NCBI RefSeq assembly: GCF_027923405.1
Contig: NZ_BQYI01000001.1
Coordinates: forward strand, 2,334,501-2,398,500
Length of the DNA stretch: 64,000 nt
Reading direction: 5' to 3'
DNA from: Paenibacillus sp. YYML68
GTDB taxonomy: Bacteria; Bacillota; Bacilli; Paenibacillales; NBRC-103111
Part shown: piece by piece, positions 1 to 64,000 of the stretch
Layout: every line of letters begins with the position of its first letter
How positions within the stretch are numbered: the stretch's first letter is position 1
The notes under the pieces: generated by a model
What the model saw: only the letters and a program-made list of their open reading frames with translations
Database searches by the model: none
Told to the model about the DNA's origin: nothing
Position numbers and translations under genes: made by a program

Positions 1-795
1 GATATGGAGAACGGCTCCGCGCGTCAAGCGGTGCAGGAAGCATCCAGTGCGCCGAATCTCGAGCTGCTCGGCATTCATTCGCATATCGGCTCGCAAATCT
101 TCGAGGTCGGCGGCTTCCAGCTCGCGGTGGAGAAGATGACGGCGTTCACGGTGGCGATGCGCGACGAGCTCGGCGTCACCTTCAGCGTGCTGAATCTGGG
201 CGGCGGCTTCGGCATTCGCTACGTCGAAGGCGATACGCCGCTCGCGGTGGGCGAATACGTTCGCGCTATCACAGATACGGTGCGTGAGCAGTTCACCCAG
301 CATGCGTATCCGCTGCCTGAAATATGGATCGAGCCGGGTCGCAGCATCGTCGGCGACGCAGGTACGACACTGTACACGGTTGGCACGTACAAGGATATTC
401 CAGGTGTGCGCAAGTACGTCGCTGTCGATGGCGGCATGACCGACAATCCGCGTCCAGCGCTGTACGAGGCGAAGTACGAGGCGCTGCTGGCGAATCGTGC
501 ATCGGATCAGGCCGATGAGCTCGTCTCGATCGCAGGCAAATGCTGCGAGAGCGGCGATATGCTGATCTGGGACATCGAGCTGCCGCAGGTACAGAGCGGC
601 GACCTGCTCGCTGTATTCTGCACAGGGGCGTATAATTACGCGATGGCTAGCAACTACAACCGACTTCGCCGCCCTGCGGTCGTGTTCGTGAAGGACGGTC
701 ATGCCGACGTCGTCGTAGAGCGCGAGACGTATGGTCATCTCGTTCAGAACGATGTTGTGCCTGAGCGGATGAAGCCGGTGACGAAGACAAGATAG
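1..795 (+). CDS. lysA: Diaminopimelate decarboxylase, C-terminal part (5' end outside window)
   Basis: This is the last step of lysine synthesis: PLP-dependent decarboxylation of meso-diaminopimelate to L-lysine in the cytoplasm. The frame is open from base 1, so the gene is truncated only by the window edge; about 264 residues of a family usually 420-440 long are present. Visible signatures are HSHIGSQ, the glycine loop LNLGGGFGI, the PLP-phosphate-binding EPGRSIVG, and CESGD, whose Cys and Asp serve the active site formed across the dimer. YNYAMASNYN near the end is also typical. The N-terminal PLP lysine would lie upstream of the window. The gene ends with TAG and is followed by two strong hairpins. 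Arginine decarboxylase is an alternative family, but the CESGD and C-terminal motifs favour LysA. Confidence 0.95.
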   Translation, partial: DMENGSARQAVQEASSAPNLELLGIHSHIGSQIFEVGGFQLAVEKMTAFTVAMRDELGVTFSVLNLGGGFGIRYVEGDTPLAVGEYVRAITDTVREQFTQHAYPLPEIWIEPGRSIVGDAGTTLYTVGTYKDIPGVRKYVAVDGGMTDNPRPALYEAKYEALLANRASDQADELVSIAGKCCESGDMLIWDIELPQVQSGDLLAVFCTGAYNYAMASNYNRLRRPAVVFVKDGHADVVVERETYGHLVQNDVVPERMKPVTKTR

Positions 796-2289
<1,494 letters not shown>

Positions 2290-2420
2290 TATCGAGCTTG
2301 CGCGGCATTCGGTTTTCATTTGTGGACAAGTTGTAGTAGAATAGTAGGGATCGTTCGGTAGCGGTAATGATCGAATGTATAGACCCTACATATTCCCATT
2401 CGGAAAGGATGCATCTGTCG

Positions 2421-2858
2421 ATGGCGAAAAAAGGTACGATTGAGCTGGAAAACGGTAATAAAATTAATATTGATTTCTTCCCGGAGGAAGCGCCGAATAC
2501 GGTAGCGAACTTCGAAAAGCTGGCAAACGAGGGCTTCTATAACGGCCTGTCGTTCCACCGCGTCATCCCAGGCTTCGTCGCGCAGGGCGGCTGCCCGAAG
2601 GGTACAGGCACTGGCGGCGCTGGCTACACGATCAAGTGTGAGACAGCTACGAACACGTCGAAGCATGAGCGTGGCACACTCGCGATGGCGCATGCGGGTC
2701 GCGACACAGGCTCGTGCCAGTTCTACATCTGCTACGCGCCACAGCCGCATCTGGACGGCAACCATACCGTGTTCGGCAAGGTGACTGAAGGCATGGAGCA
2801 TGTTGACGCGGTGCGTCAAGGCACGAAGATGAAGGAAGTGAAGGTGTGGGAGGAGTAA
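2421..2858 (+). CDS. ppiB: Peptidyl-prolyl cis-trans isomerase, cyclophilin type
   Basis: Cytoplasmic cyclophilin that speeds cis-trans isomerisation at proline bonds during folding. At 145 residues it is a minimal single-domain bacterial PpiB with no signal peptide. Hallmarks are [13 protein letters not shown], which contains the catalytic Arg, and the C-terminal [25 protein letters not shown] and SCQFYI match the substrate groove. The segment [10 protein letters not shown] replaces the common GGPGYTIKDE. The start at 2421 follows GGAAAGGA at 2402-2409; ATG 2409 overlaps that site and is less likely. The gene stands alone between metY and an intrinsic terminator. Confidence 0.94.
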
Positions 2859-2902
2859 TTCGAGCGATCGAAGACTCATTCTGCGGCTTGACTTGAAGAA
2901 GG

Positions 2903-2951
2903 GGCGATCCGGAGGAGGCTGCAGCAGCAGCTTCGGAAGGGTCGTCTTTTT
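2903..2951 (+). terminator. Intrinsic terminator of ppiB
   Basis: GGCGATCC (2903-2910) pairs fully, with two G-U pairs, with GGGTCGTC (2939-2946) and is followed by five T. It separates ppiB from the riboflavin leader. Confidence 0.75.
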
Positions 2952-3003
2952 GTTGGTATAAACATACTTTTAGTAAGTTGCTTTATTATTTTCGTGAAAA
3001 CTG

Positions 3004-3032
3004 TTGCAAATGTCCGAATTCAATGCTATGAT
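3004..3032 (+). promoter_or_regulatory. Sigma-A-type promoter of the riboflavin operon
   Basis: TTGCAA (3004-3009), a 17-bp spacer and TATGAT (3027-3032) lie about 50 nt upstream of the FMN aptamer, the right place for the operon promoter. Confidence 0.55.
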
Positions 3033-3079
3033 TTGCATATTATTAGCATGATTTAATTTTCAATGCAATATATACGCTA

Positions 3080-3258
3080 CCACTTCGGGGCTGGGTGAAA
3101 TTCCCAACCGGCGGTGATGCGCGGCTGCCACTGGCGGTCGCCTCAGTCCGTGACCCGTGCAGCAGCTTGTGAAGCTAAGCTTAACGCTTGGCACAGCCGT
3201 TGCCGGTGGACTCGGTGCAAGTCCGAGACCGACAGTATAGTCTGGATGGGAGAAGGGG
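3080..3258 (+). ncRNA. FMN riboswitch (RFN element)
   Basis: The conserved RFN blocks are visible in order: CTTCGGGGCTGGGTGAAATT, then CCCAACCGGCGGTGAT, AGTCCGTGACCCG, the stem GGACTCGGTGCAAGTCCG and the closing AGTCTGGATGGGAGAAGG. The aptamer binds flavin mononucleotide and in Firmicutes usually causes premature termination of riboflavin genes. The variable stem (about 3145-3205) is rather long. The position before ribD fits this role. Confidence 0.95.
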
Positions 3259-3501
3259 AAAGCGGGCTTCGATGCTACAGCTTACGCAGCTGGTTGTGCT
3301 TTGTTTCACATGCTCATTCGAGCTTGTTTCGTCATGCGACAGCAGGTATCAGCTATTGGGGCTGCTTCTGTCCGCGTCCGAGGCTTGCTTCGAGCTGTGT
3401 CGATACAGGCAAACTGGATGTCGTTCGTTTGAGCTGCACCTATGCATAGCTTGCATCGATTTACTCGACTCGAGAGCGATTTCGACCCTTTTGTTACCAT
3501 C

Positions 3502-3535
3502 AGCCCTTTTTGCGATAGCGAAAAGCGGCTTTTTG
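3502..3535 (+). terminator. Candidate riboswitch-controlled terminator before ribD
   Basis: AGCC-CTTTTTGC, the loop GATA and GCGAAAAG-CGGCT form a hairpin followed by a T-run, about 80 nt before ribD. It is the best candidate for the expression platform. The 240 nt between aptamer and hairpin hold no gene; a competing antiterminator could not be assigned by eye. Confidence 0.5.
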
Positions 3536-3613
3536 TCGTGCTCATGTTACTCATATGAGCACGTATGATGCCGAACACCTGATTGGAGCAAGGTGCGGGA
3601 GGCTAGAGCATCT

Positions 3614-4726
3614 ATGGACATTCTGAATGATGAATATTATATGCGGCTGGCGCTGCAGCTGGCCGCGGCGGCTACCGGACAGACCGGCATCAACCCGGTC
3701 GTCGGCTGTGTCGTCGTCAAGGACGGGCGCATCGTCGGCCTCGGCGCGCATCTAAAGCGCGGGGAGGGCCATGCCGAGGTGCATGCGCTCAATATGGCCG
3801 GAGCCGAGGCCGAAGGGGCGACGGTGTACGTCACCCTTGAGCCGTGCAGTCATCACGGCCGCACGCCGCCGTGCAGCGACAGGCTTATTCGCGAGAAGGT
3901 GAAGCGCGTTGTCGTCGCGGCGACCGATGCGAACCCGCTCGTCGCGGGCAGCGGACTGGCGCGGCTTGCGGCGCACGGCATCGAGGTCGTGACCGGCGTG
4001 CTGGCTGCTGAGGCGGAGGCGCTGAACGAGGCGTTCAACGCGTATATCTTGACACGCCGTCCGTTCGTCACCGTCAAGAGCGCGAGCACGCTCGACGGCA
4101 AGGTCGCCGCGAGGACGGGCGACAGCAAGTGGATCACGGGCCCGGCTGCCCGTGAGCAGGGACATCTGCTTCGCCACCGGAACCAGGCGATCATGGTCGG
4201 CATCGGCACGGTGCTCGCTGATGATCCGCTGCTGACGACCCGGCTGCCTGTGCCGGGTCTGAACCCGCTGCGAGTCGTCGTAGACTCGCAGCTGAGGCTG
4301 CCGCACGAGGCGCAGCTCGTGCGGGACGGCTCGGCGCCTACGGTCGTGCTGACGACCGAGGCTGCGCCGAGCGAGCGGCGCCGCGCTCTCGAGGCGCGCG
4401 GCGTGGAGGTGCTGGACTGCGGCCCAGGACCCGCAGTCGATCTACTCGCCGCCATGGAGCGGCTCGGCGAGCGCGAGATCGGCTCGCTGCTCGTCGAAGG
4501 CGGCGGCAAGCTGAGCGGAGCCCTGCTCGCAGCAGGGCTCGTGAACAAGCTGGCGCTGTTCCTCGCGCCGAAGATTATTGGCGGGGGCGCGATGGCCCCC
4601 TGCAGCTTTGACTTCCCCGGCTTCGACCAGATGAGCCGGGCGATCCGAATCGAGCGGATGAAGGTGGAGACGGTCGGCGACGACGTCCTCCTGACTGGCT
4701 ATCCGCGCTACGAAAGCGAGGGCTGA
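3614..4726 (+). CDS. ribD: Bifunctional diaminohydroxyphosphoribosylaminopyrimidine deaminase / 5-amino-6-(5-phosphoribosylamino)uracil reductase
   Basis: Catalyses steps two and three of riboflavin synthesis in the cytoplasm. The N-terminal zinc deaminase domain shows H53-A-E55 and PCSHHGRTPPC with zinc cysteines at about 78 and 87. The C-terminal NADPH reductase domain (about 150-370) begins with PFVTVKSASTLDGK and contains GSLLVEGGGKLSGALL. At 370 residues it has normal length. The ATG at 3614 is preceded by GGGAGG (3597-3602); a GTG at 3593 is possible but has no site. First gene under the FMN riboswitch; its TGA (4724-4726) touches the next gene, suggesting translational coupling. Confidence 0.96.
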   Translation: MDILNDEYYMRLALQLAAAATGQTGINPVVGCVVVKDGRIVGLGAHLKRGEGHAEVHALNMAGAEAEGATVYVTLEPCSHHGRTPPCSDRLIREKVKRVVVAATDANPLVAGSGLARLAAHGIEVVTGVLAAEAEALNEAFNAYILTRRPFVTVKSASTLDGKVAARTGDSKWITGPAAREQGHLLRHRNQAIMVGIGTVLADDPLLTTRLPVPGLNPLRVVVDSQLRLPHEAQLVRDGSAPTVVLTTEAAPSERRRALEARGVEVLDCGPGPAVDLLAAMERLGEREIGSLLVEGGGKLSGALLAAGLVNKLALFLAPKIIGGGAMAPCSFDFPGFDQMSRAIRIERMKVETVGDDVLLTGYPRYESEG

Positions 4727-4731
4727 TGCAC

Positions 4732-5412
4732 ATGTTTACCGGCATCATAGAAGAAATCGGCACGATGCGCCGCATCGCGCGAAGCGGTCAGGCGATGGTG
4801 CTGACGATCGGCGCGAGGCGCGTGCTCGACGATGTGAAGCTCGGCGACAGCATCGCCGTCAACGGCGTATGCTTAACGGTCGTCAGCTTCGACGAGAGCA
4901 GCTTCACCGTCGACGTCATGCCCGAGACGTTCCGCCGCACGAATCTGGAGCGGCTGTCAACCGGCTCACCGGTCAATCTGGAGCGTGCGATGGCCGCAGG
5001 CGGCCGCTTCGGCGGTCATATCGTGCAGGGACACGTCGATTCGACGGGCACGATCAAGAGCCGCACGCCGGAGGAGAACGCGGTTGTCTTCCGGGTCGAG
5101 CCGCACGATGCGGGCATGCTCAAGTATGTCATCCCGCACGGCTCGATCACGATTGACGGCATCAGCTTGACCGTCGTCGATACGGACGACGCCACCTTCA
5201 CGGTGTCGATCATTCCGCACACGCTGGCCGAGACGGTGCTGCAGCACAAGAAGGCGGGCGACGAGGTCAACCTTGAGGCGGACGTGCTCGGCAAGTACAT
5301 TGAGCGGCTGATGACGTACCCGGGGGCGACGGCTCAGCATGGACAAGTCCGCGGGCGAGGCGGCAGCGGGCGGCTGACGGAAGCTTTTTTACAAGAAAAT
5401 GGATTCATGTAA
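4732..5412 (+). CDS. ribE: Riboflavin synthase, alpha subunit
   Basis: Dismutates two 6,7-dimethyl-8-ribityllumazine molecules to riboflavin. The enzyme consists of two similar lumazine-binding barrels, and both are visible: residues 1-95 starting MFTGIIEEIG with AVNGVCLTV, and 96-195 with GHIVQGHVDSTG and TIDGISLTVV. The start at 4732 gives the conserved MFTGIIEE terminus. ATG 4726 overlaps the ribD stop and adds only two residues. Total length is about 226 residues. The tail after residue 200 (GATAQHGQVRGRGGSG) is longer and more flexible-looking than the usual end. Translationally coupled to ribD. Confidence 0.94.
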   Translation: MFTGIIEEIGTMRRIARSGQAMVLTIGARRVLDDVKLGDSIAVNGVCLTVVSFDESSFTVDVMPETFRRTNLERLSTGSPVNLERAMAAGGRFGGHIVQGHVDSTGTIKSRTPEENAVVFRVEPHDAGMLKYVIPHGSITIDGISLTVVDTDDATFTVSIIPHTLAETVLQHKKAGDEVNLEADVLGKYIERLMTYPGATAQHGQVRGRGGSGRLTEAFLQENGFM

Positions 5413-5433
5413 CAGATCTGGGAGGCGAATCCG

Positions 5434-6675
5434 ATGAGCGAGCATAAGGAGCAAGCTGAGCAAACGGAGCAATTCAAGTTTCACCCGATAGAGGAAGCGA
5501 TCTACGATCTGATGCTCGGCAAGGTCATTATCGTCGTCGACGATGAGGACCGCGAGAACGAAGGCGACTTCATCGCGCTGGCCGAGAAGACGACGCCGGA
5601 GGTCATTAACTTCATGATCAAGGAAGGCCGTGGCCTCGTCTGCATCCCGATTACGGAGGAGCGTGCGCTGGAGCTGGACCTGCCGCCAATGGTGCAGCGC
5701 AACACGGACTACCACGGTACCGCGTTCACCGTATCGGTCGATCACGTCGAGACGACGACGGGTATCTCCGCGTCGGAGCGCTCTCGGACGGTCAAGGCGC
5801 TGATTGATCCGAAGACGAAGGCGCATCACTTCCGTCGTCCGGGGCACATTTTCCCATTGATCGCGAAGAAGGGCGGTGTGCTGCGGCGTGCAGGACATAC
5901 GGAGGCGGCGGTCGATCTGGCCCGTATGTGCGGCTCGTACCCGGCGGCTGTCATCTGCGAGGTCATCAAGGAAGACGGCGAGATGGCACGCGTGCCGCAG
6001 CTGATGGAGATCGCCCGCAAGCATGACCTGAAGATCATTACGATTCAGGACTTGATCCGCTACCGCAATCATAAGGAGAAGCTGATTCAGCGTGAGGTCG
6101 AGGTGCGGATGCCGACCGACTTCGGTACGTTCCAGACGATTGCCTATTCGAACGTTGTCGATAACAAGGAGCATGTCGCCCTCGTTAAGGGGAAAATCGA
6201 TGGCTCGACGCCGACGCTCGTCCGCGTACACTCCGAGTGCTTGACTGGCGACGTGTTCCACTCCCATCGGTGCGATTGCGGTCCGCAGTTCGCGGCGGCG
6301 ATGCGTCAGATCGAGGAAGCGGGCAGCGGCGTGCTGCTGTACATGCGTCAGGAGGGCCGCGGCATCGGGCTCATCAACAAGCTGAAGGCTTACAAGCTGC
6401 AGGAGCAGGGGCTCGATACGGTCGATGCGAACCTGGAGCTGGGCTTCGCTGCTGACTTGCGCGACTATGGAATTGGCGCCCAGATTCTGAAGGATCTCGG
6501 CATCCGCAACATTCGGCTCTTGACGAACAATCCGCGCAAGATTCGCGGTCTTGAGGGCTATGGCCTCGAGGTCGTCGAGCGCGTGCCGCTGCAGATGGAG
6601 GAGAACGAGGACAATACGGGCTACCTGCATACGAAGCAGGCGAAGCTTGGGCATTTGCTCGATTTTACGAATTGA
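5434..6675 (+). CDS. ribBA: Bifunctional 3,4-dihydroxy-2-butanone-4-phosphate synthase / GTP cyclohydrolase II
   Basis: Supplies both branches of riboflavin synthesis: the four-carbon unit from ribulose 5-phosphate and the pyrimidine from GTP. Residues 1-205 are the RibB domain with the acidic metal-binding [10 protein letters not shown] (about 36-45) and the HIFPL loop. Residues 206-413 are RibA with zinc cysteines C269, C280 and C282 in [15 protein letters not shown] and the substrate segment RQEGRGIGL. The normal 413-residue length and intact residues in both halves indicate a bifunctional enzyme. A clear GGGAGG site precedes the ATG. Confidence 0.96.
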
Positions 6676-6748
6676 TCGTACGAAGTGTTAGGTGGAAGTA
6701 ACAGGATTGTCACAAAAAATATAAATACCGGAAGGAAGTTGTGCAATT

Positions 6749-7219
6749 ATGGCGAAAGTATACGAAGGTCAATTGGTGTCGAAAGGGTTAAAATACGGGA
6801 TCGTTGCAGGTCGATTCAACGAGTTTATTGTCGGCAAGCTCGTCTCGGGCGCGCTTGACGCGCTGAAGCGTCATGGTGTCGAGGAAGAGGAGATCGAGGT
6901 CGCATGGGTGCCGGGCGCATTCGAGATTCCGCTGATCGCACAGAAGATGGCCGAGAGTGGCAAGTACGATGCGGTCATTACGCTCGGCGCGGTCATTCGC
7001 GGATCGACGCCGCACTTCGACTACGTCTGCAACGAGGCGGCGAAGGGTGTATCGGCGATCGCGCTGAAGACAGGCGTGCCGACGATCTTCGGCGTGCTGA
7101 CGACCGATTCGATCGAGCAGGCGGTGGAGCGTGCAGGCACGAAGGCCGGTAATAAGGGCTGGGAGGCTGCCGTTACGGCAATTGAGATGGCGAACCTGCT
7201 GAAGCAGTTCGAGGCTTAA
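6749..7219 (+). CDS. ribH: 6,7-dimethyl-8-ribityllumazine synthase
   Basis: Condenses the RibA/RibD-derived pyrimidine with dihydroxybutanone phosphate to lumazine, the RibE substrate. In bacilli it forms a 60-subunit capsid that can enclose RibE. The 156-residue protein shows [20 protein letters not shown], the phosphate-binding [14 protein letters not shown] and [21 protein letters not shown] precedes the ATG. It is the last gene of the riboflavin operon; the 137 nt that follow, up to scpA, contain no clear terminator. Confidence 0.96.
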
Positions 7220-7356
7220 TTCAGCTATACCTTGTAATAGCGTACACATGAGGTGCGGCATGGCCGCATTTTCCAATAAAGAATTGCGTCTTATGATCGA
7301 TTGAGCATACAGCCTAGGCAACCAGCAGAAGTGATACAAGGGGGAACGAACGACAG

Positions 7357-8142
7357 GTGAAGGTTACAGTTAAGCTCGAAACGTTTGAAGGCCCCCTTGA
7401 CTTGCTGCTGCATCTGATTGATAAGGCTGAGGTCGACATCTACGACATTCCGATCAAGCAGATTACAGATCAATATATGGAATATTTGTCTGCGCTGACA
7501 GAGCTGGAGCTCGAGGTGACGAGCGAGTTCATCGTGATGGCCGCGACGCTGCTGTCGATCAAGAGCAAGATGCTGCTGCCGAAGCCGCCGGTCATCGATC
7601 TGGAATTCGACGATTACATGATGGATGACGATTACGACCCGCGGGCTGAGCTCGTGGCGAAGCTGATCGAATACCGGAAGTATAAGGCGATTGCCGACCA
7701 TCTGCGGGAGAAGGAAACGGAACGGAGTCTCATCTACACGCGGGAGCCGGAGGACTTGACGCCTTACGTACCTGTTATACAGGAGAATCCGGTGCAAGGC
7801 TTGAGCGTTACGGACCTGGTGCACGCCTTCCGTAAGGCGATGCGTAGAATGGCGAGCCGTCATGCCGTGGCGAAAATTCGCAAGGATGAAATATCGGTGA
7901 AGGATCGGATGCTCGAGGTGCTGGATTCGCTGGAGCGTATGGGCGGCAAGGTGCTGTTCTCGCGACTCCTTGAGCGGGAGCATACGAGAGATTCGATCGT
8001 TGTGACGTTCTTGGCATTACTGGAGCTGATGAAGGTGAAGCGGATCGTCTGCTTCCAGCATCAGTTGTTCGATGACATCGTGATACAGGCGCGGGAGGAT
8101 GGAGCGGCAGATGGATTCAGCACAGATGAAATCAGTTATTGA
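7357..8142 (+). CDS. scpA: Segregation and condensation protein A (kleisin of the SMC complex)
   Basis: Kleisin subunit that bridges the Smc dimer and ScpB in bacterial condensin for chromosome segregation. At 261 residues it is of normal size. It opens with VKLETFEGPLDLLLHLIDKAEVDIYDIPI, the Smc-binding N-terminal region, followed by the MAATLLSIKSKMLLP helix; the acidic linker DLEFDDYMMDDDYD lies near residue 90. The C-terminal winged helix (about 180-245) ends with KRIVCFQHQLFDDI. The start is GTG after AAGGGGGAAC. It overlaps scpB, the usual coupled arrangement. Confidence 0.95.
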   Translation: MKVTVKLETFEGPLDLLLHLIDKAEVDIYDIPIKQITDQYMEYLSALTELELEVTSEFIVMAATLLSIKSKMLLPKPPVIDLEFDDYMMDDDYDPRAELVAKLIEYRKYKAIADHLREKETERSLIYTREPEDLTPYVPVIQENPVQGLSVTDLVHAFRKAMRRMASRHAVAKIRKDEISVKDRMLEVLDSLERMGGKVLFSRLLEREHTRDSIVVTFLALLELMKVKRIVCFQHQLFDDIVIQAREDGAADGFSTDEISY

Positions 8143-8725
8143 AGGCTTGCTGTTCGTAGCTGGCGACGAGGGGCTCGACGCGAAGCAGCTGGCTGAGGTG
8201 CTGGAGATGGATGCGGCCTTCGCAGCCGAGCTCGTGCGTGAGCTGCAGGACGAGCTGAAGCGGCAGCGGCGCGGCTTGCAGATCGTCCAGCTCGCAGGTA
8301 CGTACCAGCTGACGACCGTGCCAGAGCATGCCCTCTACTTCGAGCGGCTTGCCTACTCGCCCTCCCGCTCGTCGCTGTCGCAGGCTGCGCTCGAGACGCT
8401 CGCGATCGTTGCATATCGGCAGCCGATCACACGTGTCGGTATCGAGGAGATTCGCGGGGTGAAGGCGGACCGCGCCATTCAGACGCTGGTGGCGAAGGAT
8501 TTGATCCAGGAGGTCGACCGTGCCGATGCGCCGGGCAGGCCGATTCTGTACGGAACGACGAAGTCGTTCCTCGATTACTTTGGGCTGCCTAGCCTTGCGG
8601 AGCTGCCGGAGACGAGTCTGTTCGAGAGCGAGGACAGTCTTGAGGAAGAGACGAGAATGCTGTTCGAGAAGCTGGATGGGACGCAGATGACGTTCGAGGA
8701 TGTATCCAGCGCACGCGAGTCTTAG
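8111..8725 (+). CDS. scpB: Segregation and condensation protein B
   Basis: ScpB dimers bind the middle of ScpA and regulate the Smc-kleisin ring. The protein consists of two winged-helix domains; the diagnostic stretch LSQAALETLAIVAYRQPITR and GVKADRAIQTLVAKDLIQEVDR sit in the second. ATG 8111 gives MDSAQMKSVIEGLLFVAG, which matches the family start, with GGGAGG at 8093-8098. ATG 8099 lies too close to that site. At 204 residues it is normal. The gene overlaps scpA by 32 nt. Confidence 0.95.
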   Translation: MDSAQMKSVIEGLLFVAGDEGLDAKQLAEVLEMDAAFAAELVRELQDELKRQRRGLQIVQLAGTYQLTTVPEHALYFERLAYSPSRSSLSQAALETLAIVAYRQPITRVGIEEIRGVKADRAIQTLVAKDLIQEVDRADAPGRPILYGTTKSFLDYFGLPSLAELPETSLFESEDSLEEETRMLFEKLDGTQMTFEDVSSARES

Positions 8726-8761
8726 CGGCTCGTGCATGTTTTGCCATAGCAGGGCCATACT

Positions 8762-8806
8762 AACTCCCGAGGAAACGAAGCGGCGGCTTTCGTATCGGGA
8801 GTTTTT
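8762..8806 (+). terminator. Intrinsic terminator after scpB
   Basis: AACTCCCGA (8762-8770) pairs perfectly with TCGGGAGTT (8795-8803), with an inner ACGAA/TTCGT stem, and runs into T5. It would limit read-through from scpAB into ytfI. Confidence 0.75.
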
Positions 8807-8864
8807 CTATATCGTGCTTCATCTGAGCACGGGCCTGCCGCAAGGGCAAGGGAGGAACGATGAT

Positions 8865-9554
8865 ATGGTGTGGATCTGGGCAGCAGTGGTGATCTTCGTT
8901 ATCTTCACGATCGTGATGGCGAGCTACGTCACGGTCAGTGTGGAGTTCAGCCACCGCAACAAGGATGATGACATTCGGGCGAATATGAAGGCTCTATTCG
9001 GCATGGTTCGGTATAAGCTGAACATTCCGGTGCTCCGTTACAGAGGCCTGAACGAAGGGGTAGAGGTTCAACTGGAGCAGATTAATGCGAACGCCGACAA
9101 TAAGACGAAGCGTCAGGGGAACATTACAGCGGAGGTCATACGCAATACCTTCGACAAGTTCATGACGCTGCTGAAGCATACCGTTGATCTGCATGAATGG
9201 GTGAAATGTGTGCTCGGACATACGCACTGCCGTCAGCTGACTTGGCGGACGACGGTCGGCGTTGGCGAGGCGCCGGAGACAGCTTTTCTCGTGGGGACGG
9301 TATGGGGGCTGAAGTCTTCGATTCTCGGCTACTTGTTCCGCTTCATCAAGCTGGAGGCGCAGCCGAGGCTGGAGGTCATCCCGGCCTTCAACCGGAACAT
9401 GCTACACCTGGAGGGCAGCTTCGTCATGCGTCTGCGTGTGTGGCATATGGTCGTATGCGGCGTTCAGCTGCTGCTGAAGATCAGGAAGGCCGAGGGCGGG
9501 TTCGCTGCTTGGCGACGGGTGCTGTTCCCGAATAAGGAGCCTAGGCTTGGGTGA
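8865..9554 (+). CDS. ytfI: DUF2953 membrane-associated protein (YtfI-like)
   Basis: Uncharacterised family found next to the spore gene ytfJ in spore formers, so a role in sporulation is inferred from context only. The 229-residue protein begins with a membrane segment (MVWIWAAVVIFVIFTIVMASYVTV) and has a basic, mostly soluble remainder with the family-like stretches HEWVKCVLGHTHCRQLTWRT, VGTVWGLKSSILGYLF and NMLHLEGSFVMRLRVWHMV. The start at 8865 follows GGAGG at 8851-8855; a longer frame upstream is not family-like. In related genomes ytfJ normally follows directly; here it lies 8.9 kb away. Confidence 0.8.
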   Translation: MVWIWAAVVIFVIFTIVMASYVTVSVEFSHRNKDDDIRANMKALFGMVRYKLNIPVLRYRGLNEGVEVQLEQINANADNKTKRQGNITAEVIRNTFDKFMTLLKHTVDLHEWVKCVLGHTHCRQLTWRTTVGVGEAPETAFLVGTVWGLKSSILGYLFRFIKLEAQPRLEVIPAFNRNMLHLEGSFVMRLRVWHMVVCGVQLLLKIRKAEGGFAAWRRVLFPNKEPRLG

Positions 9555-9571
9555 GGCTGCGTTGGGGTGAG

Positions 9572-9591
9572 TATGAAGCTTAAGCTTCATA
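9572..9591. repeat. 20-bp perfect palindrome
   Basis: TATGAAGCTTAAGCTTCATA is a perfect inverted repeat with no loop, 17 nt after the ytfI stop. It could be an operator-like site or a scar of the insertion that separates ytfI from ytfJ. Confidence 0.6.
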
Positions 9592-9610
9592 AGAATATTA
9601 CATATAGGGG

Positions 9611-9674
9611 GAGTACCAGCGAAGCTGTCACCAAGTGCCAATAGCTACTGGACTTCGGAGTTTTCCTGGTACTC
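9611..9674. repeat. Long-range inverted repeat in the ytfI downstream gap
   Basis: GAGTACCAG (9611-9619) pairs with CTGGTACTC (9666-9674), with inner CGAAG/CTTCG. The 64-nt structure has no clear U-run and no gene. It may be an element end or a small structured RNA. The rest of 9555-9941 holds only the terminator and 22-nt repeats listed separately. Confidence 0.45.
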
Positions 9675-9762
9675 TTCAATTTCAGCAAGTATCTTTCCAT
9701 GAACGCTTTGATTAAGTATGTATAGTCATCTATGGTTTCATCAAATAACTAATGAAAAACAT

Positions 9763-9788
9763 AAAAAAGCCCATACCATCAAGGTATG
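9763..9788 (-). terminator. Intrinsic terminator for the minus-strand stalk-protein gene
   Basis: On the minus strand CATACC-TTGAT-GGTATG is followed by GGGCTTTTTT. It lies about 155 nt beyond the stop at 9942, so the 22-nt repeats fall within the 3' untranslated region. Confidence 0.7.
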
Positions 9789-9794
9789 AGCTCA

Positions 9795-9844
9795 CGACAT
9801 TTATGTTCCAATTCAACGACATTTTATCTTCCAATCAACGACAT
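9795..9844 (-). repeat. Three-copy repeat with exact 22-nt period
   Basis: Read on the minus strand, ATGTCGTTGATTGGAAGATA, ATGTCGTTGAATTGGAACAT and a partial ATGTCGTG occur with starts exactly 22 nt apart (plus-strand CGACAT at 9795, 9817 and 9839). Periodic TGTCG-type repeats of this spacing resemble the transposase-binding arrays at the ends of Tn7/Mu-like transposons, but no such transposase is present nearby. Confidence 0.6.
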
Positions 9845-9941
9845 TTTAAGTTACAACTCACAATTGCCGAGCCACAATCATCTGATCGCAGCCCGGAAAC
9901 AAATCGAAGGACGTATCCCTCACTTAAATTCTCTTTGGTGT

Positions 9942-11486
9942 TTAACGGACAGTCTTAATACCCGAATCGTTGGCGCCATGGAATAACAACCCACTGTCAG
10001 ACTTATAGATCCGTGTCACTGGATCCGCAACGCTGAGGAGTATATTGCCCAAACCATCAAATAGTACTACGCCATAATTCGCATCCTTGGTCATCTGACA
10101 CACAAGCTTGTTATTCATAACTTGAACACTGCTAACATTTGAAGGCAGGAGCAGCTTGTCATTATTTATAGGATCTGCTTGGTACAAACCGGGATTTTGA
10201 TCTTTTGACATATAAAACACATTCCCGTTGATAACATCGAACCATGAAACAGGACGCTCGGAAATTAGAGTCTCAGCTGTTCCGTCAAGGGCTGACGAAT
10301 AAAGCATATCATCCTTGCTTCGAATGAAATACAATATGTTGTCCATGATTTTAAAAGCCTTAAGTCCTGATTGGATCGTCGGATAAGTCGTATTGGTTTT
10401 AAGGTTAATCCTGCAAAGAGAGTTTTGTTCACCGGGTTCACCTGAGCACAACACGTATAGGCTATCTCCCGAAATTCCAGCGGCACTAAAAGGGATATTT
10501 ATGCCGCGTTGATTCCCATACGTTGTATTAAAATCTCCAATGCGTTTACCTTTAGACCAATCTTCCCCCGGTTGAGTTAAATACATATCTCCACCTGGAA
10601 GTCCGAAAACTATAGTGCCATATGATGATTCAAGGAAATCCAGATATCCGTGTAGTTGCTTTTCAGCTTTGCCATCTTGAGTGATCTTTACATAATTGTC
10701 ACGCCCGGTGACGCCTCTCCCCGTATGATACATCAACCACAATGAACTGCCTCTGACTTGAAAGGTAACTCGACTTGAATAATATTTATCATCGGTGTAG
10801 AACGAATGGATCTCTTTTTTACTGGTCGGTTGGTGTAAGGGAGCCTGATAAACATGATTGACATCATCAATCGTTTCTACGTAATAATAAGAGCCATTAT
10901 GCAAAGCAACATCTTTAAGCGTAGCTTTGTCCGAGAGTTCGACATCTTTCACTTGGTCATTGTTCGAGGTAATACTTAATCCTGAAGCATCACTCCATTG
11001 ATAATCCCAACCGAATTCATCATGAGCAAACCGCCAAGTCAATGGAAAATAAGTAACATCACGAAAACTAATAAGCGGATACGTTTCTTTGCTATTATCA
11101 ATAACCTTACCATTTATTGTTACAACAGAAGCAGGCGCTTCAGCCCAATAAGTTTGAGCATTACGCGAATCTGATTTGTATGGTACATAAGAGGAAGTGA
11201 CGGGGCCCTGCTTGATACTGAGGCCGTTCGTGGCAGACCAGCTTGCTTCTAAGCCAAGCATTCTGGAATCATACCAAGTCATGGGGAAATAGGTAATATC
11301 CCTATAAACTAACAAAGGATATTCGCGGTTTTGATTTTCTATGTTGTTCCCATTCAAACTCACTTTAAATTGCGGTATGGTGACCTTTACATTCGTATCA
11401 GCGGCATTGGCCTTTTCTGTATGCAACACAAAACATAATCCCAAAATTACTGCCAGCCCTAAACTAATACATTTTCTTTTCAACAT
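9942..11486 (-). CDS. Secreted protein with two stalk (copper amine oxidase N-terminal-like) repeats and a propeller-like C-terminal region
   Basis: Exported protein of a kind common in Paenibacillus. Residues 1-28 are a Sec signal peptide with a cleavage-like ANA-AD. Two related modules follow: about 35-95 (YPLLVYRDITYFPMTWYD) and about 115-180 (YPLISFRDVTYFPLTWRF), the signature of the stalk / copper amine oxidase N-terminal-like domain. Residues 190-514 contain repeated blades with motifs such as NGSYYYVETID, DSLYVLCSG, DNILYFIRSKD and NGNVFYMSKD, consistent with a DUF5050-type beta-propeller. Function is unknown; a surface sensor or wall-binding protein is inferred. AAGGAGA precedes the ATG. 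Base composition is more AT-rich than the neighbouring core genes, suggesting acquisition. Confidence 0.8.
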   Translation of the reverse strand: MLKRKCISLGLAVILGLCFVLHTEKANAADTNVKVTIPQFKVSLNGNNIENQNREYPLLVYRDITYFPMTWYDSRMLGLEASWSATNGLSIKQGPVTSSYVPYKSDSRNAQTYWAEAPASVVTINGKVIDNSKETYPLISFRDVTYFPLTWRFAHDEFGWDYQWSDASGLSITSNNDQVKDVELSDKATLKDVALHNGSYYYVETIDDVNHVYQAPLHQPTSKKEIHSFYTDDKYYSSRVTFQVRGSSLWLMYHTGRGVTGRDNYVKITQDGKAEKQLHGYLDFLESSYGTIVFGLPGGDMYLTQPGEDWSKGKRIGDFNTTYGNQRGINIPFSAAGISGDSLYVLCSGEPGEQNSLCRINLKTNTTYPTIQSGLKAFKIMDNILYFIRSKDDMLYSSALDGTAETLISERPVSWFDVINGNVFYMSKDQNPGLYQADPINNDKLLLPSNVSSVQVMNNKLVCQMTKDANYGVVLFDGLGNILLSVADPVTRIYKSDSGLLFHGANDSGIKTVR

Positions 11487-11577
11487 CGTATCATCTCCTT
11501 CGTAAGAAATTAACGAGCTTTTTGGTATTTATGTTGCAGCAGTCGTAAAAAGTATTTGCGGAATAAGAAAGACTTAA

Positions 11578-11604
11578 CCCCCCTATGTAAAAACATGAGG
11601 GGGG
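11578..11604. terminator. Hairpin between the two minus-strand genes
   Basis: CCCCCC (11578-11583) and GGGGGG (11599-11604) form a hairpin with TATG/CATG inside. It lies just past the stop of the 145-residue ORF. No U-run follows on the minus strand, so its role as a terminator is uncertain. Confidence 0.4.
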
Positions 11605-11630
11605 TGTATTATCTTGCAATAACGTATAAC

Positions 11631-12068
11631 TTAATAAAAGTGAATATTCACGCTTTCTGAGTCCCACTGTGTATAACTATTGACCGATACCTGGTTAACG
11701 TTAGTACTGTTAGTACCAAACACCCCACGACGCGTTGTTGTATTCGCGGAAGATACAGGCGCATAACCGCTCGAACTGTAGAGATACGCTTGGCTAAACT
11801 GTGCATTGTTCATGTATGCCCCATTTAAGAAATTCTTAACAGCTTGGCACAGCGTAATTTGGCGGATGAAATTAGCATTAGATGGATAGATGCCACGATC
11901 ACCTACATAAAAGTAGAAATCAGCAAGAACGTTGCTGAAGTTATTAGCATCAAGTACGACAAATTGAGCGTATCCATCTGAGCGGATGAAGTTTTTCATG
12001 TAGATTTGTTTCCCTGCTACCAGTTGAGGAATGAGCATGAATCGAATCGCCAGCGTACGAGTGTCCAT
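11631..12068 (-). CDS. Uncharacterised 145-residue protein, possibly a remnant
   Basis: I do not recognise a family. The protein has no signal peptide or membrane helix. It is rich in Asn, Ser, Tyr and Phe, with a Ser/Thr/Asn-rich C-terminal half (SSANTTTRRGVFGTNSTNVN) of the sort seen in beta-rich surface or phage-structure proteins. No Shine-Dalgarno site precedes the ATG, and an in-frame TGA lies three codons upstream, directly next to a plus-strand terminator. That abutment suggests either a 5'-truncated gene or a spurious start. It is AT-rich like the adjacent secreted-protein gene. Confidence 0.4.
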   Translation of the reverse strand: MDTRTLAIRFMLIPQLVAGKQIYMKNFIRSDGYAQFVVLDANNFSNVLADFYFYVGDRGIYPSNANFIRQITLCQAVKNFLNGAYMNNAQFSQAYLYSSSGYAPVSSANTTTRRGVFGTNSTNVNQVSVNSYTQWDSESVNIHFY

Positions 12069-12080
12069 GCAAGCTCATAT

Positions 12081-12116
12081 AAGCCGTCTGCTCCGAGTGG
12101 AGTGACGGTTTTTTGT
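12081..12116 (+). terminator. Orphan plus-strand terminator
   Basis: CCGTC-TG-CTCC, loop GAGT, GGAG-T-GACGG, then TTTTTT form a good intrinsic terminator. No plus-strand gene lies upstream within 2.5 kb, so it may be the leftover 3' end of a lost gene or may insulate the tetR operon. Confidence 0.6.
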
Positions 12117-12130
12117 TGTATTCATTGTGA

Positions 12131-12172
12131 ATATATGATAAAATTATTCATATAGTCATTTTATTCATATAT
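12131..12172 (+). promoter_or_regulatory. AT-rich inverted repeat upstream of tetR (candidate operator)
   Basis: ATATATGATAAAAT (12131-12144) and ATTTTATTCATATAT (12158-12172) are near-perfect inverted copies with a 13-nt gap, placed directly before the TetR gene. A dyad there is where TetR-family autorepression usually occurs; binding is inferred. Confidence 0.5.
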
Positions 12173-12197
12173 GATTGATTATAGAGGAGATTCGTTT

Positions 12198-12818
12198 ATG
12201 CCTAAAAAATTCGGTGATGCCGAGCGTGACGTCATTATGGCGAAGCTACAGGAGGAGGGACGCCGCTTGTTCGGCACGCTAGGCTTGAAGAAAACGAGCG
12301 TATCGGACTTGACGCGCAGCTGCGGCATCTCGCAGGGGGCGTTCTACTTGTTCTATAGCTCCAAGGAGGAGCTGTTCTTCGACCTTATCGAGCAGGAGGA
12401 GCAAGCGGTCAGGGAGCGTATGCTGCAGCTGATGGAGCTTCAAGCTAAGCCTTCGGCTGACAGTGTGGCGTTATTTCTACAGGAGTCGCTCCGAGCGATT
12501 GAAGCGAGCACGGTGCTGCAGCAGATGCTGGAGCCGGGACAGCTGGAGCTGCTGCTGCGGAAGCTGCCACCGGAGCGGCTTGCTCGCAATGCGGCTGACG
12601 ATCAGGATGCGCTGCAGCCGGTCGTGGAGCGCTGGCAGCAGGCCGGGCTCGCAAGCGGCACTAGTCCAGAGCTGATCGTCAGTATGCTACGCGCGGTTAT
12701 TCTGCTCTCGCTGCACAAGAAGGAGATCGGCGAAGACACCTATGAGCCGACGATGCAGCTCTTATTCCGCACGATTGGAGCAGGGCTGGCAGCGATGAAT
12801 GGAGGGAATGCGCGATGA
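12198..12818 (+). CDS. TetR/AcrR family transcriptional regulator
   Basis: Probable repressor of the ABC exporter genes that follow. The N-terminal helix-turn-helix (about residues 15-60) reads IMAKLQEEGRRLFGTLGLKKTSVSDLTRSCGISQGAFYLFY (shown by its start and end motifs LFGTLGLKKTSV and GAFYLFYSSKEEL), typical of the family. The C-terminal part (60-206) is a helical ligand/dimer domain without an obvious ligand clue. ATG 12198 was chosen for GAGGAGA at 12184; an earlier ATG gives an AT-rich unlikely extension. The TGA overlaps the ATG of the ABC ATPase (ATGA), indicating one operon. Confidence 0.9.
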   Translation: MPKKFGDAERDVIMAKLQEEGRRLFGTLGLKKTSVSDLTRSCGISQGAFYLFYSSKEELFFDLIEQEEQAVRERMLQLMELQAKPSADSVALFLQESLRAIEASTVLQQMLEPGQLELLLRKLPPERLARNAADDQDALQPVVERWQQAGLASGTSPELIVSMLRAVILLSLHKKEIGEDTYEPTMQLLFRTIGAGLAAMNGGNAR

Positions 12819-13672
12819 TCGAGGTCCAATCGGTAACGTACACGTATCCGAGGCAAGCGGAGCCTGCTCTGCGTGACATCAGCTTCGACATTAGGCGAGG
12901 TGAAATATTTGGCTTTCTTGGACCGTCGGGAGCGGGTAAGAGCACGACGCAGAAGCTGCTGATTGGGCTGCTGAAGGGGTATCAAGGCTCCGCGCAGGTG
13001 CTTGGTCGCGAGGTGAGCGAGTGGGGGCCGGACGACTACGAGCGAATTGGCGTCGCCTATGAGTTCCCCTACTTCTACGAGCGGTATACGGCGAAGGAGA
13101 ATTTGAACTGGTTCGGCTCGTTGTATCGGAAGCCGTCAGAGAGTCCCGAGCAGCTGCTTGCGCGCTTCGGTCTTGAGGAGGCGGCGAACCGTAAGGTCGG
13201 GCAGTTTTCCAAAGGGATGAAGATGCGTCTAAACGTATGCCGGGCGATGCAGCATGAGCCCGAGCTGCTGTTCCTCGACGAGCCGACCTCGGGCCTTGAC
13301 CCTGTCAGCGCACAGCAAATGAAAGAGCAGATCGTAGCCTGCAAGGCGAAGGGGCAGACGGTCATCCTGACGACGCACAACATGGCGGCGGCCGAGCAGC
13401 TCTGTGATCGGGTCGCCTTCGTGACGGACGGCCGCATTCGGCTCATCGATACGCCGCGGCAGCTGAAGCTGAAGTACGGGGCGCGGCGAGTGACCGTGGA
13501 GCATCGGGAGAGGGGCGGGGTGCTGGTCGCAGAGCATTTTGAGCTGGACGGCCTTGGCGATCATGAGCGCTTCTTAGCGCTGCTTCGCACGGGCCAAGTG
13601 GAGACGCTGCATTCGCAGGAGACGACGCTGGAGCGGATTTTTATCGAGGTGACAGGGAGAGGCTTGCAATGA
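12815..13672 (+). CDS. ABC transporter ATP-binding protein (drug-export type)
   Basis: Nucleotide-binding subunit of a three-gene exporter. Walker A GPSGAGKST, the Q-loop region, a signature read as FSKGMKMRL (an LSGG variant FSKG), Walker B LLFLDEPTSGLDP and the switch His in TTHN are all present. The C-terminal 60 residues after about 215 form an accessory domain. The FSKGM signature is common in DRA-type drug and lantibiotic exporters. ATGA overlaps on both sides link it to tetR and to the permease. Resemblance to fluoroquinolone-export ABC operons is noted, but the substrate is unknown. Confidence 0.88.
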   Translation: MIEVQSVTYTYPRQAEPALRDISFDIRRGEIFGFLGPSGAGKSTTQKLLIGLLKGYQGSAQVLGREVSEWGPDDYERIGVAYEFPYFYERYTAKENLNWFGSLYRKPSESPEQLLARFGLEEAANRKVGQFSKGMKMRLNVCRAMQHEPELLFLDEPTSGLDPVSAQQMKEQIVACKAKGQTVILTTHNMAAAEQLCDRVAFVTDGRIRLIDTPRQLKLKYGARRVTVEHRERGGVLVAEHFELDGLGDHERFLALLRTGQVETLHSQETTLERIFIEVTGRGLQ

Positions 13673-14433
13673 GGCAGCAGATGATGAAGACGTCTAGGTC
13701 GTGGGGGTTGCTCTGGAGCTGGCGCCGTTGGATGAACGGGTTCAGGCAGGACATCTCGTTCCAATGGAGGCATCGGTTCTATCATGCGTATATGTTCGTC
13801 TGTGCGGCGTATTACTTGCTGATGCTGTGGATTCCTGAGGCGTACCGTGAGAAGACGGCTGTCGTGCTGACGTTCTCTGACCCGAGCGCGCTCGGCCTGC
13901 TATTCGCTGGCGGGATCGTCCTCTTGGAGCGTCAGCAGCGGCTGCTCGACTGCTTCTTCATCACGCCTTACCGTGTGACGGAGTATGTGCTGTCGAAGGG
14001 GGCCTCGCTCGGACTCTTATCTCTTGTTGTAGCGTTCCTGATACACGGCTTCGCGGCTGGACTGCCGGATGCCCCGATTCACTTCGCGCTGGGCGTCCTG
14101 CTGACGTCGCTGTTCTTCACATGGCTGGGCATTGGTCTCGCGCTGCGTTGCCGTAGTCTGAATGGGTATCTGCTCTATTCGCAAGCTTGGACACTGGTCT
14201 TCGTCCTTCCGCTGCTTGGCTATCTCGGCGTACTGCAGCAAGCTTGGCTTGCGCTCATTCCGACGGATGGGACGTTCATTCTGCTGGAGGCCGATGAGGC
14301 GCACGTTACGTGGGTTGAGCTTGCGAGGAGCTACGGTCTATGGTTAGCCGCTGATGCGGGAGCACTGCTATTCGCTTCTCGTATGCTGAAGCTGACGATT
14401 CAAGGTAAGATCGGAGGCGGTCTCAATGGGTAA
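13669..14433 (+). CDS. ABC transporter permease, first subunit
   Basis: Integral membrane subunit of about 254 residues with roughly six hydrophobic segments (for example AYMFVCAAYYLLMLWI, GLLFAGGIVLLE, LGLLSLVVAFLIHGFAAG, LLTSLFFTWLGIGLAL, LVFVLPLLGYLGVLQ, LAADAGALLFASRM). The layout matches ABC-2-type export permeases. It overlaps the ATPase gene by ATGA and the second permease by 8 nt. Base composition is GC-rich like the core genome, unlike the genes on either side of the operon. No substrate can be inferred. Confidence 0.82.
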   Translation: MRQQMMKTSRSWGLLWSWRRWMNGFRQDISFQWRHRFYHAYMFVCAAYYLLMLWIPEAYREKTAVVLTFSDPSALGLLFAGGIVLLERQQRLLDCFFITPYRVTEYVLSKGASLGLLSLVVAFLIHGFAAGLPDAPIHFALGVLLTSLFFTWLGIGLALRCRSLNGYLLYSQAWTLVFVLPLLGYLGVLQQAWLALIPTDGTFILLEADEAHVTWVELARSYGLWLAADAGALLFASRMLKLTIQGKIGGGLNG

Positions 14434-15178
14434 AAGCTCACTGCGACTGCTCGCCGCTGACCAAAGGCGGGTGTTGGTCGACCCCGCTATATGGACGAGC
14501 GTGCTCGGTCCTGTTGCCATTACGGCATTCGCAAGGTGGGGCGTGCCAGCCATTCATACGCTTTTGTTCGAATGGTTAGGATACCGCTTATCTGACTATT
14601 ATGATGAGCTTCATCTATTGCTCCTGCTGTTCATCCCGATGCTGATCGGGTTGATGACCGGCTTCAAGCTGCTGGAGGAGCGGGATCAAGGCATATCCGC
14701 ATACGTCGCGATCACACCGCTCATGCGCTCAGGCTACGTTGTTCAACGGCTGCTGCTGCCAACGGCGATCGGACTAGCAGCGGCGCTGGTGTATCAATAT
14801 GGGAGCGGTCTGGCTCTGAATGGGACAGGGAATGGGACAGGGAATGGGACAGGGATGACGATGGGGGTCGTTGTGCTGGTCGCCTTGCAGGTGCCTCTAT
14901 ATGCGTGCATGCTAGCAGCCTTCTCTTCGAACAAGATTGAGGGCTTGGCGATGTCCAAGCTCGGCTCGCTGCTACCGTTCGCGGCGCTCGTTGTTATGCT
15001 GCTTGAGCATCCGGGAAAGCTGGCATTGCTCGTAGTGCCGACAGCTTGGCTAGGGGTGCTGGATGAACCGGAGGTTTATGACATTCATCTGTTGTGGCTG
15101 TTGGTCGGTGCAGTAGTGGTGCATGGCGTTTGGTTCGTGGGGGCGTTGTGGGCTTATTGGAAGCGGTCGGAGGGATGA
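14426..15178 (+). CDS. ABC transporter permease, second subunit
   Basis: Second membrane subunit (250 residues) expected to form a heterodimeric channel with the preceding permease. Hydrophobic segments include LLLLFIPMLIGLMTGF, VQRLLLPTAIGLAAALV, VVVLVALQVPLYACMLAAF and LLVGAVVVHGVWFVGALWAYW. Between TM segments a 12-nt unit AATGGGACAGGG is repeated about three times (14819-14856), encoding NGTGNGTGNGTG, a likely slippage-prone loop. Part of this gene (14610-14763) has a decayed copy at 15583-15736. Last gene of the tetR operon. Confidence 0.82.
   Translation: MGKSSLRLLAADQRRVLVDPAIWTSVLGPVAITAFARWGVPAIHTLLFEWLGYRLSDYYDELHLLLLLFIPMLIGLMTGFKLLEERDQGISAYVAITPLMRSGYVVQRLLLPTAIGLAAALVYQYGSGLALNGTGNGTGNGTGMTMGVVVLVALQVPLYACMLAAFSSNKIEGLAMSKLGSLLPFAALVVMLLEHPGKLALLVVPTAWLGVLDEPEVYDIHLLWLLVGAVVVHGVWFVGALWAYWKRSEG
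14819..14856 (+). repeat. 12-nt tandem repeat inside the second permease
   Basis: Three successive AATGGGACAGGG units (the first preceded by CTG) encode a Gly-Thr/Asn loop. The unit is a multiple of three, so copy-number change would keep the frame. Confidence 0.8.
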
Positions 15179-15220
15179 TGTGAGGTGAGTGGCATTTGAA
15201 TCCGACTAGCCTCATTACAG

Positions 15221-15300
15221 CAAGGCACAAAACATTTTGTTATTAAAAAAGTTGCAGATGTAAATACAATTGTTGGTGATCCTGTTGAAACGCCGGACAG
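15221..15300 (+). pseudogene. Relic of a ytfJ (gerW) 5' region
   Basis: Bases 15241-15299 align without gaps to 18541-18599 inside intact ytfJ, with a 29-nt identical core (15262-15290 against 18562-18590). CAAGGC at 15221 also matches 18512, suggesting that decayed homology extends upstream. The frame is not maintained before or after. It directly follows the ABC operon, where ytfJ may once have been. Confidence 0.75.
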
Positions 15301-15334
15301 GAAGGGGGTTGCATACGACAAAACTCACATAAAA

Positions 15335-15363
15335 AGGAGTGGCAGTCAGTCTGCCGCTCCTTA
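15335..15363 (-). terminator. Hairpin terminator, minus orientation
   Basis: AAGGAGTGGCAG / CTGCCGCTCCTT (one G-U pair) has a T5 tail on the minus strand (plus AAAAA at 15331-15335). It would end the minus-strand fragment that follows; its distal arm is part of the 35-bp direct repeat. Confidence 0.6.
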
Positions 15364-15382
15364 TGCATTCTTAATTTGATAC
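15348..15382. repeat. 35-bp direct repeat, copy 1
   Basis: Identical over 35 bases to 18320-18354. It contains half of a terminator and the end of a decayed minus-strand reading frame. The two copies bracket about 3 kb that includes the permease fragment, the small secreted protein gene and the IS element. Confidence 0.9.
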
Positions 15383-15558
15383 AATTTCCTTTTTGGAATT
15401 CCATCAACATCAATCTTTAATAATTCCCTTTTATTCACCACCCAAGGTTTTGATATTTTCTTAGATCGTTTACTTGTCAACGTGCTTGTCTCCACCAATG
15501 GAGTTTTTGTCTGTGAAGTTCGGATGAAGTATTGTATTAAACTCGAAAGTTACTGGAT
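15361..15558 (-). pseudogene. Decayed minus-strand gene fragment (C-terminal end)
   Basis: An open minus-strand frame of about 65 codons ends in TAA at 15361 and is followed by a matched terminator. Its product is basic and protein-like (…KISKPWVVNKRELL… ending LYQIKNA) but starts directly after a stop with no start codon or ribosome site. I read it as the C-terminal remnant of an unidentified gene. Confidence 0.35.
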
Positions 15559-15582
15559 GATTGTTATTAACGACGGCATAAT

Positions 15583-15736
15583 TTCATATATTGCTCCTGC
15601 TATTCATCCGATGCTGGTCGGTCTGATGACTGGATTCAAGCTGCTGGAGGAGCCTGGTCATGGCATATCAGCATACATAGCGATCAAGCTGCTCCTGCGC
15701 TCAGGCTAGTTCGTGCAGCGACTGCTATTGCTAATG
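15583..15736 (+). pseudogene. Duplicated fragment of the second ABC permease
   Basis: Strongly similar at nucleotide level to 14610-14763 (shared stretches include GGCTTCAAGCTGCTGGAGGA with one change and GCATATC.GCATAC). It encodes PMLVGLMTGFKLLEE…GHGISAYIAIK, then hits TAG at 15707 after a one-base shift. It is a dead copy carried in the scrap region. Confidence 0.8.
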
Positions 15737-15890
15737 TGCTACAGTTGTCCGATCGAATAGATAATTTTAAAATTAACAGATCGGTTTTTTCCTTAATAAT
15801 TACATTGTCTCTCACATTTCGCTATTGTATGTTATTCACTAGTTCGTGAACTTTTTATAACTAGCTAAGCGGAGGGAGGATTAGTATTGT

Positions 15891-16463
15891 ATGAAAAAGA
15901 AATTGGTAGCCTTAGTAGCAAGCTTGGCTTTAATAGGTGGACTATCCTACCATTATGCGGATCAAAAAATTGTTGCGGAAGCTTGGTATGGGGAATATAA
16001 CCACGCTATATACGACAACGTTGATGACCTATATAAGGATTCTACATTAGTTGTAAGTGTTACTGCCACTTCAAATACAAAAGAACTTTCCGAACAGAAC
16101 TTCGAATACACTGATCGTTACTCGGTAACAGAAGTTAACATTGATAAAGTAATTAAGGATCAAAACAATGCGGTAGCTAATAGTTCATCCATACCCATTA
16201 TTGAACGTGCATTTACCGTAGATAACGGTATCGTTCCAGGTAAGACTAAGTTGGTTGCAGATGGATATACAACACTCGTACCTGGAAATAAATATATTTT
16301 GTTTCTAAACTGGTCTGAAAAAAGAAACGCGTATTGGATTCACGCTGTCAGCCAAGGCAAAATCAGTATTGATGGTAAGGATATAAAAGAAAATAAGTTT
16401 GCTTCCAAAGATGAAACCTTCCAGAAACTTAAAGATAGTGTAAACAAAAAGTTTGCACATTAG
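15891..16463 (+). CDS. Small secreted protein of unknown function
   Basis: A 190-residue protein with a signal peptide (MKKKLVALVASLALIGGLSY). The mature part is hydrophilic, with motifs STLVVSVTATSNT, YSVTEVNIDKVIKD and LVPGNKYILFLNW, suggesting a compact beta-rich extracellular domain. I cannot name a family. GGAGGGAGG lies about 13 nt before the ATG, a long but workable spacing. It is AT-rich relative to the core, sits between gene scraps and the IS element, and is probably acquired. Confidence 0.6.
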   Translation: MKKKLVALVASLALIGGLSYHYADQKIVAEAWYGEYNHAIYDNVDDLYKDSTLVVSVTATSNTKELSEQNFEYTDRYSVTEVNIDKVIKDQNNAVANSSSIPIIERAFTVDNGIVPGKTKLVADGYTTLVPGNKYILFLNWSEKRNAYWIHAVSQGKISIDGKDIKENKFASKDETFQKLKDSVNKKFAH

Positions 16464-16569
16464 TAGCACTAAATAAGTATTCGACTTTAGCCATCCCCCT
16501 GTGTCACAATAGTTGTCGTACCCCTCGATAAAAAGTATAGTAGAACCAGAGAGGCAGAGGTGACGGACG

Positions 16570-17066
16570 ATGGCTAGATACAGTGAGGAATTGAAATGCA
16601 ACATACAACTACGAATGATCCCCCCGCATAATGAATCTGTGAGTCAGATTGCAAGAGACAGCGGCCTGTCCGAAGGGACGCTGTACAAGTGGCAAAAAGA
16701 AGCCCGAGCGAACGGCGCTGTCGTTCCAGGTGGCGGAGCAGAGCCCGAGAAATGGAGTAGTCGGGATAAGTTTTCGATTGTGCTGGAAACCGCTACGTTG
16801 AGCGAAGTCGAACTGGCCGAATACTGTCGTGCCAAAGGACTCTACGCAGAACAGATTGAAGCTTGGCGGGATGCTTGTATGCAAGCCAATGGTGGACTCG
16901 CCCAACAGGCATCCCAGCTGCAAAAAGAACTCCGAACTAAAGAGCGAGAAATGAAGACGCTCACTCGGGAGTTAAAACGAAAGGAAGCTGCTCTAGCCGA
17001 AACGGCAGCGCTTCTCGTGCTGCGAAAAAGGCACAGTCGATCTGGGGGGACCAAGAGGACGCATGA
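16570..17066 (+). pseudogene. IS3-family OrfA (helix-turn-helix protein), apparently frameshifted near its end
   Basis: OrfA supplies sequence recognition for the transposase. Residues 1-60 hold the helix-turn-helix (SVSQIARDSGLSEGTLYKWQKEAR), a second similar unit follows, and residues 115-150 form a coiled coil (LQKELRTKEREMKTLTREL) for multimerisation. The expected end, read after restoring one A in the A5 tract at 17025-17029, would be KKAQSIWGDQEDA and stop at TGA 17064-17066, overlapping the OrfB ATG. As it stands the frame slips and runs on to 17259 with unrelated sequence. It may be a mutation or a slippage-type expression signal. Confidence 0.65.
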
Positions 17067-18133
17067 TCAGTGCCTCAGATCGACGAATGGCCATGGAACT
17101 GATCCAAGAAGCAGTAGATGCTGGAGCCAAAGAAGAGGCGGCATGCCAAGAGATCGGATTAACGCAGCGGACCTTGCAGCGGTGGCGCAAAGAGGGCGCA
17201 CCGCAAGAGGATCAACGGCCGCATGCGGTAAGGCCTGCCCCATCCCACAAGCTAAGTGAAGTGGAACGACAACAGATTATCGAGGTCGTGAATCAGCCGG
17301 CATACAAGAGCCTTCCACCTAGCCAAATCGTACCACGACTGGCTGATGAGGGTGTCTACATGGCGTCCGAATCGACATTCTATCGCGTAATGCATGCTCA
17401 TGGACAGCAGCACCATCGAGGTCGCAGTAAGAAGCCTGTTTCGAAGCCGTTAACGAGCCATTGTGCTGTGGCGGCCAACCAAGTGTGGATGTGGGACATC
17501 ACCTGGCTACCTGGTCCTGTGAAGGGTTTATTCTACTACCTCTATCTCATCCTGGATCTATTCAGCCGAAAAATCGTAGGCTGGGAGGTATGGAATGAAG
17601 AATCCGCGGAGCATGCGAGCACATTGGTTCGTCGAACGGTCCTGAGCGAACAGTGTGTTGTGCGCAAGGAGCCGCTGGTCCTGCATTCGGATAACGGGAG
17701 TCCGATGAAGGGTGCCACTCTACTTGAAACGTTATACAGCCTAGGAATCACGCCCTCCAAAAGCAGGCCGCGTGTCAGCAACGATAACCCTTACGCCGAG
17801 TCGGTGTTTCGCACCTGCAAATACCGCCCCAGCTACCCGTTACATGGATTTAAGTCGACGACAGAAGCCCGTGAATGGGTACGGAAGTTCGTCCATTGGT
17901 ATAACACTGAGCATCACCACAGCGGGCTTAATTTCCTGACCCCTAACCAAAGGCATAAGGGACTTGCTGAACAGATTTTTGAGAAGAGAAAGCGAGTGTA
18001 CGAACAAGCTAGACAGGACAACCCAAGGCGGTGGTCCGGGAAGATAAGGAACTGGAGTCTAGACGAACGAGTGTATCTTAATCCCGAGAAAGTCCAGCAC
18101 TCCATAGCTACAACAACGGCGACACAAGCCTGA
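17063..18133 (+). CDS. IS3-family transposase OrfB (DDE integrase)
   Basis: Catalytic transposase subunit of 356 residues. An N-terminal helical HTH-like part (LTQRTLQRWRKEG) is followed by an integrase core with the catalytic triad D145 (WMWDITW), D210 (LHSDNGSPMKG) and E246 (YAESVFRTCKYR). The 35-residue gap between the last two is the classic D-35-E of the IS3 family. The C-terminal HHHSGLNFLTPNQRH is also typical. All catalytic residues are intact, so OrfB itself looks active; mobility depends on the OrfA defect. Confidence 0.93.
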   Translation: MISASDRRMAMELIQEAVDAGAKEEAACQEIGLTQRTLQRWRKEGAPQEDQRPHAVRPAPSHKLSEVERQQIIEVVNQPAYKSLPPSQIVPRLADEGVYMASESTFYRVMHAHGQQHHRGRSKKPVSKPLTSHCAVAANQVWMWDITWLPGPVKGLFYYLYLILDLFSRKIVGWEVWNEESAEHASTLVRRTVLSEQCVVRKEPLVLHSDNGSPMKGATLLETLYSLGITPSKSRPRVSNDNPYAESVFRTCKYRPSYPLHGFKSTTEAREWVRKFVHWYNTEHHHSGLNFLTPNQRHKGLAEQIFEKRKRVYEQARQDNPRRWSGKIRNWSLDERVYLNPEKVQHSIATTTATQA

Positions 18134-18178
18134 TTGACTCTATTTAATTTTCAAAGATTCACGACAACTATATTGACA

Positions 18179-18493
18179 AACACCGCCATGGAATTTGTGG
18201 TTGAGGTCACTTTCATTGCATTGCATGGATGTTCTCAGAGTTATCATAATATTCGAACTAATTGTTCGGCAGACATGAAAACATCCTATACAATGGGATG
18301 GCAGGTAGTATCTGTCCATAGTCTGCCGCTCCTTATGCATTCTTAATTTGATACGAACACGTTCAATGCATGATGGTACAAAACTCAATATGTTAATAGA
18401 ACGTCCTTGAGAAACGCATAAGAATTTTGCCATATGCTCATACTTTAAAAGTACAGATATCTCAAGGCATTTACCTACAAGGAGGAGTCCAAC
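18179..18493. other. Gap between the IS element and ytfJ
   Basis: 315 nt with no convincing gene. It contains the second copy of the 35-bp repeat and presumably the ytfJ promoter, which I could not place with confidence. A GAACACGTTC near-palindrome at 18355-18364 is the only other notable motif. Confidence 0.6.
18320..18354. repeat. 35-bp direct repeat, copy 2
   Basis: Identical to 15348-15382. Here the repeat stands alone, without the full terminator stem or the reading frame seen at copy 1, and lies 140 nt before intact ytfJ. Confidence 0.9.
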
Positions 18494-19042
18494 ATGACTG
18501 AACATCCAATCCAAGGCCTAATGAAAACCGCAATGGAAAATATTAAAGAAATGGTTGATGTCAATACAATTGTTGGTGATCCTGTTGAAACACCGGACGG
18601 CAGCGTCATCATGCCGATCAGTAAGGTGGGCTTCGGCTTCGCGGCAGGCGGTAGCGAGTTTATTATAGAGGAGCCGGCACAAGGTGCATCAGCAGCACGT
18701 ACAGACGCACACAATGCCTCTGTCGCGCTTCCGTTTGGCGGCGGTAGCGGCGGCGGTGTATCGATTACGCCAATCGCCTTCTTGGTCGTAGGTAAGCAAG
18801 GCGTGAAGATCGTGCCGCTTGACAACCAAACGCACCTGCTGGAGCGTCTGATCGACTCCGCTCCTCAAGTCGTAGACCGCATCCAGACGATGATGAAGGG
18901 CAAGCAGTCCGGCTCCGCATCCCAAGGCATGGGCGCTTCCGGTATGAACTCGACTACGGACAGCACTATGGGTGCAACGGCAGCACAGAACTCGCAGGCT
19001 AATCAGACGAGCCAGTCCGACAACAAAAACTTTATTGTATAA
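18494..19042 (+). CDS. ytfJ: GerW family sporulation protein (YtfJ)
   Basis: Spore protein required for normal germination in Bacillus; made in the developing spore. The 182-residue protein has the family core: IKEMVDVNTIVGDPVETPDGSVIMPISKVGFGFAAGGSEF (recognised by its ends NTIVGDPV and GFGFAAGG), then a Gly-rich GGGSGGGVSITPIAFLVV. The C-terminal 50 residues are Ser/Gln/Asn-rich and low complexity. AAGGAGGAG precedes the ATG. It is GC-rich, like the core, and stands isolated between two accessory blocks; its usual neighbour ytfI is at 8.9-9.55 kb and a relic of its own 5' region is at 15.2 kb. Confidence 0.92.
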   Translation: MTEHPIQGLMKTAMENIKEMVDVNTIVGDPVETPDGSVIMPISKVGFGFAAGGSEFIIEEPAQGASAARTDAHNASVALPFGGGSGGGVSITPIAFLVVGKQGVKIVPLDNQTHLLERLIDSAPQVVDRIQTMMKGKQSGSASQGMGASGMNSTTDSTMGATAAQNSQANQTSQSDNKNFIV

Positions 19043-19063
19043 GCTGATTCTTTTTAATTATTG

Positions 19064-19095
19064 GGCTGCCCACATTGTGGGTGGTCTTTTTTTTC
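19064..19095 (+). terminator. Intrinsic terminator of ytfJ
   Basis: GGCTGCCCA (19064-19072) pairs with TGGGTGGTC (19078-19086), with G-U pairs, and a long T-run follows. Confidence 0.8.
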
Positions 19096-19510
19096 TACTC
19101 CAGTGAGTCACTATGGCATACTCAATTGATTTGCGTTTTTAGTTACCTGTCCGTTCCACTATGAACGCTATTACCGCACTTGAGGGACTACTTCAGAAAA
19201 AAATCTACTCCTCCTCCTATTCCTTAAAATACTAGGGGGATTTCATGATGTACTGCCGACAGAACGAATTTTATTCTTAGATTCACATATTTATTTTATT
19301 ATCATTTCAACGTAACGTTTTTTAGGTTCAGAGCGGCAATGTTGGATCGTAAGTTAAGACACGAAGGTAGCCTCCTAATAAGCATTAATGGATAGCTGGT
19401 TAAATAATTGATAGCGGGATTCCTAGTATAATGGCTTCGAATTTCAGGAGCGCCCTCTAGTTGTCGTTACTTTACTCTTATTAAGTCTTGAATGCTTGTA
19501 TTTCTTCATA
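19096..19510. other. AT-rich gap upstream of the RiPP cluster
   Basis: I see no supported gene, RNA or repeat here. The composition is already AT-rich, like the cluster that follows, so the left edge of the acquired segment probably lies soon after the ytfJ terminator. Confidence 0.55.
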
Positions 19511-19530
19511 TGTAATCAGATGTAATCAGA
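19511..19530 (+). repeat. Tandem 10-bp repeat next to the cluster promoter
   Basis: TGTAATCAGATGTAATCAGA is two perfect head-to-tail copies, ending 13 nt before the presumed -35 box. One-turn-spaced direct repeats at this place are typical activator or repressor sites; the protein is unknown and is not encoded in the cluster. Confidence 0.7.
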
Positions 19531-19543
19531 CGGATAGGACAAA

Positions 19544-19572
19544 TTGACTATGGAAAATATTATAAATTTAAA
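19544..19572 (+). promoter_or_regulatory. Candidate promoter of the RiPP cluster
   Basis: TTGACT (19544-19549), a 17-bp spacer and TTTAAA (19567-19572) precede the precursor by about 70 nt. The -35 is good and the -10 weak, as expected for an activated promoter. Confidence 0.45.
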
Positions 19573-19639
19573 TAAAATAAAGAGAGTAACACAACTTGCA
19601 TTTATCTACTGAATAGGAAAAGAAAGGAGGTTGTGTAAT

Positions 19640-19792
19640 ATGGCATTTAAGATCCGTTCTGTCAACGAGAATAAAGAACTCTGGACTAATTTAGCTGATG
19701 AAGTCGAAGAATTGGAAAACAGAGATGAGATGTCTTGCTTGCAGATAACTTGCTGCTTCAACATCTGTTGTTTTCAGATAAACAACGCTTAA
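19640..19792 (+). CDS. Candidate RiPP precursor peptide, Cys-rich, 50 residues
   Basis: Small gene with a near-perfect ribosome site (AAAGGAGG, 19623-19630) 9 nt before the ATG. The N-terminal part, MAFKIRSVNENKELWTNLAD then EVEELENRDEM, is hydrophilic and acidic, like a leader. The C-terminal 19 residues SCLQITCCFNICCFQINNA are sharply different, with five cysteines at 33, 38, 39, 43 and 44 (C-X4-CC-X3-CC) among hydrophobic and Asn/Gln residues. It lies directly upstream of two radical SAM/SPASM genes, a protease and an ABC pair, the classic position of a modified-peptide substrate. The class (sactipeptide, ranthipeptide, other carbon-linked or epimerised) is not decided by sequence. I know of no named peptide with this core. 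Confidence 0.82.
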   Translation: MAFKIRSVNENKELWTNLADEVEELENRDEMSCLQITCCFNICCFQINNA

Positions 19793-19798
19793 TGAAAT

Positions 19799-19838
19799 AC
19801 GGTGTACTCTACAACTACTATAATGTAGGGTACACCGT
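19799..19838 (+). terminator. Hairpin between precursor and first maturase
   Basis: ACGGTGTAC (19799-19807) pairs perfectly with GTACACCGT (19830-19838), with CTAC/GTAG inside. No U-run follows. Such structures often allow partial read-through or stabilise the upstream transcript, giving more precursor than enzyme mRNA. Confidence 0.65.
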
Positions 19839-19877
19839 CGTATGGAACTTAACAGCATTAAGGAGGGATTAAAGGAC

Positions 19878-21275
19878 ATGATTCTAAATAAATTTCATTT
19901 GCGTTATCCGCTAGATGACAAAGAAACCCTCTTTATTAATACGTTGACCGGTGCTCTTGACTATTTCTCAAACGATGTTATTGAGTATATAGATCGACTA
20001 ACAACATATGGACCTGCTGCCACACAAACAAAAGAAGAGGAAGCTCTTGTACATCTTCTGAAGCAAAGAGGTTATATGTATGATAGTGTTCAAGAGGAGA
20101 ATAAGAGAATTCAGCAGGCTTTGACTTTTTCTACCCCACTACAACAAATGGAATACGTGATATGCCCCACTTATACTTGTAATTTCAGATGTCCTTATTG
20201 TTTCGAGGATCATAGTATTCATGAGAAAATTTCTCTTATGACAGATGAGCAATTAGATGCTGTGATGCTTGCGATAGATTATTTTCATAAAGAAAGTGGA
20301 CTACAGAAGGGATTTTTACAACTATTTGGTGGAGAACCCTTGCTGCCTTTTACCCGTGATATCGTGAAGAAGATATGCGATAAAGCCGTTACTATGGATT
20401 TTAGAATTACTTGTAATACAAATGGGTTTCATCTCGAGAGTTATGTCGATTTAATGTTCCACTACAGGGATCGCATAAACATAACAGTTACTGTTGACGG
20501 TCCTGAAGAAATTCATGATAAGCGCCGTATCTTAACGGGAGGGCAAGGGACGTTTTCTCGGATTGAAAAGGGCGTATTAGCTGCGCTAAAAAAAGGAATT
20601 GGAATAGTTCTAAGGGTAAATATTGACAAAACTAACATCAATTACGTTGGAGATTTGGTCAATCATTATCGAAAAAATGGTTTTATTGAGCACGAAGCCT
20701 TTTTACTCCATTTTGCGCCTATTACTGATCATACTTGTAAGGGCACAGGTGATACGATAATGGAAGGTTTTGAGATCATAAAACGGTTAAGAAAAGATAT
20801 TCCAGACCTCGAAGAACTAGAAAAAAACAATCGTTTGCGTATAGGTCCTGATATGTATCGCTTTTTACATACCGTAATGCGGTTGGACCCAGAACTTCGT
20901 AGCAGAGCAAGTGAATTTGTACCTCACATTGTTTTTTGTGAATCTGTGCAAGGGCGTAAAGTTGTTTTTGGCCCAGACAGCCATATGTATGCGTGTGCTG
21001 ATTTAATTGGCCGGCCTGAATATAAAATAGGTAATTATTTTCCGAATTTCGAGTTAACCCATTGGAAATGGAGTAAGTGGAAGGCGTTTAATTCTCTTAC
21101 AATACAGCAGTGCAGTAGCTGCCATTGTGCTCCGATTTGCGGTGGGGGTTGTGCAGCAGAGGCGCTGATTACATATGGGAACTTGGACAAGCCACATTGT
21201 ACTCATGCCGATCAACAAGTATACAATTACTTAGATAGTATTCGAGACGAGCTCTTATGCTCGGTGGGGGACTGA
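19878..21275 (+). CDS. Radical SAM/SPASM peptide maturase 1
   Basis: Cytoplasmic [4Fe-4S] enzyme expected to modify the Cys-rich precursor. From ATG 19878 (AAGGAGGG about 10 nt upstream; the earlier ATG 19842 lacks a site) it has 465 residues. Residues 1-85 form an N-terminal domain (FHLRYPLDDKETLFINTLTG … LLKQRGYMYD) that may recognise the leader. The radical SAM motif TCNFRCPYCF gives C101, C105, C108, and GGEP is at 151-154. The C-terminal SPASM region shows FCESVQGRK, YACADLIG and CSSCHCAPICGGGCAAEAL…HC, enough cysteines for two auxiliary clusters. It is a paralog of the next gene. AT-rich. The chemistry (thioether formation or epimerisation) is not deducible. Confidence 0.88.
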   Translation: MILNKFHLRYPLDDKETLFINTLTGALDYFSNDVIEYIDRLTTYGPAATQTKEEEALVHLLKQRGYMYDSVQEENKRIQQALTFSTPLQQMEYVICPTYTCNFRCPYCFEDHSIHEKISLMTDEQLDAVMLAIDYFHKESGLQKGFLQLFGGEPLLPFTRDIVKKICDKAVTMDFRITCNTNGFHLESYVDLMFHYRDRINITVTVDGPEEIHDKRRILTGGQGTFSRIEKGVLAALKKGIGIVLRVNIDKTNINYVGDLVNHYRKNGFIEHEAFLLHFAPITDHTCKGTGDTIMEGFEIIKRLRKDIPDLEELEKNNRLRIGPDMYRFLHTVMRLDPELRSRASEFVPHIVFCESVQGRKVVFGPDSHMYACADLIGRPEYKIGNYFPNFELTHWKWSKWKAFNSLTIQQCSSCHCAPICGGGCAAEALITYGNLDKPHCTHADQQVYNYLDSIRDELLCSVGD

Positions 21276-21279
21276 ATTT

Positions 21280-22731
21280 ATGATCCCAAGTACATATAAT
21301 TCATATTATAAACTATCAGACGGAAACTATGTTTTGGTTAATTCTCTAAGTGGAGCTGTGGACACGATTGGACCCGAAGTAAAGTCTTTCTTAGGCAGAT
21401 TAAAGCGAGGTGATATTCCTTCGGGTATACATGTTGAGGAGTTAATCCAATTTTTAACACATAGAGGGTACATCTTCAAAAGTCGTGAGGAAGAATGGAA
21501 AAAGCTTCTTCAGATAAAAGAACAAGTAAATAAAATCTCAGCGATGTCAAATACCGGATTTGTGTTTAATGTATGCACAACGTATATGTGCAATCTGAGA
21601 TGTCCCTATTGTTATCAAGGTCATGAGATTCATAAACAATCGCATGCCCTTAGCCATGAAGAAATTAATAAGCTCTTTGAAGCTGTTGATTCTATACTAA
21701 GCATGGAAAAAAGAAGGGGCAGGTTTGTAAACGCCAGTCATCAAATGATGTTATATGGAGGGGAGCCGCTACTCCCCACAACAAAAGCTGCTGTTTATGA
21801 AGTGGTAAGACGCGGTATTGAAGATTACGGTTTTCGTTTCCACGCCATTACTAATGGTACCTTTTTACATGAATACATCGATTTTTTCAAGCAATATCGT
21901 GATATGTGGGATTACTTTCAGATTACAATTGACGGCCCCAAGCATCTTCATGATCAGATGAGGATTAATGCGAATGGTCGTGGGACCTTTGATCGCATAG
22001 TACACAATATTGATCTTGCGATGGCTAATGGATTTAGAATAGGCTTAAGAACAAATGTAAATAAGGACAATGTTGATCAATTAGAAGAACTAGCATTATT
22101 TATTGAGGACAAGGGCTGGCCTGAACATCCATTATTTCTATGGCAGATATCCCCAGTTACTGATCATTACGGTGATAATTTGCCAAATCATCTGCCTGAA
22201 CACAAGTTACTTGCTGCACTCTATGGAAAATTCGGTAATGTGGATGTATTCTTGGATAAGTTTCACGCACAATTGGGCACCGATCTCAACATGAGAACCA
22301 GTCGAATACGCCAAGCACTTCAATCAAAGGGATGGTCATCCAATCCATGCGATAGCTGTAACTCAACACCTAATACGTTGCCTATCTTCAAAGAATGCAG
22401 CGCAAGAGATCATCGATACTATGCCTTTGGTGCTGAAGGGTTAATATACGCCTGTCCTGAATCTGTTGGTCGTAAAGAACTCGCAGTCGGAACGTTCATA
22501 CCTTCTTATAATATAGACAAAAAGAAGCATGATATGTGGAATCAAGATATAACTGACTCGGAGCAATGCAGTTCCTGTAGTATTGCTTTGTTCTGTGGCG
22601 GTGGGTGTGGCTATACCAATTTAATGAGAAATGGCGATATAAATAAACCATATTGTAATTTCACTCACCCAACAATCTCGACATACATTAAACAAAATGA
22701 GGAGTCGTTTACTGGTGTCTTGAATAATTAA
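21280..22731 (+). CDS. Radical SAM/SPASM peptide maturase 2
   Basis: Second radical SAM enzyme, 483 residues, beginning 4 nt after maturase 1, so co-translated. The N-terminal domain (YYKLSDGNYVLVNSLSGAVD … LTHRGYIFKSREEE) is recognisably like that of maturase 1. The SAM-cluster motif MCNLRCPYCY gives C104, C108, C111; YGGEP is at 159-163. The SPASM part has CDSCNSTPN, FKECSARDH, YACPESVGRKE and CSSCSIALFCGGGCGYTN…YC. The two enzymes have diverged clearly, so each may act on different residues of the same core, or they may work as a pair. GTGGGGG precedes the ATG. Confidence 0.88.
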   Translation: MIPSTYNSYYKLSDGNYVLVNSLSGAVDTIGPEVKSFLGRLKRGDIPSGIHVEELIQFLTHRGYIFKSREEEWKKLLQIKEQVNKISAMSNTGFVFNVCTTYMCNLRCPYCYQGHEIHKQSHALSHEEINKLFEAVDSILSMEKRRGRFVNASHQMMLYGGEPLLPTTKAAVYEVVRRGIEDYGFRFHAITNGTFLHEYIDFFKQYRDMWDYFQITIDGPKHLHDQMRINANGRGTFDRIVHNIDLAMANGFRIGLRTNVNKDNVDQLEELALFIEDKGWPEHPLFLWQISPVTDHYGDNLPNHLPEHKLLAALYGKFGNVDVFLDKFHAQLGTDLNMRTSRIRQALQSKGWSSNPCDSCNSTPNTLPIFKECSARDHRYYAFGAEGLIYACPESVGRKELAVGTFIPSYNIDKKKHDMWNQDITDSEQCSSCSIALFCGGGCGYTNLMRNGDINKPYCNFTHPTISTYIKQNEESFTGVLNN

Positions 22732-22776
22732 TGGATATAATGGGCAGGTTTAGCTGTAGTAAAGGGGGATTAATTG

Positions 22777-24029
22777 ATGTCAAAAATTCAATCCGAATAC
22801 CCGCTAATACTGCCCTATTCGGTATACCCGATGGATACGTCCGGAAGTCGATTGTATTACTTGATCTTATTTGATTCCGGAGCTCAACTGAAAGTTTCAG
22901 ATAAAATATTGAAAATCTTAACTTATTTAGATGGTACACATAGTTATAGTGAAATATGTAAGTCTCTTAGAACAGAACATGGAATATCAATTTGTGAAGA
23001 GGAACTTCGCTTTTTAATAGAAACTCGCTTATCAACGGCTGGAGCTTTTTATTCTGGTGCAAAAGATGAACCACGGAGCTCCAATTATCACTCCGCAATC
23101 ATGTTTCGCACTACTTTTATTCAAGGGATTCATTTTAAGGCGTTAACAGTCCCTTTTCAATTCCTATTTTCAGTGCATTATGCTCTTGCAATGATCTTGA
23201 TAGCTTTACTTTCGGTTCTGTACCATCTTACAAATTACAGGGCTGCCGATTATATGGATCCCCTTAGTACAATGACAGGGATGAGCTTTGCTGTAATACT
23301 AGCTTTACTGTCTATAGTTTTTCATGAATTTGGTCATATTACAGCTGCATTTCGCTTTGGAATTGTCCCCCGAGATATTGGTGTTGGATTGTATCTCCTT
23401 ATGCCTTCCTTATTTGTAGATTTGCGTGAGGCATGGCGACTTCCTAGGAAGCAACGCGTTATTATCGACTTAGCAGGGGTTTACTTCCAACTAATACTCT
23501 TTATACTTTTTGAAATCATGTACTGGATAAGTAACGAGAACGTTTTTTTACTTGCAAACCAATTTATTTTAGTGAGCGTTTGTGTGAATTTGAATCCTAT
23601 TCTTCGTTATGATGGGTTTTGGGCTGTAACTGATGCGCTAGGAATTGTAAATTTTCACTCCAAAGCATTCGAGGTTATAAAAAGTCATTGGTTTTATTTT
23701 ATTTTACGTAAGAGGAGTTATAGGGATAGGTTGGATCGTCCTTTTAGAGATATGCAGGTAAATAGACGTAAAGTACTTATTAAATTTTCCTTTGTTTACT
23801 GGATAACTGTGATTACAGCCACGACCTACATCATTCACACTATGATAAGTGCGCTATTCAGTGGACCGTTCCTGGACTGGGAGTCAAAAAAAGGATTAAT
23901 TGTAGTTCTTGGGATTGCGCTTGTTAATGCAGTCTTTCGGTACGTAGTTAAGAGACAATCACAGCGAAGGAGTGAAAAACGTGCTTCAAAGGGAAGTGAT
24001 GAAAGTCACACAGTTGACCAAAACATATG
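22777..24029 (+). CDS. Membrane M50 metalloprotease with PqqD-like N-terminal domain (YydH-like)
   Basis: Predicted intramembrane site-2-type zinc protease, the likely leader peptidase or maturation factor of the cluster. The first 95 residues resemble a PqqD-type peptide-recognition domain (LKVSDKILKILTYLDGTHSY, EEELRFLIETRL). Several membrane helices follow; HEFGH at 183-187 holds the zinc histidines and catalytic Glu, and NPILRYDG at 273-280 is the second M50 motif. About 417 residues. ATG 22777 follows AAAGGGGGA; the adjacent TTG is not needed. The C-terminal tail is basic. This architecture matches YydH-like proteins of the yyd epipeptide operon. It overlaps the ATPase gene. Confidence 0.85.
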
Positions 24030-24697
24030 AAACGGAATCCGGTAAAGTTCATATTCTAAAAGGGATAAGCTGCTCCTTTCGCCGGGGGGAGCTTGTTAGC
24101 ATTATGGGGCCTAGCGGTAGCGGCAAATCCACCTTGCTCGGGATATTGGGGACATTGGATGTACCCACATCAGGGAGAGTAATTATAGATGGAAGAGATA
24201 TTACGGATCTAAGCGAGCATCAGCTTGTTGAATGTAGAGCTAAAAAAGTTGGATTCGTGTTCCAAGCTTATAACTTGATTTCCACGATGACTGCGCTAGA
24301 AAATGTGATGCTGCCTATGCGCTTCGGGGAACAGAGCGTCGGTCGGAAGAGTATGGAGCAGAGGGCCAGGGAATTGCTAGAGATTGTAGGAATAGGGAAT
24401 AAGACGAGCAATCTTCCTACCCAATTGTCCGGCGGCCAACAGCAGCGTGTAGCCATAGCCAGAGCACTAGCCAATCGTCCTCCCATTGTCGTTATGGATG
24501 AACCGACCGGTAACCTTGATTCTCAGACCGGCCGCAGAATTATTGACCTTATTCTTGAATTACGCGAGAAGTATGAAATGACTTTCGTACTAGCCACACA
24601 TGATCCGTTAATAAGCAAGCTCTCAGATCGGACCATTCATATTCTGGACGGACAAGTATCAAGAGAAGAACCAAGGGAAGAGGTCGTGATGTCATGA
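23981..24697 (+). CDS. ABC transporter ATP-binding protein of the RiPP cluster
   Basis: MacB/LolD-type ATPase. Walker [11 protein letters not shown]-loop VFQAYNLI, signature LSGGQQQR, Walker [12 protein letters not shown] and the switch His in ATHDP are all intact, and the length (about 238) is normal. GTG 23981 is preferred because GAAGGAG (23965-23971) lies 9 nt upstream; ATG 23999 is an alternative. It overlaps the protease gene by about 50 nt and its TGA overlaps the permease ATG (ATGA), so the three genes are coupled. Role: peptide export or producer self-protection, inferred from context. Confidence 0.9.
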
Positions 24698-27237
24698 TTC
24701 TCCGGTCGGCCATCAGAAGTTTAACCCGTGCAAGAGGTCGAACGCTGCTTACGGTGTTTAGCATTCTCATTGGAACGTGCAGCTTCTACATGATGACAAT
24801 GATCACTGGCCTTGTTCCGGCTTCTATAGACCAATCCGCTAGGCAAATGCTGGGCGGAGATCTAGCACTTCAAGCTTATCTAACCCCTATACAGACTGAG
24901 GCTATATCGGCACTTATACCTGCGGAGCAACGAACTGCAATGACTGCTGCATTAGTTAAGTCTAGTATGATTAAATCCGAGGCGAAGACGACCAATATCA
25001 TTGTGAAAGGCGTCGATATACGGTCGTATCCACTAATCGATAATGAACAGTTACCGGGATTGGAGCTTCTAATGCAAGATGAGGTAATTCTGACTGAGGA
25101 TGCTGCGAGCCGATTGAATGTAGAGCCTGGTGATCCAATAGGCCTTCCGAATGCAACCGACGGAACACTTCAGGAGTTTCGAGTGAAGCACATCGTGCCG
25201 CCAACATCTGAAACCTACACGGATGCTTCCATATTAGGGATGGCCTACTTGCCATACGAGCAGGCGATAACGTTATGGAACGAACGGACAGGGAATGTTA
25301 ATGAAGCTTGGTTTATGTTAAAAGATCCCTCAACTGCCGCGAGTCTGAAAGAAGCGATTGCTGCTCAAATTCCAGGCGTGAAGTTGGTGGATCTTGAGGA
25401 CAAGAAGAAGGAGTTGAAGAAGGAATCTCGTAACTTGCTTCTATTTTTACAATTCTTCAGTCTTCTTGCCCTATTTATATCCGGAATCACGATATCCAAT
25501 ACGATGGCTGTTATTGTGGTTTCCCGTCTGCAGGAAGTCGCGGTAATGAAGACGATTGGGATGAGAGCAGCGGCGATTTCACGCTATTTTCTGGCTGAAG
25601 CAGCCGTCTTAGGAATAAGTGGTCTTGTTGGTGGCCTTGTACTCGGCATTATATTCAGTCGGCTCATCGCCTCCTATACGGCATCGCTGCTTACACTTCC
25701 CCTTAAGTGGCATATTGCCCCTGAAGATATCTTCGTTACAGGCCTCGCAGTTTGTGGGGTTACAGGGGTTAGCAGTTGGTTAGCCATTCGCAGAACGAAC
25801 AGCGTTTCCCCGCTTCAATTATTAAGAGATTCTTGGGCAGGTGCCAGTAAGCAGCCGTCCCTTTCCTTCGGTCAGCGTATGCTCTTTATGATTGGTGTAA
25901 GCTTGCTGCTCGGACTTTATTTGAAATCTTTCTTGTACCCAACCTCCGCAGCGTTCACGTTGGGACAATGGTTGTTGTCTTCACTTGCGGCGTTCGGACT
26001 GCTCCTTCTTGCCGCGATATTTATGAAGGTAAGTGCCTTCATATTTAGTATGGTTTATCGATTCATTGGATTATGGAAAAATTACTTCACCAAGCAGATA
26101 TATTTAGGGTTCCATCAACTATCGTCGGCTCATAGGCGTAATAGTGTACTTACTGTAACGCTTACAGTCGGGATCATCTCTGTGATCGCAAGTCATATTT
26201 TCGGTGAAAATTTGATGGCTCAAACGAAAAGTCAGTTGGAGCAGCAAGCAGCAGGCAATCTCTATGTAACGAGCAGTATTCAGGATGAACGAGAAACGCG
26301 CCGTATTCTCCAGGAGACGTCCGGTGTGGAGTCGGTAAAAATGTATCATCAGCTCAATGGGAGCTTGCAGTCCGTTAACGGTCAGAATGTGCTTCCATTG
26401 TTTGCTCAAGCGGCGCAGACCGGGCAATCGTTTTTTAACTCTACTAACTTATCAATTCAAGGAGAAGATGCGTCGGATTCCCAATGGACAGTAATTGAAG
26501 GAAACGTGATTACGGAAGAAGATCAAGGTAAGAACAAGGCGCTTCTCCTAGACCAATATCGGGATGTGCTGAAGATCAAAGTGGGGGACCGGGTAGGTGT
26601 TCGGATTGGTGAACATGTAGAAGAATTTGAAGTCAAAGGCTTCTTCAAATCCGGAATAGTCAAAACCGCAAGCATGCTCATTCCTTCGGACACACTCGTG
26701 AAAGTAGCCGAGCCTGTCCGCGTAACGTTTAGCGTTCGTGTAAATGACGAGCAACTGAGCGGAGCACTCTCGACGGTTAATCGCCAGCTACCTAATAGTG
26801 CGATGGCCTTCCCGGTGGGGGGACAACTCGAAAGCTTGAACAAAATGATTGAGTTCCAACGCACATTTTTCACGATCATTGCTGTGTTTGCATTTGTAAT
26901 TGCTGTTATCACGATCGGTAATCAAATCATTATCTCCATCATGCAGCAGACAAGGGATATCGCTCTGATTAAAACGGTCGGTGCATCGTCCGGAAGGCTA
27001 CTAATTGCGATACTCGTAGAATATGTAACCGTAGCGGCATGTGCGGGCTTCGCTGGTTCCATCATCTCCCTACTGCTGTCGGCGCTAACTCTAAGTGCCA
27101 TGCTCCATGTTCCCGTATCGCTGGACCTGATTTGGTGCTTCATTGGCATCGGTCTAGCCGTCGTCACAACGGGAACTGTTGCTCTGCTAGTCTCTATGAG
27201 ATCACTAGCGATCAAGCCCATTCAAATGCTGCGATAA
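24694..27237 (+). CDS. FtsX-type ABC transporter permease, two FtsX domains
   Basis: An 847-residue permease with an N-terminal membrane segment, a large extracytoplasmic region (about 45-240, MacB periplasmic-like), a first FtsX domain (about 245-365: LLFLQFFSLLALFISGITIS … MKTIGMRAAAISRYFL), two central helices, a second outer region (about 500-690) and a second FtsX domain (about 700-847: IIAVFAFVIAVITIGNQIII … ALIKTVGASSGRLL). It pairs with the preceding ATPase. Such permeases export peptides or extract them from the membrane as immunity. Codon use is less AT-rich than the maturase genes, suggesting a mosaic origin of the cluster. Confidence 0.88.
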   Translation: MILRSAIRSLTRARGRTLLTVFSILIGTCSFYMMTMITGLVPASIDQSARQMLGGDLALQAYLTPIQTEAISALIPAEQRTAMTAALVKSSMIKSEAKTTNIIVKGVDIRSYPLIDNEQLPGLELLMQDEVILTEDAASRLNVEPGDPIGLPNATDGTLQEFRVKHIVPPTSETYTDASILGMAYLPYEQAITLWNERTGNVNEAWFMLKDPSTAASLKEAIAAQIPGVKLVDLEDKKKELKKESRNLLLFLQFFSLLALFISGITISNTMAVIVVSRLQEVAVMKTIGMRAAAISRYFLAEAAVLGISGLVGGLVLGIIFSRLIASYTASLLTLPLKWHIAPEDIFVTGLAVCGVTGVSSWLAIRRTNSVSPLQLLRDSWAGASKQPSLSFGQRMLFMIGVSLLLGLYLKSFLYPTSAAFTLGQWLLSSLAAFGLLLLAAIFMKVSAFIFSMVYRFIGLWKNYFTKQIYLGFHQLSSAHRRNSVLTVTLTVGIISVIASHIFGENLMAQTKSQLEQQAAGNLYVTSSIQDERETRRILQETSGVESVKMYHQLNGSLQSVNGQNVLPLFAQAAQTGQSFFNSTNLSIQGEDASDSQWTVIEGNVITEEDQGKNKALLLDQYRDVLKIKVGDRVGVRIGEHVEEFEVKGFFKSGIVKTASMLIPSDTLVKVAEPVRVTFSVRVNDEQLSGALSTVNRQLPNSAMAFPVGGQLESLNKMIEFQRTFFTIIAVFAFVIAVITIGNQIIISIMQQTRDIALIKTVGASSGRLLIAILVEYVTVAACAGFAGSIISLLLSALTLSAMLHVPVSLDLIWCFIGIGLAVVTTGTVALLVSMRSLAIKPIQMLR

Positions 27238-27452
27238 GCTTCTGAAACAAAATGAAGGAGACGTTGACATGGTGCTGTCGCCGAATCTGAGCTCAAGCTG
27301 CTTCTGGCATTACTGATGTGCCCAACCATTTGGTTCATCGACCTCAAACAAGTTATAATTGATTTATCCAAAGCAAATGATACGAGTCAGTAATAACTGT
27401 CTCGTCATCCTATAACCTGTCTGTAGTTCTTAGTGAGTGAGGTGAATTTCCA
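27238..27452. other. Right edge of the RiPP cluster
   Basis: 215 nt without a supported gene. AAGGAG followed by ATG 27270 opens only 15 codons. Another frame carries about 40 codons without a start (…ELKLLLALLMCPTIWFIDLK…), which looks like a scrap of a membrane protein. This is probably the ragged end of the acquired segment. Confidence 0.45.
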
Positions 27453-28163
27453 ATGTGCGGCAGATATACCATCACACTAGACTGGGACGAGCTCGTCCTC
27501 CGGTTCATGCTCGACCAGCAGCCCGGCAATTACAAGCCGAGATACAACGCTGCGCCGGGGCAGATGATTCCTGCGATAATTAGCGGTGTTGGGCGCGGGG
27601 CCGATGGCAGCACATACGCGCCTGCCAATCGGCTCGGCGAGCTGCGCTGGGGGCTTGTGCCTGCATGGGCGCAGGACGACCGCGGCGGGGCGAGGATGAT
27701 CAACGCGAGGTCGGAGACGGCTGCGGAGAAGCCGGCGTTCCGCCAGCTGCTCGCTCGCAAGCGCTGTCTCATACCAGCCGACGGCTTCTATGAATGGGAG
27801 CGCCGCGGCAAGAGCAAGCAGCCGATCCGATTCGTGCTGAGAAGCGGGGAGCCGTTCGCGATGGCGGCGCTGTACGATACGTGGGTGCGGCCAGATGGTA
27901 CGAAGCTGCATACGTGCTCGATTATGACGACAGAGCCGAATTCGGTTGTGGCCCGTGTGCACGATCGGATGCCCGTCATCTTGACGCGAGATCATGAGGA
28001 GAGATGGCTAGACCGCCGTCTTCAATCCACGAGCGAGCTGCTGCCGATGCTGAAGCCTTATGCAGCGGAGGAGCTTGACTTCTACGAGGTCGACAGCGGT
28101 GTTGGCAAGGTGAGCTGGGATGAGCCGGGCTGTATTGAACGAATCGAGAGTCTGCCAGGATGA
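27453..28163 (+). CDS. SOS response-associated peptidase (SRAP/HMCES/YedK family)
   Basis: Protein that shields abasic sites in single-stranded DNA by a covalent thiazolidine link through Cys2. The start MCGRYT exposes the required Cys2 after removal of Met. Further family marks are YNAAPGQ, RWGLVPAWA, INARSET, the Glu in GFYEWE and the catalytic region MPVILTRDHEERWLD. At 236 residues it is slightly long for the family. A GAGGTGA site precedes the ATG. It stands alone, with no SOS box that I could identify. Confidence 0.93.
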   Translation: MCGRYTITLDWDELVLRFMLDQQPGNYKPRYNAAPGQMIPAIISGVGRGADGSTYAPANRLGELRWGLVPAWAQDDRGGARMINARSETAAEKPAFRQLLARKRCLIPADGFYEWERRGKSKQPIRFVLRSGEPFAMAALYDTWVRPDGTKLHTCSIMTTEPNSVVARVHDRMPVILTRDHEERWLDRRLQSTSELLPMLKPYAAEELDFYEVDSGVGKVSWDEPGCIERIESLPG

Positions 28164-28443
28164 GCGTGAGAACGCGTATCCGAAGGCAGGCTCTTTTTTC
28201 ACATATCCGCACATGCAACGCATCGCACGTAGCCTCCTCAGCCAACACAGCCAACCGGATACATATCGATGGTCAAGCCGCATATACATGTACAAGGGAG
28301 TCCGGCTCGTCCTCTTCGGTATGCAGGCTGGAGCGCTGGATGTCGCGTTGCGTCGCTGGAACGTACGGGGCGCTTGCAGGCTGCAGTTGACCTAAAGAGG
28401 CGCAGGACGCGCACGTACAACAGAACGGGGTGGGAGGATCACG
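28164..28443. other. Gap before dacB
   Basis: 280 nt with no supported gene. It should contain the dacB promoter (sigma-E dependent in Bacillus), but no clear consensus match was found by eye. Confidence 0.45.
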
Positions 28444-29628
28444 ATGAGAAGAGTAGGATTGCTGCTGCTGGCGCTGTGGCTGGCTGCCTCGGGCTTCGGC
28501 TATCGCTTCGGCTTGGGCGGGACGGTACAGGCTGCGCCTGCTGTCGGGACAAGCGCGGTGTCTGCGGCATTGATTGATGTGGAATCAGGCCGCCTGCTGT
28601 ACAGCTCAAGAGGCGACAAGCAGATGCTAATTGCCAGCCTGACTAAGATTATGACCGCGATCGTCGCGATCGAGCACGGCAACCTGAGCGACATGGCAAA
28701 GGTGAGCAAGAACGCATTCGGCAAGGAGGGCTCCTCCATCTATTTGAAGCTGAACGAGGAGATGAACCTGAAGGACCTGCTGTTCGGTCTCATGCTTCGC
28801 TCTGGCAACGATGCAGCGGTGACGATCGCCGAGCATGTCGGCGGCAGCGTGGAAGGCTTCGCGTACTTGATGAACGAGAAGGCGAAGCTGATCGGCATGA
28901 CCAATTCCAGCTTCAAGAATCCGTCCGGCCTTGATGAGGACGGTCACTATTCGACGGCGAACGATATGGCCAAGCTGACGGCGTATGCGTTACGCAACCC
29001 TGTTTTCCAGGAAATTGTCAAGACGAAGATGAAAAAGGTTCCGAACCCGCATGAGTCCTGGGACTATACGTGGTTGAACAAAAACAAGATGCTGTCGCTA
29101 TATGATGGCGCAGATGGTGTGAAGACGGGCTACACGAAGGCGGCAGGCCGCTGTCTCGTATCGTCTGCTACGCACGGCGGACAGCAGCTGGCGGTCGTGA
29201 CGCTTAGCGATCCGAACGATTGGATTGACCATGCGCGGCTGCTCGACTATGGCTTCCAGCATTATCCATTGAAGTCGCTAGTGGAGAAGGGAGCGGCGGT
29301 CGAAGGGACGACGCTTGTATCTGGAACGGACTTCCAGTACCCGCTCGAGCAAGGCGAGGACGCGAAGCTGGAGCGCAAGACGACGATGAATGATGCGACA
29401 TCGACCGACTATATGCTTGGCATTGCAGGCAAGCTCGAATTTATGCTCAATGGCAAGTCGATCGGCTCCGTGCCGCTCGTGCAGCCGGGCAGTCAGCGCT
29501 TGTCGCTCAAGGATCGCTCAACCTTTACATTTACGAATACGGAGTCAGACAGCTGGCATTTGTCCGATCAATGGCTGTACGTGCTAAGGACGCTGTCTAG
29601 GGTGCTGTTCACCGGGCAGACGGATTAG
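28444..29628 (+). CDS. dacB: D-alanyl-D-alanine carboxypeptidase (DacB-type, spore cortex)
   Basis: Secreted penicillin-binding protein that trims pentapeptides; placed before spmAB it should act on spore-cortex peptidoglycan, as DacB does. A signal peptide spans residues 1-31 (ending VQA-A). The active-site motifs are complete: SLTK with S65 and K68, SGN at 120-122, and KTG at 227-229. The C-terminal beta domain follows, and a weak hydrophobic end (LYVLRTLSRVLF) could be a membrane anchor. 394 residues, normal. GGGAGG lies 7 nt before the ATG. Confidence 0.92.
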   Translation: MRRVGLLLLALWLAASGFGYRFGLGGTVQAAPAVGTSAVSAALIDVESGRLLYSSRGDKQMLIASLTKIMTAIVAIEHGNLSDMAKVSKNAFGKEGSSIYLKLNEEMNLKDLLFGLMLRSGNDAAVTIAEHVGGSVEGFAYLMNEKAKLIGMTNSSFKNPSGLDEDGHYSTANDMAKLTAYALRNPVFQEIVKTKMKKVPNPHESWDYTWLNKNKMLSLYDGADGVKTGYTKAAGRCLVSSATHGGQQLAVVTLSDPNDWIDHARLLDYGFQHYPLKSLVEKGAAVEGTTLVSGTDFQYPLEQGEDAKLERKTTMNDATSTDYMLGIAGKLEFMLNGKSIGSVPLVQPGSQRLSLKDRSTFTFTNTESDSWHLSDQWLYVLRTLSRVLFTGQTD

Positions 29629-29726
29629 AAGTCAGCTTGCACATGTACATTCGCTGGAACTGAAGTAACATCGCGACCGAGTTACAGTAACCGTGTTTAA
29701 CCGGGAGGGAAGGGGCATGCGAAGCT

Positions 29727-30326
29727 ATGGTCAACATCATTTGGTTGTTTTTTATCGTTGCCGGATTTATCGTCGCCGCGTTTCAAGGGAGAATCGACTT
29801 GGTTACGGAGGCCGTGTTTGAAGGAGCGAAGAGCGGCGTCACCGTCTGCTTTGGCTTGATCAGCATTATGGTGTTCTGGCTCGGGATGATGCGTATCGCG
29901 GAAGATTCCGGCCTGCTTCGCATGATGGCGAGGCTGCTTGGACCGGTCGTCCGCGCCCTCTTCCCGGGCATCCCGAAGGATCATCCGGCGCTCGGCTACA
30001 TCATGTCGAACATGAGCGCCAACATCTTCGGTCTTGGCAATGCAGCGACGCCGATGGGCATCAAGGCGATGCAGGAGCTGCAGAAGCTTAATCCGAACAA
30101 GGAAGTGGCAAGTCCTGCGATGTGTACGCTGCTGGCGCTCAACACGGCGAGCATCACTCTCATTCCGACGACGCTGATCGCGATTCGGATGAGCTACAAC
30201 TCGGCCAATCCGGCCGAGATCGTCGGAACGACGCTGATGGCGACGATCGTGTCGACGGCGGCAGCTATTATCGTGGACCGTTGGTACCGTAATCGAAGCA
30301 CGCAGATCGAGCTGAGGAAGAGGTGA
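29727..30326 (+). CDS. spmA: Spore maturation protein A
   Basis: Membrane protein with a nucleoside-recognition (Gate) domain, needed with SpmB for full core dehydration and heat resistance of spores. The 199-residue protein opens with MVNIIWLFFIVAGFIVA and carries GAKSGVTVCFGLISIMVFWLG (cut here to its core FGLISIMVFWLGMMRIAE), the SNMSANIFGLGNAATPMGIKAM signature and a C-terminal helix. GGGAAGGGG precedes the ATG. spmB begins 8 nt after its stop, so the pair is coupled, and dacB is directly upstream as in Bacillus. Confidence 0.94.
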   Translation: MVNIIWLFFIVAGFIVAAFQGRIDLVTEAVFEGAKSGVTVCFGLISIMVFWLGMMRIAEDSGLLRMMARLLGPVVRALFPGIPKDHPALGYIMSNMSANIFGLGNAATPMGIKAMQELQKLNPNKEVASPAMCTLLALNTASITLIPTTLIAIRMSYNSANPAEIVGTTLMATIVSTAAAIIVDRWYRNRSTQIELRKR

Positions 30327-30333
30327 GCTGCAC

Positions 30334-30870
30334 GTGTTTGATTTTGTCAATCTCATATCGGCTTGGGCTATACCTGTCATCATCGTCTTCATCCCGCTCT
30401 ATGCAGCGTACCGCAAAGTTCCGGTCTACGAATCGTTCGTAGACGGAGCGAAGGACGGCTTCGATACGGCGATTCGCATCATTCCGCATCTGGTCGGCAT
30501 GATGGTTGCGATCAGTGTGTTCCGCGCCTCGGGCGCGATGGACATCTTCATCGGCTGGCTGAAGCCGATCTGCGAGCAGCTTGGCATTCCGACCGAGGTG
30601 ATGCCGCTGGCGTTCCTGCGCCCGATTACTGGTGCGGGGTCGCTGGCGTTCACGACCGACCTGATCTCGCAGTTCGGGCCGGATTCGATGGTCGGGCGGA
30701 TCGCCTCGACTGTACAGGGCAGCACCGATACGACGCTGTACGTCATTACCGTCTACTTCGGTGCGATCGGCATCCGCAAGGCGGGCTACGCGCTCAAGGT
30801 CGGCTTAATCTCCGATGCGGTTGGCTTCATCGCCTCGATCGCGGTCTGCTACCTCGTATTCACGTCGTAA
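30334..30870 (+). CDS. spmB: Spore maturation protein B
   Basis: Partner of SpmA, also a Gate-domain membrane protein. The 178-residue sequence contains VPVYESFVDGAKDGF, RIIPHLVGMMVAI, the motif LRPITGAGSLAFTTDLI and QGSTDTTLYVITVYFGAIGI. It starts with GTG, preceded by GAGGTGA that overlaps the spmA stop. The downstream gap (30871-31000) contains a small GCGCACTA direct repeat (three units) but no gene. Confidence 0.94.
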   Translation: MFDFVNLISAWAIPVIIVFIPLYAAYRKVPVYESFVDGAKDGFDTAIRIIPHLVGMMVAISVFRASGAMDIFIGWLKPICEQLGIPTEVMPLAFLRPITGAGSLAFTTDLISQFGPDSMVGRIASTVQGSTDTTLYVITVYFGAIGIRKAGYALKVGLISDAVGFIASIAVCYLVFTS

Positions 30871-31000
30871 TCGCTCAGAGATGGACCCCGAACCGCCGCG
30901 CACTAGCGCACTAGCGCACTTCATGACTACTCCGGGATGCACCGCTTGGCGTCTTGCACATATACTGTGCATGAACCGCAGACGAAGAGGTGATCATCCG

Positions 31001-31339
31001 ATGTACACTGGCATCATACTTCATCATTCCGCATGTCCCTCCATTAACGGAAAAGGGTATGACCTGTTCGTCACCAAGAACGGTGTCATCATCCCTTCTT
31101 CCGCCCAAACGGACCCTTACTATATCCATGTTTGTATCGAAGGCGATTACAGCGCCCCGCGCGTTACACTGACCGCGCAGGAGCGCGAGCAATGGTTCAT
31201 CCTCGCGAAGCTCGTGCATCGGCTGTGCCAGCAGTACAATTTACAGCCTGATCAGCTGCGTCCGCACTCCGACAGCTGTCCTGGCGCAGGCTTCGATTGG
31301 GCTCAGCTTGTGATTTCACCTGAGGATAGGTATCATTAG
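31001..31339 (+). CDS. Small N-acetylmuramoyl-L-alanine amidase / PGRP-like protein
   Basis: A compact, 113-residue protein with no signal peptide. IILHHSACP near the start and HSDSCPGAGFDW near the end supply the two His and the Cys that would bind zinc in type-2 amidases. The middle (TKNGVIIPS, YIHVCIEGDY, LTAQEREQWFILAKLVHRLC) matches the PGRP fold order. It is shorter than the usual 140-150 residue domain, so activity is likely but not certain. ATG 31001 follows GAAGAGGTGAT; longer frames upstream overlap spmB and are not domain sequence. Lying after dacB-spmAB, it may act in mother-cell wall or cortex turnover. Confidence 0.72.
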   Translation: MYTGIILHHSACPSINGKGYDLFVTKNGVIIPSSAQTDPYYIHVCIEGDYSAPRVTLTAQEREQWFILAKLVHRLCQQYNLQPDQLRPHSDSCPGAGFDWAQLVISPEDRYH

Positions 31340-31357
31340 CTTGAGGTGAAGAGAGAG

Positions 31358-32128
31358 ATGGAACGTTTACAGAAGGTGCTGGCCGAAGCCGGAATCGCAT
31401 CCCGTCGCAAATGCGAGGAGCTGATTACCGCTGGCCGCGTACAGGTCAATGATGAGGTGGTCACAACGCTGGGGGTGAAGGTGGATCCGAAGCAGGATTC
31501 CATTCGCGTTGATGGCAAGCCGATTCGCAAGCAATCGAAGGTCTATTTACTATTCAACAAGCCGAAGGGCGTCATTACGAGCGCGGAGGACCCGGAGGGC
31601 CGCAAGACGGTCACCGATTTTTTCAAGCATTTGAAGGTGAGAGTATATCCCATCGGACGGCTCGATTACGATACAGAGGGCTTACTGCTGCTGACGAATG
31701 ACGGTGATTTTGCCCATTTACTCACGCATCCTAAGTTTCACGTGCCACGTACGTATCTCGCGACGGTGAATGGAGTGCCGCATGGCACGATGCTGGACAA
31801 GCTGCGTTCAGGCATTAAGCTGGAGGATGGCATGACGTCACCTGCCGAGGTCGATTATTACGATGTCGATCCGGATAAGAAGGAGGCGATCATCAAGATT
31901 ACGATCTTCGAGGGCCGCAATCGTCAGGTGCGTCGTATGTTCGATGCGATTCATCATCCGGTCATTAAGCTGAAGCGGGTGCAGTTCGGGCCAATTCTGC
32001 TTACTGGCGTGCCGCGAGGCAAGTCCCGTCCGCTGCTACCTGTCGAGGTGGAGGAGCTGCGCAAGGCGGCGCAGGATGTTGGAGCTGGCAAGTCACATAA
32101 TATTCATAAAGGCGAATTGGACGTCTGA
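31358..32128 (+). CDS. rluB: 23S rRNA pseudouridine synthase B
   Basis: Makes a pseudouridine in helix 89 of 23S rRNA. An N-terminal S4 RNA-binding domain (MERLQKVLAEAGIASRRKCE) leads into the RsuA-family catalytic domain with the catalytic Asp in GRLDYDTEGLLLLTNDG. EGRNRQVRRMF is the second family motif. 256 residues. ATG 31358 has GAGGTGA 8 nt upstream; the GTG at 31346 lies on that site. It is the usual upstream neighbour of the res operon. Confidence 0.93.
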   Translation: MERLQKVLAEAGIASRRKCEELITAGRVQVNDEVVTTLGVKVDPKQDSIRVDGKPIRKQSKVYLLFNKPKGVITSAEDPEGRKTVTDFFKHLKVRVYPIGRLDYDTEGLLLLTNDGDFAHLLTHPKFHVPRTYLATVNGVPHGTMLDKLRSGIKLEDGMTSPAEVDYYDVDPDKKEAIIKITIFEGRNRQVRRMFDAIHHPVIKLKRVQFGPILLTGVPRGKSRPLLPVEVEELRKAAQDVGAGKSHNIHKGELDV

Positions 32129-32144
32129 CATTTTTCGATATAAT
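32117..32144 (+). promoter_or_regulatory. Promoter candidate for resABCDE
   Basis: TTGGAC (32117-32122), a 16-bp spacer and a perfect TATAAT (32139-32144). The -35 lies in the last codons of rluB. A long AGCGGCTG…CAGCCGCT hairpin (32151-32223) follows in the leader. Confidence 0.55.
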
Positions 32145-32251
32145 AAAATCAGCGGCTGCGGCATGACGCAGCATCGGTCTTCGGCGGCTCGTACGGCGGG
32201 CGGATGCTCGGAGCTCAGCCGCTAGTTTACTAGGTTTGAAGGTGATGCAGA

Positions 32252-32776
32252 ATGGGAAAAGCTAGAAGGTCGATCCAAATTATCATTTTCGCGCTTATTG
32301 CGGCGGTTGGCGGTTGGACGCTGTACACCAACCTGTTCGCTGGTACGGAGAAGCCGGTCGTCGGAGCAGCAGCGCCGAACTTCAAGCTGTCGAGTCTGGA
32401 CGGTGTCACTCGCGAGCTATCCGATTATAAAGGGAAGGTCGTCGTCGTGAACTTCTGGGGCACGTTCTGCGAGCCTTGCCGCAACGAGATGCCAGCACTG
32501 GACCGGCAGCAGACGAAGTGGAAGGACAGCGGAGTCGTCGTGCTCGGTCTTAATCTCGATGAGCCGCGCATTACGGTGGACAATTACATTCGACAGGTTG
32601 GCGTGACGTTCCCAATCTTGTTCGACAAGGATGAGCAGATGCGGAAGCGGTACGGCGTATCGCAATACCCGACGACCTTCTTCATCAAGCCGGATGGCCG
32701 CATAGGCGAGATCCGCATCGGGGAGATGGACGAGGCTTATATCGATCGCACCATTGCCGCCATGCTGAAGCCATAG
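32252..32776 (+). CDS. resA: Thiol-disulfide oxidoreductase ResA
   Basis: Membrane-anchored thioredoxin-like protein that reduces the apocytochrome c haem-binding cysteines outside the membrane. The N-terminal anchor (about 8-28: IQIIIFALIAAVGGWTLYTN) is followed by a thioredoxin fold with FWGTFCEPCRNEMP (the CEPC active site characteristic of ResA) and the cis-Pro region YPTTFFIKPDG. 174 residues, normal. Shine-Dalgarno GAAGGTGATG. First gene of the operon, followed directly by resB. Confidence 0.95.
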   Translation: MGKARRSIQIIIFALIAAVGGWTLYTNLFAGTEKPVVGAAAPNFKLSSLDGVTRELSDYKGKVVVVNFWGTFCEPCRNEMPALDRQQTKWKDSGVVVLGLNLDEPRITVDNYIRQVGVTFPILFDKDEQMRKRYGVSQYPTTFFIKPDGRIGEIRIGEMDEAYIDRTIAAMLKP

Positions 32777-32831
32777 CTCACGTTCGTCGTGACGGCTAAC
32801 GTATAACCGCTTAGGGGAAGCAGGAGGAAGC

Positions 32832-34541
32832 ATGATTCATAATACGAAATGCGAATGCGGTCATCAGAATCCGGTAGCGACGCTGCTGTGCGAGTCGTGC
32901 GGCAAGCCGCTGGAGGATGCGGACGGCACACTGCCGCTGGAGATGAGGTACGACGGCATGGCGCGGCGGTCGCAACGGGAAAACCCCGGTTTGCTGGACC
33001 GGGTGTGGAACTTTTTTTCCTCGGTCAAAATCGCGATAGTCTTGATCGCCATTACGCTGATCGGCTCGGCGATCGGCACGATCTACCCGCAGGAGAACAC
33101 GTTCCTCAACATGGACCCGTCGGTCTATTATAAGGAAACGTACGGAACGAGCGGGCACATCTATTACTTGCTCGGCTTCTCGCATACGTTCGAGTCGTGG
33201 TGGTTCATCACACTGCTGTTCATGATCGGCACGTCGCTCATCGTCTGCAGCCTGGACCGGGTGCTGCCGCTGTATCGGGCGCTGAGCAAGCAGCAGATTC
33301 GCAAGCATCTGCAGTTCATCACCCGGCAGAAGGTGACGTATTCGGGACCAGTCGAGTCGGATGGACAAGCATGGGTGAAGCAGGCGTCGGAGGTGCTGAA
33401 GAAGAAGCGGTACCGCGTTCACGTCGATGCCGAAGGTACAGCCCTGCTCGCGGAGAAATATCGGTTCAGCCGCTGGGGGCCGTACATTAATCATATCGGA
33501 CTGATTATCTTTCTTGCGGCAGTACTGATGCGGAGCATTCCCGGCTGGCATATGGACCAGCATCTGGCGTTCCCGGAGGGGAAGCTGGTGCCGATTCCGG
33601 ACTCGCCGTATTATCTCAAGAATGAGAAGTTCACGCTGGAGCTGTATAGCGAGGACGAGATGACCGACGGCTTCAAGGAGAAGGGCATCGCCGTACCGAA
33701 GGTGTATGAGACGAAGGCGGTGCTGTACGAGTGCAAGGCGGACTGCGACGATCCTTCGAAGGAGCCTGTGCTAGAGGAGGTGCACCGCCAAGACATTATC
33801 GTGAACAAGCCGCTTGATTATGAGGGGCTGCTGGCGTTCCAGTTCGACTATAAGCCGTCGCTCAGGCTCATCTCGGTGAAGCCTTCGCTGCGCAGCGTCG
33901 AGACGGGTGAGGTGTTCGGTACATTCGATTTGTCGATGGACAATCCGAAGGAGCAGTTCAAGCTCGGGCCGTATGAGCTGAAGCTGCAGGCGTACTTCCC
34001 GGAATTCGCGATGGACGCGAAGGGGACGCCGATTACGAAGTCGAACAATCCGGTCATGCCGGCGTTCGTCTTCTTGGTGAAGGGCCCGGACGTAGCGCCA
34101 GAGGGTGAGCCTTTCCTCTATTTCCCAAGACAGATCGATCAGGCGAACTTCCGTCAGGATGAGATCAACGGAGAGCTTGGCCGCAAGCTGGAGCTGTCTG
34201 TCGGCTCGATGCAGGACGTCGCCTTCTCTGAATATATCAGCTATTTGAACATTCGGATCGATCGCGCGATGCCGTACATCTGGGTAGGGACGACAATCTC
34301 GATGATCGGCCTGATTATGGGCTTCTACTGGCATCACCGACGGATCTGGCTGCGCATCGACAATGGCGTACTGGCGCTCGGCGCCCATACGAACAAGAAC
34401 TGGTTCGGTCTTCGTAAGGAAGTGTCCGAGCTGCTCGGTAAGAGCGGCATCGAGATCGATCCGAAGAAGCTGGACAAGGAGCAGACAGAGCAGCTCGAAC
34501 GGATAGAGAACAATGAGGAGAATGAGGTGAAATCGACTTGA
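32832..34541 (+). CDS. resB: Cytochrome c biogenesis protein ResB
   Basis: Part of the system II haem-delivery complex with ResC. The 569-residue protein has an N-terminal zinc-ribbon-like pair (CECGHQNPVATLLCESC) that is unusual in length, then about four helices: VKIAIVLIAITLIGSAIGTIY, WWFITLLFMIGTSLIVCS, INHIGLIIFLAAVLM and, near the end, YIWVGTTISMIGLIMGFYW. The large region between is extracytoplasmic. It ends with a TTGA overlap with resC. The zinc-ribbon start is what I would check against relatives. Confidence 0.93.
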   Translation: MIHNTKCECGHQNPVATLLCESCGKPLEDADGTLPLEMRYDGMARRSQRENPGLLDRVWNFFSSVKIAIVLIAITLIGSAIGTIYPQENTFLNMDPSVYYKETYGTSGHIYYLLGFSHTFESWWFITLLFMIGTSLIVCSLDRVLPLYRALSKQQIRKHLQFITRQKVTYSGPVESDGQAWVKQASEVLKKKRYRVHVDAEGTALLAEKYRFSRWGPYINHIGLIIFLAAVLMRSIPGWHMDQHLAFPEGKLVPIPDSPYYLKNEKFTLELYSEDEMTDGFKEKGIAVPKVYETKAVLYECKADCDDPSKEPVLEEVHRQDIIVNKPLDYEGLLAFQFDYKPSLRLISVKPSLRSVETGEVFGTFDLSMDNPKEQFKLGPYELKLQAYFPEFAMDAKGTPITKSNNPVMPAFVFLVKGPDVAPEGEPFLYFPRQIDQANFRQDEINGELGRKLELSVGSMQDVAFSEYISYLNIRIDRAMPYIWVGTTISMIGLIMGFYWHHRRIWLRIDNGVLALGAHTNKNWFGLRKEVSELLGKSGIEIDPKKLDKEQTEQLERIENNEENEVKST

Positions 34542-35785
34542 GCGGCACGTTCTTATTACTAGCGTTCATTATATATACGGTGGCTATGCTTGGCTTTGTC
34601 ATCGGCGTATCGGGTCGGAGCTCGACGCAGGTCGAAGACCAGGCTGCATACAGTAGGAAGTGGGGGCGGATTGGCTTCGTCATTACGCTGCTGGGCTTCG
34701 GCTGTCATTGTGCATTCTTCTTCCTGCGGTGGGCCGAGGCGGGCCATATACCAACGAGCAACATGTACGAGTTCATGACGTTCCTCGCCATGATGATCGT
34801 GCTGGCGTTCCTCGTCGTGTATCTGATCTACAAGTCGACCGTGCTCGGCGCGTTCGCACTTCCGGTTGCGATCATAATTATTGCATACGCTTCTGTATTT
34901 CCGAAGGAAATTCAGCCGCTTATTCCGGCTCTGCAGAGCTACTGGTTGAAAATCCACGTTACGACCGCAGCTCTCGGTGAAGCGTTCTTCGCGGTCGGCT
35001 TCGCTGCCGGACTGATGTACTTGGTCAAGACGGTTAACTTCAACAGTCGCGAGAAGAGCGACCGCCGCGAGCAACGAGGCGTCGAGTTTACGATGTTCAT
35101 CATGATCGTTATTATCGCCTTCGTCACGGCGATCTTCAGCTTCAACGGAACCGGCTATAAGGCCGTATTCAAGAGCGATGTGACCGTAACCGACGTTAAC
35201 AACGTCGATCAGGTCGTGAAGCAGGAGTCGACGTATGTGCTTCCGCCGATCTTCGGTCCTTACGGCGCAGAGACGGTGTCGATGACGCCTTTCCTCGGCA
35301 TGACCGAGCCGCTACTGGAGGCGCCGTCGTGGATGAAGGGGGCGAATGCTGGCCGCAAGCTGAACACGGTCGTCTGGTCGCTGCTTAGCGGAGCCTTGCT
35401 GTACGGGCTGCTTCGCCTCATCGCACGTAAGCCGCTCGGCGCTGCGCTGCATCCGATGATGAAGGGCGTCGATTCGGACGATGTCGATGAGATCGGCTAC
35501 CGGTCGATCGCGATCGGCTATCCGGTGTTCACGCTCGGGGCGCTCGTCTTCGCGATGATCTGGGCGCATGAGGCGTGGGGTCGCTTCTGGGGCTGGGACC
35601 CGAAGGAGGTATGGGCGCTCATCGTCTGGCTGTTCTACGCCGTGTACCTGCATCTGCGTCTGTCCCGCGGCTGGCAGGGCAAGCGCTCGGCGTGGCTGTC
35701 GGTCATCGGCTTCCTCGTCGTCATGTTCACGCTGATTGGTGTCAATCTCGTTATTGCTGGACTTCATTCGTACGCGGGCGTTTAG
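34538..35785 (+). CDS. resC: Cytochrome c biogenesis protein ResC (CcsA/CcsB family)
   Basis: Haem-handling membrane protein of system II cytochrome c maturation. The 415-residue sequence has about eight helices and the Trp-rich haem motif WGRFWGWDPKEVWALIVW, plus conserved His residues (IKHV-type KIHVTTAALGEAFF and MIWAHEAWG). The TTG start overlaps the resB stop, with GAGGTGA 8 nt upstream. An extracytoplasmic insertion of about 80 residues (near residues 205-270) is longer than in the Bacillus protein as I recall it. Confidence 0.93.
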   Translation: MSGTFLLLAFIIYTVAMLGFVIGVSGRSSTQVEDQAAYSRKWGRIGFVITLLGFGCHCAFFFLRWAEAGHIPTSNMYEFMTFLAMMIVLAFLVVYLIYKSTVLGAFALPVAIIIIAYASVFPKEIQPLIPALQSYWLKIHVTTAALGEAFFAVGFAAGLMYLVKTVNFNSREKSDRREQRGVEFTMFIMIVIIAFVTAIFSFNGTGYKAVFKSDVTVTDVNNVDQVVKQESTYVLPPIFGPYGAETVSMTPFLGMTEPLLEAPSWMKGANAGRKLNTVVWSLLSGALLYGLLRLIARKPLGAALHPMMKGVDSDDVDEIGYRSIAIGYPVFTLGALVFAMIWAHEAWGRFWGWDPKEVWALIVWLFYAVYLHLRLSRGWQGKRSAWLSVIGFLVVMFTLIGVNLVIAGLHSYAGV

Positions 35786-35841
35786 CCCGCGTTTGCTGTA
35801 CAGGTAGCGCTCATTATTCCTAATGGAAGAGGGTCTGTTGT

Positions 35842-36558
35842 ATGAGTGATGTAAAAATGAACATTCTCGTCGTCGACGACGAGGAGCGCATTCGCCGACT
35901 GCTGCGTATGTATCTGGAGAAGGAGAATTACAAGATCGACGAGGCAGAGGACGGCGAGACGGCGCTGCGCAAGGCGCTCGACTTCGATTACGATCTGATT
36001 CTGCTCGATCTGATGCTGCCGGGTATCGACGGCAACGAGGTGTGTCTGCGGCTGCGTCAGGTGAAGGCAACACCGGTTATTATGCTGACAGCCAAGGGCG
36101 AGGAGACGAACCGCGTGCAGGGCTTCGAGGCTGGAGCCGACGATTACGTCGTGAAGCCGTTCAGTCCGCGTGAGGTCATATACCGAGTGAAGGCGATTCT
36201 GCGCCGCTCCTCTGTTACGGCTTACTTGTCCAAGGAGGTCAACTCCAGCAACAACATCGTATTTCCGAACCTCGTGATCGAGCACGACGCGCATCGCGTG
36301 ACGGCGGGCGGACAGGAGGTTGCGCTCACGCCGAAGGAGTACGAGCTGCTGCACTATTTGGCGGTGTCGCCGGATAAGGTGTTCTCCCGCGAGGAGCTGT
36401 TGAAGGACGTGTGGAACTATGAGTTTTTCGGCGATCTGCGCACGGTTGATACCCATGTGAAGCGTCTGCGCGAGAAGCTGAACAAGGTATCGCCGGAAGC
36501 CGCCTCGATGATCACGACCGTATGGGGCGTGGGCTACAAGCTCGAGGTGCCGAAGTAA
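35842..36558 (+). CDS. resD: Response regulator ResD
   Basis: OmpR-type regulator of aerobic and anaerobic respiration genes. The receiver domain (residues 1-120) has acidic residues D12/D13, phosphoacceptor D56 in LLDLMLPG and K105 in VVKPFSPRE. The winged-helix DNA-binding domain (about 140-238) contains LTPKEYELLHYLAVSPDKVF and DTHVKRLREKL. 238 residues. It follows resC after a 56-nt gap and precedes resE directly, matching the res operon. Confidence 0.94.
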   Translation: MSDVKMNILVVDDEERIRRLLRMYLEKENYKIDEAEDGETALRKALDFDYDLILLDLMLPGIDGNEVCLRLRQVKATPVIMLTAKGEETNRVQGFEAGADDYVVKPFSPREVIYRVKAILRRSSVTAYLSKEVNSSNNIVFPNLVIEHDAHRVTAGGQEVALTPKEYELLHYLAVSPDKVFSREELLKDVWNYEFFGDLRTVDTHVKRLREKLNKVSPEAASMITTVWGVGYKLEVPK

Positions 36559-36559
36559 C

Positions 36560-38413
36560 GTGTTTATATTCAAAAGCATCGTCGGCAAGCTGTGGCTGAC
36601 GATTATTGGACTTGTCGTCGTCGTACTTCTAACACTTAGCGTATTCTTGTTCAACTATATCGAAACGTCATTCCCGCGCTCGAAGGATCAGGTCGAGACG
36701 CTGACCCGGCTCGCAGCGAAGGTCGCGAGTGAAATATCGCTGCACAAGGAAGAGCGGCGCTACCTGCAGGTCGTCAATGAGCTGATGGAGGCGCAGGGCG
36801 CTAGCGTCCTTGTCGTAGGGAAGGATTACTCCCAGGAGATGATGTCCGGCGCTGTCGTCTCGGGTGGCGCTATCTCGCACAGTGTGCCGTTCGAGGAGTT
36901 TTTCACAAGAGAGGAACTGTTGAACGTATTCAGTGGCAGCACGATCGACAATCGGACGCTGACACCCCGAGTCGGTCTGCCGCCGAATAATACATATACG
37001 GCCGTTGCCGTGCCGATTATGGACGCTTCCATGTCGAGTGTGAACGGTGCACTCATTATGTACCAGCTGACGCAATCGTCCGAGGAGACACAGGACTACG
37101 TGAAGAAGCTGTTCGTCGTCGTTGGCGTGTGCGGCTTCCTCATGACGACGTTCTTCGCCTTCTTCCTGCTGAGCCGCATTACGAAGCCGCTGCAGCACTT
37201 GAAGACGGCAGCTGACCTTATCTCTGAGGGTGAATACGGCAGTCGGGTGCCGATCCAGTCATCGGATGAGATCGGACAGCTGGCCCGCACGTTCAATCAT
37301 ATGGGAGAGCAGCTGGAGGATACGATCCAAGCGCTCAGTCATGAGAAGGAGCATCTCGCGAGCGTCCTGCGCAGTATGGCCGATGCGGTCGTCACCTTCG
37401 ATGCAGAAGGGGATGTCATTCTGACTAATCCGCAGGGTGAGCGTATTATTCGGGATTGGAACGAGCTCGAGTGGCTCGGACATAGTGGAGGACCCGAAGG
37501 TGCTGAGGCGTCCGGCCCGATGACGGGCTGGAGCCGCATTCCAGAGCCGATCCGACCCCTCTTCGAGGAGATTATACGTCGACCGAAGGAGCTCACCTCC
37601 AAGCTTCATGTCAAGAGCGAGGTGTGGTCCGTCGTCATGGCGCCGCTCTACTCGCAGGATCTCGTACGAGGCGTCGTCGCTGTAATGCGTAACGTCACCG
37701 AGGAGTATCGGCTCGACAAGCTGCGCAAGGATTTCGTCGCGAACGTCTCGCACGAGCTGCGCACACCGCTGTCGATGCTGCAGGGCTACAGCGAGGCACT
37801 CATCGACGACATCGCTGGATCGCCGGAGGAGCGGCAGGAGCTGGCGCAGGTCATCTATGACGAGTCACTGCGAATGGGGCGTCTCGTGCACGATCTGCTC
37901 GATCTGGCCAAGATGGAGACGGGGAATCTGGAGCTGCATCTTCGTGAGCTCGACGTACACACCTTCATGAAGCGAATGCACCGCAAATTTGCTGTACTGT
38001 CCAAGGAGAAGGGCATTCAGATGTCGTATGACCTCGATAACGTGCCACTTAAGCTCGAGAAGGCGGATGAGGATCGACTGGAGCAGGTGATGACGAATCT
38101 GCTCGATAATGCGATTCGCCATACACCAGCGGACGCGCACATCCGAATACGCGCAACGAGCACGCTGCTGCGCGGTGAGAAGGCCGTTCTAATCGAGGTT
38201 AGCGACGAGGGAGACGGTATCCCGGCCCAAGATCTGCCGTTCATCTTCGAACGCTTCTACAAGGCGGACAAAGCCCGTACACGCGGTTCCTCAGGCGGAA
38301 CAGGGCTAGGGCTCTCGATCGTCAAGAACATCGTAGAAGCGCACCGCGGCGTCGTACAAGCGCGAAGCTTGCCCGGACAAGGTACGACATTTTCTATCAC
38401 GCTTCCTTGTTAA
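36560..38413 (+). CDS. resE: Sensor histidine kinase ResE
   Basis: Membrane kinase that phosphorylates ResD in response to redox or oxygen state. Two helices (about 9-31 and 177-199) enclose an extracellular sensor region. HAMP (about 200-255), a PAS-like domain (about 265-375), HisKA with NVSHELRTP (phosphoacceptor H398) and HATPase with DNAIRHTPADAH, DEGDGIPAQDLPFIFERFY and GGTGLGLSIVKNIVE follow. 617 residues. It starts with GTG 1 nt after the resD stop, so translation is coupled. Confidence 0.94.
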   Translation: MFIFKSIVGKLWLTIIGLVVVVLLTLSVFLFNYIETSFPRSKDQVETLTRLAAKVASEISLHKEERRYLQVVNELMEAQGASVLVVGKDYSQEMMSGAVVSGGAISHSVPFEEFFTREELLNVFSGSTIDNRTLTPRVGLPPNNTYTAVAVPIMDASMSSVNGALIMYQLTQSSEETQDYVKKLFVVVGVCGFLMTTFFAFFLLSRITKPLQHLKTAADLISEGEYGSRVPIQSSDEIGQLARTFNHMGEQLEDTIQALSHEKEHLASVLRSMADAVVTFDAEGDVILTNPQGERIIRDWNELEWLGHSGGPEGAEASGPMTGWSRIPEPIRPLFEEIIRRPKELTSKLHVKSEVWSVVMAPLYSQDLVRGVVAVMRNVTEEYRLDKLRKDFVANVSHELRTPLSMLQGYSEALIDDIAGSPEERQELAQVIYDESLRMGRLVHDLLDLAKMETGNLELHLRELDVHTFMKRMHRKFAVLSKEKGIQMSYDLDNVPLKLEKADEDRLEQVMTNLLDNAIRHTPADAHIRIRATSTLLRGEKAVLIEVSDEGDGIPAQDLPFIFERFYKADKARTRGSSGGTGLGLSIVKNIVEAHRGVVQARSLPGQGTTFSITLPC

Positions 38414-38430
38414 ATACTATGGATTAAACA

Positions 38431-38463
38431 AAACCCTCGCCGATTCGATACCGGCGAGGGTTT
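38431..38463. terminator. Bidirectional terminator between resE and serA
   Basis: AAACCCTCGCCG and CGGCGAGGGTTT form a perfect 12-bp stem with a 9-nt loop. T-rich tails on both strands let it serve the converging resE and serA transcripts. Confidence 0.85.
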
Positions 38464-38529
38464 GTTTGCTGTTGAATCTTATCCTTAATTCTTGTTGTTC
38501 GTGGAACAAGTTCGTTGTTAGCTTGTTGC

Positions 38530-40113
38530 TTACAGTGACAGCTCGCGAACGTGTGTTAGCTCTGGAAGCTCGACCAGCTGATCAAGCACGTTCTGCGGCG
38601 TGTTCTTGTCTGTCGTCAAGATCATGATTGCGGAGCCGCCGATTACTTTACGTCCAACCTGCATCGAAGCGATGTTGACATCGTTGCTGCCGAGCAGCGT
38701 TCCGACCTTACCGATGATGCCCGGCTTGTCGTTATGGGAGATGAGCAGGATGTTGCCGTTAGGCGCGATATCTACAGGGTACTGGTCGATCTGGACGATG
38801 CGTTCGCCATAGCCGGACAGCAGTGTGCCTGCCAGCGTGCGCTCTTCGTTCTTCGTCTTCAGTGTCACGGAGACGAGATTCGTGAACGACTTCGATACCG
38901 ACGACTTCTGTACGACGACGTTCACTTCACGCGTCTTCGCTAGATGCATTGCGTTGACTACGTTGACGCCTTCGAGCTGGTGTTGAAGCACGCCCTTCAC
39001 GATGTAACGGGTAAGCGGCGACGTATCGACATCCGTCAAGTCACCGGAGTAGCTGATCGAAATCTCGCTTACTGCGCCCTCGATCGTCTGGCCAAGGAAT
39101 ACGCCGAGCTTCTCGCCGAGGTTGAAGTATGGCTGGAGCGCATTCAGCACGTCAGCCGGTACCGGAGGCATGTTGACCGCGTTCTTGAACGGTACTTCAC
39201 GGAGAATGTTGAGCACCTGCTCCGATACGTCAATCGCTACGTTCTCCTGGGCTTCGATCGTGGAAGCGCCGAGGTGAGGCGTGACGATGATCTTCGGATT
39301 GTTCAGGAACGGATGGTCTGCTGCTGGCGGCTCGGATTCGAATACGTCGAACGCAGCGCCGGCCACTGTGCCAGCCTGGATCGCCTCTACAAGAGCCATC
39401 TCGTCAATGATACCGCCGCGGGCACAGTTCACGATGCGAGCGCCCTTCTTCATAATTTCGAACTGCTTGCTGCTGATCATATGTCTCGTTTCGTTCGTGA
39501 GCGGAGTATGAACCGTAATGAAGTCCGAATTGGCACAAATATAATCAACCGTACCGAGCTTCACGCCAATCTTCTCTGCGCGCTCTTCAGTAAGGAATGG
39601 GTCGTAGCCGAGCACCTCCATGCCGAATACCTTCGCGCGTCTAGCTACCTCGCTGCCGATTCGGCCCATGCCGAGAATACCGAGCGTCTTGTTGCGAAGC
39701 TCAACGCCGACGAACGTCTTGCGATCCCATTCGCCGCCGACTGTCTTCTTATATGCTTGAGGGATGGAGCGGGCGATCGACATCATCATCGCAAATGTAA
39801 GCTCGCATGTCGCAATGGTGTTGCCATCCGGAGCATTGATAACGACGATACCGGCCTTCGTTGCTGCTTCCAGATCGATGTTGTCAACGCCTACGCCTGC
39901 GCGGCCTACGACCTTCAGGCGGCTGCCCGCGTTCATGATGCGCTCCGTTACCTTAGTGGCGGAGCGTACGAGAAGGGCGTCATACTCGGTGATGATGGCG
40001 ACAAGCTCATCCTCGGACAAGCCGTTCTTCTTGTCCACCTCAACATCCTGTGCATCGTACAACAGCTGAATCCCCATGTCGCTGATTCCATCCATGACTA
40101 ACACTTTAAACAT
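38530..40113 (-). CDS. serA: D-3-phosphoglycerate dehydrogenase
   Basis: First committed step of serine synthesis: oxidation of 3-phosphoglycerate with NAD. The catalytic and NAD domains include GRAGVGVDNID, the Rossmann GILGMGRIGSEVARRA, NCARGGIIDE and PHLGASTIEAQ with the catalytic His. An intervening domain (about 310-445) and a C-terminal ACT domain (LLISHNDKPGIIGKVGTLLG) follow, giving 527 residues, the long SerA form with serine feedback potential. ATG 40113 follows GGAGGG; the longer frame extends into the leader. It is preceded by a T-box leader. Confidence 0.95.
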   Translation of the reverse strand: MFKVLVMDGISDMGIQLLYDAQDVEVDKKNGLSEDELVAIITEYDALLVRSATKVTERIMNAGSRLKVVGRAGVGVDNIDLEAATKAGIVVINAPDGNTIATCELTFAMMMSIARSIPQAYKKTVGGEWDRKTFVGVELRNKTLGILGMGRIGSEVARRAKVFGMEVLGYDPFLTEERAEKIGVKLGTVDYICANSDFITVHTPLTNETRHMISSKQFEIMKKGARIVNCARGGIIDEMALVEAIQAGTVAGAAFDVFESEPPAADHPFLNNPKIIVTPHLGASTIEAQENVAIDVSEQVLNILREVPFKNAVNMPPVPADVLNALQPYFNLGEKLGVFLGQTIEGAVSEISISYSGDLTDVDTSPLTRYIVKGVLQHQLEGVNVVNAMHLAKTREVNVVVQKSSVSKSFTNLVSVTLKTKNEERTLAGTLLSGYGERIVQIDQYPVDIAPNGNILLISHNDKPGIIGKVGTLLGSNDVNIASMQVGRKVIGGSAIMILTTDKNTPQNVLDQLVELPELTHVRELSL

Positions 40114-40146
40114 TACATTTCCCTCCATTATCTTTTTATACAAACC

Positions 40147-40400
40147 AAAAACTCCTCATCCCGATACGTCTAGCGTATACAAGGGACGAGGAGCTGATTC
40201 ATCTCGTGGTACCACCCTAATTCGCTACACGTTCGCACGCGCAGCCTCGGACAGTCTGTTGTTCGACAGACCTGGAAGGGTAACGGCTTCTAACCGGCTG
40301 CAACTACTGGAAGCTTCGAGGCAGCAACTCTGGAGTGCTCCGCATGACGATCGCGTCCGGTTTCCACCACCCACCGGCTCTCTGTGCGCTTTCGTATAAT
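40147..40400 (-). ncRNA. T-box leader of serA, probably reading tRNA-Ser
   Basis: On the minus strand the invariant T-box AGGGTGGTACCACG (40205-40218) is followed by the terminator CTCCTCGTCCC…GGGATGAGGAG plus T-run (40147-40193). Stem I elements AGAGAGCCGGTGGGTGGTGG and AAACCGG are also visible. In the specifier region GGAGCACTCCAGAGTTGC both plausible triplets, AGC and TCC, are serine codons, which fits control of serA by uncharged tRNA-Ser. Confidence 0.93.
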
Positions 40401-40529
40401 GCTTGGCTCCGTCATCGTTTTGTGTCAAATATGCTCGTAAATTTGCCCCTAGCTTACCATGCCAAAATCAGGCTTGTCAAGAAGTAAATGCACATCTCCG
40501 GCCGATATCCGCGACTGCCCTCAGCATGG

Positions 40530-40558
40530 TTGCCTCGGCCGTACGGAGGCGGTACAAT
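40530..40558 (+). promoter_or_regulatory. Promoter candidate for the rhodanese gene
   Basis: TTGCCT (40530-40535), a 17-bp spacer and TACAAT (40553-40558), 36 nt before the ATG. Confidence 0.5.
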
Positions 40559-40594
40559 GTGGGCATTATACGTGACGCAGAAGGGGGTACATAC

Positions 40595-40918
40595 ATGTCA
40601 TTCGACCGAATTGGTCCAGACGCTTACAAGCGCAAGCGTGATCGTGGAGAGCTCGAAGGGACGCTAACGATCGATGTCCGCGAGCAGATGGAGTGGGACT
40701 ATTACCATTGGGAAGGAATGGAGCTCGTGCCAATGATGACGATCCCGCAGAAGCTGGACGAGCTGCCGCGGGACAAGCCACTGTACATCGTCTGCGCTCA
40801 TGGGGTGCGCAGCGCCAACGTCTGTCATTATTTGAGCCAGCACGGCTTCGATAACGTCGTCAACGTCGAAGGCGGCATGGCCGCGCTCGCTGCGTTAGAC
40901 GGTGTGCATTACGACTGA
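40595..40918 (+). CDS. Rhodanese-like sulfurtransferase
   Basis: Single-domain rhodanese (107 residues) that could carry persulfide sulfur in the cytoplasm. The active loop is CAHGVRS with catalytic C67; the N-terminal TIDVRE and C-terminal VVNVEGGMAAL are standard. The preceding GYGH-like region EWDYYHWEGMELVPM replaces the more usual EYEAGHIPGA. AAGGGGG lies before the ATG; longer frames run through the serA T-box region and are not domain sequence. Partner or substrate unknown. Confidence 0.88.
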   Translation: MSFDRIGPDAYKRKRDRGELEGTLTIDVREQMEWDYYHWEGMELVPMMTIPQKLDELPRDKPLYIVCAHGVRSANVCHYLSQHGFDNVVNVEGGMAALAALDGVHYD

Positions 40919-40953
40919 CCATCGTATGAAGCATCATGCACGCTGCAACAGTG

Positions 40954-40988
40954 AAGCCGCGCTACCTGCATATACAGGTGCGCGGCTT
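40954..40988. terminator. Hairpin between converging genes
   Basis: AAGCCGCGC-TACCTG and CAGGT-GCGCGGCTT form a strong stem between the rhodanese gene and the minus-strand gene that ends at 41010. U-tails are poor on both sides. Confidence 0.6.
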
Positions 40989-41009
40989 ATTGTCGCATCA
41001 ACGTCAGAG

Positions 41010-41915
41010 TTAGAAGAAAGGAAGCTGCGGAAGCGTCTGACCGTTGTAATATTTATTTTTCAGCCGCTGGAAATCACCGGATCGCACCGCATCCGTGGCA
41101 ATCAGCGTGTTGACAATTTGCGGGACATTGGTCAAATTCATGTTCTTCGCCTGTCCGCTTGCGATCAGATCGTCGACGCGTGCGCTCATGTCCTGCGGCG
41201 TATACGCAGGGAAGATGGCGCTGCCAGCGAACAGGTTGGCAATGTACGCATTTTTCATATTCAGCGTAAGCGCGTTCCAATCTTTAATGGCAAGCGTCGC
41301 CGTCACATCGATCGACTTGAATTGTGGACTGACCGTCTCATACCACTTGAGCATCGCATCATAATACTGCTTCTCAGCTAGCAGCGCGAAGTTGCGCGCC
41401 TCCGACAAGTAGGCGTCCGACTGAAATTGACTGACAAGCTCATAGCCCGGCATCGCATTCGCCTTGGAGGTGAACGTGCGAAGCGCCTCGCTGGTCAGCT
41501 TCAAGCTTCTCATATAATTTTGCTGCGATTCCTTCAAGAGAGGGGAGGAGTCCGGCGCAGCCTTTTGCGACAGCGTGTCGTATACCTCTTGTGATTGCTT
41601 GGCCAGATCCTTCACAATTAATGAGGCGTCTGCCGACTGATTCGCCTGCAGCGTGTCGAGCTTGTCGAACCAAGCTTTGTGAAATTCCCTGTACGGCTGA
41701 TAAATGGTATGATAGAAGGAGACCAAGTATTGTTGATGGTAGGCGGTAAGACCGTTGTTCTCCGCCTTCTTCTCAACGAGCAGCTCCTCATACTTGGCCG
41801 CGGCGCGTTCCTGTCCGAGTCTTAAGCCGTAGAAGAAGGCGCCCAGCGCTACGACGAGCATGAAGATGAATGTTATAGCGAACACGTAGTCGGTTCGATT
41901 TAACCGTTTTTCCAT
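41010..41915 (-). CDS. Uncharacterised single-pass membrane protein
   Basis: A 301-residue protein with one N-terminal helix (VFAITFIFMLVVALGAFFYGL, about 12-32) and a long, mostly helical extracytoplasmic part containing QVYDTLSQKAAP, LKLTSEALRTF and WYETVSPQFKS. I recognise no enzyme motif; a conserved Paenibacillus surface protein is the best description. ATG 41915 has GAGGTG upstream; TTG 41921 would add two residues. It is transcribed divergently from the CPBP-family gene. Confidence 0.65.
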   Translation of the reverse strand: MEKRLNRTDYVFAITFIFMLVVALGAFFYGLRLGQERAAAKYEELLVEKKAENNGLTAYHQQYLVSFYHTIYQPYREFHKAWFDKLDTLQANQSADASLIVKDLAKQSQEVYDTLSQKAAPDSSPLLKESQQNYMRSLKLTSEALRTFTSKANAMPGYELVSQFQSDAYLSEARNFALLAEKQYYDAMLKWYETVSPQFKSIDVTATLAIKDWNALTLNMKNAYIANLFAGSAIFPAYTPQDMSARVDDLIASGQAKNMNLTNVPQIVNTLIATDAVRSGDFQRLKNKYYNGQTLPQLPFF

Positions 41916-41990
41916 GAGCAAGGCACCTCGCGAAACGTTATAATTTATGCATCCTAAGTATAGGTGAATATGTCGAAAAAGGGAATCGTC

Positions 41991-42590
41991 ATGAAAAAAT
42001 TTAACTTCAAGTCGTTCAAGGTGCGACTACGCCAAGTCAAGGCTGAAGAGCTGAATGACCGTCTGCTCCTCATTAATCTGTATGTAACGCAAGCTCTAGT
42101 GCTGCTGGCTGCTGTCGTGATCATGCTGTTCCAGCGTCCTGATCTGCTACAGATGTTCTCCATCGAGCCAGGCCTTACAATCGTGCTATGGGGAGCTCTG
42201 TTCGCTGGCGCGGTGCTCGCCGTTGATCTGCTGGTGACGAATTGGGTGCCCTCCGAGGTGACCGATGACGGGGGCATCAACCAGATGCTGTTCGGCAACC
42301 GCCCACTGTGGCATATCGCGCTGTTATCCCTCGTCGTCGCGTTCTGTGAAGAGCTGCTGTTCCGCGGCGCCATACAAGCAGCATGGGGACCGTATTGGAC
42401 GAGCATTCTGTTCGCCGCTATTCACATTCGGTACTTGCAGCACTGGCTCATGACCGGCCTCGTATTTAGTATCAGCTATGGCCTCGGCTGGATCTATATT
42501 CAGACAGGTACGCTGTGGACGCCGATTTTGGCCCATTTCCTGATCGACTTTATTATGGGCTGTATCTTAAGGTATAGGAGAGAGAGCTAG
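41991..42590 (+). CDS. CPBP family intramembrane metalloprotease
   Basis: CAAX-protease/bacteriocin-processing family membrane protein. The 199-residue protein has several helices and both family motifs: FCEELLFRGAIQ with the catalytic Glu pair at about 120-121, and HFLIDFIMG with the second-motif His near the C-terminus; SILFAAIH supplies another conserved His. Specific substrate unknown. ATG 41991 follows AAAGGGA at 6-7 nt; GTG 41964 and ATG 41970 are upstream alternatives. The next small membrane-protein gene begins 1 nt after its stop. Confidence 0.85.
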   Translation: MKKFNFKSFKVRLRQVKAEELNDRLLLINLYVTQALVLLAAVVIMLFQRPDLLQMFSIEPGLTIVLWGALFAGAVLAVDLLVTNWVPSEVTDDGGINQMLFGNRPLWHIALLSLVVAFCEELLFRGAIQAAWGPYWTSILFAAIHIRYLQHWLMTGLVFSISYGLGWIYIQTGTLWTPILAHFLIDFIMGCILRYRRES

Positions 42591-42591
42591 C

Positions 42592-42807
42592 ATGAATATC
42601 AGTCACCAGCATTCCGAGCTGCAGCAAGCAGCCTCGGAAACGGCGGCCGCCGCCTCCGAGGAGCTGTACCTTCCTCCCCGCAAGAAGGTTCATCCAACTG
42701 AGAAGGAGAAATGGCTGCCTATCTTTTATCGGACGCTGCTGTCTATTTTTGTACTGTTAACAATTGGATTGCTCGTATGGGGCTGGTATCGCGATCAGCA
42801 GCTATAG
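42592..42807 (+). CDS. Small single-pass membrane protein
   Basis: 71 residues with a charged, Ala/Ser/Glu-rich N-terminal half and one C-terminal helix (TLLSIFVLLTIGLLVWGWY). Good site ATAGGAGAG before the ATG, 1 nt after the CPBP gene, so expression is coupled. Function unknown. Its stop codon shares a CTATAG palindrome with the stop of the converging deacetylase gene. Confidence 0.7.
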   Translation: MNISHQHSELQQAASETAAAASEELYLPPRKKVHPTEKEKWLPIFYRTLLSIFVLLTIGLLVWGWYRDQQL

Positions 42808-43740
42808 ACTCGGGTCGATCGCATGCGGGTCCACGAAGCCGTAGCCTCGCTTCTTGATTTGCGACAACATGTCGTCCAGTGCCTCCGCCGTCCACGGCAG
42901 CTCATGCATAAGAATGTTGCTGCCGGGGCGCAGCTGGCCGATGACGTTCGCCGTCACCTCCTGGGCACTGTTCCGCTTGACGGTCATTTCCCAATCCTTG
43001 GAGCCATTGGACCATGTCATATATAGCATACCGAGCTCCTTCGACTTCGCACGTACCTCATCATTGCCTGATCCGAACGGTGGCCGGAAAAAAACAGGCG
43101 CTTCTCCAGTAATCGCCTTCACCGCGTCTTGCACGTCCTCCAGCTGCTGGGCAATCTTCTCCTTCGTTTGCTTCTTAAGATCAATATGATCCCACGAATG
43201 ATTGCCGATGGCATGACCGCGCTCATGAATGAGCTTGACGATGTCGGGCTTTTGCTTCACGCGATAGCCGTTCACGAAAAATATGGCCTTCGCCTGATGC
43301 TTATCCAGCGTATCGAGTAATGCCTGGTTCAGCTCGAGGTCCTTCGGTCCGTCATCGAATGTCAGCAATACGACCTCCTTCGGATGCTTACTGGCGTCGA
43401 TCGGGACGATGTCGTACGTCCTCGGGCTCATCTTGTACGTTCGGGCAACAGGCGTAGCTTGGGGCTGAGTCCGACTCTCTTGCTTGGCCGACTGCTGTGT
43501 ATGCGACGTGACTTTATCTGCGGTCGCAGGTACGGAGACCGCCTGTTCTTGCAGGCTGCTCGACTTAGTGGCGTTCTCTGGACGGGCTGCACTGTTCGGA
43601 ACAGCTGCACTCGATTCCAGCGACTGGCTGACAGGGGAAGGTGGTGGGGTCACTTCGTTGCGGTCGGACGATGTAGAGCAGGCAGAGGCTAGCACTGAAG
43701 CAAGCAGCAGTACGGCTGTCGTCTTTATTTTATTAGTCAT
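42802..43740 (-). CDS. Polysaccharide deacetylase family lipoprotein
   Basis: Exported NodB-type deacetylase. The signal ends with a lipobox (LASAC), so the mature protein is lipid-anchored. A Ser/Pro/Gln-rich linker (about 25-100) leads to the NodB domain (about 125-305) with motif 1 LTFDDGPKD, motif 2 HSWDH (GNHSWDHIDL), motif 3 FFRPPFGSGND and motif 4 TWSNGSKDW. The deviation WSNGSKD from the usual WSVDSRDW lies at the motif-4 position. It likely acts on peptidoglycan or another wall glycan. Start taken at MTNKIK (43740); an ATG seven codons upstream is possible. Confidence 0.88.
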   Translation of the reverse strand: MTNKIKTTAVLLLASVLASACSTSSDRNEVTPPPSPVSQSLESSAAVPNSAARPENATKSSSLQEQAVSVPATADKVTSHTQQSAKQESRTQPQATPVARTYKMSPRTYDIVPIDASKHPKEVVLLTFDDGPKDLELNQALLDTLDKHQAKAIFFVNGYRVKQKPDIVKLIHERGHAIGNHSWDHIDLKKQTKEKIAQQLEDVQDAVKAITGEAPVFFRPPFGSGNDEVRAKSKELGMLYMTWSNGSKDWEMTVKRNSAQEVTANVIGQLRPGSNILMHELPWTAEALDDMLSQIKKRGYGFVDPHAIDPSL

Positions 43741-43857
43741 CAAGTGTGATCTTCCCTTCATGTAGGCTGCTTCCTAATATTATCATGCATGAGCTGGGCC
43801 CACCTAGCGGAAAATATAGCTGAAGTCGAATCCAACACCACAACGGAGGGATCGAAG

Positions 43858-44334
43858 ATGAGAATAGGAGCCTTTATGTTTGGCGGTATTGTCGGAGCAG
43901 CAGCAGCAATCTACGTATCGAACCGGATGAAGCCGATCATGTCGGCATTTGCGGGCAATGATGCGGTCAGCAGCATGCTGAACCAAGCGGACAAATCGAT
44001 GAAAAACCGCAAAAGCTCGGATTCTGCATCTATGTTCCAGGGAGCTGCTTTTACAAGCAGCCAAAACCAGCATAAATCCAATGTGTCGAATGTGTCTTCC
44101 CACAGCTCGGCAAACAACACAAGCACGTCGAGCAACACAGGCGCATCCAACACAAGCGCATCCAACAGCACAAGCAAGAAGGACTTCGTGTTTGATGAGA
44201 GCTTGTTCAAAGAGGACGGCCTAAATAAAGTGGAGGACATTGTGAATCAGGATCCGAAGCTGCGCGCAGCAGTGGACGAAATTTTGGCAGGCAATGGAAC
44301 CCCCTCGAAGAAAGAGCAGCAGCAGACGCACTAA
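43858..44334 (+). CDS. Uncharacterised protein with Ser/Asn/Thr-rich linker
   Basis: 158 residues: a short N-terminal hydrophobic stretch (MRIGAFMFGGIVGAAAAIYV), a helical basic part, a repetitive low-complexity linker (about 80-120, built of NTS/ASN/SSN units) and an acidic C-terminal helix (FDESLFKEDGLNKVEDIV). YtxH-like small membrane-anchored proteins have a similar layout, but I cannot assign the family. GGAGGG lies 7 nt before the ATG 43858. A terminator follows. Confidence 0.65.
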   Translation: MRIGAFMFGGIVGAAAAIYVSNRMKPIMSAFAGNDAVSSMLNQADKSMKNRKSSDSASMFQGAAFTSSQNQHKSNVSNVSSHSSANNTSTSSNTGASNTSASNSTSKKDFVFDESLFKEDGLNKVEDIVNQDPKLRAAVDEILAGNGTPSKKEQQQTH

Positions 44335-44374
44335 GAGAGTAGTACGCTATCATGCTCATCGATACGTAACAGGT

Positions 44375-44416
44375 GCAAGGTTCTCGTTCCATGCGAACGG
44401 GGCCTTGCTTTTTTTT
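44375..44416 (+). terminator. Intrinsic terminator
   Basis: GCAAGG-TTCTCGTTC, loop CATG, GAACG-GGG-CCTTGC, then at least eight T. Confidence 0.85.
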
Positions 44417-44465
44417 GTTTTTAATCATTTTTTCGGCTCTTGACCGTTCTTTTCTGAACGGAATG

Positions 44466-44478
44466 TGATATAATAGAC
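44466..44478 (+). promoter_or_regulatory. Extended -10 promoter element before mecA
   Basis: TGATATAATAG is an extended -10 box (TGnTATAAT). No convincing -35 is present at 17 bp; a CCGTTC/GAACGG hairpin occupies that region. Confidence 0.4.
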
Positions 44479-44609
44479 GTAACATGGAAAACAAGCACAC
44501 CCTTTCTATGTTTAGTTGCGCGTTTAGGGATTGTCGTCATGTCTTGGTTTCTCTTGATGAACCATACTTCATAAGCTTTTATTAACAGTCGGCTAGGGGG
44601 GAATCCAGT

Positions 44610-45212
44610 ATGAAAATGGAGCGATTAAGTCAGGACAAGATACGGATATTCCTCACATTTGATGACTTAACGGAGCGCGGCATTCAGAAGGATGACATGT
44701 GGAGAGAAATCCCTAAGGTACATGAGCTGTTCAGCGAAATGATGGATCAAGCTTATATGGAGCTAGGCTTCGACGCGACCGGTCCTCTCGCCGTTGAGGT
44801 TCTCGCTATGCCTGCACAAGGGATGATGGTTATCGTCACGCGCGGCAAGATGAACTTCGGCTCTGAAGATACGCTTGAAGATGAGCTGGAAGAGGAAGTG
44901 TACGAGCTCGAGCTTACATTGGATGAGACAGACCAGGTCACATACGCCTTCCGAGACTTCGAGGATTTGCTGAGGCTGTCTAAGGTTCTGGGTGGAATGC
45001 TCACAGACGGCGGAACGCTCTACTCCTATAAAAATAAATATATTTTACTTCTGGATGCGGAGCCGCTGGATGAGAGCAAGCTACAGACGATTGTAGCAGT
45101 GTTGTCGGAGTACGGTGAAGCAACCTCGGTGACTCATGCAATGCTTGAGGAGTACGGCAATAAAGTGATTGCAGAGCATGCAATTCGAACGCTTTGTGAG
45201 AAATTCCGTTAA
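44610..45212 (+). CDS. mecA: Adaptor protein MecA
   Basis: Adaptor that targets ComK, ComS and other proteins to ClpC-ClpP for degradation and thereby limits competence; the C-terminal domain assembles ClpC. The N-terminal domain starts MKMERLSQDKIRIFLTFDDLTERGI, the family hallmark, followed by an acidic linker (EDELEEEVYELEL) and the C-terminal ClpC-binding domain. At 200 residues it is close to the Bacillus length. AGGGGGGAA precedes the ATG; ATG 44616 is an alternative. Confidence 0.93.
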   Translation: MKMERLSQDKIRIFLTFDDLTERGIQKDDMWREIPKVHELFSEMMDQAYMELGFDATGPLAVEVLAMPAQGMMVIVTRGKMNFGSEDTLEDELEEEVYELELTLDETDQVTYAFRDFEDLLRLSKVLGGMLTDGGTLYSYKNKYILLLDAEPLDESKLQTIVAVLSEYGEATSVTHAMLEEYGNKVIAEHAIRTLCEKFR

Positions 45213-45261
45213 TCCCGATTGATGTTCCATATTGTGACTGTGAAATATCAGATTATATGGC

Positions 45262-45304
45262 AAAGCATTCACAAAAACATTCGTTTTTGCGGAATGCTTT
45301 TTTT
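45262..45304 (+). terminator. Intrinsic terminator of mecA
   Basis: AAAGCATTC / GAATGCTTT with inner CAAAAAC/GTTTTTG, followed by a T-run. Confidence 0.85.
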
Positions 45305-45382
45305 GAAATCATCCGCTATGCGTGAATAAGGGGAAGCAGTGGATGGAATTGGCGGTCGCATAAGACGGGGAGGACGAACCAG

Positions 45383-46906
45383 GTGACAGGACTGAACAGA
45401 AGCGCGGCCAAGTCGTCTTTCGATTTAGAAGAGCTCGTCACGCATTATCAGAAGCAGCTGCGCGAGGATGCTCTCTATTACTTGCAGCGCCGCGGCCTCG
45501 AACAAGAGACGATTCAGCAATATCGGATCGGCTTCGAACCGGGGAAGATTGGCTTCTATGTACAATCGGGGAAGCTCGGCGGTTACTTCGAGAATCGCGT
45601 CATTATTCCGATACTGGATTCGGCAGGAGAGCCGATCGACCTGATCGGACGTTCCATCGATAATCGGGAGCCGAAGTACAAGACATTGGTCGGTATGGAT
45701 GATTACTTGTTCAACGAGCCGGTGCTTGAGCAGACCGACGACGTGATCGTCTGCGGCGGTGTGTTCGACGTGTTGAGCTTGTCACAAGCGAGACTGCCAG
45801 CCGTATGTACGACCGTGTGGATGACCTTCAAGGAGAGTCATGCCGAGAAGCTGAAGGATAAGCGTGTGTTCATATGTCTTGGCAATGATGAGCTCGGACG
45901 CAGAGAGAGCGCGAAGATCGAAGCGCTGCTGCAGGGCATCAGCCGAGAGACATTCATCGTCAACATGCCGGAGTCGATTCGGGATGTGAACGACTTTTTC
46001 GTTCGTGTGCAAAATCCGCTCGACACATTCATGCAGCTGCTGAACGAGACGATGGAGGAGTCGCTTCTCCTGCCGATCGCACCGGATGTGAAAAATATTA
46101 CGGCGTATACCGAGGAGTTCATGAAGCGGTTTCGCGGACAAACAAGCGGCGTGTCGACTGGACTTCTGCAGCTGGATGAGGCACTGCTGGGAGGTATTCG
46201 CGCCGGTCTGTACTTCATCGCAGGTGGAGCCTCCTCCGGCAAAACGATGCTGCTCAAGCAGCTCGCCGATGAGATGGCAGCACGGCAAGTTCCGGTCGTC
46301 TACGTCTCTTGGGATATGACGGCCTTCGAGCTGTGGGCGCGCAGCATCGCCAGACTGATTGGTGCTGAGCCCCACCAGGTGCTTAGCGGCAAAGCATCAC
46401 CGGAGGAAGTAGCTCGGGGCAACAAGCAATATGTCGAGATCAGCAAGTGGATGTGGACGATTGAGTGCTCGATGGAAACGTCAATGGAGCGTGTGTTCGC
46501 AACGGTGGAGCGTATCGCAGGCATTGCCGGACGAACGCCGGTCATTATTATCGATCATCTGAACCGTATACCCGCGACGGGCCTGCAGCGTCAGCCGCAG
46601 TCGATCGCCGAGCACCAGACCGTGCTTGCTTACATGCTTAAGCAATGGTCGCGAGAATGGGGGGCCCCGGTGCTGGCGGCGATTCCGACGGATGTAAGCC
46701 GTGAAGGGCTTCCTGAGGGAGTCGAGGCATCGGCAGATGTCATATTCGGCTTGAAGCAGCTGGCCGATGACGTGCTGGAGGACGGTGTGAACCGCTGTCT
46801 GCTGCAGCTGTTCAAGCACCGCAACGGTCCGCTCGCTACGGTAGAGCTTCGCTTCAACCAGCGGAAGGCGTGCTTCGAGGAGTCTGAGGTGCAGTCTGAC
46901 GTATAA
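45383..46906 (+). CDS. Primase-helicase-like protein: degenerate Toprim plus DnaB-type ATPase domain
   Basis: A 507-residue protein with the order of T7 gp4 / Twinkle proteins but without a zinc-binding domain. Residues 20-110 resemble the DnaG core N-terminal region (YYLQRRGLEQETIQQYRIGF, NRVIIPILD, GRSI). Residues 118-205 are Toprim, but the catalytic Glu is Gly (CGGVFD, G125) and the first Asp of the DxD is Gly (LGNDELG, G167), so primase activity is unlikely. Residues 255-500 are a DnaB-like RecA fold with Walker A GGASSGKT (281-288) and Walker B VIIIDHLNR. Start GTG after GGACGAACCAGG. It lies between mecA and prsW; its role is unknown, perhaps a replication or repair helicase. Confidence 0.8.
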   Translation: MTGLNRSAAKSSFDLEELVTHYQKQLREDALYYLQRRGLEQETIQQYRIGFEPGKIGFYVQSGKLGGYFENRVIIPILDSAGEPIDLIGRSIDNREPKYKTLVGMDDYLFNEPVLEQTDDVIVCGGVFDVLSLSQARLPAVCTTVWMTFKESHAEKLKDKRVFICLGNDELGRRESAKIEALLQGISRETFIVNMPESIRDVNDFFVRVQNPLDTFMQLLNETMEESLLLPIAPDVKNITAYTEEFMKRFRGQTSGVSTGLLQLDEALLGGIRAGLYFIAGGASSGKTMLLKQLADEMAARQVPVVYVSWDMTAFELWARSIARLIGAEPHQVLSGKASPEEVARGNKQYVEISKWMWTIECSMETSMERVFATVERIAGIAGRTPVIIIDHLNRIPATGLQRQPQSIAEHQTVLAYMLKQWSREWGAPVLAAIPTDVSREGLPEGVEASADVIFGLKQLADDVLEDGVNRCLLQLFKHRNGPLATVELRFNQRKACFEESEVQSDV

Positions 46907-46961
46907 CCATATATTTTGGTTTCACAGCACTTATTTTTCTGGAGGACTGGAGGAGTAGACC

Positions 46962-47654
46962 CTGAGCCTTTTTTCGTTGCTAGTTGCTGCTGTGGCGCCG
47001 GGCGTCGCTCTTCTGTCCTATTTTTATTTGAAGGACCGTTACGACCCGGAGCCGATCTCGCACGTCCTACGATTGTTCATATTCGGCGTGCTGCTTGTGT
47101 TCCCGGTGATGGTGCTGCAATGGGCGCTACTGCAGGGCCTAGGCTCGCATCCGCTCGTTTTCTCTTTTGTAACGTCTGCGTTGCCTGAAGAATTCTTCAA
47201 GTGGTTCATCGTCTATTTCTTAATTTTTCAGCATTCGACGTTCGATGAGCCGTATGACGGGATCGTCTACGCCGTAGCGGTGTCGCTTGGCTTTGCCACG
47301 ATGGAGAACGTGCTGTACGCACTGCTGAGTCCGATGGATTTCTCTCAGCTATTGCAGCGGGCATTCCTTCCGGTGTCAGGGCATGCAATGTTTGGCGTTA
47401 TGATGGGCTATCACTTCGGCTCTGCGAAGTTCGTGAGAGGGAAGTATCGCAAGCATCTGGCACTCGCGCTGCTGCTGCCTCTGTTCTGGCACGGTGTGTT
47501 CGACTATACGTTAACCGTATCCGGTGGCAACTGGATCTGGTTCATGCTGCCGCTTATGTCGTTCCTGTGGCTAAGGAGCATGTGGAAGGTGCGTCGTGCG
47601 AACGAAAGCTCGTCGCTACGTCTGCTTACTCGCGAGGAACGGATTAAAGCTTGA
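46962..47654 (+). CDS. prsW: PrsW-type intramembrane protease
   Basis: PrsW is a membrane protease that cuts the anti-sigma factor RsiW in Bacillus to activate sigma-W. Hydrophobic segments and the motifs SYFYLKDRYDPEP, SALPEEFFKWF (catalytic Glu pair), GFATMENVLYAL and GHAMFGVMMGY fit the family. 230 residues. The only start matching GGAGGAG (46949-46955) at normal spacing is a CTG at 46962, giving LSLFSLLVAAVAPG, the family-like terminus; TTG 46977 is 21 nt from the site. A CTG start is therefore proposed. Family assignment is firm; substrate unknown here. Confidence 0.85.
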   Translation: MSLFSLLVAAVAPGVALLSYFYLKDRYDPEPISHVLRLFIFGVLLVFPVMVLQWALLQGLGSHPLVFSFVTSALPEEFFKWFIVYFLIFQHSTFDEPYDGIVYAVAVSLGFATMENVLYALLSPMDFSQLLQRAFLPVSGHAMFGVMMGYHFGSAKFVRGKYRKHLALALLLPLFWHGVFDYTLTVSGGNWIWFMLPLMSFLWLRSMWKVRRANESSSLRLLTREERIKA

Positions 47655-47704
47655 GGGAACTGTCTATAATGGGATGTAACGAGACTTACAATCGGAGGAA
47701 TCCC

Positions 47705-47872
47705 ATGAATAGTACAATGAGTCCCAGAGTGAAAGTCATCATTCGCTGCAACCAGTGCGGAGAGAAATTTATATTAAGAGGTCGCAGGGATAAGGGCCGC
47801 ATTGATACCGGCTTCAAGCAATGCATCTGCAGCAATGCGAACGATTTTGAGATCGAGACGAACAGCATGTAG
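47705..47872 (+). CDS. Small zinc-ribbon-like protein
   Basis: 55 residues from ATG 47705 (GGAGGA upstream). Four cysteines in CNQCG and KQCICS and a basic middle (LRGRRDKGR) suggest a zinc-binding, possibly nucleic-acid-binding, fold. The longer frame from 47651 is not needed. It occupies the place where sleB would be expected between prsW and ypeB. Function unknown. Confidence 0.65.
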   Translation: MNSTMSPRVKVIIRCNQCGEKFILRGRRDKGRIDTGFKQCICSNANDFEIETNSM

Positions 47873-47886
47873 TTTATGTTCAGAGC

Positions 47887-47915
47887 CGTCCTTCACAGGG
47901 CGGTTTTTTCTTTTG
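47887..47915 (+). terminator. Intrinsic terminator
   Basis: CCGTCC-TTCACA-GGGCGG (one G-U pair) followed by TTTTTT. Confidence 0.75.
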
Positions 47916-47994
47916 AGGAGATAGGTGCATAAAGGCTCCGCTCTGAAGCGCAAACTAAGCCCAAGTTTGGCTGAAGAAGGGAGATCTCGCGCAT

Positions 47995-49350
47995 ATGTAC
48001 AAGAGGCTAAGTATCGTCATGTTTCCGATTTTGCTCGTCGCTCTCATCGGTACGGGGATCTGGGGGTATATGGAGCATCAAGAGAAAAACTCCGTTTTGA
48101 TAAAAGCTGAAAATCAATACCAGCGGGCGTTCCATGACCTCACGTTTCATGTTGACAAGCTTCATACAGAGCTCGGCAACACGCTAGCGGTTAATTCCAC
48201 GTCCCAAGAAGCTTACAAGAAGGGGCTCATTAACGTTTGGCGCATTACGAACGAGGCTCAGAACGAGATCAGTCAGCTTCCGCTTACGCTGCTGCCGTTC
48301 AATGAGACGGAGCAATTCCTTGCGAATATTTCGAAGTTTGCGTACCGCGCGGCTGTAAGGGATCTGAGCAAGCAGCCGTTCACCGAGGCGGAGATGAAGA
48401 CGATGAAGTCGCTCTATGAGCATTCGAAGCAAATATCGGACGATCTGCGTCAGGTGCAATCGACGGTTGTGGAGCAAAATCTTCGCTGGATGGACGTGGA
48501 GCTTGCACTGGCGACCAAGTCGGAGCCCTACGATAACGACATCATCGATGGCTTCGCAACGCTGGACAAAAAAGTAAGCGAATATGCGGAGGTCAACTGG
48601 AGTCCATCGGTGATGAGCATGTTCGAGAAGCGCGATGTCAGCATGCTGTCAGGCAACGAAATGACGGTCGACGATATTAAGCAGCGAGCAGCTCAATTTC
48701 TAGGCGTTCAGAGCTTGGATACGGCCCAAATCGTGGAGAACGGCGTCGGCACCGAATATGCCTCCTACAGCGTGTATATACCGAAGGAGGGCACGTTGGA
48801 CGGGGCGCACATGGATTTTGCCAAGAAGGGCGGACAACTGCTGTGGTACAACGCAACCCGCGATGTACAGACTCGTGCCCTTGATCTACGCCAAGCGCGC
48901 GATGTGGCAGCACAGTTTCTGGACGAGCATGGCTACACTGGGATGACGGCCGTGTCTTACGATGATTACGCCAACGTAGCGAACTTGACCTTCGCTTCCA
49001 GAGAGGGAGACGCGATTAACTATCTCGAGAAGGTTGCGGTGAAGGTTGCGCTTGACAATGGCGAGGTTACCGGCCTTGAGGCGACGGATTACGTATTCAA
49101 CAATAAGGAGCGTCAGTTGCCTGCGCCTACAGTGACTGTGGAGGATGCGAAGAAGACGTTGAACCCTGAATTCAAGCTGGACAGCGTCAGTCAAGCGTTG
49201 ATTCGCAATGAGATCGATGAAGAGGTGCTGTGCTATCAATTCATGGGTCGCGTGAATGGCGGCTATTACCGAATCTTCATTAATGCTGCTACGGGAACGG
49301 AAGAGAAGATTGACTACATTCAAGCAGACGAGGTTCAGGTGGCACAGTAA
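47995..49350 (+). CDS. ypeB: Germination protein YpeB
   Basis: Spore inner-membrane protein that stabilises and localises the cortex-lytic enzyme SleB. A single N-terminal helix (LSIVMFPILLVALIGTGIWGY) precedes a long helical YpeB domain and C-terminal PepSY-like repeats (AAQFLGVQ…, ARDVAAQFLDEHGY, DAKKTLNPEFKL). 451 residues, normal. In Bacillus sleB lies immediately upstream in the same operon; here that gene is absent, so YpeB must partner with a SleB encoded elsewhere or act differently. AAGAAGGGAG precedes the ATG. Confidence 0.92.
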   Translation: MYKRLSIVMFPILLVALIGTGIWGYMEHQEKNSVLIKAENQYQRAFHDLTFHVDKLHTELGNTLAVNSTSQEAYKKGLINVWRITNEAQNEISQLPLTLLPFNETEQFLANISKFAYRAAVRDLSKQPFTEAEMKTMKSLYEHSKQISDDLRQVQSTVVEQNLRWMDVELALATKSEPYDNDIIDGFATLDKKVSEYAEVNWSPSVMSMFEKRDVSMLSGNEMTVDDIKQRAAQFLGVQSLDTAQIVENGVGTEYASYSVYIPKEGTLDGAHMDFAKKGGQLLWYNATRDVQTRALDLRQARDVAAQFLDEHGYTGMTAVSYDDYANVANLTFASREGDAINYLEKVAVKVALDNGEVTGLEATDYVFNNKERQLPAPTVTVEDAKKTLNPEFKLDSVSQALIRNEIDEEVLCYQFMGRVNGGYYRIFINAATGTEEKIDYIQADEVQVAQ

Positions 49351-49487
49351 GGAGAGCGGAGCCCGGCTTATGGCCGGGTTCATTCGTGTTCAAGCGTTCA
49401 GGTATACCCTCAGGTGCTTGACGTGGTATAATATGGGCAGACCTAGGTCTGAAGTATCGATGATGATCATTCCGAGGGGTGCTTGCC

Positions 49488-50141
49488 TTGCTTCCGAAAA
49501 TTAACCAGATTTTGCACATACAAGTGAATTCCATCGACGAAGAGGAAGCGAAGCAGGAATATAAATCGCGGATCGCCGATATGACCGACAGCTCGATCAT
49601 GATGGAGGTGCCTCTCCATGAGAAGACAGGTCGCTTGAAGCGACTGTATCCGGGCGATGAGCTGTCGATCTACTTCGTCTCCGAGGGTGGTGTGAAGAAC
49701 TACTTCAACTCTTCTGTCATCGGCTACACGGATGATGTGATCCGACTTGTCCAAATCAAGCTGCCAGCGGTTGAATCCATTACGAAGATGCAACGCCGAA
49801 CGTTCCTCCGTGTGCCTGCCGAGCTCGATATTGCGGTCAAGCTGGTTGAGAATCTTCAATTCGTTGCATTGACCGACGACGTCAGCGGCGGGGGCGTGTC
49901 GTTCCTTTGCGAGAGCAATACTCCGGTCAGCTCCGGTCAGGCCGTTGGCTGCTGGTTGAACATACCGTATAAGAACGGAACCATTGAGCATGTGCCGTTC
50001 AAGGGAGAGGTCGTTCGCGTGAAGGCGCTGGAGACGGGACGACTGCAGGTGATGATGCGCTTTACTGAGATCGCCGACCGGGACAGGGAGAAGGTAATCC
50101 GGTTTTGCTTCGAACGTCAGTTCGATTTTCGTAAAAAATAA
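49488..50141 (+). CDS. PilZ-domain c-di-GMP-binding protein (YpfA/YcgR type)
   Basis: Cyclic-di-GMP receptor that in Bacillus acts as a flagellar brake (YpfA). An N-terminal YcgR-like domain (1-95) is followed by PilZ with the nucleotide-binding QRRTFLRV and DDVSGGGVSF motifs, both intact. 217 residues. TTG 49488 is chosen because GAGGGG (49474-49479) is 8 nt upstream; GTG 49479 lies on the site. It sits between ypeB and cmk as ypfA does in Bacillus. Confidence 0.9.
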   Translation: MLPKINQILHIQVNSIDEEEAKQEYKSRIADMTDSSIMMEVPLHEKTGRLKRLYPGDELSIYFVSEGGVKNYFNSSVIGYTDDVIRLVQIKLPAVESITKMQRRTFLRVPAELDIAVKLVENLQFVALTDDVSGGGVSFLCESNTPVSSGQAVGCWLNIPYKNGTIEHVPFKGEVVRVKALETGRLQVMMRFTEIADRDREKVIRFCFERQFDFRKK

Positions 50142-50209
50142 AACGGTCGGATAATTGTAAGGAATATGGGAAAGCTATCCGCATTATGCCAATTGAGGGT
50201 GATGTGGGT

Positions 50210-50449
50210 ATGAGTGTAGATCGTCAGAATGAAGCGGAGCGGACGTATGAGGAGCTGTTCATCCAATTCTCCTCCCGCATCGAGAAGCTGCTGCTGCTTG
50301 GTGTGAAAATAGTGCTGCTTGCTCTTGTCGCCAGTCAGCTGCTGCTGCAGGTGCCTCAGCTTCGGCATGGCCTCGTGAAGGTCGAGCGTCTGGAGGGCAA
50401 GCCCTATTTACACGAATCCGTATCGGTCCATAGCAGAGCTGCACAATAG
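50210..50449 (+). CDS. Small membrane protein, DUF5359-like (YpfB position)
   Basis: 79 residues with a charged N-terminus, one helix (LLLLGVKIVLLALVASQLLLQ) and a basic tail. Order between ypfA and cmk matches YpfB. ATG 50210 follows GAGGGTGATGTG; a start at 50186 is possible. Function unknown. Confidence 0.7.
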   Translation: MSVDRQNEAERTYEELFIQFSSRIEKLLLLGVKIVLLALVASQLLLQVPQLRHGLVKVERLEGKPYLHESVSVHSRAAQ

Positions 50450-50504
50450 TTCCGGAGTAGGCTTTGCAATGATCGTGAAATCTATGGTATAATTTTCTAC
50501 GTTC

Positions 50505-50527
50505 GAGGCTTCGGCCTGTTTTTTTTT
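50505..50527 (+). terminator. Short terminator before cmk
   Basis: AGGC-TTC-GGCCT-type hairpin (GAGGCTTCGGCCTG) followed by eight T. Confidence 0.6.
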
Positions 50528-50568
50528 CAAAATGCTCGTCCGTTTTATCGGGAATAGGAGGCCGCAGC

Positions 50569-51249
50569 TTGGAGAAGTTTAACATCGCTATCGACGGTCC
50601 GGCCGGCGCAGGGAAGAGCACCATCGCAAGATTGGTTGCCAGCGCGCTTGGCTTCGTATATATTGATACCGGAGCCATGTACCGAGCCGTAACCTGGAAG
50701 ATTATGGACAAGGGCCTTCAGCCTGATCAAACGGGGGACATGATCGCGCTCACGAAGCAGATGGATATTCAGCTCACCCCGGGAGAAGCAGGTCAGAACG
50801 TTTTTGTCGATGGTTATGATGTGACGGGCTTGATCCGTACCGCAGAAGTAACCGGATACGTATCGTTCGTATCGTCGATCGCCGAAATTCGGCAGGTGCT
50901 GACCCGGAAGCAGAAAGAGATGGCCGCGAGCATGGGCGTCGTGATGGACGGCCGCGATATTGGAAGCCATGTGCTGCCAGACGCGGAGGTTAAGGTGTTC
51001 TTGACCGCAAGCGTGCTGGTTAGGGCAGAGCGGCGTCTGAAGGAAATCGAGCATACGCAGCCCGGCATTACGCTGGAGCAGCTGATGCACGATATCGCTA
51101 CACGTGACCGGATGGACGAGCAGCGAGATGCATCGCCGCTGGTTCAGGCTCCTGATGCCATACTGGTGGATACGACCAGCATGACGATTCCAGAGGTCGT
51201 TGATCGTATTCTGGAGCTGTGCGCAAGTCGCGTCGGTGGAGGGAAGTAG
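50569..51249 (+). CDS. cmk: Cytidylate kinase
   Basis: Phosphorylates CMP and dCMP with ATP. The P-loop GPAGAGKST, YIDTGAMYRA, the substrate-binding DGRDIGSHVLPDA and the LID region RDRMDEQRDASP are present. 226 residues, normal. TTG start with GGAGG (50557-50561) 7 nt upstream, giving MEKFNIAIDGPAG. plsC begins directly after its stop. Confidence 0.95.
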   Translation: MEKFNIAIDGPAGAGKSTIARLVASALGFVYIDTGAMYRAVTWKIMDKGLQPDQTGDMIALTKQMDIQLTPGEAGQNVFVDGYDVTGLIRTAEVTGYVSFVSSIAEIRQVLTRKQKEMAASMGVVMDGRDIGSHVLPDAEVKVFLTASVLVRAERRLKEIEHTQPGITLEQLMHDIATRDRMDEQRDASPLVQAPDAILVDTTSMTIPEVVDRILELCASRVGGGK

Positions 51250-51831
51250 ATGCTTTATATTTTTTTTCGCACCCTATTTCGGATGATGTTCGCTGTTCTA
51301 TTTCGTCTTAAGACGGAAGGCGAGGAGAACATTCCGCGCGAAGGACCTGTTGTCCTGTGTGCGAATCATACGAGCAACTGGGATCCTCCAGTTCTTGGTT
51401 CCATGCTTGATCGCAAGGTGCACTACATGGCCAAGGCGGAGCTCTTCGAGCTGCCGGTGCTGAAGCAGGTGCTGCCCCGTATCGGAGCTTTCCCCGTGAA
51501 GCGAGGCGGTGTCAGCAAGGAGTCGATTCGTCTGTCTATCCAGCTGCTTAAGGATGGCAACATGATCGGCGTCTTCCCGGAAGGGACGCGAAGTAACGCA
51601 GGCGGTATGGGCAAGAAGGGAGCGGCAAGTCTGGCGTTGAAGTCAGGGGCTACCGTTATTCCGGCCGCAATCGTAGGTAATTATTCATTATTTCGTCCTA
51701 TGAAGGTCATCTATGGTCGCCCAATCGATCTGAGCGAGTATGCAGATGCCGGCTCCGAAGGCTTGGAGCAAGCAACGGACTTGATCATGAGCACGATTCG
51801 CTCGATGGTCCGTGAGCACGAATCGAAATAA
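51250..51831 (+). CDS. plsC: 1-acyl-sn-glycerol-3-phosphate acyltransferase
   Basis: Transfers the second acyl chain to lysophosphatidic acid at the membrane. Motif I NHTSNWDPP (NHX4D) and motif III FPEGTRS are intact, with KRGG between them. An N-terminal hydrophobic helix (FFRTLFRMMFAVLF) anchors the protein. 193 residues. The ATG abuts the cmk stop, so the genes are coupled, as in many spore formers. Confidence 0.93.
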   Translation: MLYIFFRTLFRMMFAVLFRLKTEGEENIPREGPVVLCANHTSNWDPPVLGSMLDRKVHYMAKAELFELPVLKQVLPRIGAFPVKRGGVSKESIRLSIQLLKDGNMIGVFPEGTRSNAGGMGKKGAASLALKSGATVIPAAIVGNYSLFRPMKVIYGRPIDLSEYADAGSEGLEQATDLIMSTIRSMVREHESK

Positions 51832-51925
51832 GATTTGGTGGCATACTGAAGAAAACGGGGAATGAAGTAATTTATTCAAATAAACCATATATGTCGTAAA
51901 GGTTGCTAAGGAGGCTATTTGAACT

Positions 51926-53185
51926 ATGTCTGATGAAATCAAAGTAGAACAAAACGAGCAAGAGGTACAAGCTGTAGAAGCAGCAGAGGTGTCGCAGGAA
52001 GAGTCGATGGCGAATGTTACGTTCCTCAAAAAGGGCGATATCGTCACTGGCAAAGTCATCAAGGTTGATGCTGATCAAGTCGTTGTTGACGTAGGCTACA
52101 AGTACGATGGCGTTGTGCCGGTTCGCGAGCTGTCGTCGGTTAACCTCGACAATGCTGCAGAGGTTGTAGAGGCTGGTCAGGAAATCGAGCTGAAGGTCAT
52201 GAACATCAATGATCATAAAGAGACGCTCGTACTGTCCAAGCGCGCAATCGAGGGCGAGAAGGCATGGGATAAGCTGGCTGCTGACATGGAGAACAAGACT
52301 GTTCTCGAAGCGAAGGTTGCTGAAGTTGTAAAGGGCGGTCTTGTCGTGGATGTAGGTCTTCGCGGCTTCGTTCCAGCTTCGATGGTAGAGCGCAACTTCG
52401 TAGAAGATTTCAGCGACTACAAGGGTCGTACACTTCGTCTGCGCGTGAAGGAAATGGATCGCGAGAAGAACAAGGTCATCCTGTCCCAGAAGGACGTGCT
52501 TGACGAAGAGTTCGAGTCGAAGAAGAAGGACATCTTGAACCAGATCTCCGTTGGTCAGCAGCTCGACGGTACGGTTCAGCGTCTGACTCAATTCGGCGCA
52601 TTCGTTGATATCGGGGGCGTGGACGGTCTCGTGCACATCTCCGAGATGGCATGGCACCACGTTGAAGCTCCTTCCGAGGTTGTGAAGGAAGGCGATGCAG
52701 TGAAGGTGCAGGTTCTGAAGGTTGATCCGGAGAACGAGCGCATTTCGCTGTCGATCAAGGCAACTCAGCCAGGTCCTTGGCAGCAGGTTGCTAGCCGCAT
52801 CAACATCGGTGATATCGTAACGGGTACGGTTAAGCGTCTTGTGCAATTCGGCGCCTTCGTAGAAGTTGCGCCTGGTGTGGAAGGTCTTGTACACATCTCG
52901 CAAATTTCCCACCGTCACATCGGAACACCTGGCGAAGTATTGAAGGAAGGCCAGGAGGTACAAGTGAAGGTGCTTGATATGAATCCGGACGAGAAGCGCG
53001 TTTCCTTGAGCATCAAGGAAACGGAAGAAGCTCCAGCTCGTGAGGCGAAGCCAGAGCGCGCTGAGCGTGAGCCGCGTGAGCGTGCACCTCGCCGTGAGAA
53101 GGAATCCGTCTCCCATGAGGAGATGTCTGGCCTGAACTTGACACTGGGCGAGCGCTTCGGCGACAAGCTTAGCAAATTCAAGTAA
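51926..53185 (+). CDS. ypfD: S1 RNA-binding domain protein (YpfD, ribosomal protein S1 homolog)
   Basis: Firmicutes S1-like protein with four S1 domains, at about residues 30-100, 117-183, 203-272 and 289-358. Typical features are GDIVTGKVIKVDADQVVVDVG, LVHISEMAWHH and LVHISQISHRH. An acidic N-terminus and a charged low-complexity region (about 365-395) follow or precede. It probably aids translation of structured mRNAs, less central than Gram-negative S1. 419 residues. AAGGAGG precedes the ATG. Confidence 0.92.
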   Translation: MSDEIKVEQNEQEVQAVEAAEVSQEESMANVTFLKKGDIVTGKVIKVDADQVVVDVGYKYDGVVPVRELSSVNLDNAAEVVEAGQEIELKVMNINDHKETLVLSKRAIEGEKAWDKLAADMENKTVLEAKVAEVVKGGLVVDVGLRGFVPASMVERNFVEDFSDYKGRTLRLRVKEMDREKNKVILSQKDVLDEEFESKKKDILNQISVGQQLDGTVQRLTQFGAFVDIGGVDGLVHISEMAWHHVEAPSEVVKEGDAVKVQVLKVDPENERISLSIKATQPGPWQQVASRINIGDIVTGTVKRLVQFGAFVEVAPGVEGLVHISQISHRHIGTPGEVLKEGQEVQVKVLDMNPDEKRVSLSIKETEEAPAREAKPERAEREPRERAPRREKESVSHEEMSGLNLTLGERFGDKLSKFK

Positions 53186-53215
53186 GCATATCGCGAGCGA
53201 AAAGAGGGATTCAGG

Positions 53216-54313
53216 GTGCGCATACCAAGGAAGCTGGAGCATGTTCACCATGCTCTGCAGCTTGGACAGAGCGGGCTTCACGGCCTTGACGATGTTAAGC
53301 TGATCCATAACTGCCTCCCGGGAGTCTCTACGGAATATATCGCACTGCCTACGACAATCGGCGAACTCTCCTTGAGTTCGCCGATTGTTATTAATGCGAT
53401 GACCGGAGGGGCTCACGAGACGGAGGAGATCAATAGAGAGCTCGCTATAGCGGCCAGGGAAACAGGACTTGCCATGGCAGTTGGCTCGCAAATGTCTGCG
53501 ATTAAAAATCCGGAGGTCGCGTCGAGCTACCAGATTGTACGTCGTGTGAATCCAGATGGAATCGTATTCGGCAACCTCGGCAGCGAAGCAACGGTCGAGC
53601 AGGCAGAGCGGGCTGTACATATGCTGCAGGCCGACGGTCTGCAAATTCATCTTAACGTCATGCAGGAGCTCATTATGCCGGAGGGGGATCGCTCCTTCAC
53701 GGGCATGCTGGAACGAATTCAGCACATCGTCCGTGCGATTGGTGTGCCTGTCATGGTGAAGGAGGTCGGCTTCGGCATCGCTCGCGAGCATGCGGAGGCG
53801 CTCATTCAGGCAGGAGTAACGATGCTCGATGTCGGCGGCTCAGGCGGGACGAACTTCGCCCGCATTGAGAATGCCAGACGGGAGCAAGCGCTGGACTGGT
53901 TGAATAATTGGGGCTGCACCACGAGTGTAGCGCTGCTGGAGGTGCTGGAGGCGAAGCGGCGGCTGCAAGCGGAGGCGAAGGGACTGTCCGTCATCGCCAC
54001 TGGCGGAATGGCGACAGCACTTGATGCTTGCCGGGCACTCGTCGTTGGTGCTTCAGCGGTCGGTATGGCCGGTGCCTTGCTGAAGGTACAGCGGACAGAA
54101 GGCACAGAGGCGCTGATCTCTCACATCGGGCGGCTTCATTCCGAGCTCAAGCTGCTCATGACTGCGCTCGGCGCTGCAACGATTGACGAGCTGCACCAGG
54201 TGCCGATTGTTATCACGGGTGAGACAGCCGAATGGTGTGTTGCGCGCGGAATCGACCATCATACATACGCTAGGCGTCAAGGCTACTCGAGGCGTCCAGC
54301 AGCGACGATCTAA
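53216..54313 (+). CDS. fni: Isopentenyl-diphosphate delta-isomerase, type 2
   Basis: FMN- and NADPH-dependent isomerase of IPP and DMAPP. The TIM-barrel protein shows INAMTGGAHET, MAVGSQMSAIKNP, NLGSEATVEQA, HLNVMQELIMPEGDR, KEVGFGIA, DVGGSGGTNFARIEN and ATGGMATALDACRALVVGA, the complete family set. 365 residues, with a C-terminal extension of about 20. GTG start with GAGGGA upstream. Its presence implies the type 2 enzyme serves the isoprenoid pool here. Confidence 0.94.
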   Translation: MRIPRKLEHVHHALQLGQSGLHGLDDVKLIHNCLPGVSTEYIALPTTIGELSLSSPIVINAMTGGAHETEEINRELAIAARETGLAMAVGSQMSAIKNPEVASSYQIVRRVNPDGIVFGNLGSEATVEQAERAVHMLQADGLQIHLNVMQELIMPEGDRSFTGMLERIQHIVRAIGVPVMVKEVGFGIAREHAEALIQAGVTMLDVGGSGGTNFARIENARREQALDWLNNWGCTTSVALLEVLEAKRRLQAEAKGLSVIATGGMATALDACRALVVGASAVGMAGALLKVQRTEGTEALISHIGRLHSELKLLMTALGAATIDELHQVPIVITGETAEWCVARGIDHHTYARRQGYSRRPAATI

Positions 54314-54398
54314 CGTATTGACTAAAACCGAATATGACCAGCCATACTATAGAAAAAAGAGAGGCCAAAACGTCTTTTTCTATGGGTGAGTGCTAAAT

Positions 54399-55025
54399 AT
54401 GAATGCAGGCTATTTGTCGCTATTGCTCGTTGTCGTAGCTCTCATATTGGTACTAAGCGGCTGGAAGGACATCCTATTAAGAGGTATGACTCCTACGAGT
54501 CTACTTCTTTTTTTTGTTCTCTGGATCGTGCTGCTGCCGCTTAGCTTCGAATGGCAGTCGATTCAGTTCTCAGGCTCCGCGATCTTGTGGATCGGGATAT
54601 TGTCTTATGTTTTCGTGAGCATGAGAGGGAGCCTGTTACGCTTTCATCTGATCTCGGTGTCGCTGCTGCTATCGTCGGTGTACTTTTTCTTGAAGGAAAC
54701 GATTCACTTGATGCCTACGATCATGATATGGAACGCTACGTTCACGACAGCGTTAATGGTTGGTGTGCTGGCAGCAGGACTGCTGCGGCAACCGGGATTA
54801 CAGATTGCTGCGATTACAGCAGCGCTGCTCCTCGGTGAGAGCATGTCCCTATACGCGCATCGGGATACCGCAATTGTAGTCATCGGACACGCTGGCGCTC
54901 AGGACCTATGGTGGCTGTCGATATTCACAGCTAGAGCGGTGTCACTGCTGCTGGAGGCTATGGGGAATGCTGTTCGAGGTATGGCGAAGCGTGTGGCAGA
55001 CCGATTGCGGATCCGGAAGCCGTAA
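54399..55025 (+). CDS. Multi-pass membrane protein (YphA-like position)
   Basis: 208 residues with about six helices (for example LSLLLVVVALILVLSGW, TSLLLFFVLWIVLLPL, AILWIGILSYVFVSM, LMVGVLAAGLL) and a basic C-terminal tail. In Bacillus yphA stands between ypfD and the YIEGIA gene; sequence alone does not prove homology. ATG 54399 follows GGGTGAG. An AT-rich hairpin (54349-54383) just before this site could limit its translation. Function unknown. Confidence 0.7.
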   Translation: MNAGYLSLLLVVVALILVLSGWKDILLRGMTPTSLLLFFVLWIVLLPLSFEWQSIQFSGSAILWIGILSYVFVSMRGSLLRFHLISVSLLLSSVYFFLKETIHLMPTIMIWNATFTTALMVGVLAAGLLRQPGLQIAAITAALLLGESMSLYAHRDTAIVVIGHAGAQDLWWLSIFTARAVSLLLEAMGNAVRGMAKRVADRLRIRKP

Positions 55026-55081
55026 TGCGTCGTTGTGACTTCAGGAATCATCAAGGAATCACACTCAAGGAGGGCTCGTGC

Positions 55082-56002
55082 ATGTGGGCGTGGTTAATGG
55101 AGCAGAAGGTTACGGTTGGCATTATTATAGGTGTGCTATTCGGCGTAATCGCTCGCTTGTCAATGCTGCGCACCGATTACAGGCAATACCCGACGTACCC
55201 TCATGGGAAAATTATACATCTTTCTCTAGGCGTCATTGCAGCCGGATTAGGTGCCGTCGCGGTTCCATCGCTCATAGATAAAAACTACACGGCGATTACG
55301 TTCCTCGCGCTGGCGGCCCAGCAATTTCGGGATGTTCGCAATATGGAGCGAAACACATTGTCGAAGATCGATGAGGTCGAGCTCGTACCAAGAGGCGGTA
55401 CTTATATTGAAGGGATTGCTATGGTATTCGAGGGGCGCAACTATCTCGTTATATTCAATGCGTTCGTAACCGCCTTCTTCAGCATCGTCTTCGCTTGGTA
55501 TTGGGGGATCGCGGCAGGTGTGGCTGTGTTGCTCATCACCAATAGGTTGAAGTCGGGCAAAAGCATTGCGCATATCGCCGATGTGTCGATCGGTAAGCTG
55601 CGCTTCGATGGTCCAAATCTCTATGTGAACAACATCTACATCATGAATGTCGGATTGAACGACTCTCGCAAGGCGATGGAGGAGCGAGCGCTCGGCCTCG
55701 TGTTCACCCCGAAAAACATTAATGCGCGTATTACGCTCGCTAACCCGGGACAGCGACAGGCGATATTGCATGACATCTCCACGATTCTCGGTGTCTATCG
55801 GGATGAAGGCGAACCGTCACTCGTGCCGCTCGCCAAGCTCGACATGAATGATGGTCGACTGGCGGTGCTGGTGCTGCCGCAGGATCGCAGTCCGGACAAG
55901 GCGCTGCAAGCCGCGCTGCGAGCTCCGATCTTGGAGAGCGCCGTTCGGATGCCGAGCGAGGCTGCTGCGGTCCAGTCATCCGATGGAAAGGCAGGTGCAT
56001 AA
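55082..56002 (+). CDS. YIEGIA-domain membrane protein (SeaA/YphB type)
   Basis: Sporulation-associated membrane protein family; the eponymous motif is visible as GGTYIEGIAMVFEGRNYL. Helices include VTVGIIIGVLFGVIARL and IIHLSLGVIAAGLGAVAVP at the N-terminus and AFVTAFFSIVFAWYWGIAAGVA in the middle. The C-terminal 140 residues are soluble. 306 residues. ATG 55082 follows GGAGGG at 8 nt. The next small gene is its expected partner. Confidence 0.87.
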   Translation: MWAWLMEQKVTVGIIIGVLFGVIARLSMLRTDYRQYPTYPHGKIIHLSLGVIAAGLGAVAVPSLIDKNYTAITFLALAAQQFRDVRNMERNTLSKIDEVELVPRGGTYIEGIAMVFEGRNYLVIFNAFVTAFFSIVFAWYWGIAAGVAVLLITNRLKSGKSIAHIADVSIGKLRFDGPNLYVNNIYIMNVGLNDSRKAMEERALGLVFTPKNINARITLANPGQRQAILHDISTILGVYRDEGEPSLVPLAKLDMNDGRLAVLVLPQDRSPDKALQAALRAPILESAVRMPSEAAAVQSSDGKAGA

Positions 56003-56007
56003 GTATA

Positions 56008-56184
56008 ATGGGTAAAATAGCGGCAATCGTGACGAAGCACAAGGAATGCGTCGCTGGTGGAGCGCCGATCTTTGTAGTAGAAGGGGACAAGGAGCTGCAG
56101 GACGTCTCGTTCCGTCTTGAGAAAATGCTGGATGCAGCTGCTCACGATCTGGAGAATGGCACGATGCTTCTGGTGAAGCATTAG
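56008..56184 (+). CDS. Small partner of the YIEGIA protein (capping complex subunit family)
   Basis: 58 residues starting MGKIAAIVTKHKECVAGGAP and ending MLLVKH. It starts 5 nt after the YIEGIA gene, and such short proteins are annotated as capping-complex subunits for YIEGIA in related genomes. A weak ribosome site suggests coupling to the upstream gene. It is too short to be found by a 60-codon cut-off. Confidence 0.78.
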   Translation: MGKIAAIVTKHKECVAGGAPIFVVEGDKELQDVSFRLEKMLDAAAHDLENGTMLLVKH

Positions 56185-56204
56185 TGTGCTTGCGAGTCTC
56201 TTGT

Positions 56205-56233
56205 TTTACTTGCACCCCATATTTTGTTATAAT
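56205..56233 (+). promoter_or_regulatory. Promoter of der-plsY-gpsA
   Basis: TTTACT (56205-56210), a 17-bp spacer and TATAAT (56228-56233), about 84 nt before der. Confidence 0.6.
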
Positions 56234-56316
56234 AGCAAAGCCTATGGCCTATTTCGGCCGTAACTATACATCATGGCAACGGAGCTTGTGTCGTTAAACG
56301 AAGGGACTGAAGCAAC

Positions 56317-57639
56317 ATGGCAAGACCAATCATTGCAATCGTCGGTCGACCGAATGTCGGGAAGTCGACGATTTTTAACCGAATTATCGGTGATAAGCTG
56401 GCGATTGTCGAGGATAAGCCGGGCGTAACCCGGGATCGTCTGTACGGTCGGGGCGAATGGCTGGACCAAGAGTTCAGCATTATTGATACGGGCGGTATCG
56501 AGATCGAGGGTGAGGATGAGATCATGCGTTCGGTGCGGATGCAGGCCGAGCTCGCGATCGAGGAAGCCGACGTCATCGTGTTCATGGTCGATGCGAAGGC
56601 GGGCATTACACCTGCGGACAGTGAGGTCGCTCAGATGCTGTTCCGTGCGAAGAAGCCGGTCATCATCGCAGCGAATAAGGTTGACAATCTGCAGCGCTTC
56701 GACGATGTGTACGAATTCTACAGCCTCGGCTTCGAGGAAGTAGTCGGCATATCCGGCTCACACGGAACCGGAATCGGTGACCTTCTCGAGAAGGTCGTGG
56801 AGCATTTCCCCGATACGCAGGATGAAGAGTATGACGAAGATGTGATCAAGGTAGCGCTAATCGGCAGACCTAACGTAGGGAAGTCGTCGCTCGTCAATGC
56901 GATTCTCGGTGAGGAGCGCGTCATCGTCAGCGACATCGCTGGCACGACTCGCGATGCGATTGATACGCCGTTCGAGAAGGACGGACAGCGCTACGTCATC
57001 ATCGACACGGCCGGTATGCGCAAGCGCGGCAAGGTGTATGAGAACACCGAGAAGTACAGTGTCATGCGTGCGATGAAGGCGATTGAGCGCGCCGATGTCG
57101 TACTCGTCGTCATTAACGGCGAAGAAGGTATCATCGAGCAGGATAAGCATATCGCAGGCTACGCGCATGAGGCAGGGAAGGCAGCCATCTTCGTCGTCAA
57201 CAAGTGGGATGTCGTGGAGAAGGACGAGAAGACGATGCACCAGTTCTCACAGAAGATTCGCGACCACTTCTTGTTCATGACGTATGCGCCGATCGTCTAC
57301 TTGTCCGCGAAGACGAAGCAGAAGATGCATAAGCTGCTTCCTGTCGTCCAGCAAGTCGCCGAGCAGCATTCGCTGCGCATCTCGACGAACGTGCTCAACG
57401 ACTGTATCTCGGATGCGGTTGCCATTAACCCGCCTCCGACGGATAAGGGACGTCGACTGCGTATCAACTATGCGACACAGGTGGGCGTGAAGCCTCCGAC
57501 GATCATCTTGTTCGTGAACGATCCAGAGCTGATGCATTTCTCGTATGAACGTTATTTAGAGAATAAGATCCGCGCTGCGTTCGGGTTTGAGGGAACACCG
57601 CTTCGCCTCTTCACCCGCCGTAAGTCGGAGGACAGCTGA
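56317..57639 (+). CDS. der: GTPase Der (EngA)
   Basis: Essential double-GTPase for 50S ribosome assembly. Two tandem G domains each start with GRPNVGKS (about residues 9-16 and 182-189), with DTGG and DTAG G3 motifs and NKVD and NKWD G4 motifs. The C-terminal KH-like domain ends [18 protein letters not shown]. 440 residues, normal. GAAGGGA precedes the ATG. Confidence 0.97.
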
Positions 57640-57656
57640 TTCTAGGGGTGGCGCTT

Positions 57657-58256
57657 GTGTGGGCATGGAGCTCTTTATTAATCGGATATTTGCTCGGCTC
57701 GATTAGCTTCAGCTACTTGGCCGGGAAGCTGCTTAAGGGCATTGACATTCGACAGCACGGCAGCGGCAATGCAGGGGCGACCAATACGCTGCGCGTTCTT
57801 GGCAAGGGGCCGGGTATTACGGTTCTAATGCTTGACGTTGTCAAAGGTATTGTCGCAGTCTGGGTCGGTACTTGGATGAGCGGAGGAGATCCGCTTATTC
57901 AAGTGCTGGCAGGAGTAAGCGTTATCGTCGGTCATAACTGGCCGGTCTTCTTCGGCTTCCGCGGCGGGAAGGGCATCGCTACTACGATTGGTGTTATGGC
58001 GACGCTCGCCTTCTTCCCTGCGTTGTATGCAGGCATTATCGCGATCGGCTCCATCGTGCTGACACGCTATGTTTCGCTCGGCTCCCTCTTGTTCACAGCA
58101 CTATTACCGTTATTCATATGGCTGATGGGAGTTCCGTACGAAATATTGCTGCTTAGTCTGGTGCTGTTCGTCTTCGCCTGGTTCCGTCACCGCAGCAACA
58201 TCGTCAAGCTGCTTAAGGGTCAGGAGAACAAGCTCGGCTCGAAAAAATCATCCTAG
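57657..58256 (+). CDS. plsY: Acyl-phosphate:glycerol-3-phosphate acyltransferase PlsY
   Basis: Membrane enzyme making lysophosphatidic acid from acyl-phosphate. The three cytoplasmic motifs are visible: GSGNAGATNTLR, GHNWPVFFGFRGGKGIATT and FAWFRHRSN. About five helices. GTG 57657 has AGGGGTGG 7 nt upstream; GTG 57648 is the alternative. About 199 residues. It works with PlsC encoded at 51.25 kb. Confidence 0.93.
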   Translation: MWAWSSLLIGYLLGSISFSYLAGKLLKGIDIRQHGSGNAGATNTLRVLGKGPGITVLMLDVVKGIVAVWVGTWMSGGDPLIQVLAGVSVIVGHNWPVFFGFRGGKGIATTIGVMATLAFFPALYAGIIAIGSIVLTRYVSLGSLLFTALLPLFIWLMGVPYEILLLSLVLFVFAWFRHRSNIVKLLKGQENKLGSKKSS

Positions 58257-58297
58257 CATCAAGAGCGATAGTTCAAACGCGGAGGTGACTGTTCGAT

Positions 58298-59347
58298 ATG
58301 TCGAAGCCGATAAAAACGGCCGTACTCGTGGCAGGCAGCTGGGGGACGGCGATCGCATCTGTCCTTGCGGATAATGGAAGACAAGTGTTGCTCTGGTCCC
58401 GCAACCAAGAGCAGGTCAATGAAATTAACCAATTGCATCGCAATCATCGTTTCCTGAAGGATGCAGCTCTATCGCCGCATATTCAAGCCACGACGGATAT
58501 GGGTGAGGCGGTAACGGATGCTGACGTCGTCATCGTCGTCGCGCCGTCATCGGCGATGCGCGCGATCGCACAGCAGCTTCGGCCGCTTCTGTCGGAGCGC
58601 TCGCTCCTCGTCCATGCGACGAAGGGCTTCGAGTCAGGGACGTTGAAGCGTATGAGCGAGGTGCTAGCCGACGAGCTGCCGCAATATGATCCGAGCCGGA
58701 TCGTTGTGCTGTCCGGACCGAGTCACGCGGAGGAGGTTATCCAGCGCTGTCCGACGACGGTCGTCGTGGCCGCACAGGATAAATCAGCGGCCGAGGCGGC
58801 GCAGGATGCACTGATCAGCCCGTACTTCCGTGTGTATACGAATCCGGATGTGGTCGGTGTCGAGGTCGGTGGCGCTCTGAAGAACATCATTGCGTTAGGG
58901 GCCGGCTTGTCAGACGGGCTCGGCTTCGGCGATAACGCCAAGGCGGCGCTGCTGACGCGCGGGCTCGCCGAGATCGCGCGACTTGGCACTGGCATGGGCG
59001 GACACCCACTGACGTTCGCGGGTCTTGCTGGCGTCGGCGATCTGGTCGTCACCTGCACGAGCAAGCATAGCCGCAACTGGCGAGCAGGGTCGATGCTGGC
59101 GCAGGGGCTCAGCCTTGATGAGATGCTGAAGCAGATGGGCATGGTCGTAGAGGGAGTCAAGACGACTCAGGCTGCCTATCAGCTGTCCGCGCAGCTCGGC
59201 ATTACGATGCCGATTACGTCGGAGCTGCATCATGTGCTGTTCGATGGGAAGTCGCCCCGTGCTGCTGTAGAGGCGCTGATGGGCCGCGGACGCACGCATG
59301 AGCTGGAGGACGCAGTGGACGCTTCCCAATCGACTTGGTTCGGTTAA
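58298..59347 (+). CDS. gpsA: NAD(P)-dependent glycerol-3-phosphate dehydrogenase
   Basis: Makes glycerol 3-phosphate from dihydroxyacetone phosphate for phospholipids. Family segments include the catalytic-region VEVGGALKNIIALGAG, FGDNAKAALLTRGLAEI, TFAGLAGVGDLVVTC and S.NW. The Rossmann loop is VLVAGSWGTA: Val11 replaces the first Gly of the usual GAGSWGTA, which is unexpected at a nucleotide-binding glycine. 349 residues. GGAGGTGA precedes the ATG. Confidence 0.93.
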   Translation: MSKPIKTAVLVAGSWGTAIASVLADNGRQVLLWSRNQEQVNEINQLHRNHRFLKDAALSPHIQATTDMGEAVTDADVVIVVAPSSAMRAIAQQLRPLLSERSLLVHATKGFESGTLKRMSEVLADELPQYDPSRIVVLSGPSHAEEVIQRCPTTVVVAAQDKSAAEAAQDALISPYFRVYTNPDVVGVEVGGALKNIIALGAGLSDGLGFGDNAKAALLTRGLAEIARLGTGMGGHPLTFAGLAGVGDLVVTCTSKHSRNWRAGSMLAQGLSLDEMLKQMGMVVEGVKTTQAAYQLSAQLGITMPITSELHHVLFDGKSPRAAVEALMGRGRTHELEDAVDASQSTWFG

Positions 59348-59462
59348 TATAACCGGACTGGGACGTTCGCCCTCACCGATGAACAACAACGTACATATAA
59401 TACCTCAGACTTGACTTAGCGCTTCCTCGCTAAGGCTACTTCAGTTCTGGGGAGGTACGACG

Positions 59463-59741
59463 ATGGCGAATAAAAATATGGGCAAAGACGTATTGAGCAT
59501 CGTGAAGAAGAAGACGGGTAAGAGCGTATCCGAGAAAGATATTCAGAAGCTCGCAAGCGGCGTCAAGCCAAGCACGGTGCAGAGCGAGGCGCAGCTGCGC
59601 CAGCTCATTAAGCAGGTTGCTTCGCTCGTGAACGTTCCAGTGTCCGAGCAGACGATGAATGAGCTTATTCAAGCAATTAAGAGCAGCAAGATGAGCCCGA
59701 ACAACATGGAGCAAATGATGAAGATGCTTACGAAAAAGTAA
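59463..59741 (+). CDS. spoVIF: Stage VI sporulation protein F
   Basis: 92-residue, helix-rich, basic protein (MANKNMGKDVLSIVKKKTGK … NNMEQMMKMLTKK) lying after gpsA, where Paenibacillus genomes carry a SpoVIF-family gene. SpoVIF aids late coat assembly in Bacillus. Identification rests on order and on composition; I recall the family but cannot align it. GGGGAGG lies before the ATG. Confidence 0.75.
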   Translation: MANKNMGKDVLSIVKKKTGKSVSEKDIQKLASGVKPSTVQSEAQLRQLIKQVASLVNVPVSEQTMNELIQAIKSSKMSPNNMEQMMKMLTKK

Positions 59742-59877
59742 CAGTTTAGTGGCATAAGCGTCCGAATGCGGCGCTTGTGCTTTTTTTATGCTATCATAGT
59801 AGACAATTATGTCGCTGGTGCGGCACCTGTCCTATCCAGGATCACAGTAACGTTCGTATGGAGGTTGAGCTGTTCTT

Positions 59878-60057
59878 ATGTCACCGTTAGACAAAATGTG
59901 GGCGTCGTTTATCGCGATCGGACTTATGGTTTTTGCATCGTTCCTCATTACGTTTGCTCGTACCCGGACCAAAGGCGTCTTGCGCGTAATCTTGTCTATT
60001 ATCGCGTTCTTTATGTTCGTGCCAATACTCATTTACATGATGGTGTCCATGCTGTAA
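59878..60057 (+). CDS. DUF2768-like small membrane protein
   Basis: 59 residues: MSPLDKMWASFIAIGLMVFA, then a short basic loop (RTRTKG) and a second helix (IIAFFMFVPILIYMMVSML). The N-terminal MDPL-type MWASF pattern and the position fit DUF2768. GGAGG lies about 13 nt before the ATG. Missed by cut-offs of 60 codons. Confidence 0.78.
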   Translation: MSPLDKMWASFIAIGLMVFASFLITFARTRTKGVLRVILSIIAFFMFVPILIYMMVSML

Positions 60058-60075
60058 GGAGGGCTTGCGTACAAG

Positions 60076-60369
60076 ATGATTACGTTAAAAGGTCGTACGT
60101 TAAAAAAAGAGCTGGAGCCTGTAACCGGCCATACGCTGTTAGATCTTGCGCTTAAAGGGAAGGTGGATTGGTCGTTCTCCTGCACACGTGGGACATGCTC
60201 CCGCTGCCGCTGCTTAGTCACAGAAGGCGCGGAGCATCTGAACGCGCCTACGGACGCGGAGCTGGATAATCTGGAGCCCGAGGAGCTCGAGCAAGGCTAT
60301 CGGCTTGGCTGTCAGGCTGTGCTGAAGTCGGCAGGTCGCGTGGAGGCGGCGCTTAAGCCGTATTTTTAA
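60076..60369 (+). CDS. [2Fe-2S] ferredoxin, plant-type spacing
   Basis: 97-residue electron carrier. Cluster ligands fit C36-X4-C41-X2-C44 and C79 in SCTRGTCSRCRC and RLGCQAV; an extra Cys46 follows directly. GYRLGCQA is typical of the family. AAGGAGGG precedes the ATG. Redox partner unknown. A second, different ferredoxin lies 0.7 kb downstream. Confidence 0.9.
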   Translation: MITLKGRTLKKELEPVTGHTLLDLALKGKVDWSFSCTRGTCSRCRCLVTEGAEHLNAPTDAELDNLEPEELEQGYRLGCQAVLKSAGRVEAALKPYF

Positions 60370-60427
60370 TAGTTACACCAACAAGCCCTTACAATGGGGT
60401 AATCAGTACAATACAGGATGATGAATC

Positions 60428-61072
60428 GTGAACGATAATCGCATTCCGGACGCAAGGCTTGAGCCGGTTATCGGCGCTTTGCGACAAATTAAACGACTAT
60501 ACAGGCACGAAGAGGGTGCATGGCTCGTGGGAGGAAGTACGGGCTTGCTGCTTCAGGGAGTAGCGTTAGCCGCTCCTCCACGCGATCTGGATCTGTATAT
60601 GGATCTTGAAGCAGTAGGTGCATTACATCAGCGGCTGAGCCTGTACGCTACAGATGAACAAGCAGCCAACGAGTCTGGGATGTATCGGTCTGTGCTCAGC
60701 CATTATGCGATTGAAGGCGTGAAGGTAGAGCTCGTTGGTGCATTTGAGGTTAGGTCGCAGGGCTGCTGCTATCAGGTGGAAGCGGAATATTTGGCAGATG
60801 CTTATCCGGTGCACTGGACGTTACCGAAGCATGATGAAGCTCCGGAAGGCAGCAGGATCGTTCTTCTCATGCCGCTCGTCCACGAGCTGATCTTCAATGT
60901 GCTGCGAGAGCGGCCTGATCGCTATGAGGCGATCGCTTCAGCTTGTCGCAGCCAAGGGCCGGACAGGCTCCGTGAACACCGGAGCACGCTGGCTGCTCTG
61001 ATGGGCCGCAATCGTTTCACTGAAGCGGTCAGCAGGAAGCTGGAGATGCTGCTGGACGATTCTCTCCTATAG
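60428..61072 (+). CDS. Nucleotidyltransferase-like protein
   Basis: 214 residues. WLVGGSTGLLLQG with G35-G36-S37 and RDLDLYMD with D53/D55 give the GS…DxD active-site pattern of the nucleotidyltransferase superfamily (as in AbiEii-type and minimal nucleotidyltransferases). The rest is helical, without a domain I can name. GTG start with only a weak ribosome site (AGGATGATG). It lies between two ferredoxin genes; no antitoxin-like neighbour is seen. Confidence 0.72.
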   Translation: MNDNRIPDARLEPVIGALRQIKRLYRHEEGAWLVGGSTGLLLQGVALAAPPRDLDLYMDLEAVGALHQRLSLYATDEQAANESGMYRSVLSHYAIEGVKVELVGAFEVRSQGCCYQVEAEYLADAYPVHWTLPKHDEAPEGSRIVLLMPLVHELIFNVLRERPDRYEAIASACRSQGPDRLREHRSTLAALMGRNRFTEAVSRKLEMLLDDSLL

Positions 61073-61097
61073 TAGAAATAGAAAGGGGACGTTGCGG

Positions 61098-61451
61098 ATG
61101 ACCGCTCAGGTGACCTTTGTACCAGATGAGAAGCAGATTCAAGCAAGACCCGGCACAACGCTGCTCGATGCGGCGAGAAGAGCTCGTGTGCACATTCGGA
61201 CGCGCTGCGGTGGCAAGGCCGCATGCCTCATGTGCAAGGTGCAGGTAGCTGACGGCGGGGAAGCGGGTCTAGTGCCGATGAACGATGCCGAACGCAACAA
61301 GCTCGGCAGTCTGGAGGAGCAAGGCTATCGTCTGTCGTGTCAGGCGAAGCTGAACGGCAAGGCATCGATGACCGTCACCATACCCGAGGATCCGCTGAAG
61401 AGCGCCATTCGCCGTCAGCTGGAGCAGCAGAAGGAGGAGGATTGGCTGTGA
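61098..61451 (+). CDS. [2Fe-2S] ferredoxin, adrenodoxin/Isc-type spacing
   Basis: 117 residues. Ligands fit C37-X5-C43-X2-C46 and C81 in RCGGKAACLMC and RLSCQAK. The X5 gap differs from the X4 gap in the ferredoxin upstream, so they are different types. C-terminal tail is charged and helical. AAAGGGGA precedes ATG 61098. The stop overlaps a potential GTG of the next gene. Confidence 0.88.
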   Translation: MTAQVTFVPDEKQIQARPGTTLLDAARRARVHIRTRCGGKAACLMCKVQVADGGEAGLVPMNDAERNKLGSLEEQGYRLSCQAKLNGKASMTVTIPEDPLKSAIRRQLEQQKEEDWL

Positions 61452-61468
61452 GGAGGAAGGGCAGAGCA

Positions 61469-62188
61469 ATGCTGCTCACCCGGCTGTCAGCTGTGCTGGT
61501 GCTGCTCGGACTGCTGGCAGGCTGCATGTATCCGAACGAGCTTCGGAAGGAGAACATGCTCGCAGGCGGTGAGTACGTCATACTGGTGCAGTCGGCGGTC
61601 GATCAATACAAGTCGAAGACGGGCGTGCTGCCGATCAAGAACAGCGAGGAAGCAACGCCACTATATGAGAAGTATCCGATTGACTTCAAGAAGCTGCTGG
61701 GTGCTTACATGAGCACGATACCTTCGAACGCCTTCGAGAACGGGGGTACGGCAAGGTACGTGCTCATCGATGTAGAGACGAAGCCGACAGTCAAGATGCT
61801 GGATCTGACGAGCTTCCAGCAGACGGTCGAGCTGCAGCGTGCCGTGGATGAGTACCGTTCTCGAACGGGTGTGCTGCCGCTTGCCGAGAAGACGGCGCAA
61901 GGGTTTCACCGCATCGACTTTGACAAGCTGAAGTGGAAGCAGACGGATGTGCGCAGCATGTACTCGGTGAACACGCGGCTGCCTTTCTTAATCCACGATT
62001 CCGGTACGGTTACGATCGATTATGCGCTCGAGATGATGAAGCTGATCGATAAGAAGCAGCTGCAGGGCAAGCTTGCGCCTGACGACGATCTGCGTGCGCT
62101 GCTGGCCGCTGAGTCCTACTTCGTGCCGGCACGCTCCTATGCGTATCGGTTCGTGAACGGGGAGCCAGTGCCGATTACGGCGCCTTAG
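61469..62188 (+). CDS. Putative lipoprotein
   Basis: 239 residues with a signal ending in the lipobox LLAGC, then YPNELRKENML. The mature part contains two similar stretches, AVDQYKSKTGVLPIKN and AVDEYRSRTGVLPLAE, suggesting an internal duplication. Function unknown; conserved in Paenibacillus as far as I can judge. ATG 61469 follows AGGAGGAAGGG at 8 nt. Confidence 0.75.
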   Translation: MLLTRLSAVLVLLGLLAGCMYPNELRKENMLAGGEYVILVQSAVDQYKSKTGVLPIKNSEEATPLYEKYPIDFKKLLGAYMSTIPSNAFENGGTARYVLIDVETKPTVKMLDLTSFQQTVELQRAVDEYRSRTGVLPLAEKTAQGFHRIDFDKLKWKQTDVRSMYSVNTRLPFLIHDSGTVTIDYALEMMKLIDKKQLQGKLAPDDDLRALLAAESYFVPARSYAYRFVNGEPVPITAP

Positions 62189-62517
62189 GCGAACGAATAC
62201 CAGCTTAACGCTGATTGCACATGCTTATATGGGAATGACCTCTTTAGCCTCTGACTGTCCGCTCTCCGGATGTCAGGGGTTTATTCATGTTGTTCTATTT
62301 CTTCCGTTCGATTCACTAGCATACGAAGAAAGGGCGGCTCATATATATGCTAAGGATGAGCATGCAGGCGCATCCTGCGGATGATCAGGGAGCAGCGGGG
62401 AGACGTTGTGAAATTTCCTCAAGGCCTGTCATCATATTTTGTACCGCAATACATATATATGTACTAGTCCGAAGCATGTACGAGTTTCGTCTAAACAACC
62501 TGTAGGAGGGATTCCGA
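62189..62517. other. Gap before spoIVA
   Basis: 329 nt. It holds a hairpin (CCTCTGAC 62248-62255 / GTCAGGGG 62272-62279, weak U-tail) that may end the lipoprotein transcript, and the sigma-E-like promoter listed separately. No gene is supported. Confidence 0.6.
62432..62459 (+). promoter_or_regulatory. Sigma-E-like promoter of spoIVA
   Basis: TCATATT (62432-62438) fits the -35 consensus KMATATT completely; CATATATA (62452-62459) matches CATACAHT closely, with 13 nt between. spoIVA is a mother-cell sigma-E gene in Bacillus. Confidence 0.6.
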
Positions 62518-63996
62518 TTGGAAAAAGTGGATATCTTTAAGGACATTGCAGAGCGTACTGGCGGGGATATTTACCTGGGGGTCGTGGGCGCGGTCCGTAC
62601 GGGAAAATCAACGTTTATTAAGCGCTTTATGGAATCGATCGTGCTTCCGAACATTCAGAACGAGGCCGATCGCGCACGGGCAACCGACGAGCTGCCGCAA
62701 AGCGCAGCGGGCCGCACCATTATGACGACAGAGCCGAAATTCGTACCGAACAATGCGGTTCAGCTTCACGTGGCCGAAGGCCTGAACGTGAACGTCCGCT
62801 TGGTCGATTGCGTCGGATATGTGGTAGAAGGCGCCAAGGGCTATGAGGACGAGAGCGGCCCTCGCATGATCAACACACCTTGGTTCGATGAGGCGATTCC
62901 GTTCCAAGAGGCAGCCGAGATCGGCACACGCAAGGTCATTCAAGAGCATGCGACGCTCGGTGTAGTCATTACGACAGACGGCTCCATTGCTGAAATTCCG
63001 CGTGCTTCTTACGTGGACGCTGAGGACCGCATCATCAATGAGCTGAAGGAAGTCGGCAAGCCGTTCATCGTCATTGTCAACTCCACGAAGCCGGACAGCG
63101 ACGCGGCGCTTGAGCTGCGGAGCGAGCTTCAGATGAAGCACGACGTACCGGTTGTCACGGTTAGTGTAGCGAACATGCAGGAGGAAGATTTCACTTCCGT
63201 GCTGCGTGAAGTATTATACGAATTCCCGGTTCATGAGGTGAACGTGAACCTGCCAAGCTGGGTAATGGTGCTCGAGGAAAATCATTGGGTGCGCTCTAGC
63301 TTCGAGAACTCTGTCCGTGATACGGTTCAAGATATTCGCCGCTTGCGCGATGTTGATCGTGTCGTCGAGCAGTTCCAGGAGTATGAGTTCATTGACAAGG
63401 CAGGTCTGGCCGGCATGAACATGGGCCAAGGCGTCGCTGAGATCGATCTGTATGCGCCAGATGAGCTGTATGATCGCATTCTGCAGGAGGTCGTCGGCGT
63501 CGAGATCCGCGGTAAGGATCACCTGCTGCAGCTGATGCAGGAATTCACACATGCGAAGCGTGAGTACGATCACTTCGCTGAGGCGCTCGAGATGGTGAAG
63601 ACGACAGGCTACGGTATTGCACCTCCGACGCTCGCAGAGATGATGCTCGATGAGCCGGAGCTGATCCGCCAAGGTGCGCGCTTCGGTGTACGCTTGAAGG
63701 CGACTGCGCCTTCCATTCACATGATTCGCGTCGACGTCGAGTCTGAGTTCTCGCCGATTATCGGTACAGAGAAGCAGAGCGAGGAGCTTGTTCGCTACCT
63801 GATGCAGGACTTTGAGGATAACCCGCTTAAGATTTGGGAGTCGGACATCTTCGGCCGCTCGCTGCACTCCATCGTGCGTGAGGGTATTCAGGGCAAGCTG
63901 GCGATGATGCCGGACAACGCGCGTTATAAGCTGCAGGAGACGCTCGGACGAATCATTAATGAAGGCTCCGGCGGTCTGATTGCGATCATTTTGTAA
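62518..63996 (+). CDS. spoIVA: Spore coat morphogenetic ATPase SpoIVA
   Basis: Mother-cell protein that polymerises with ATP hydrolysis on the forespore to form the coat base. The Walker A is GAVRTGKST (24-32), the middle domain is degenerate, and the C-terminus ends GLIAIIL, which anchors to SpoVM. 492 residues, full length. TTG start after TAGGAGGG. The stop is at the window edge (63994-63996). Confidence 0.97.
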   Translation: MEKVDIFKDIAERTGGDIYLGVVGAVRTGKSTFIKRFMESIVLPNIQNEADRARATDELPQSAAGRTIMTTEPKFVPNNAVQLHVAEGLNVNVRLVDCVGYVVEGAKGYEDESGPRMINTPWFDEAIPFQEAAEIGTRKVIQEHATLGVVITTDGSIAEIPRASYVDAEDRIINELKEVGKPFIVIVNSTKPDSDAALELRSELQMKHDVPVVTVSVANMQEEDFTSVLREVLYEFPVHEVNVNLPSWVMVLEENHWVRSSFENSVRDTVQDIRRLRDVDRVVEQFQEYEFIDKAGLAGMNMGQGVAEIDLYAPDELYDRILQEVVGVEIRGKDHLLQLMQEFTHAKREYDHFAEALEMVKTTGYGIAPPTLAEMMLDEPELIRQGARFGVRLKATAPSIHMIRVDVESEFSPIIGTEKQSEELVRYLMQDFEDNPLKIWESDIFGRSLHSIVREGIQGKLAMMPDNARYKLQETLGRIINEGSGGLIAIIL

Positions 63997-64000
63997 TAAA

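Follow-up and report, generated by a model that had tools for sequence, protein, structure and literature searches.

In ranthipeptides the thioether reaches the beta or gamma carbon, and in sactipeptides Cys-S is joined to the alpha carbon. The yyd/epe operon combines an M50 membrane protease and an ABC pair in a radical-SAM RiPP operon. Excerpts of published work report M50 proteases for epipeptides and pearlins (PMC10885120) and describe, for thuricin CD, two radical-SAM enzymes acting together on a precursor (PMC12093266). The cluster analyzed here lies in a 64,000-nucleotide stretch of DNA from Paenibacillus sp. YYML68, called the window below, and very probably makes a small secreted Cys-rich peptide through the action of two different radical-SAM enzymes on one precursor. 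An earlier note had read it as a RiPP gene cluster in which a single precursor is served by two radical-SAM/SPASM enzymes, and this reading is supported. The single-direction six-gene operon with overlaps and the 50-codon gene with a strong ribosome site were also found as claimed (Table 1), the ABC gene starting at 23981 before the M50 gene ends at 24030, and the FtsX gene starting at 24694 before the ABC gene ends at 24697. An Rfam search of 18900-27600 gave no match, and promoter-like sites in 19000-27500 showed no excess (16 for a shuffle mean of 21.5).

Table 1. Features of the cluster in the window.
Feature	Position	Strand	Basis or remark
Operon	19640-27237	+	Six genes, single direction: precursor, rSAM1, rSAM2, M50, ABC ATPase, FtsX permease
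Ribosome-binding site of precursor, AAAGGAGG	19623..19630	+	Sequence
Precursor peptide gene, 50 aa, MAFKIRSVNENKELWTNLADEVEELENRDEM + SCLQITCCFNICCFQINNA	19640..19792	+	Adjoins maturases in 7 other genomes; leader motifs LWT and LENRDEM invariant in 8/8 precursors (8 clusters)
rSAM1, radical-SAM/SPASM maturase	19842..21275 (start possibly 19878)	+	Motifs, NCBIfam scores, orthologs
rSAM2, radical-SAM/SPASM maturase, full seven-Cys SPASM pattern	21280..22731	+	Motifs, NCBIfam scores, orthologs
M50 intramembrane metalloprotease, probable leader peptidase	22777..24030	+	HEFGH, NPILRYDG
ABC transporter ATPase, LolD/MacB type	23981..24697 (start GTG 23981 or ATG 23999)	+	Model matches
ABC permease, two FtsX domains and a MacB-like domain; probable export or self-protection	24694..27237	+	Model matches

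The cluster was acquired by horizontal transfer and is present in a few other Bacilli. Transfer had been suggested from the AT-rich composition, and it is supported by a GC content of 37-39% in the precursor, rSAM1, rSAM2, and M50 genes and 47% in the ABC and FtsX genes, all six lying below the 53-62% of ytfJ, SRAP, and dacF, as well as by the absence of the cluster at this site in 18 of the 18 genus-mates examined at the locus. Seven other genomes carry the cluster, six of them with all six genes. The remaining copy, in G293 (L052), is decayed, lacking rSAM1 and having a broken M50 frame, for which reason it was left out of alignments A2 and A4. G622 was included in A4, A5, and the tree and left out of A1-A3. 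Genome searches scored the best first-look candidates of each genome (at most 4 or 3 for rSAM2, at most 18 for the precursor profile), and among these candidates the precursor profile matched in the 7 genomes, of 392 from the order, that have the rSAM2 ortholog, with one further marginal profile match in G087 (E 0.009). The eighth cluster belongs to a genome from a different family of the class. No relative was retrieved by a pattern scan of genome contigs with P0002, while a scan with A1, which picked up a common radical-SAM motif, gave among the matches listed distant relatives only (at most 31% identity). Plasmid records contained two distant radical-SAM matches (27-29% identity). Viral contigs and phage records gave no match, and carriage as phage cargo was rejected on this ground.

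The reading given in the earlier note had been staked on conservation of the precursor next to the maturases in related genomes, and it survived, since this conservation was found in the seven other genomes. Among 19 fetched loci, tblastn with the precursor gave matches beside maturases in six other clusters (E 1e-11 to 4e-15), and the precursor of the seventh shares 61% identity over 51 aa, so that the gene is not a chance ORF. The leader is kept and the core is variable, which is the usual RiPP pattern; together with the short length of the precursor and its place beside intact radical-SAM/SPASM genes, this places the system among RiPPs with radical-SAM maturation. The core holds five Cys in the window and three to eight across the family. 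The C-X4-CC-X3-CC core noted before is present in the window genome and is not a family feature, as the only positions invariant over the eight aligned clusters are one Cys and the final CC. The window cluster has one precursor, and the whole-genome search with the precursor profile gave one match (18 of 21 first-look candidates scored). In NCBIfam and Pfam the window precursor has no matching model. Its family is absent from the libraries searched, while the general kind of system is already known.

The motif check of both maturases bore out the claim of two radical-SAM/SPASM genes with complete CX3CX2C, each enzyme carrying one such motif and one CX2CX5CX3C SPASM block. Position 19878 of rSAM1 is a start codon in five of five aligned orthologs, and AAGGAGG precedes it; in three of the orthologs the open frame offers no start further upstream, whereas in L053 and L055 the frame extends further upstream and the later start was picked by choice. 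The true rSAM1 start may accordingly be ATG 19878 rather than 19842. All rSAM1 sequences fall in a single clade of the tree (100/99), as do all rSAM2 sequences (100/100). G233, G045, and G258 group together in both (98/97 and 84/87), and the window, G622, G335, and G270 are grouped separately in both (92/91 and 81/88); because the groupings are the same, the pair probably travelled together. Among the best 25 NCBIfam models, both maturases score under every family cut-off, the general SPASM domain model excepted. The nearest families are TIGR04463 (146 and 126 bits for rSAM1 and rSAM2, cut-off 525), Clo7bot, CefB (127 and 119 bits, cut-off 600), and PapB (108 and 116 bits, cut-off 340). The SCIFF maturase model gave 92 and 86 bits (cut-off 425), and the sactipeptide maturases, represented by RumMC and StsB as the two ranked among the best 25 models, gave 60 bits for rSAM1 (RumMC, cut-off 720) and 69 bits for rSAM2 (StsB, cut-off 625). 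The closest solved chain by sequence is 5wgg, which we take to be CteB, with an alignment starting at about residue 9. By these scores, the highest-ranked models describe maturases that either form thioethers or are paired with Cys-rich peptides. Since both enzymes fall far under the cut-off of every maturase family among the best 25, thioether chemistry is proposed by similarity only.

The M50 protein carries HEFGH and NPILRYDG, as expected from the motifs claimed for it (HEFGH, NPxxRYDG). Its proposed PqqD-like N-terminus fared less well: Pfam PqqD weakly matches one of seven members (E 0.014) and leaves the window copy unmatched. The best NCBIfam match is the daptide protease NF041824 (109.5 bits, cut-off 300), which is the top match of the window copy and matches all seven intact M50 copies, while the YydH/LiaK model gives 55.6 bits (cut-off 225). 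Searched against the PDB with a limit of E 10, the M50 profile gave no significant match (best E 0.59).

We favor, as the probable reading, a horizontally mobile RiPP operon in which two radical-SAM enzymes jointly crosslink one precursor, the M50 protease cuts it, and the ABC/FtsX transporter exports it or protects the producer. The ribosome would make the 50-aa precursor, and both radical-SAM/SPASM enzymes would recognize the conserved leader through LWT and LENRDEM. Acting jointly, the two enzymes would then cross-link the core through thioethers from its cysteines. From the gene content, the M50 membrane protease would remove the leader and the ABC/FtsX transporter would export the peptide, protect the producer, or both. 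The predicted product is short, hydrophobic, cross-linked, and Cys-rich, with about 14-22 residues if cut after LENRDEM, the putative cut site; an antibacterial or signalling role is most likely. Cys-Asp links of the PapB type cannot be general, since five of eight cores lack Asp/Glu and none of the eight has CX3[D/E], and a classical sactipeptide hairpin with downstream acceptors is awkward because only three to six residues follow the last Cys in the eight cores.

It is also conceivable, if less probable, that one enzyme is the catalyst and the other binds the leader as a partner, in the manner of TrnC/TrnD, the product being an ordinary sacti- or ranthipeptide. The greater divergence of rSAM1 (44-61% identity to the window copy, for 54-68% in rSAM2) and the lack of the C-X(9-15)-G-X4-C pattern in seven of seven rSAM1 copies are consistent with this, while CX3CX2C and CX2CX5CX3C are retained in all seven rSAM1 and all eight rSAM2 copies examined; such retention is not decisive between one and two catalysts, since TrnD too cleaves SAM. 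We consider it unlikely that the enzymes perform another radical chemistry, either epimerisation or formation of aromatic-Asn/Asp cyclophanes, with the cysteines going to disulfides or metal binding. Vicinal Cys would suit disulfides or metal, several cores place W or F beside N, or W near D (FN, WN, WCID), and the M50 protein bears a low-scoring resemblance to the YydH/LiaK epipeptide protease. These points are set against core invariants that are Cys only and against the top scores of Cys-rich or thioether families, TIGR04463 standing well above the named cyclophane-forming YhhB (about 70 bits for both enzymes); the model of dynobactin DynA, presumably another non-thioether type, falls in between (94 and 85 bits). 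Finally, a decaying or inert acquisition in the window genome appears very improbable: the state of G293 and the absence of the cluster at the locus in the genus-mates would fit it, but all six window genes are open, their catalytic motifs are intact, and plausible ribosome sites precede the precursor, rSAM1 (19878), M50, and ABC genes.

In a sister system, a related precursor of 40-46 aa is encoded between two radical-SAM genes at eight of eight loci. Of the 16 two-enzyme loci in which a candidate precursor was seen, 15 have CC (seven of window type, eight of sister type; the exception is L069). Of the 11 one-enzyme loci with such a candidate, 3 have CC, namely L066, L070, and G293, where rSAM1 was lost. 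The one-enzyme loci counted were G172, G077, G095, G137, G360, G293, L070-L073, and L077; L075 and L076 (the latter with five radical-SAM genes), neither of which showed a candidate, did not enter the count. Relative to core composition, CC is not in excess in any single family peptide (lowest p 0.07). A strict coupling of CC to the enzyme pair was rejected, L066 and L070 having CC with one radical-SAM gene and L069 having two genes without CC. One might speculate, at rather long odds, that the pair is dedicated to vicinal Cys, each enzyme taking one Cys per CC dyad, so that two neighboring thioethers would build a staple of fused rings, a topology without counterpart in the excerpted literature searched. 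The CC counts would favor this idea; the exceptions L066, L070, G293, and L069, the few independent lineages, and the lack of a CC excess in any single peptide weaken it.

What the cluster contributes is a precursor family marked by a leader signature of its own, together with a pair of radical-SAM maturases inherited jointly and compact cores that contain CC. It is a natural setting in which to ask why one short peptide is served by two similar radical-SAM enzymes, a question raised, in the excerpts available, by work on thuricin CD (PMC12093266). Short cores of three to eight Cys behind one conserved leader also form a natural series for decoding cross-link rules.

Compared with the daptide intramembrane protease, the window M50 protein has its best match there at a score well under the cut-off, and we know of no radical-SAM maturases in daptide clusters. 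The epipeptide operon shares the M50 membrane protease and the ABC pair, but the window has two SPASM enzymes, a Cys-rich core, no precursor-model match, and an M50 score far under the YydH/LiaK cut-off, on which identity with that operon was rejected; the relation to yyd proposed earlier is weaker than thought, as it depends on the M50 protein, for which the daptide protease comes ahead. Ranthipeptides (freyrasin PapA/PapB; SCIFF with ScfB/CteB) share the same broad SPASM maturase branch and a Cys-rich core, whereas the window system has a second maturase, an M50 protease, and cores with CC that lack CX3[D/E]. Of the 12 loci inspected beside PapB-model matches in related genomes, those with a candidate precursor ORF show other leaders and CX3D-like or SCIFF-like cores. 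For SCIFF, defined by a precursor-model match and six Cys in about 45 residues, the window precursor gave zero NCBIfam matches and its core has five Cys. Membership in the freyrasin or SCIFF family was rejected on the maturase scores under cut-offs, the lack of CX3[D/E], and the differing precursors at PapB loci. The CefB and TIGR04463 Cys-rich peptide systems are among the high-scoring catalogued maturase families, yet the scores are far under their cut-offs and the window has two maturases and CC cores; in the distant relatives L071, L072, and L077, ORFs resembling precursors carry a comparable motif, ELExRxE[ML], in the leader (L071 with a regular Cys run), and each of these loci shows one radical-SAM gene by motif and no CC. 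Thuricin CD (TrnA/TrnB, TrnC/TrnD) likewise has two radical-SAM/SPASM enzymes, but it has two precursors where the window cluster has one, its leader and core differ, and the best 25 NCBIfam models for either enzyme include none for a thuricin maturase. Most likely, the cluster represents a new branch of ranthi-/sactipeptide-like RiPPs that form thioethers, with one substrate shared between two enzymes.

The precursor gene is directly followed by the two radical-SAM/SPASM genes, rSAM1 and rSAM2, which are separated by 4 bp, and after the M50 gene the ABC ATPase and permease genes each overlap their upstream neighbour. rSAM1 may start at 19878, since a start codon occurs at the equivalent position in 5/5 aligned orthologs (for loci L053 and L055 this later start was picked by hand), three of these five have no earlier in-frame start, and the ribosome site upstream of 19878 is better.

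Window features and related loci (L, fetched locus; G, genome searched)
Feature	Coordinates	Strand	Content
Operon	19640-27237	+	six genes
Precursor	19640-19792	+	first in operon; 50 aa, downstream of AAAGGAGG
rSAM1	19842-21275	+	radical-SAM/SPASM
rSAM2	21280-22731	+	radical-SAM/SPASM
M50	22777-24030	+	metalloprotease, after both radical-SAM genes
ABC ATPase	23981-24697	+	
Permease	24694-27237	+	two FtsX
Second apparent insertion	9942-18133		DUF5050 protein, TetR-ABC-permease set, transposase genes
Sister loci	L057-L063, L189		G257, G174, G207, G164, G295, G232, G258, G618
Frame in G618	L189:12458-13195		245 aa, GSKG-type repeats, close to tandem radical-SAM genes
Further kind (G172)	L064:7349-13226		one radical-SAM gene, M50, ABC, permease, 42-aa precursor
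G137	L068:8635-9235		several small Cys-rich ORFs between radical-SAM and M50 genes
G095	L067:9006-9550		as in L068
G073	L069:7762-10809		two divergent tandem radical-SAM genes, 55-aa ORF upstream
Ktedonosporobacter rubrisoli	L073:11499-13057		one radical-SAM gene followed by a row of six small precursor-like ORFs that resemble one another and contain Cys
Bacteroidales MAG contig	L076:3728-10731		uninterrupted run of five radical-SAM genes, identified by motif

rSAM2 orthologs of at least 55% identity were found in seven of 392 genomes of the order, the window's included, the remaining matches reaching at most 33% identity. When a like draw of 392 genomes was searched with the precursor profile, exactly those seven matched at E 5e-23 or better, with one marginal match elsewhere (G087, E 0.009). 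The rSAM2 search recovered the same six other genomes among 394 of the relatives' family and one more, G622, which is of a different family, among 398 of the class. For each genome these searches score a few top-ranking first-look candidates, and absence means absence among those. All six genes are present in six of the seven other clusters. In the seventh, from G293, transposase genes (Pfam rve and HTH_Tnp_1), which we take to be IS3-like, lie immediately upstream of rSAM2; rSAM1 was not found in this cluster, and the M50 match is divided between frames. We conclude that this is a real, conserved and mobile RiPP operon.

The first four genes have a GC content of 37-39% and the transporter 47%, against 53-62% for the neighbours. 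None of the 24 other genomes of the genus gave a precursor match at E 0.1 or better, and in all 18 that were examined at the locus ytfJ lies near dacF without the cluster, with SRAP between them in 14. The cluster is scattered over other genera and two other families. Together, the low GC, the absence from genus-mates and the scattered occurrence point to gain of the operon by transfer into the ytfJ-SRAP interval. The second apparent insertion in the window lies between DUF2953 and ytfJ, genes that directly adjoin each other in 17 of the 18 genus-mates.

The motifs LWT and LENRDEM are invariant in all eight precursors. The core that follows LENRDEM has 14-22 residues and 3 to 8 cysteines, its only invariant residues being one Cys and a final pair of adjacent cysteines (CC). 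The place of the precursor gene differs among clusters: in the window, G045, G233 and G258 it precedes rSAM1, and in G335, G270, G293 and G622 it is found between rSAM2 and the M50 gene. The window precursor had no match in NCBIfam or Pfam. An NCBIfam scan up to E 10 covering seven of the eight members again left the window copy without any match, and four models, unrelated by name, each matched one or two members, the best being FlaF (E 0.0009, two members). The exact leader and core strings were not found in the literature searched.

Every enzyme copy carries one CX3CX2C and one CX2CX5CX3C block (rSAM1 7/7, rSAM2 8/8). C-X(9-15)-G-X4-C is found in all eight rSAM2 copies and in none of the seven of rSAM1, which has invariant C366 and C385 at the equivalent place (six aligned copies). 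In a tree of 22 sequences, rSAM1 and rSAM2 form separate clades (100/99 and 100/100). G233, G045 and G258 cluster together in both (98/97 for rSAM1, 84/87 for rSAM2), as do the window, G622, G335 and G270 (92/91 and 81/88), joined by G293 for rSAM2. Judged by these two clades and their matching groupings, the divergence of the enzymes is old and they were probably inherited as a pair.

The M50 protein contains HE[FL]GH and NPxLRxDG in 7/7 intact copies, all of which are matched by the daptide protease and YydH/LiaK models, the window copy below the cut-off of both. The PqqD-like N-terminus that the earlier note had ascribed to it is hinted at in one of seven copies (E 0.014) and was not detected in the other six. 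In the pathway that we propose, each radical-SAM enzyme would recognise the leader through its N-terminal part, both enzymes would jointly cross-link the Cys-rich core, the M50 protease would cut off the leader within the membrane, and the ABC pair would export the peptide and give self-protection. From the similarity of the enzymes, the cross-links are probably thioethers. With the peptide ending 3-6 residues beyond its final Cys, most acceptors are expected between the cysteines or upstream of them.

A sister system, whose two radical-SAM genes lie in tandem and share about 27-35% identity with the window's, was found in seven genomes of the order and in G618; G258 has both systems. Its precursor (40-46 aa, MKSL....[LI]W[TS]NLS...ACC) sits between the two genes in 8/8 loci. 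A B12-type radical-SAM gene, looked for in L057 and L189, adjoins the pair in L057 (ApyD model, 326 bits vs a cut-off of 750), and L189 has a frame that resembles it by eye. The G172 precursor, LWT..ENLETREEYGCFCFSICFSLCFCFCF, contains LWT...ENLETREEYGC, and its core is CFCF-rich. In L065 (G077) there is a peptide differing from it at one residue, along with matches to the radical-SAM, M50 and ABC genes, the first three of the set. In a profile comparison the sister and window-family leaders align over 15 columns (probability 75%, E 2.5e-5). When the G172 peptide and three sister peptides were each shuffled 1000 times, the window precursor outscored every shuffle, the other members being weaker (largest shuffle fraction 0.032). 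This likeness suggests that the precursors belong to a larger superfamily sharing a leader of the LW[TS] type. L068 and L067 are perhaps multi-precursor clusters, and four of their small ORFs have an E-R-x-E type leader motif. The L069 ORF begins MKSLIDLIWND and has three separate cysteines.

Among loci in which a candidate precursor was seen, CC is found in 15 of the 16 that have two enzymes (seven of window type, eight of sister type; L069 is the exception) and in three of the 11 that have one (L066, L070 and G293, which is without rSAM1). Since the two-enzyme loci derive from few lineages and CC within single peptides is not above composition expectation (lowest p 0.07), that CC goes with the enzyme pair is a suggestion only.

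Among the best 25 NCBIfam models, no maturase family reached its cut-off for either enzyme, and the general SPASM domain model passed for rSAM1 only (50.4 bits vs 27). The top maturase models, all below cut-off, were TIGR04463, CefB and PapB for both, with Clo7bot for rSAM1 and geopeptide for rSAM2. Among solved chains the closest in sequence is 5wgg (E 3e-24 for rSAM1, 2e-16 for rSAM2), presumably CteB. CteB has been termed a ranthipeptide enzyme (PMC12093266), and epipeptides and pearlins are reportedly processed by M50 proteases (PMC10885120). Acidic residues are missing from five of the eight cores, and the PapB motif CX3[D/E] (PMC9413430) occurs in none, so that PapB-type Cys-Asp links cannot be general across the family. 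The precursor family is missing from the libraries searched, and the general kind of operon is already known. The candidate precursors next to PapB-model hits in the same bacterial family (12 loci, with no such candidate seen in L220) look unlike ours, being of a CX3D-like or SCIFF-like kind that carries neither LWT nor LENRDEM.
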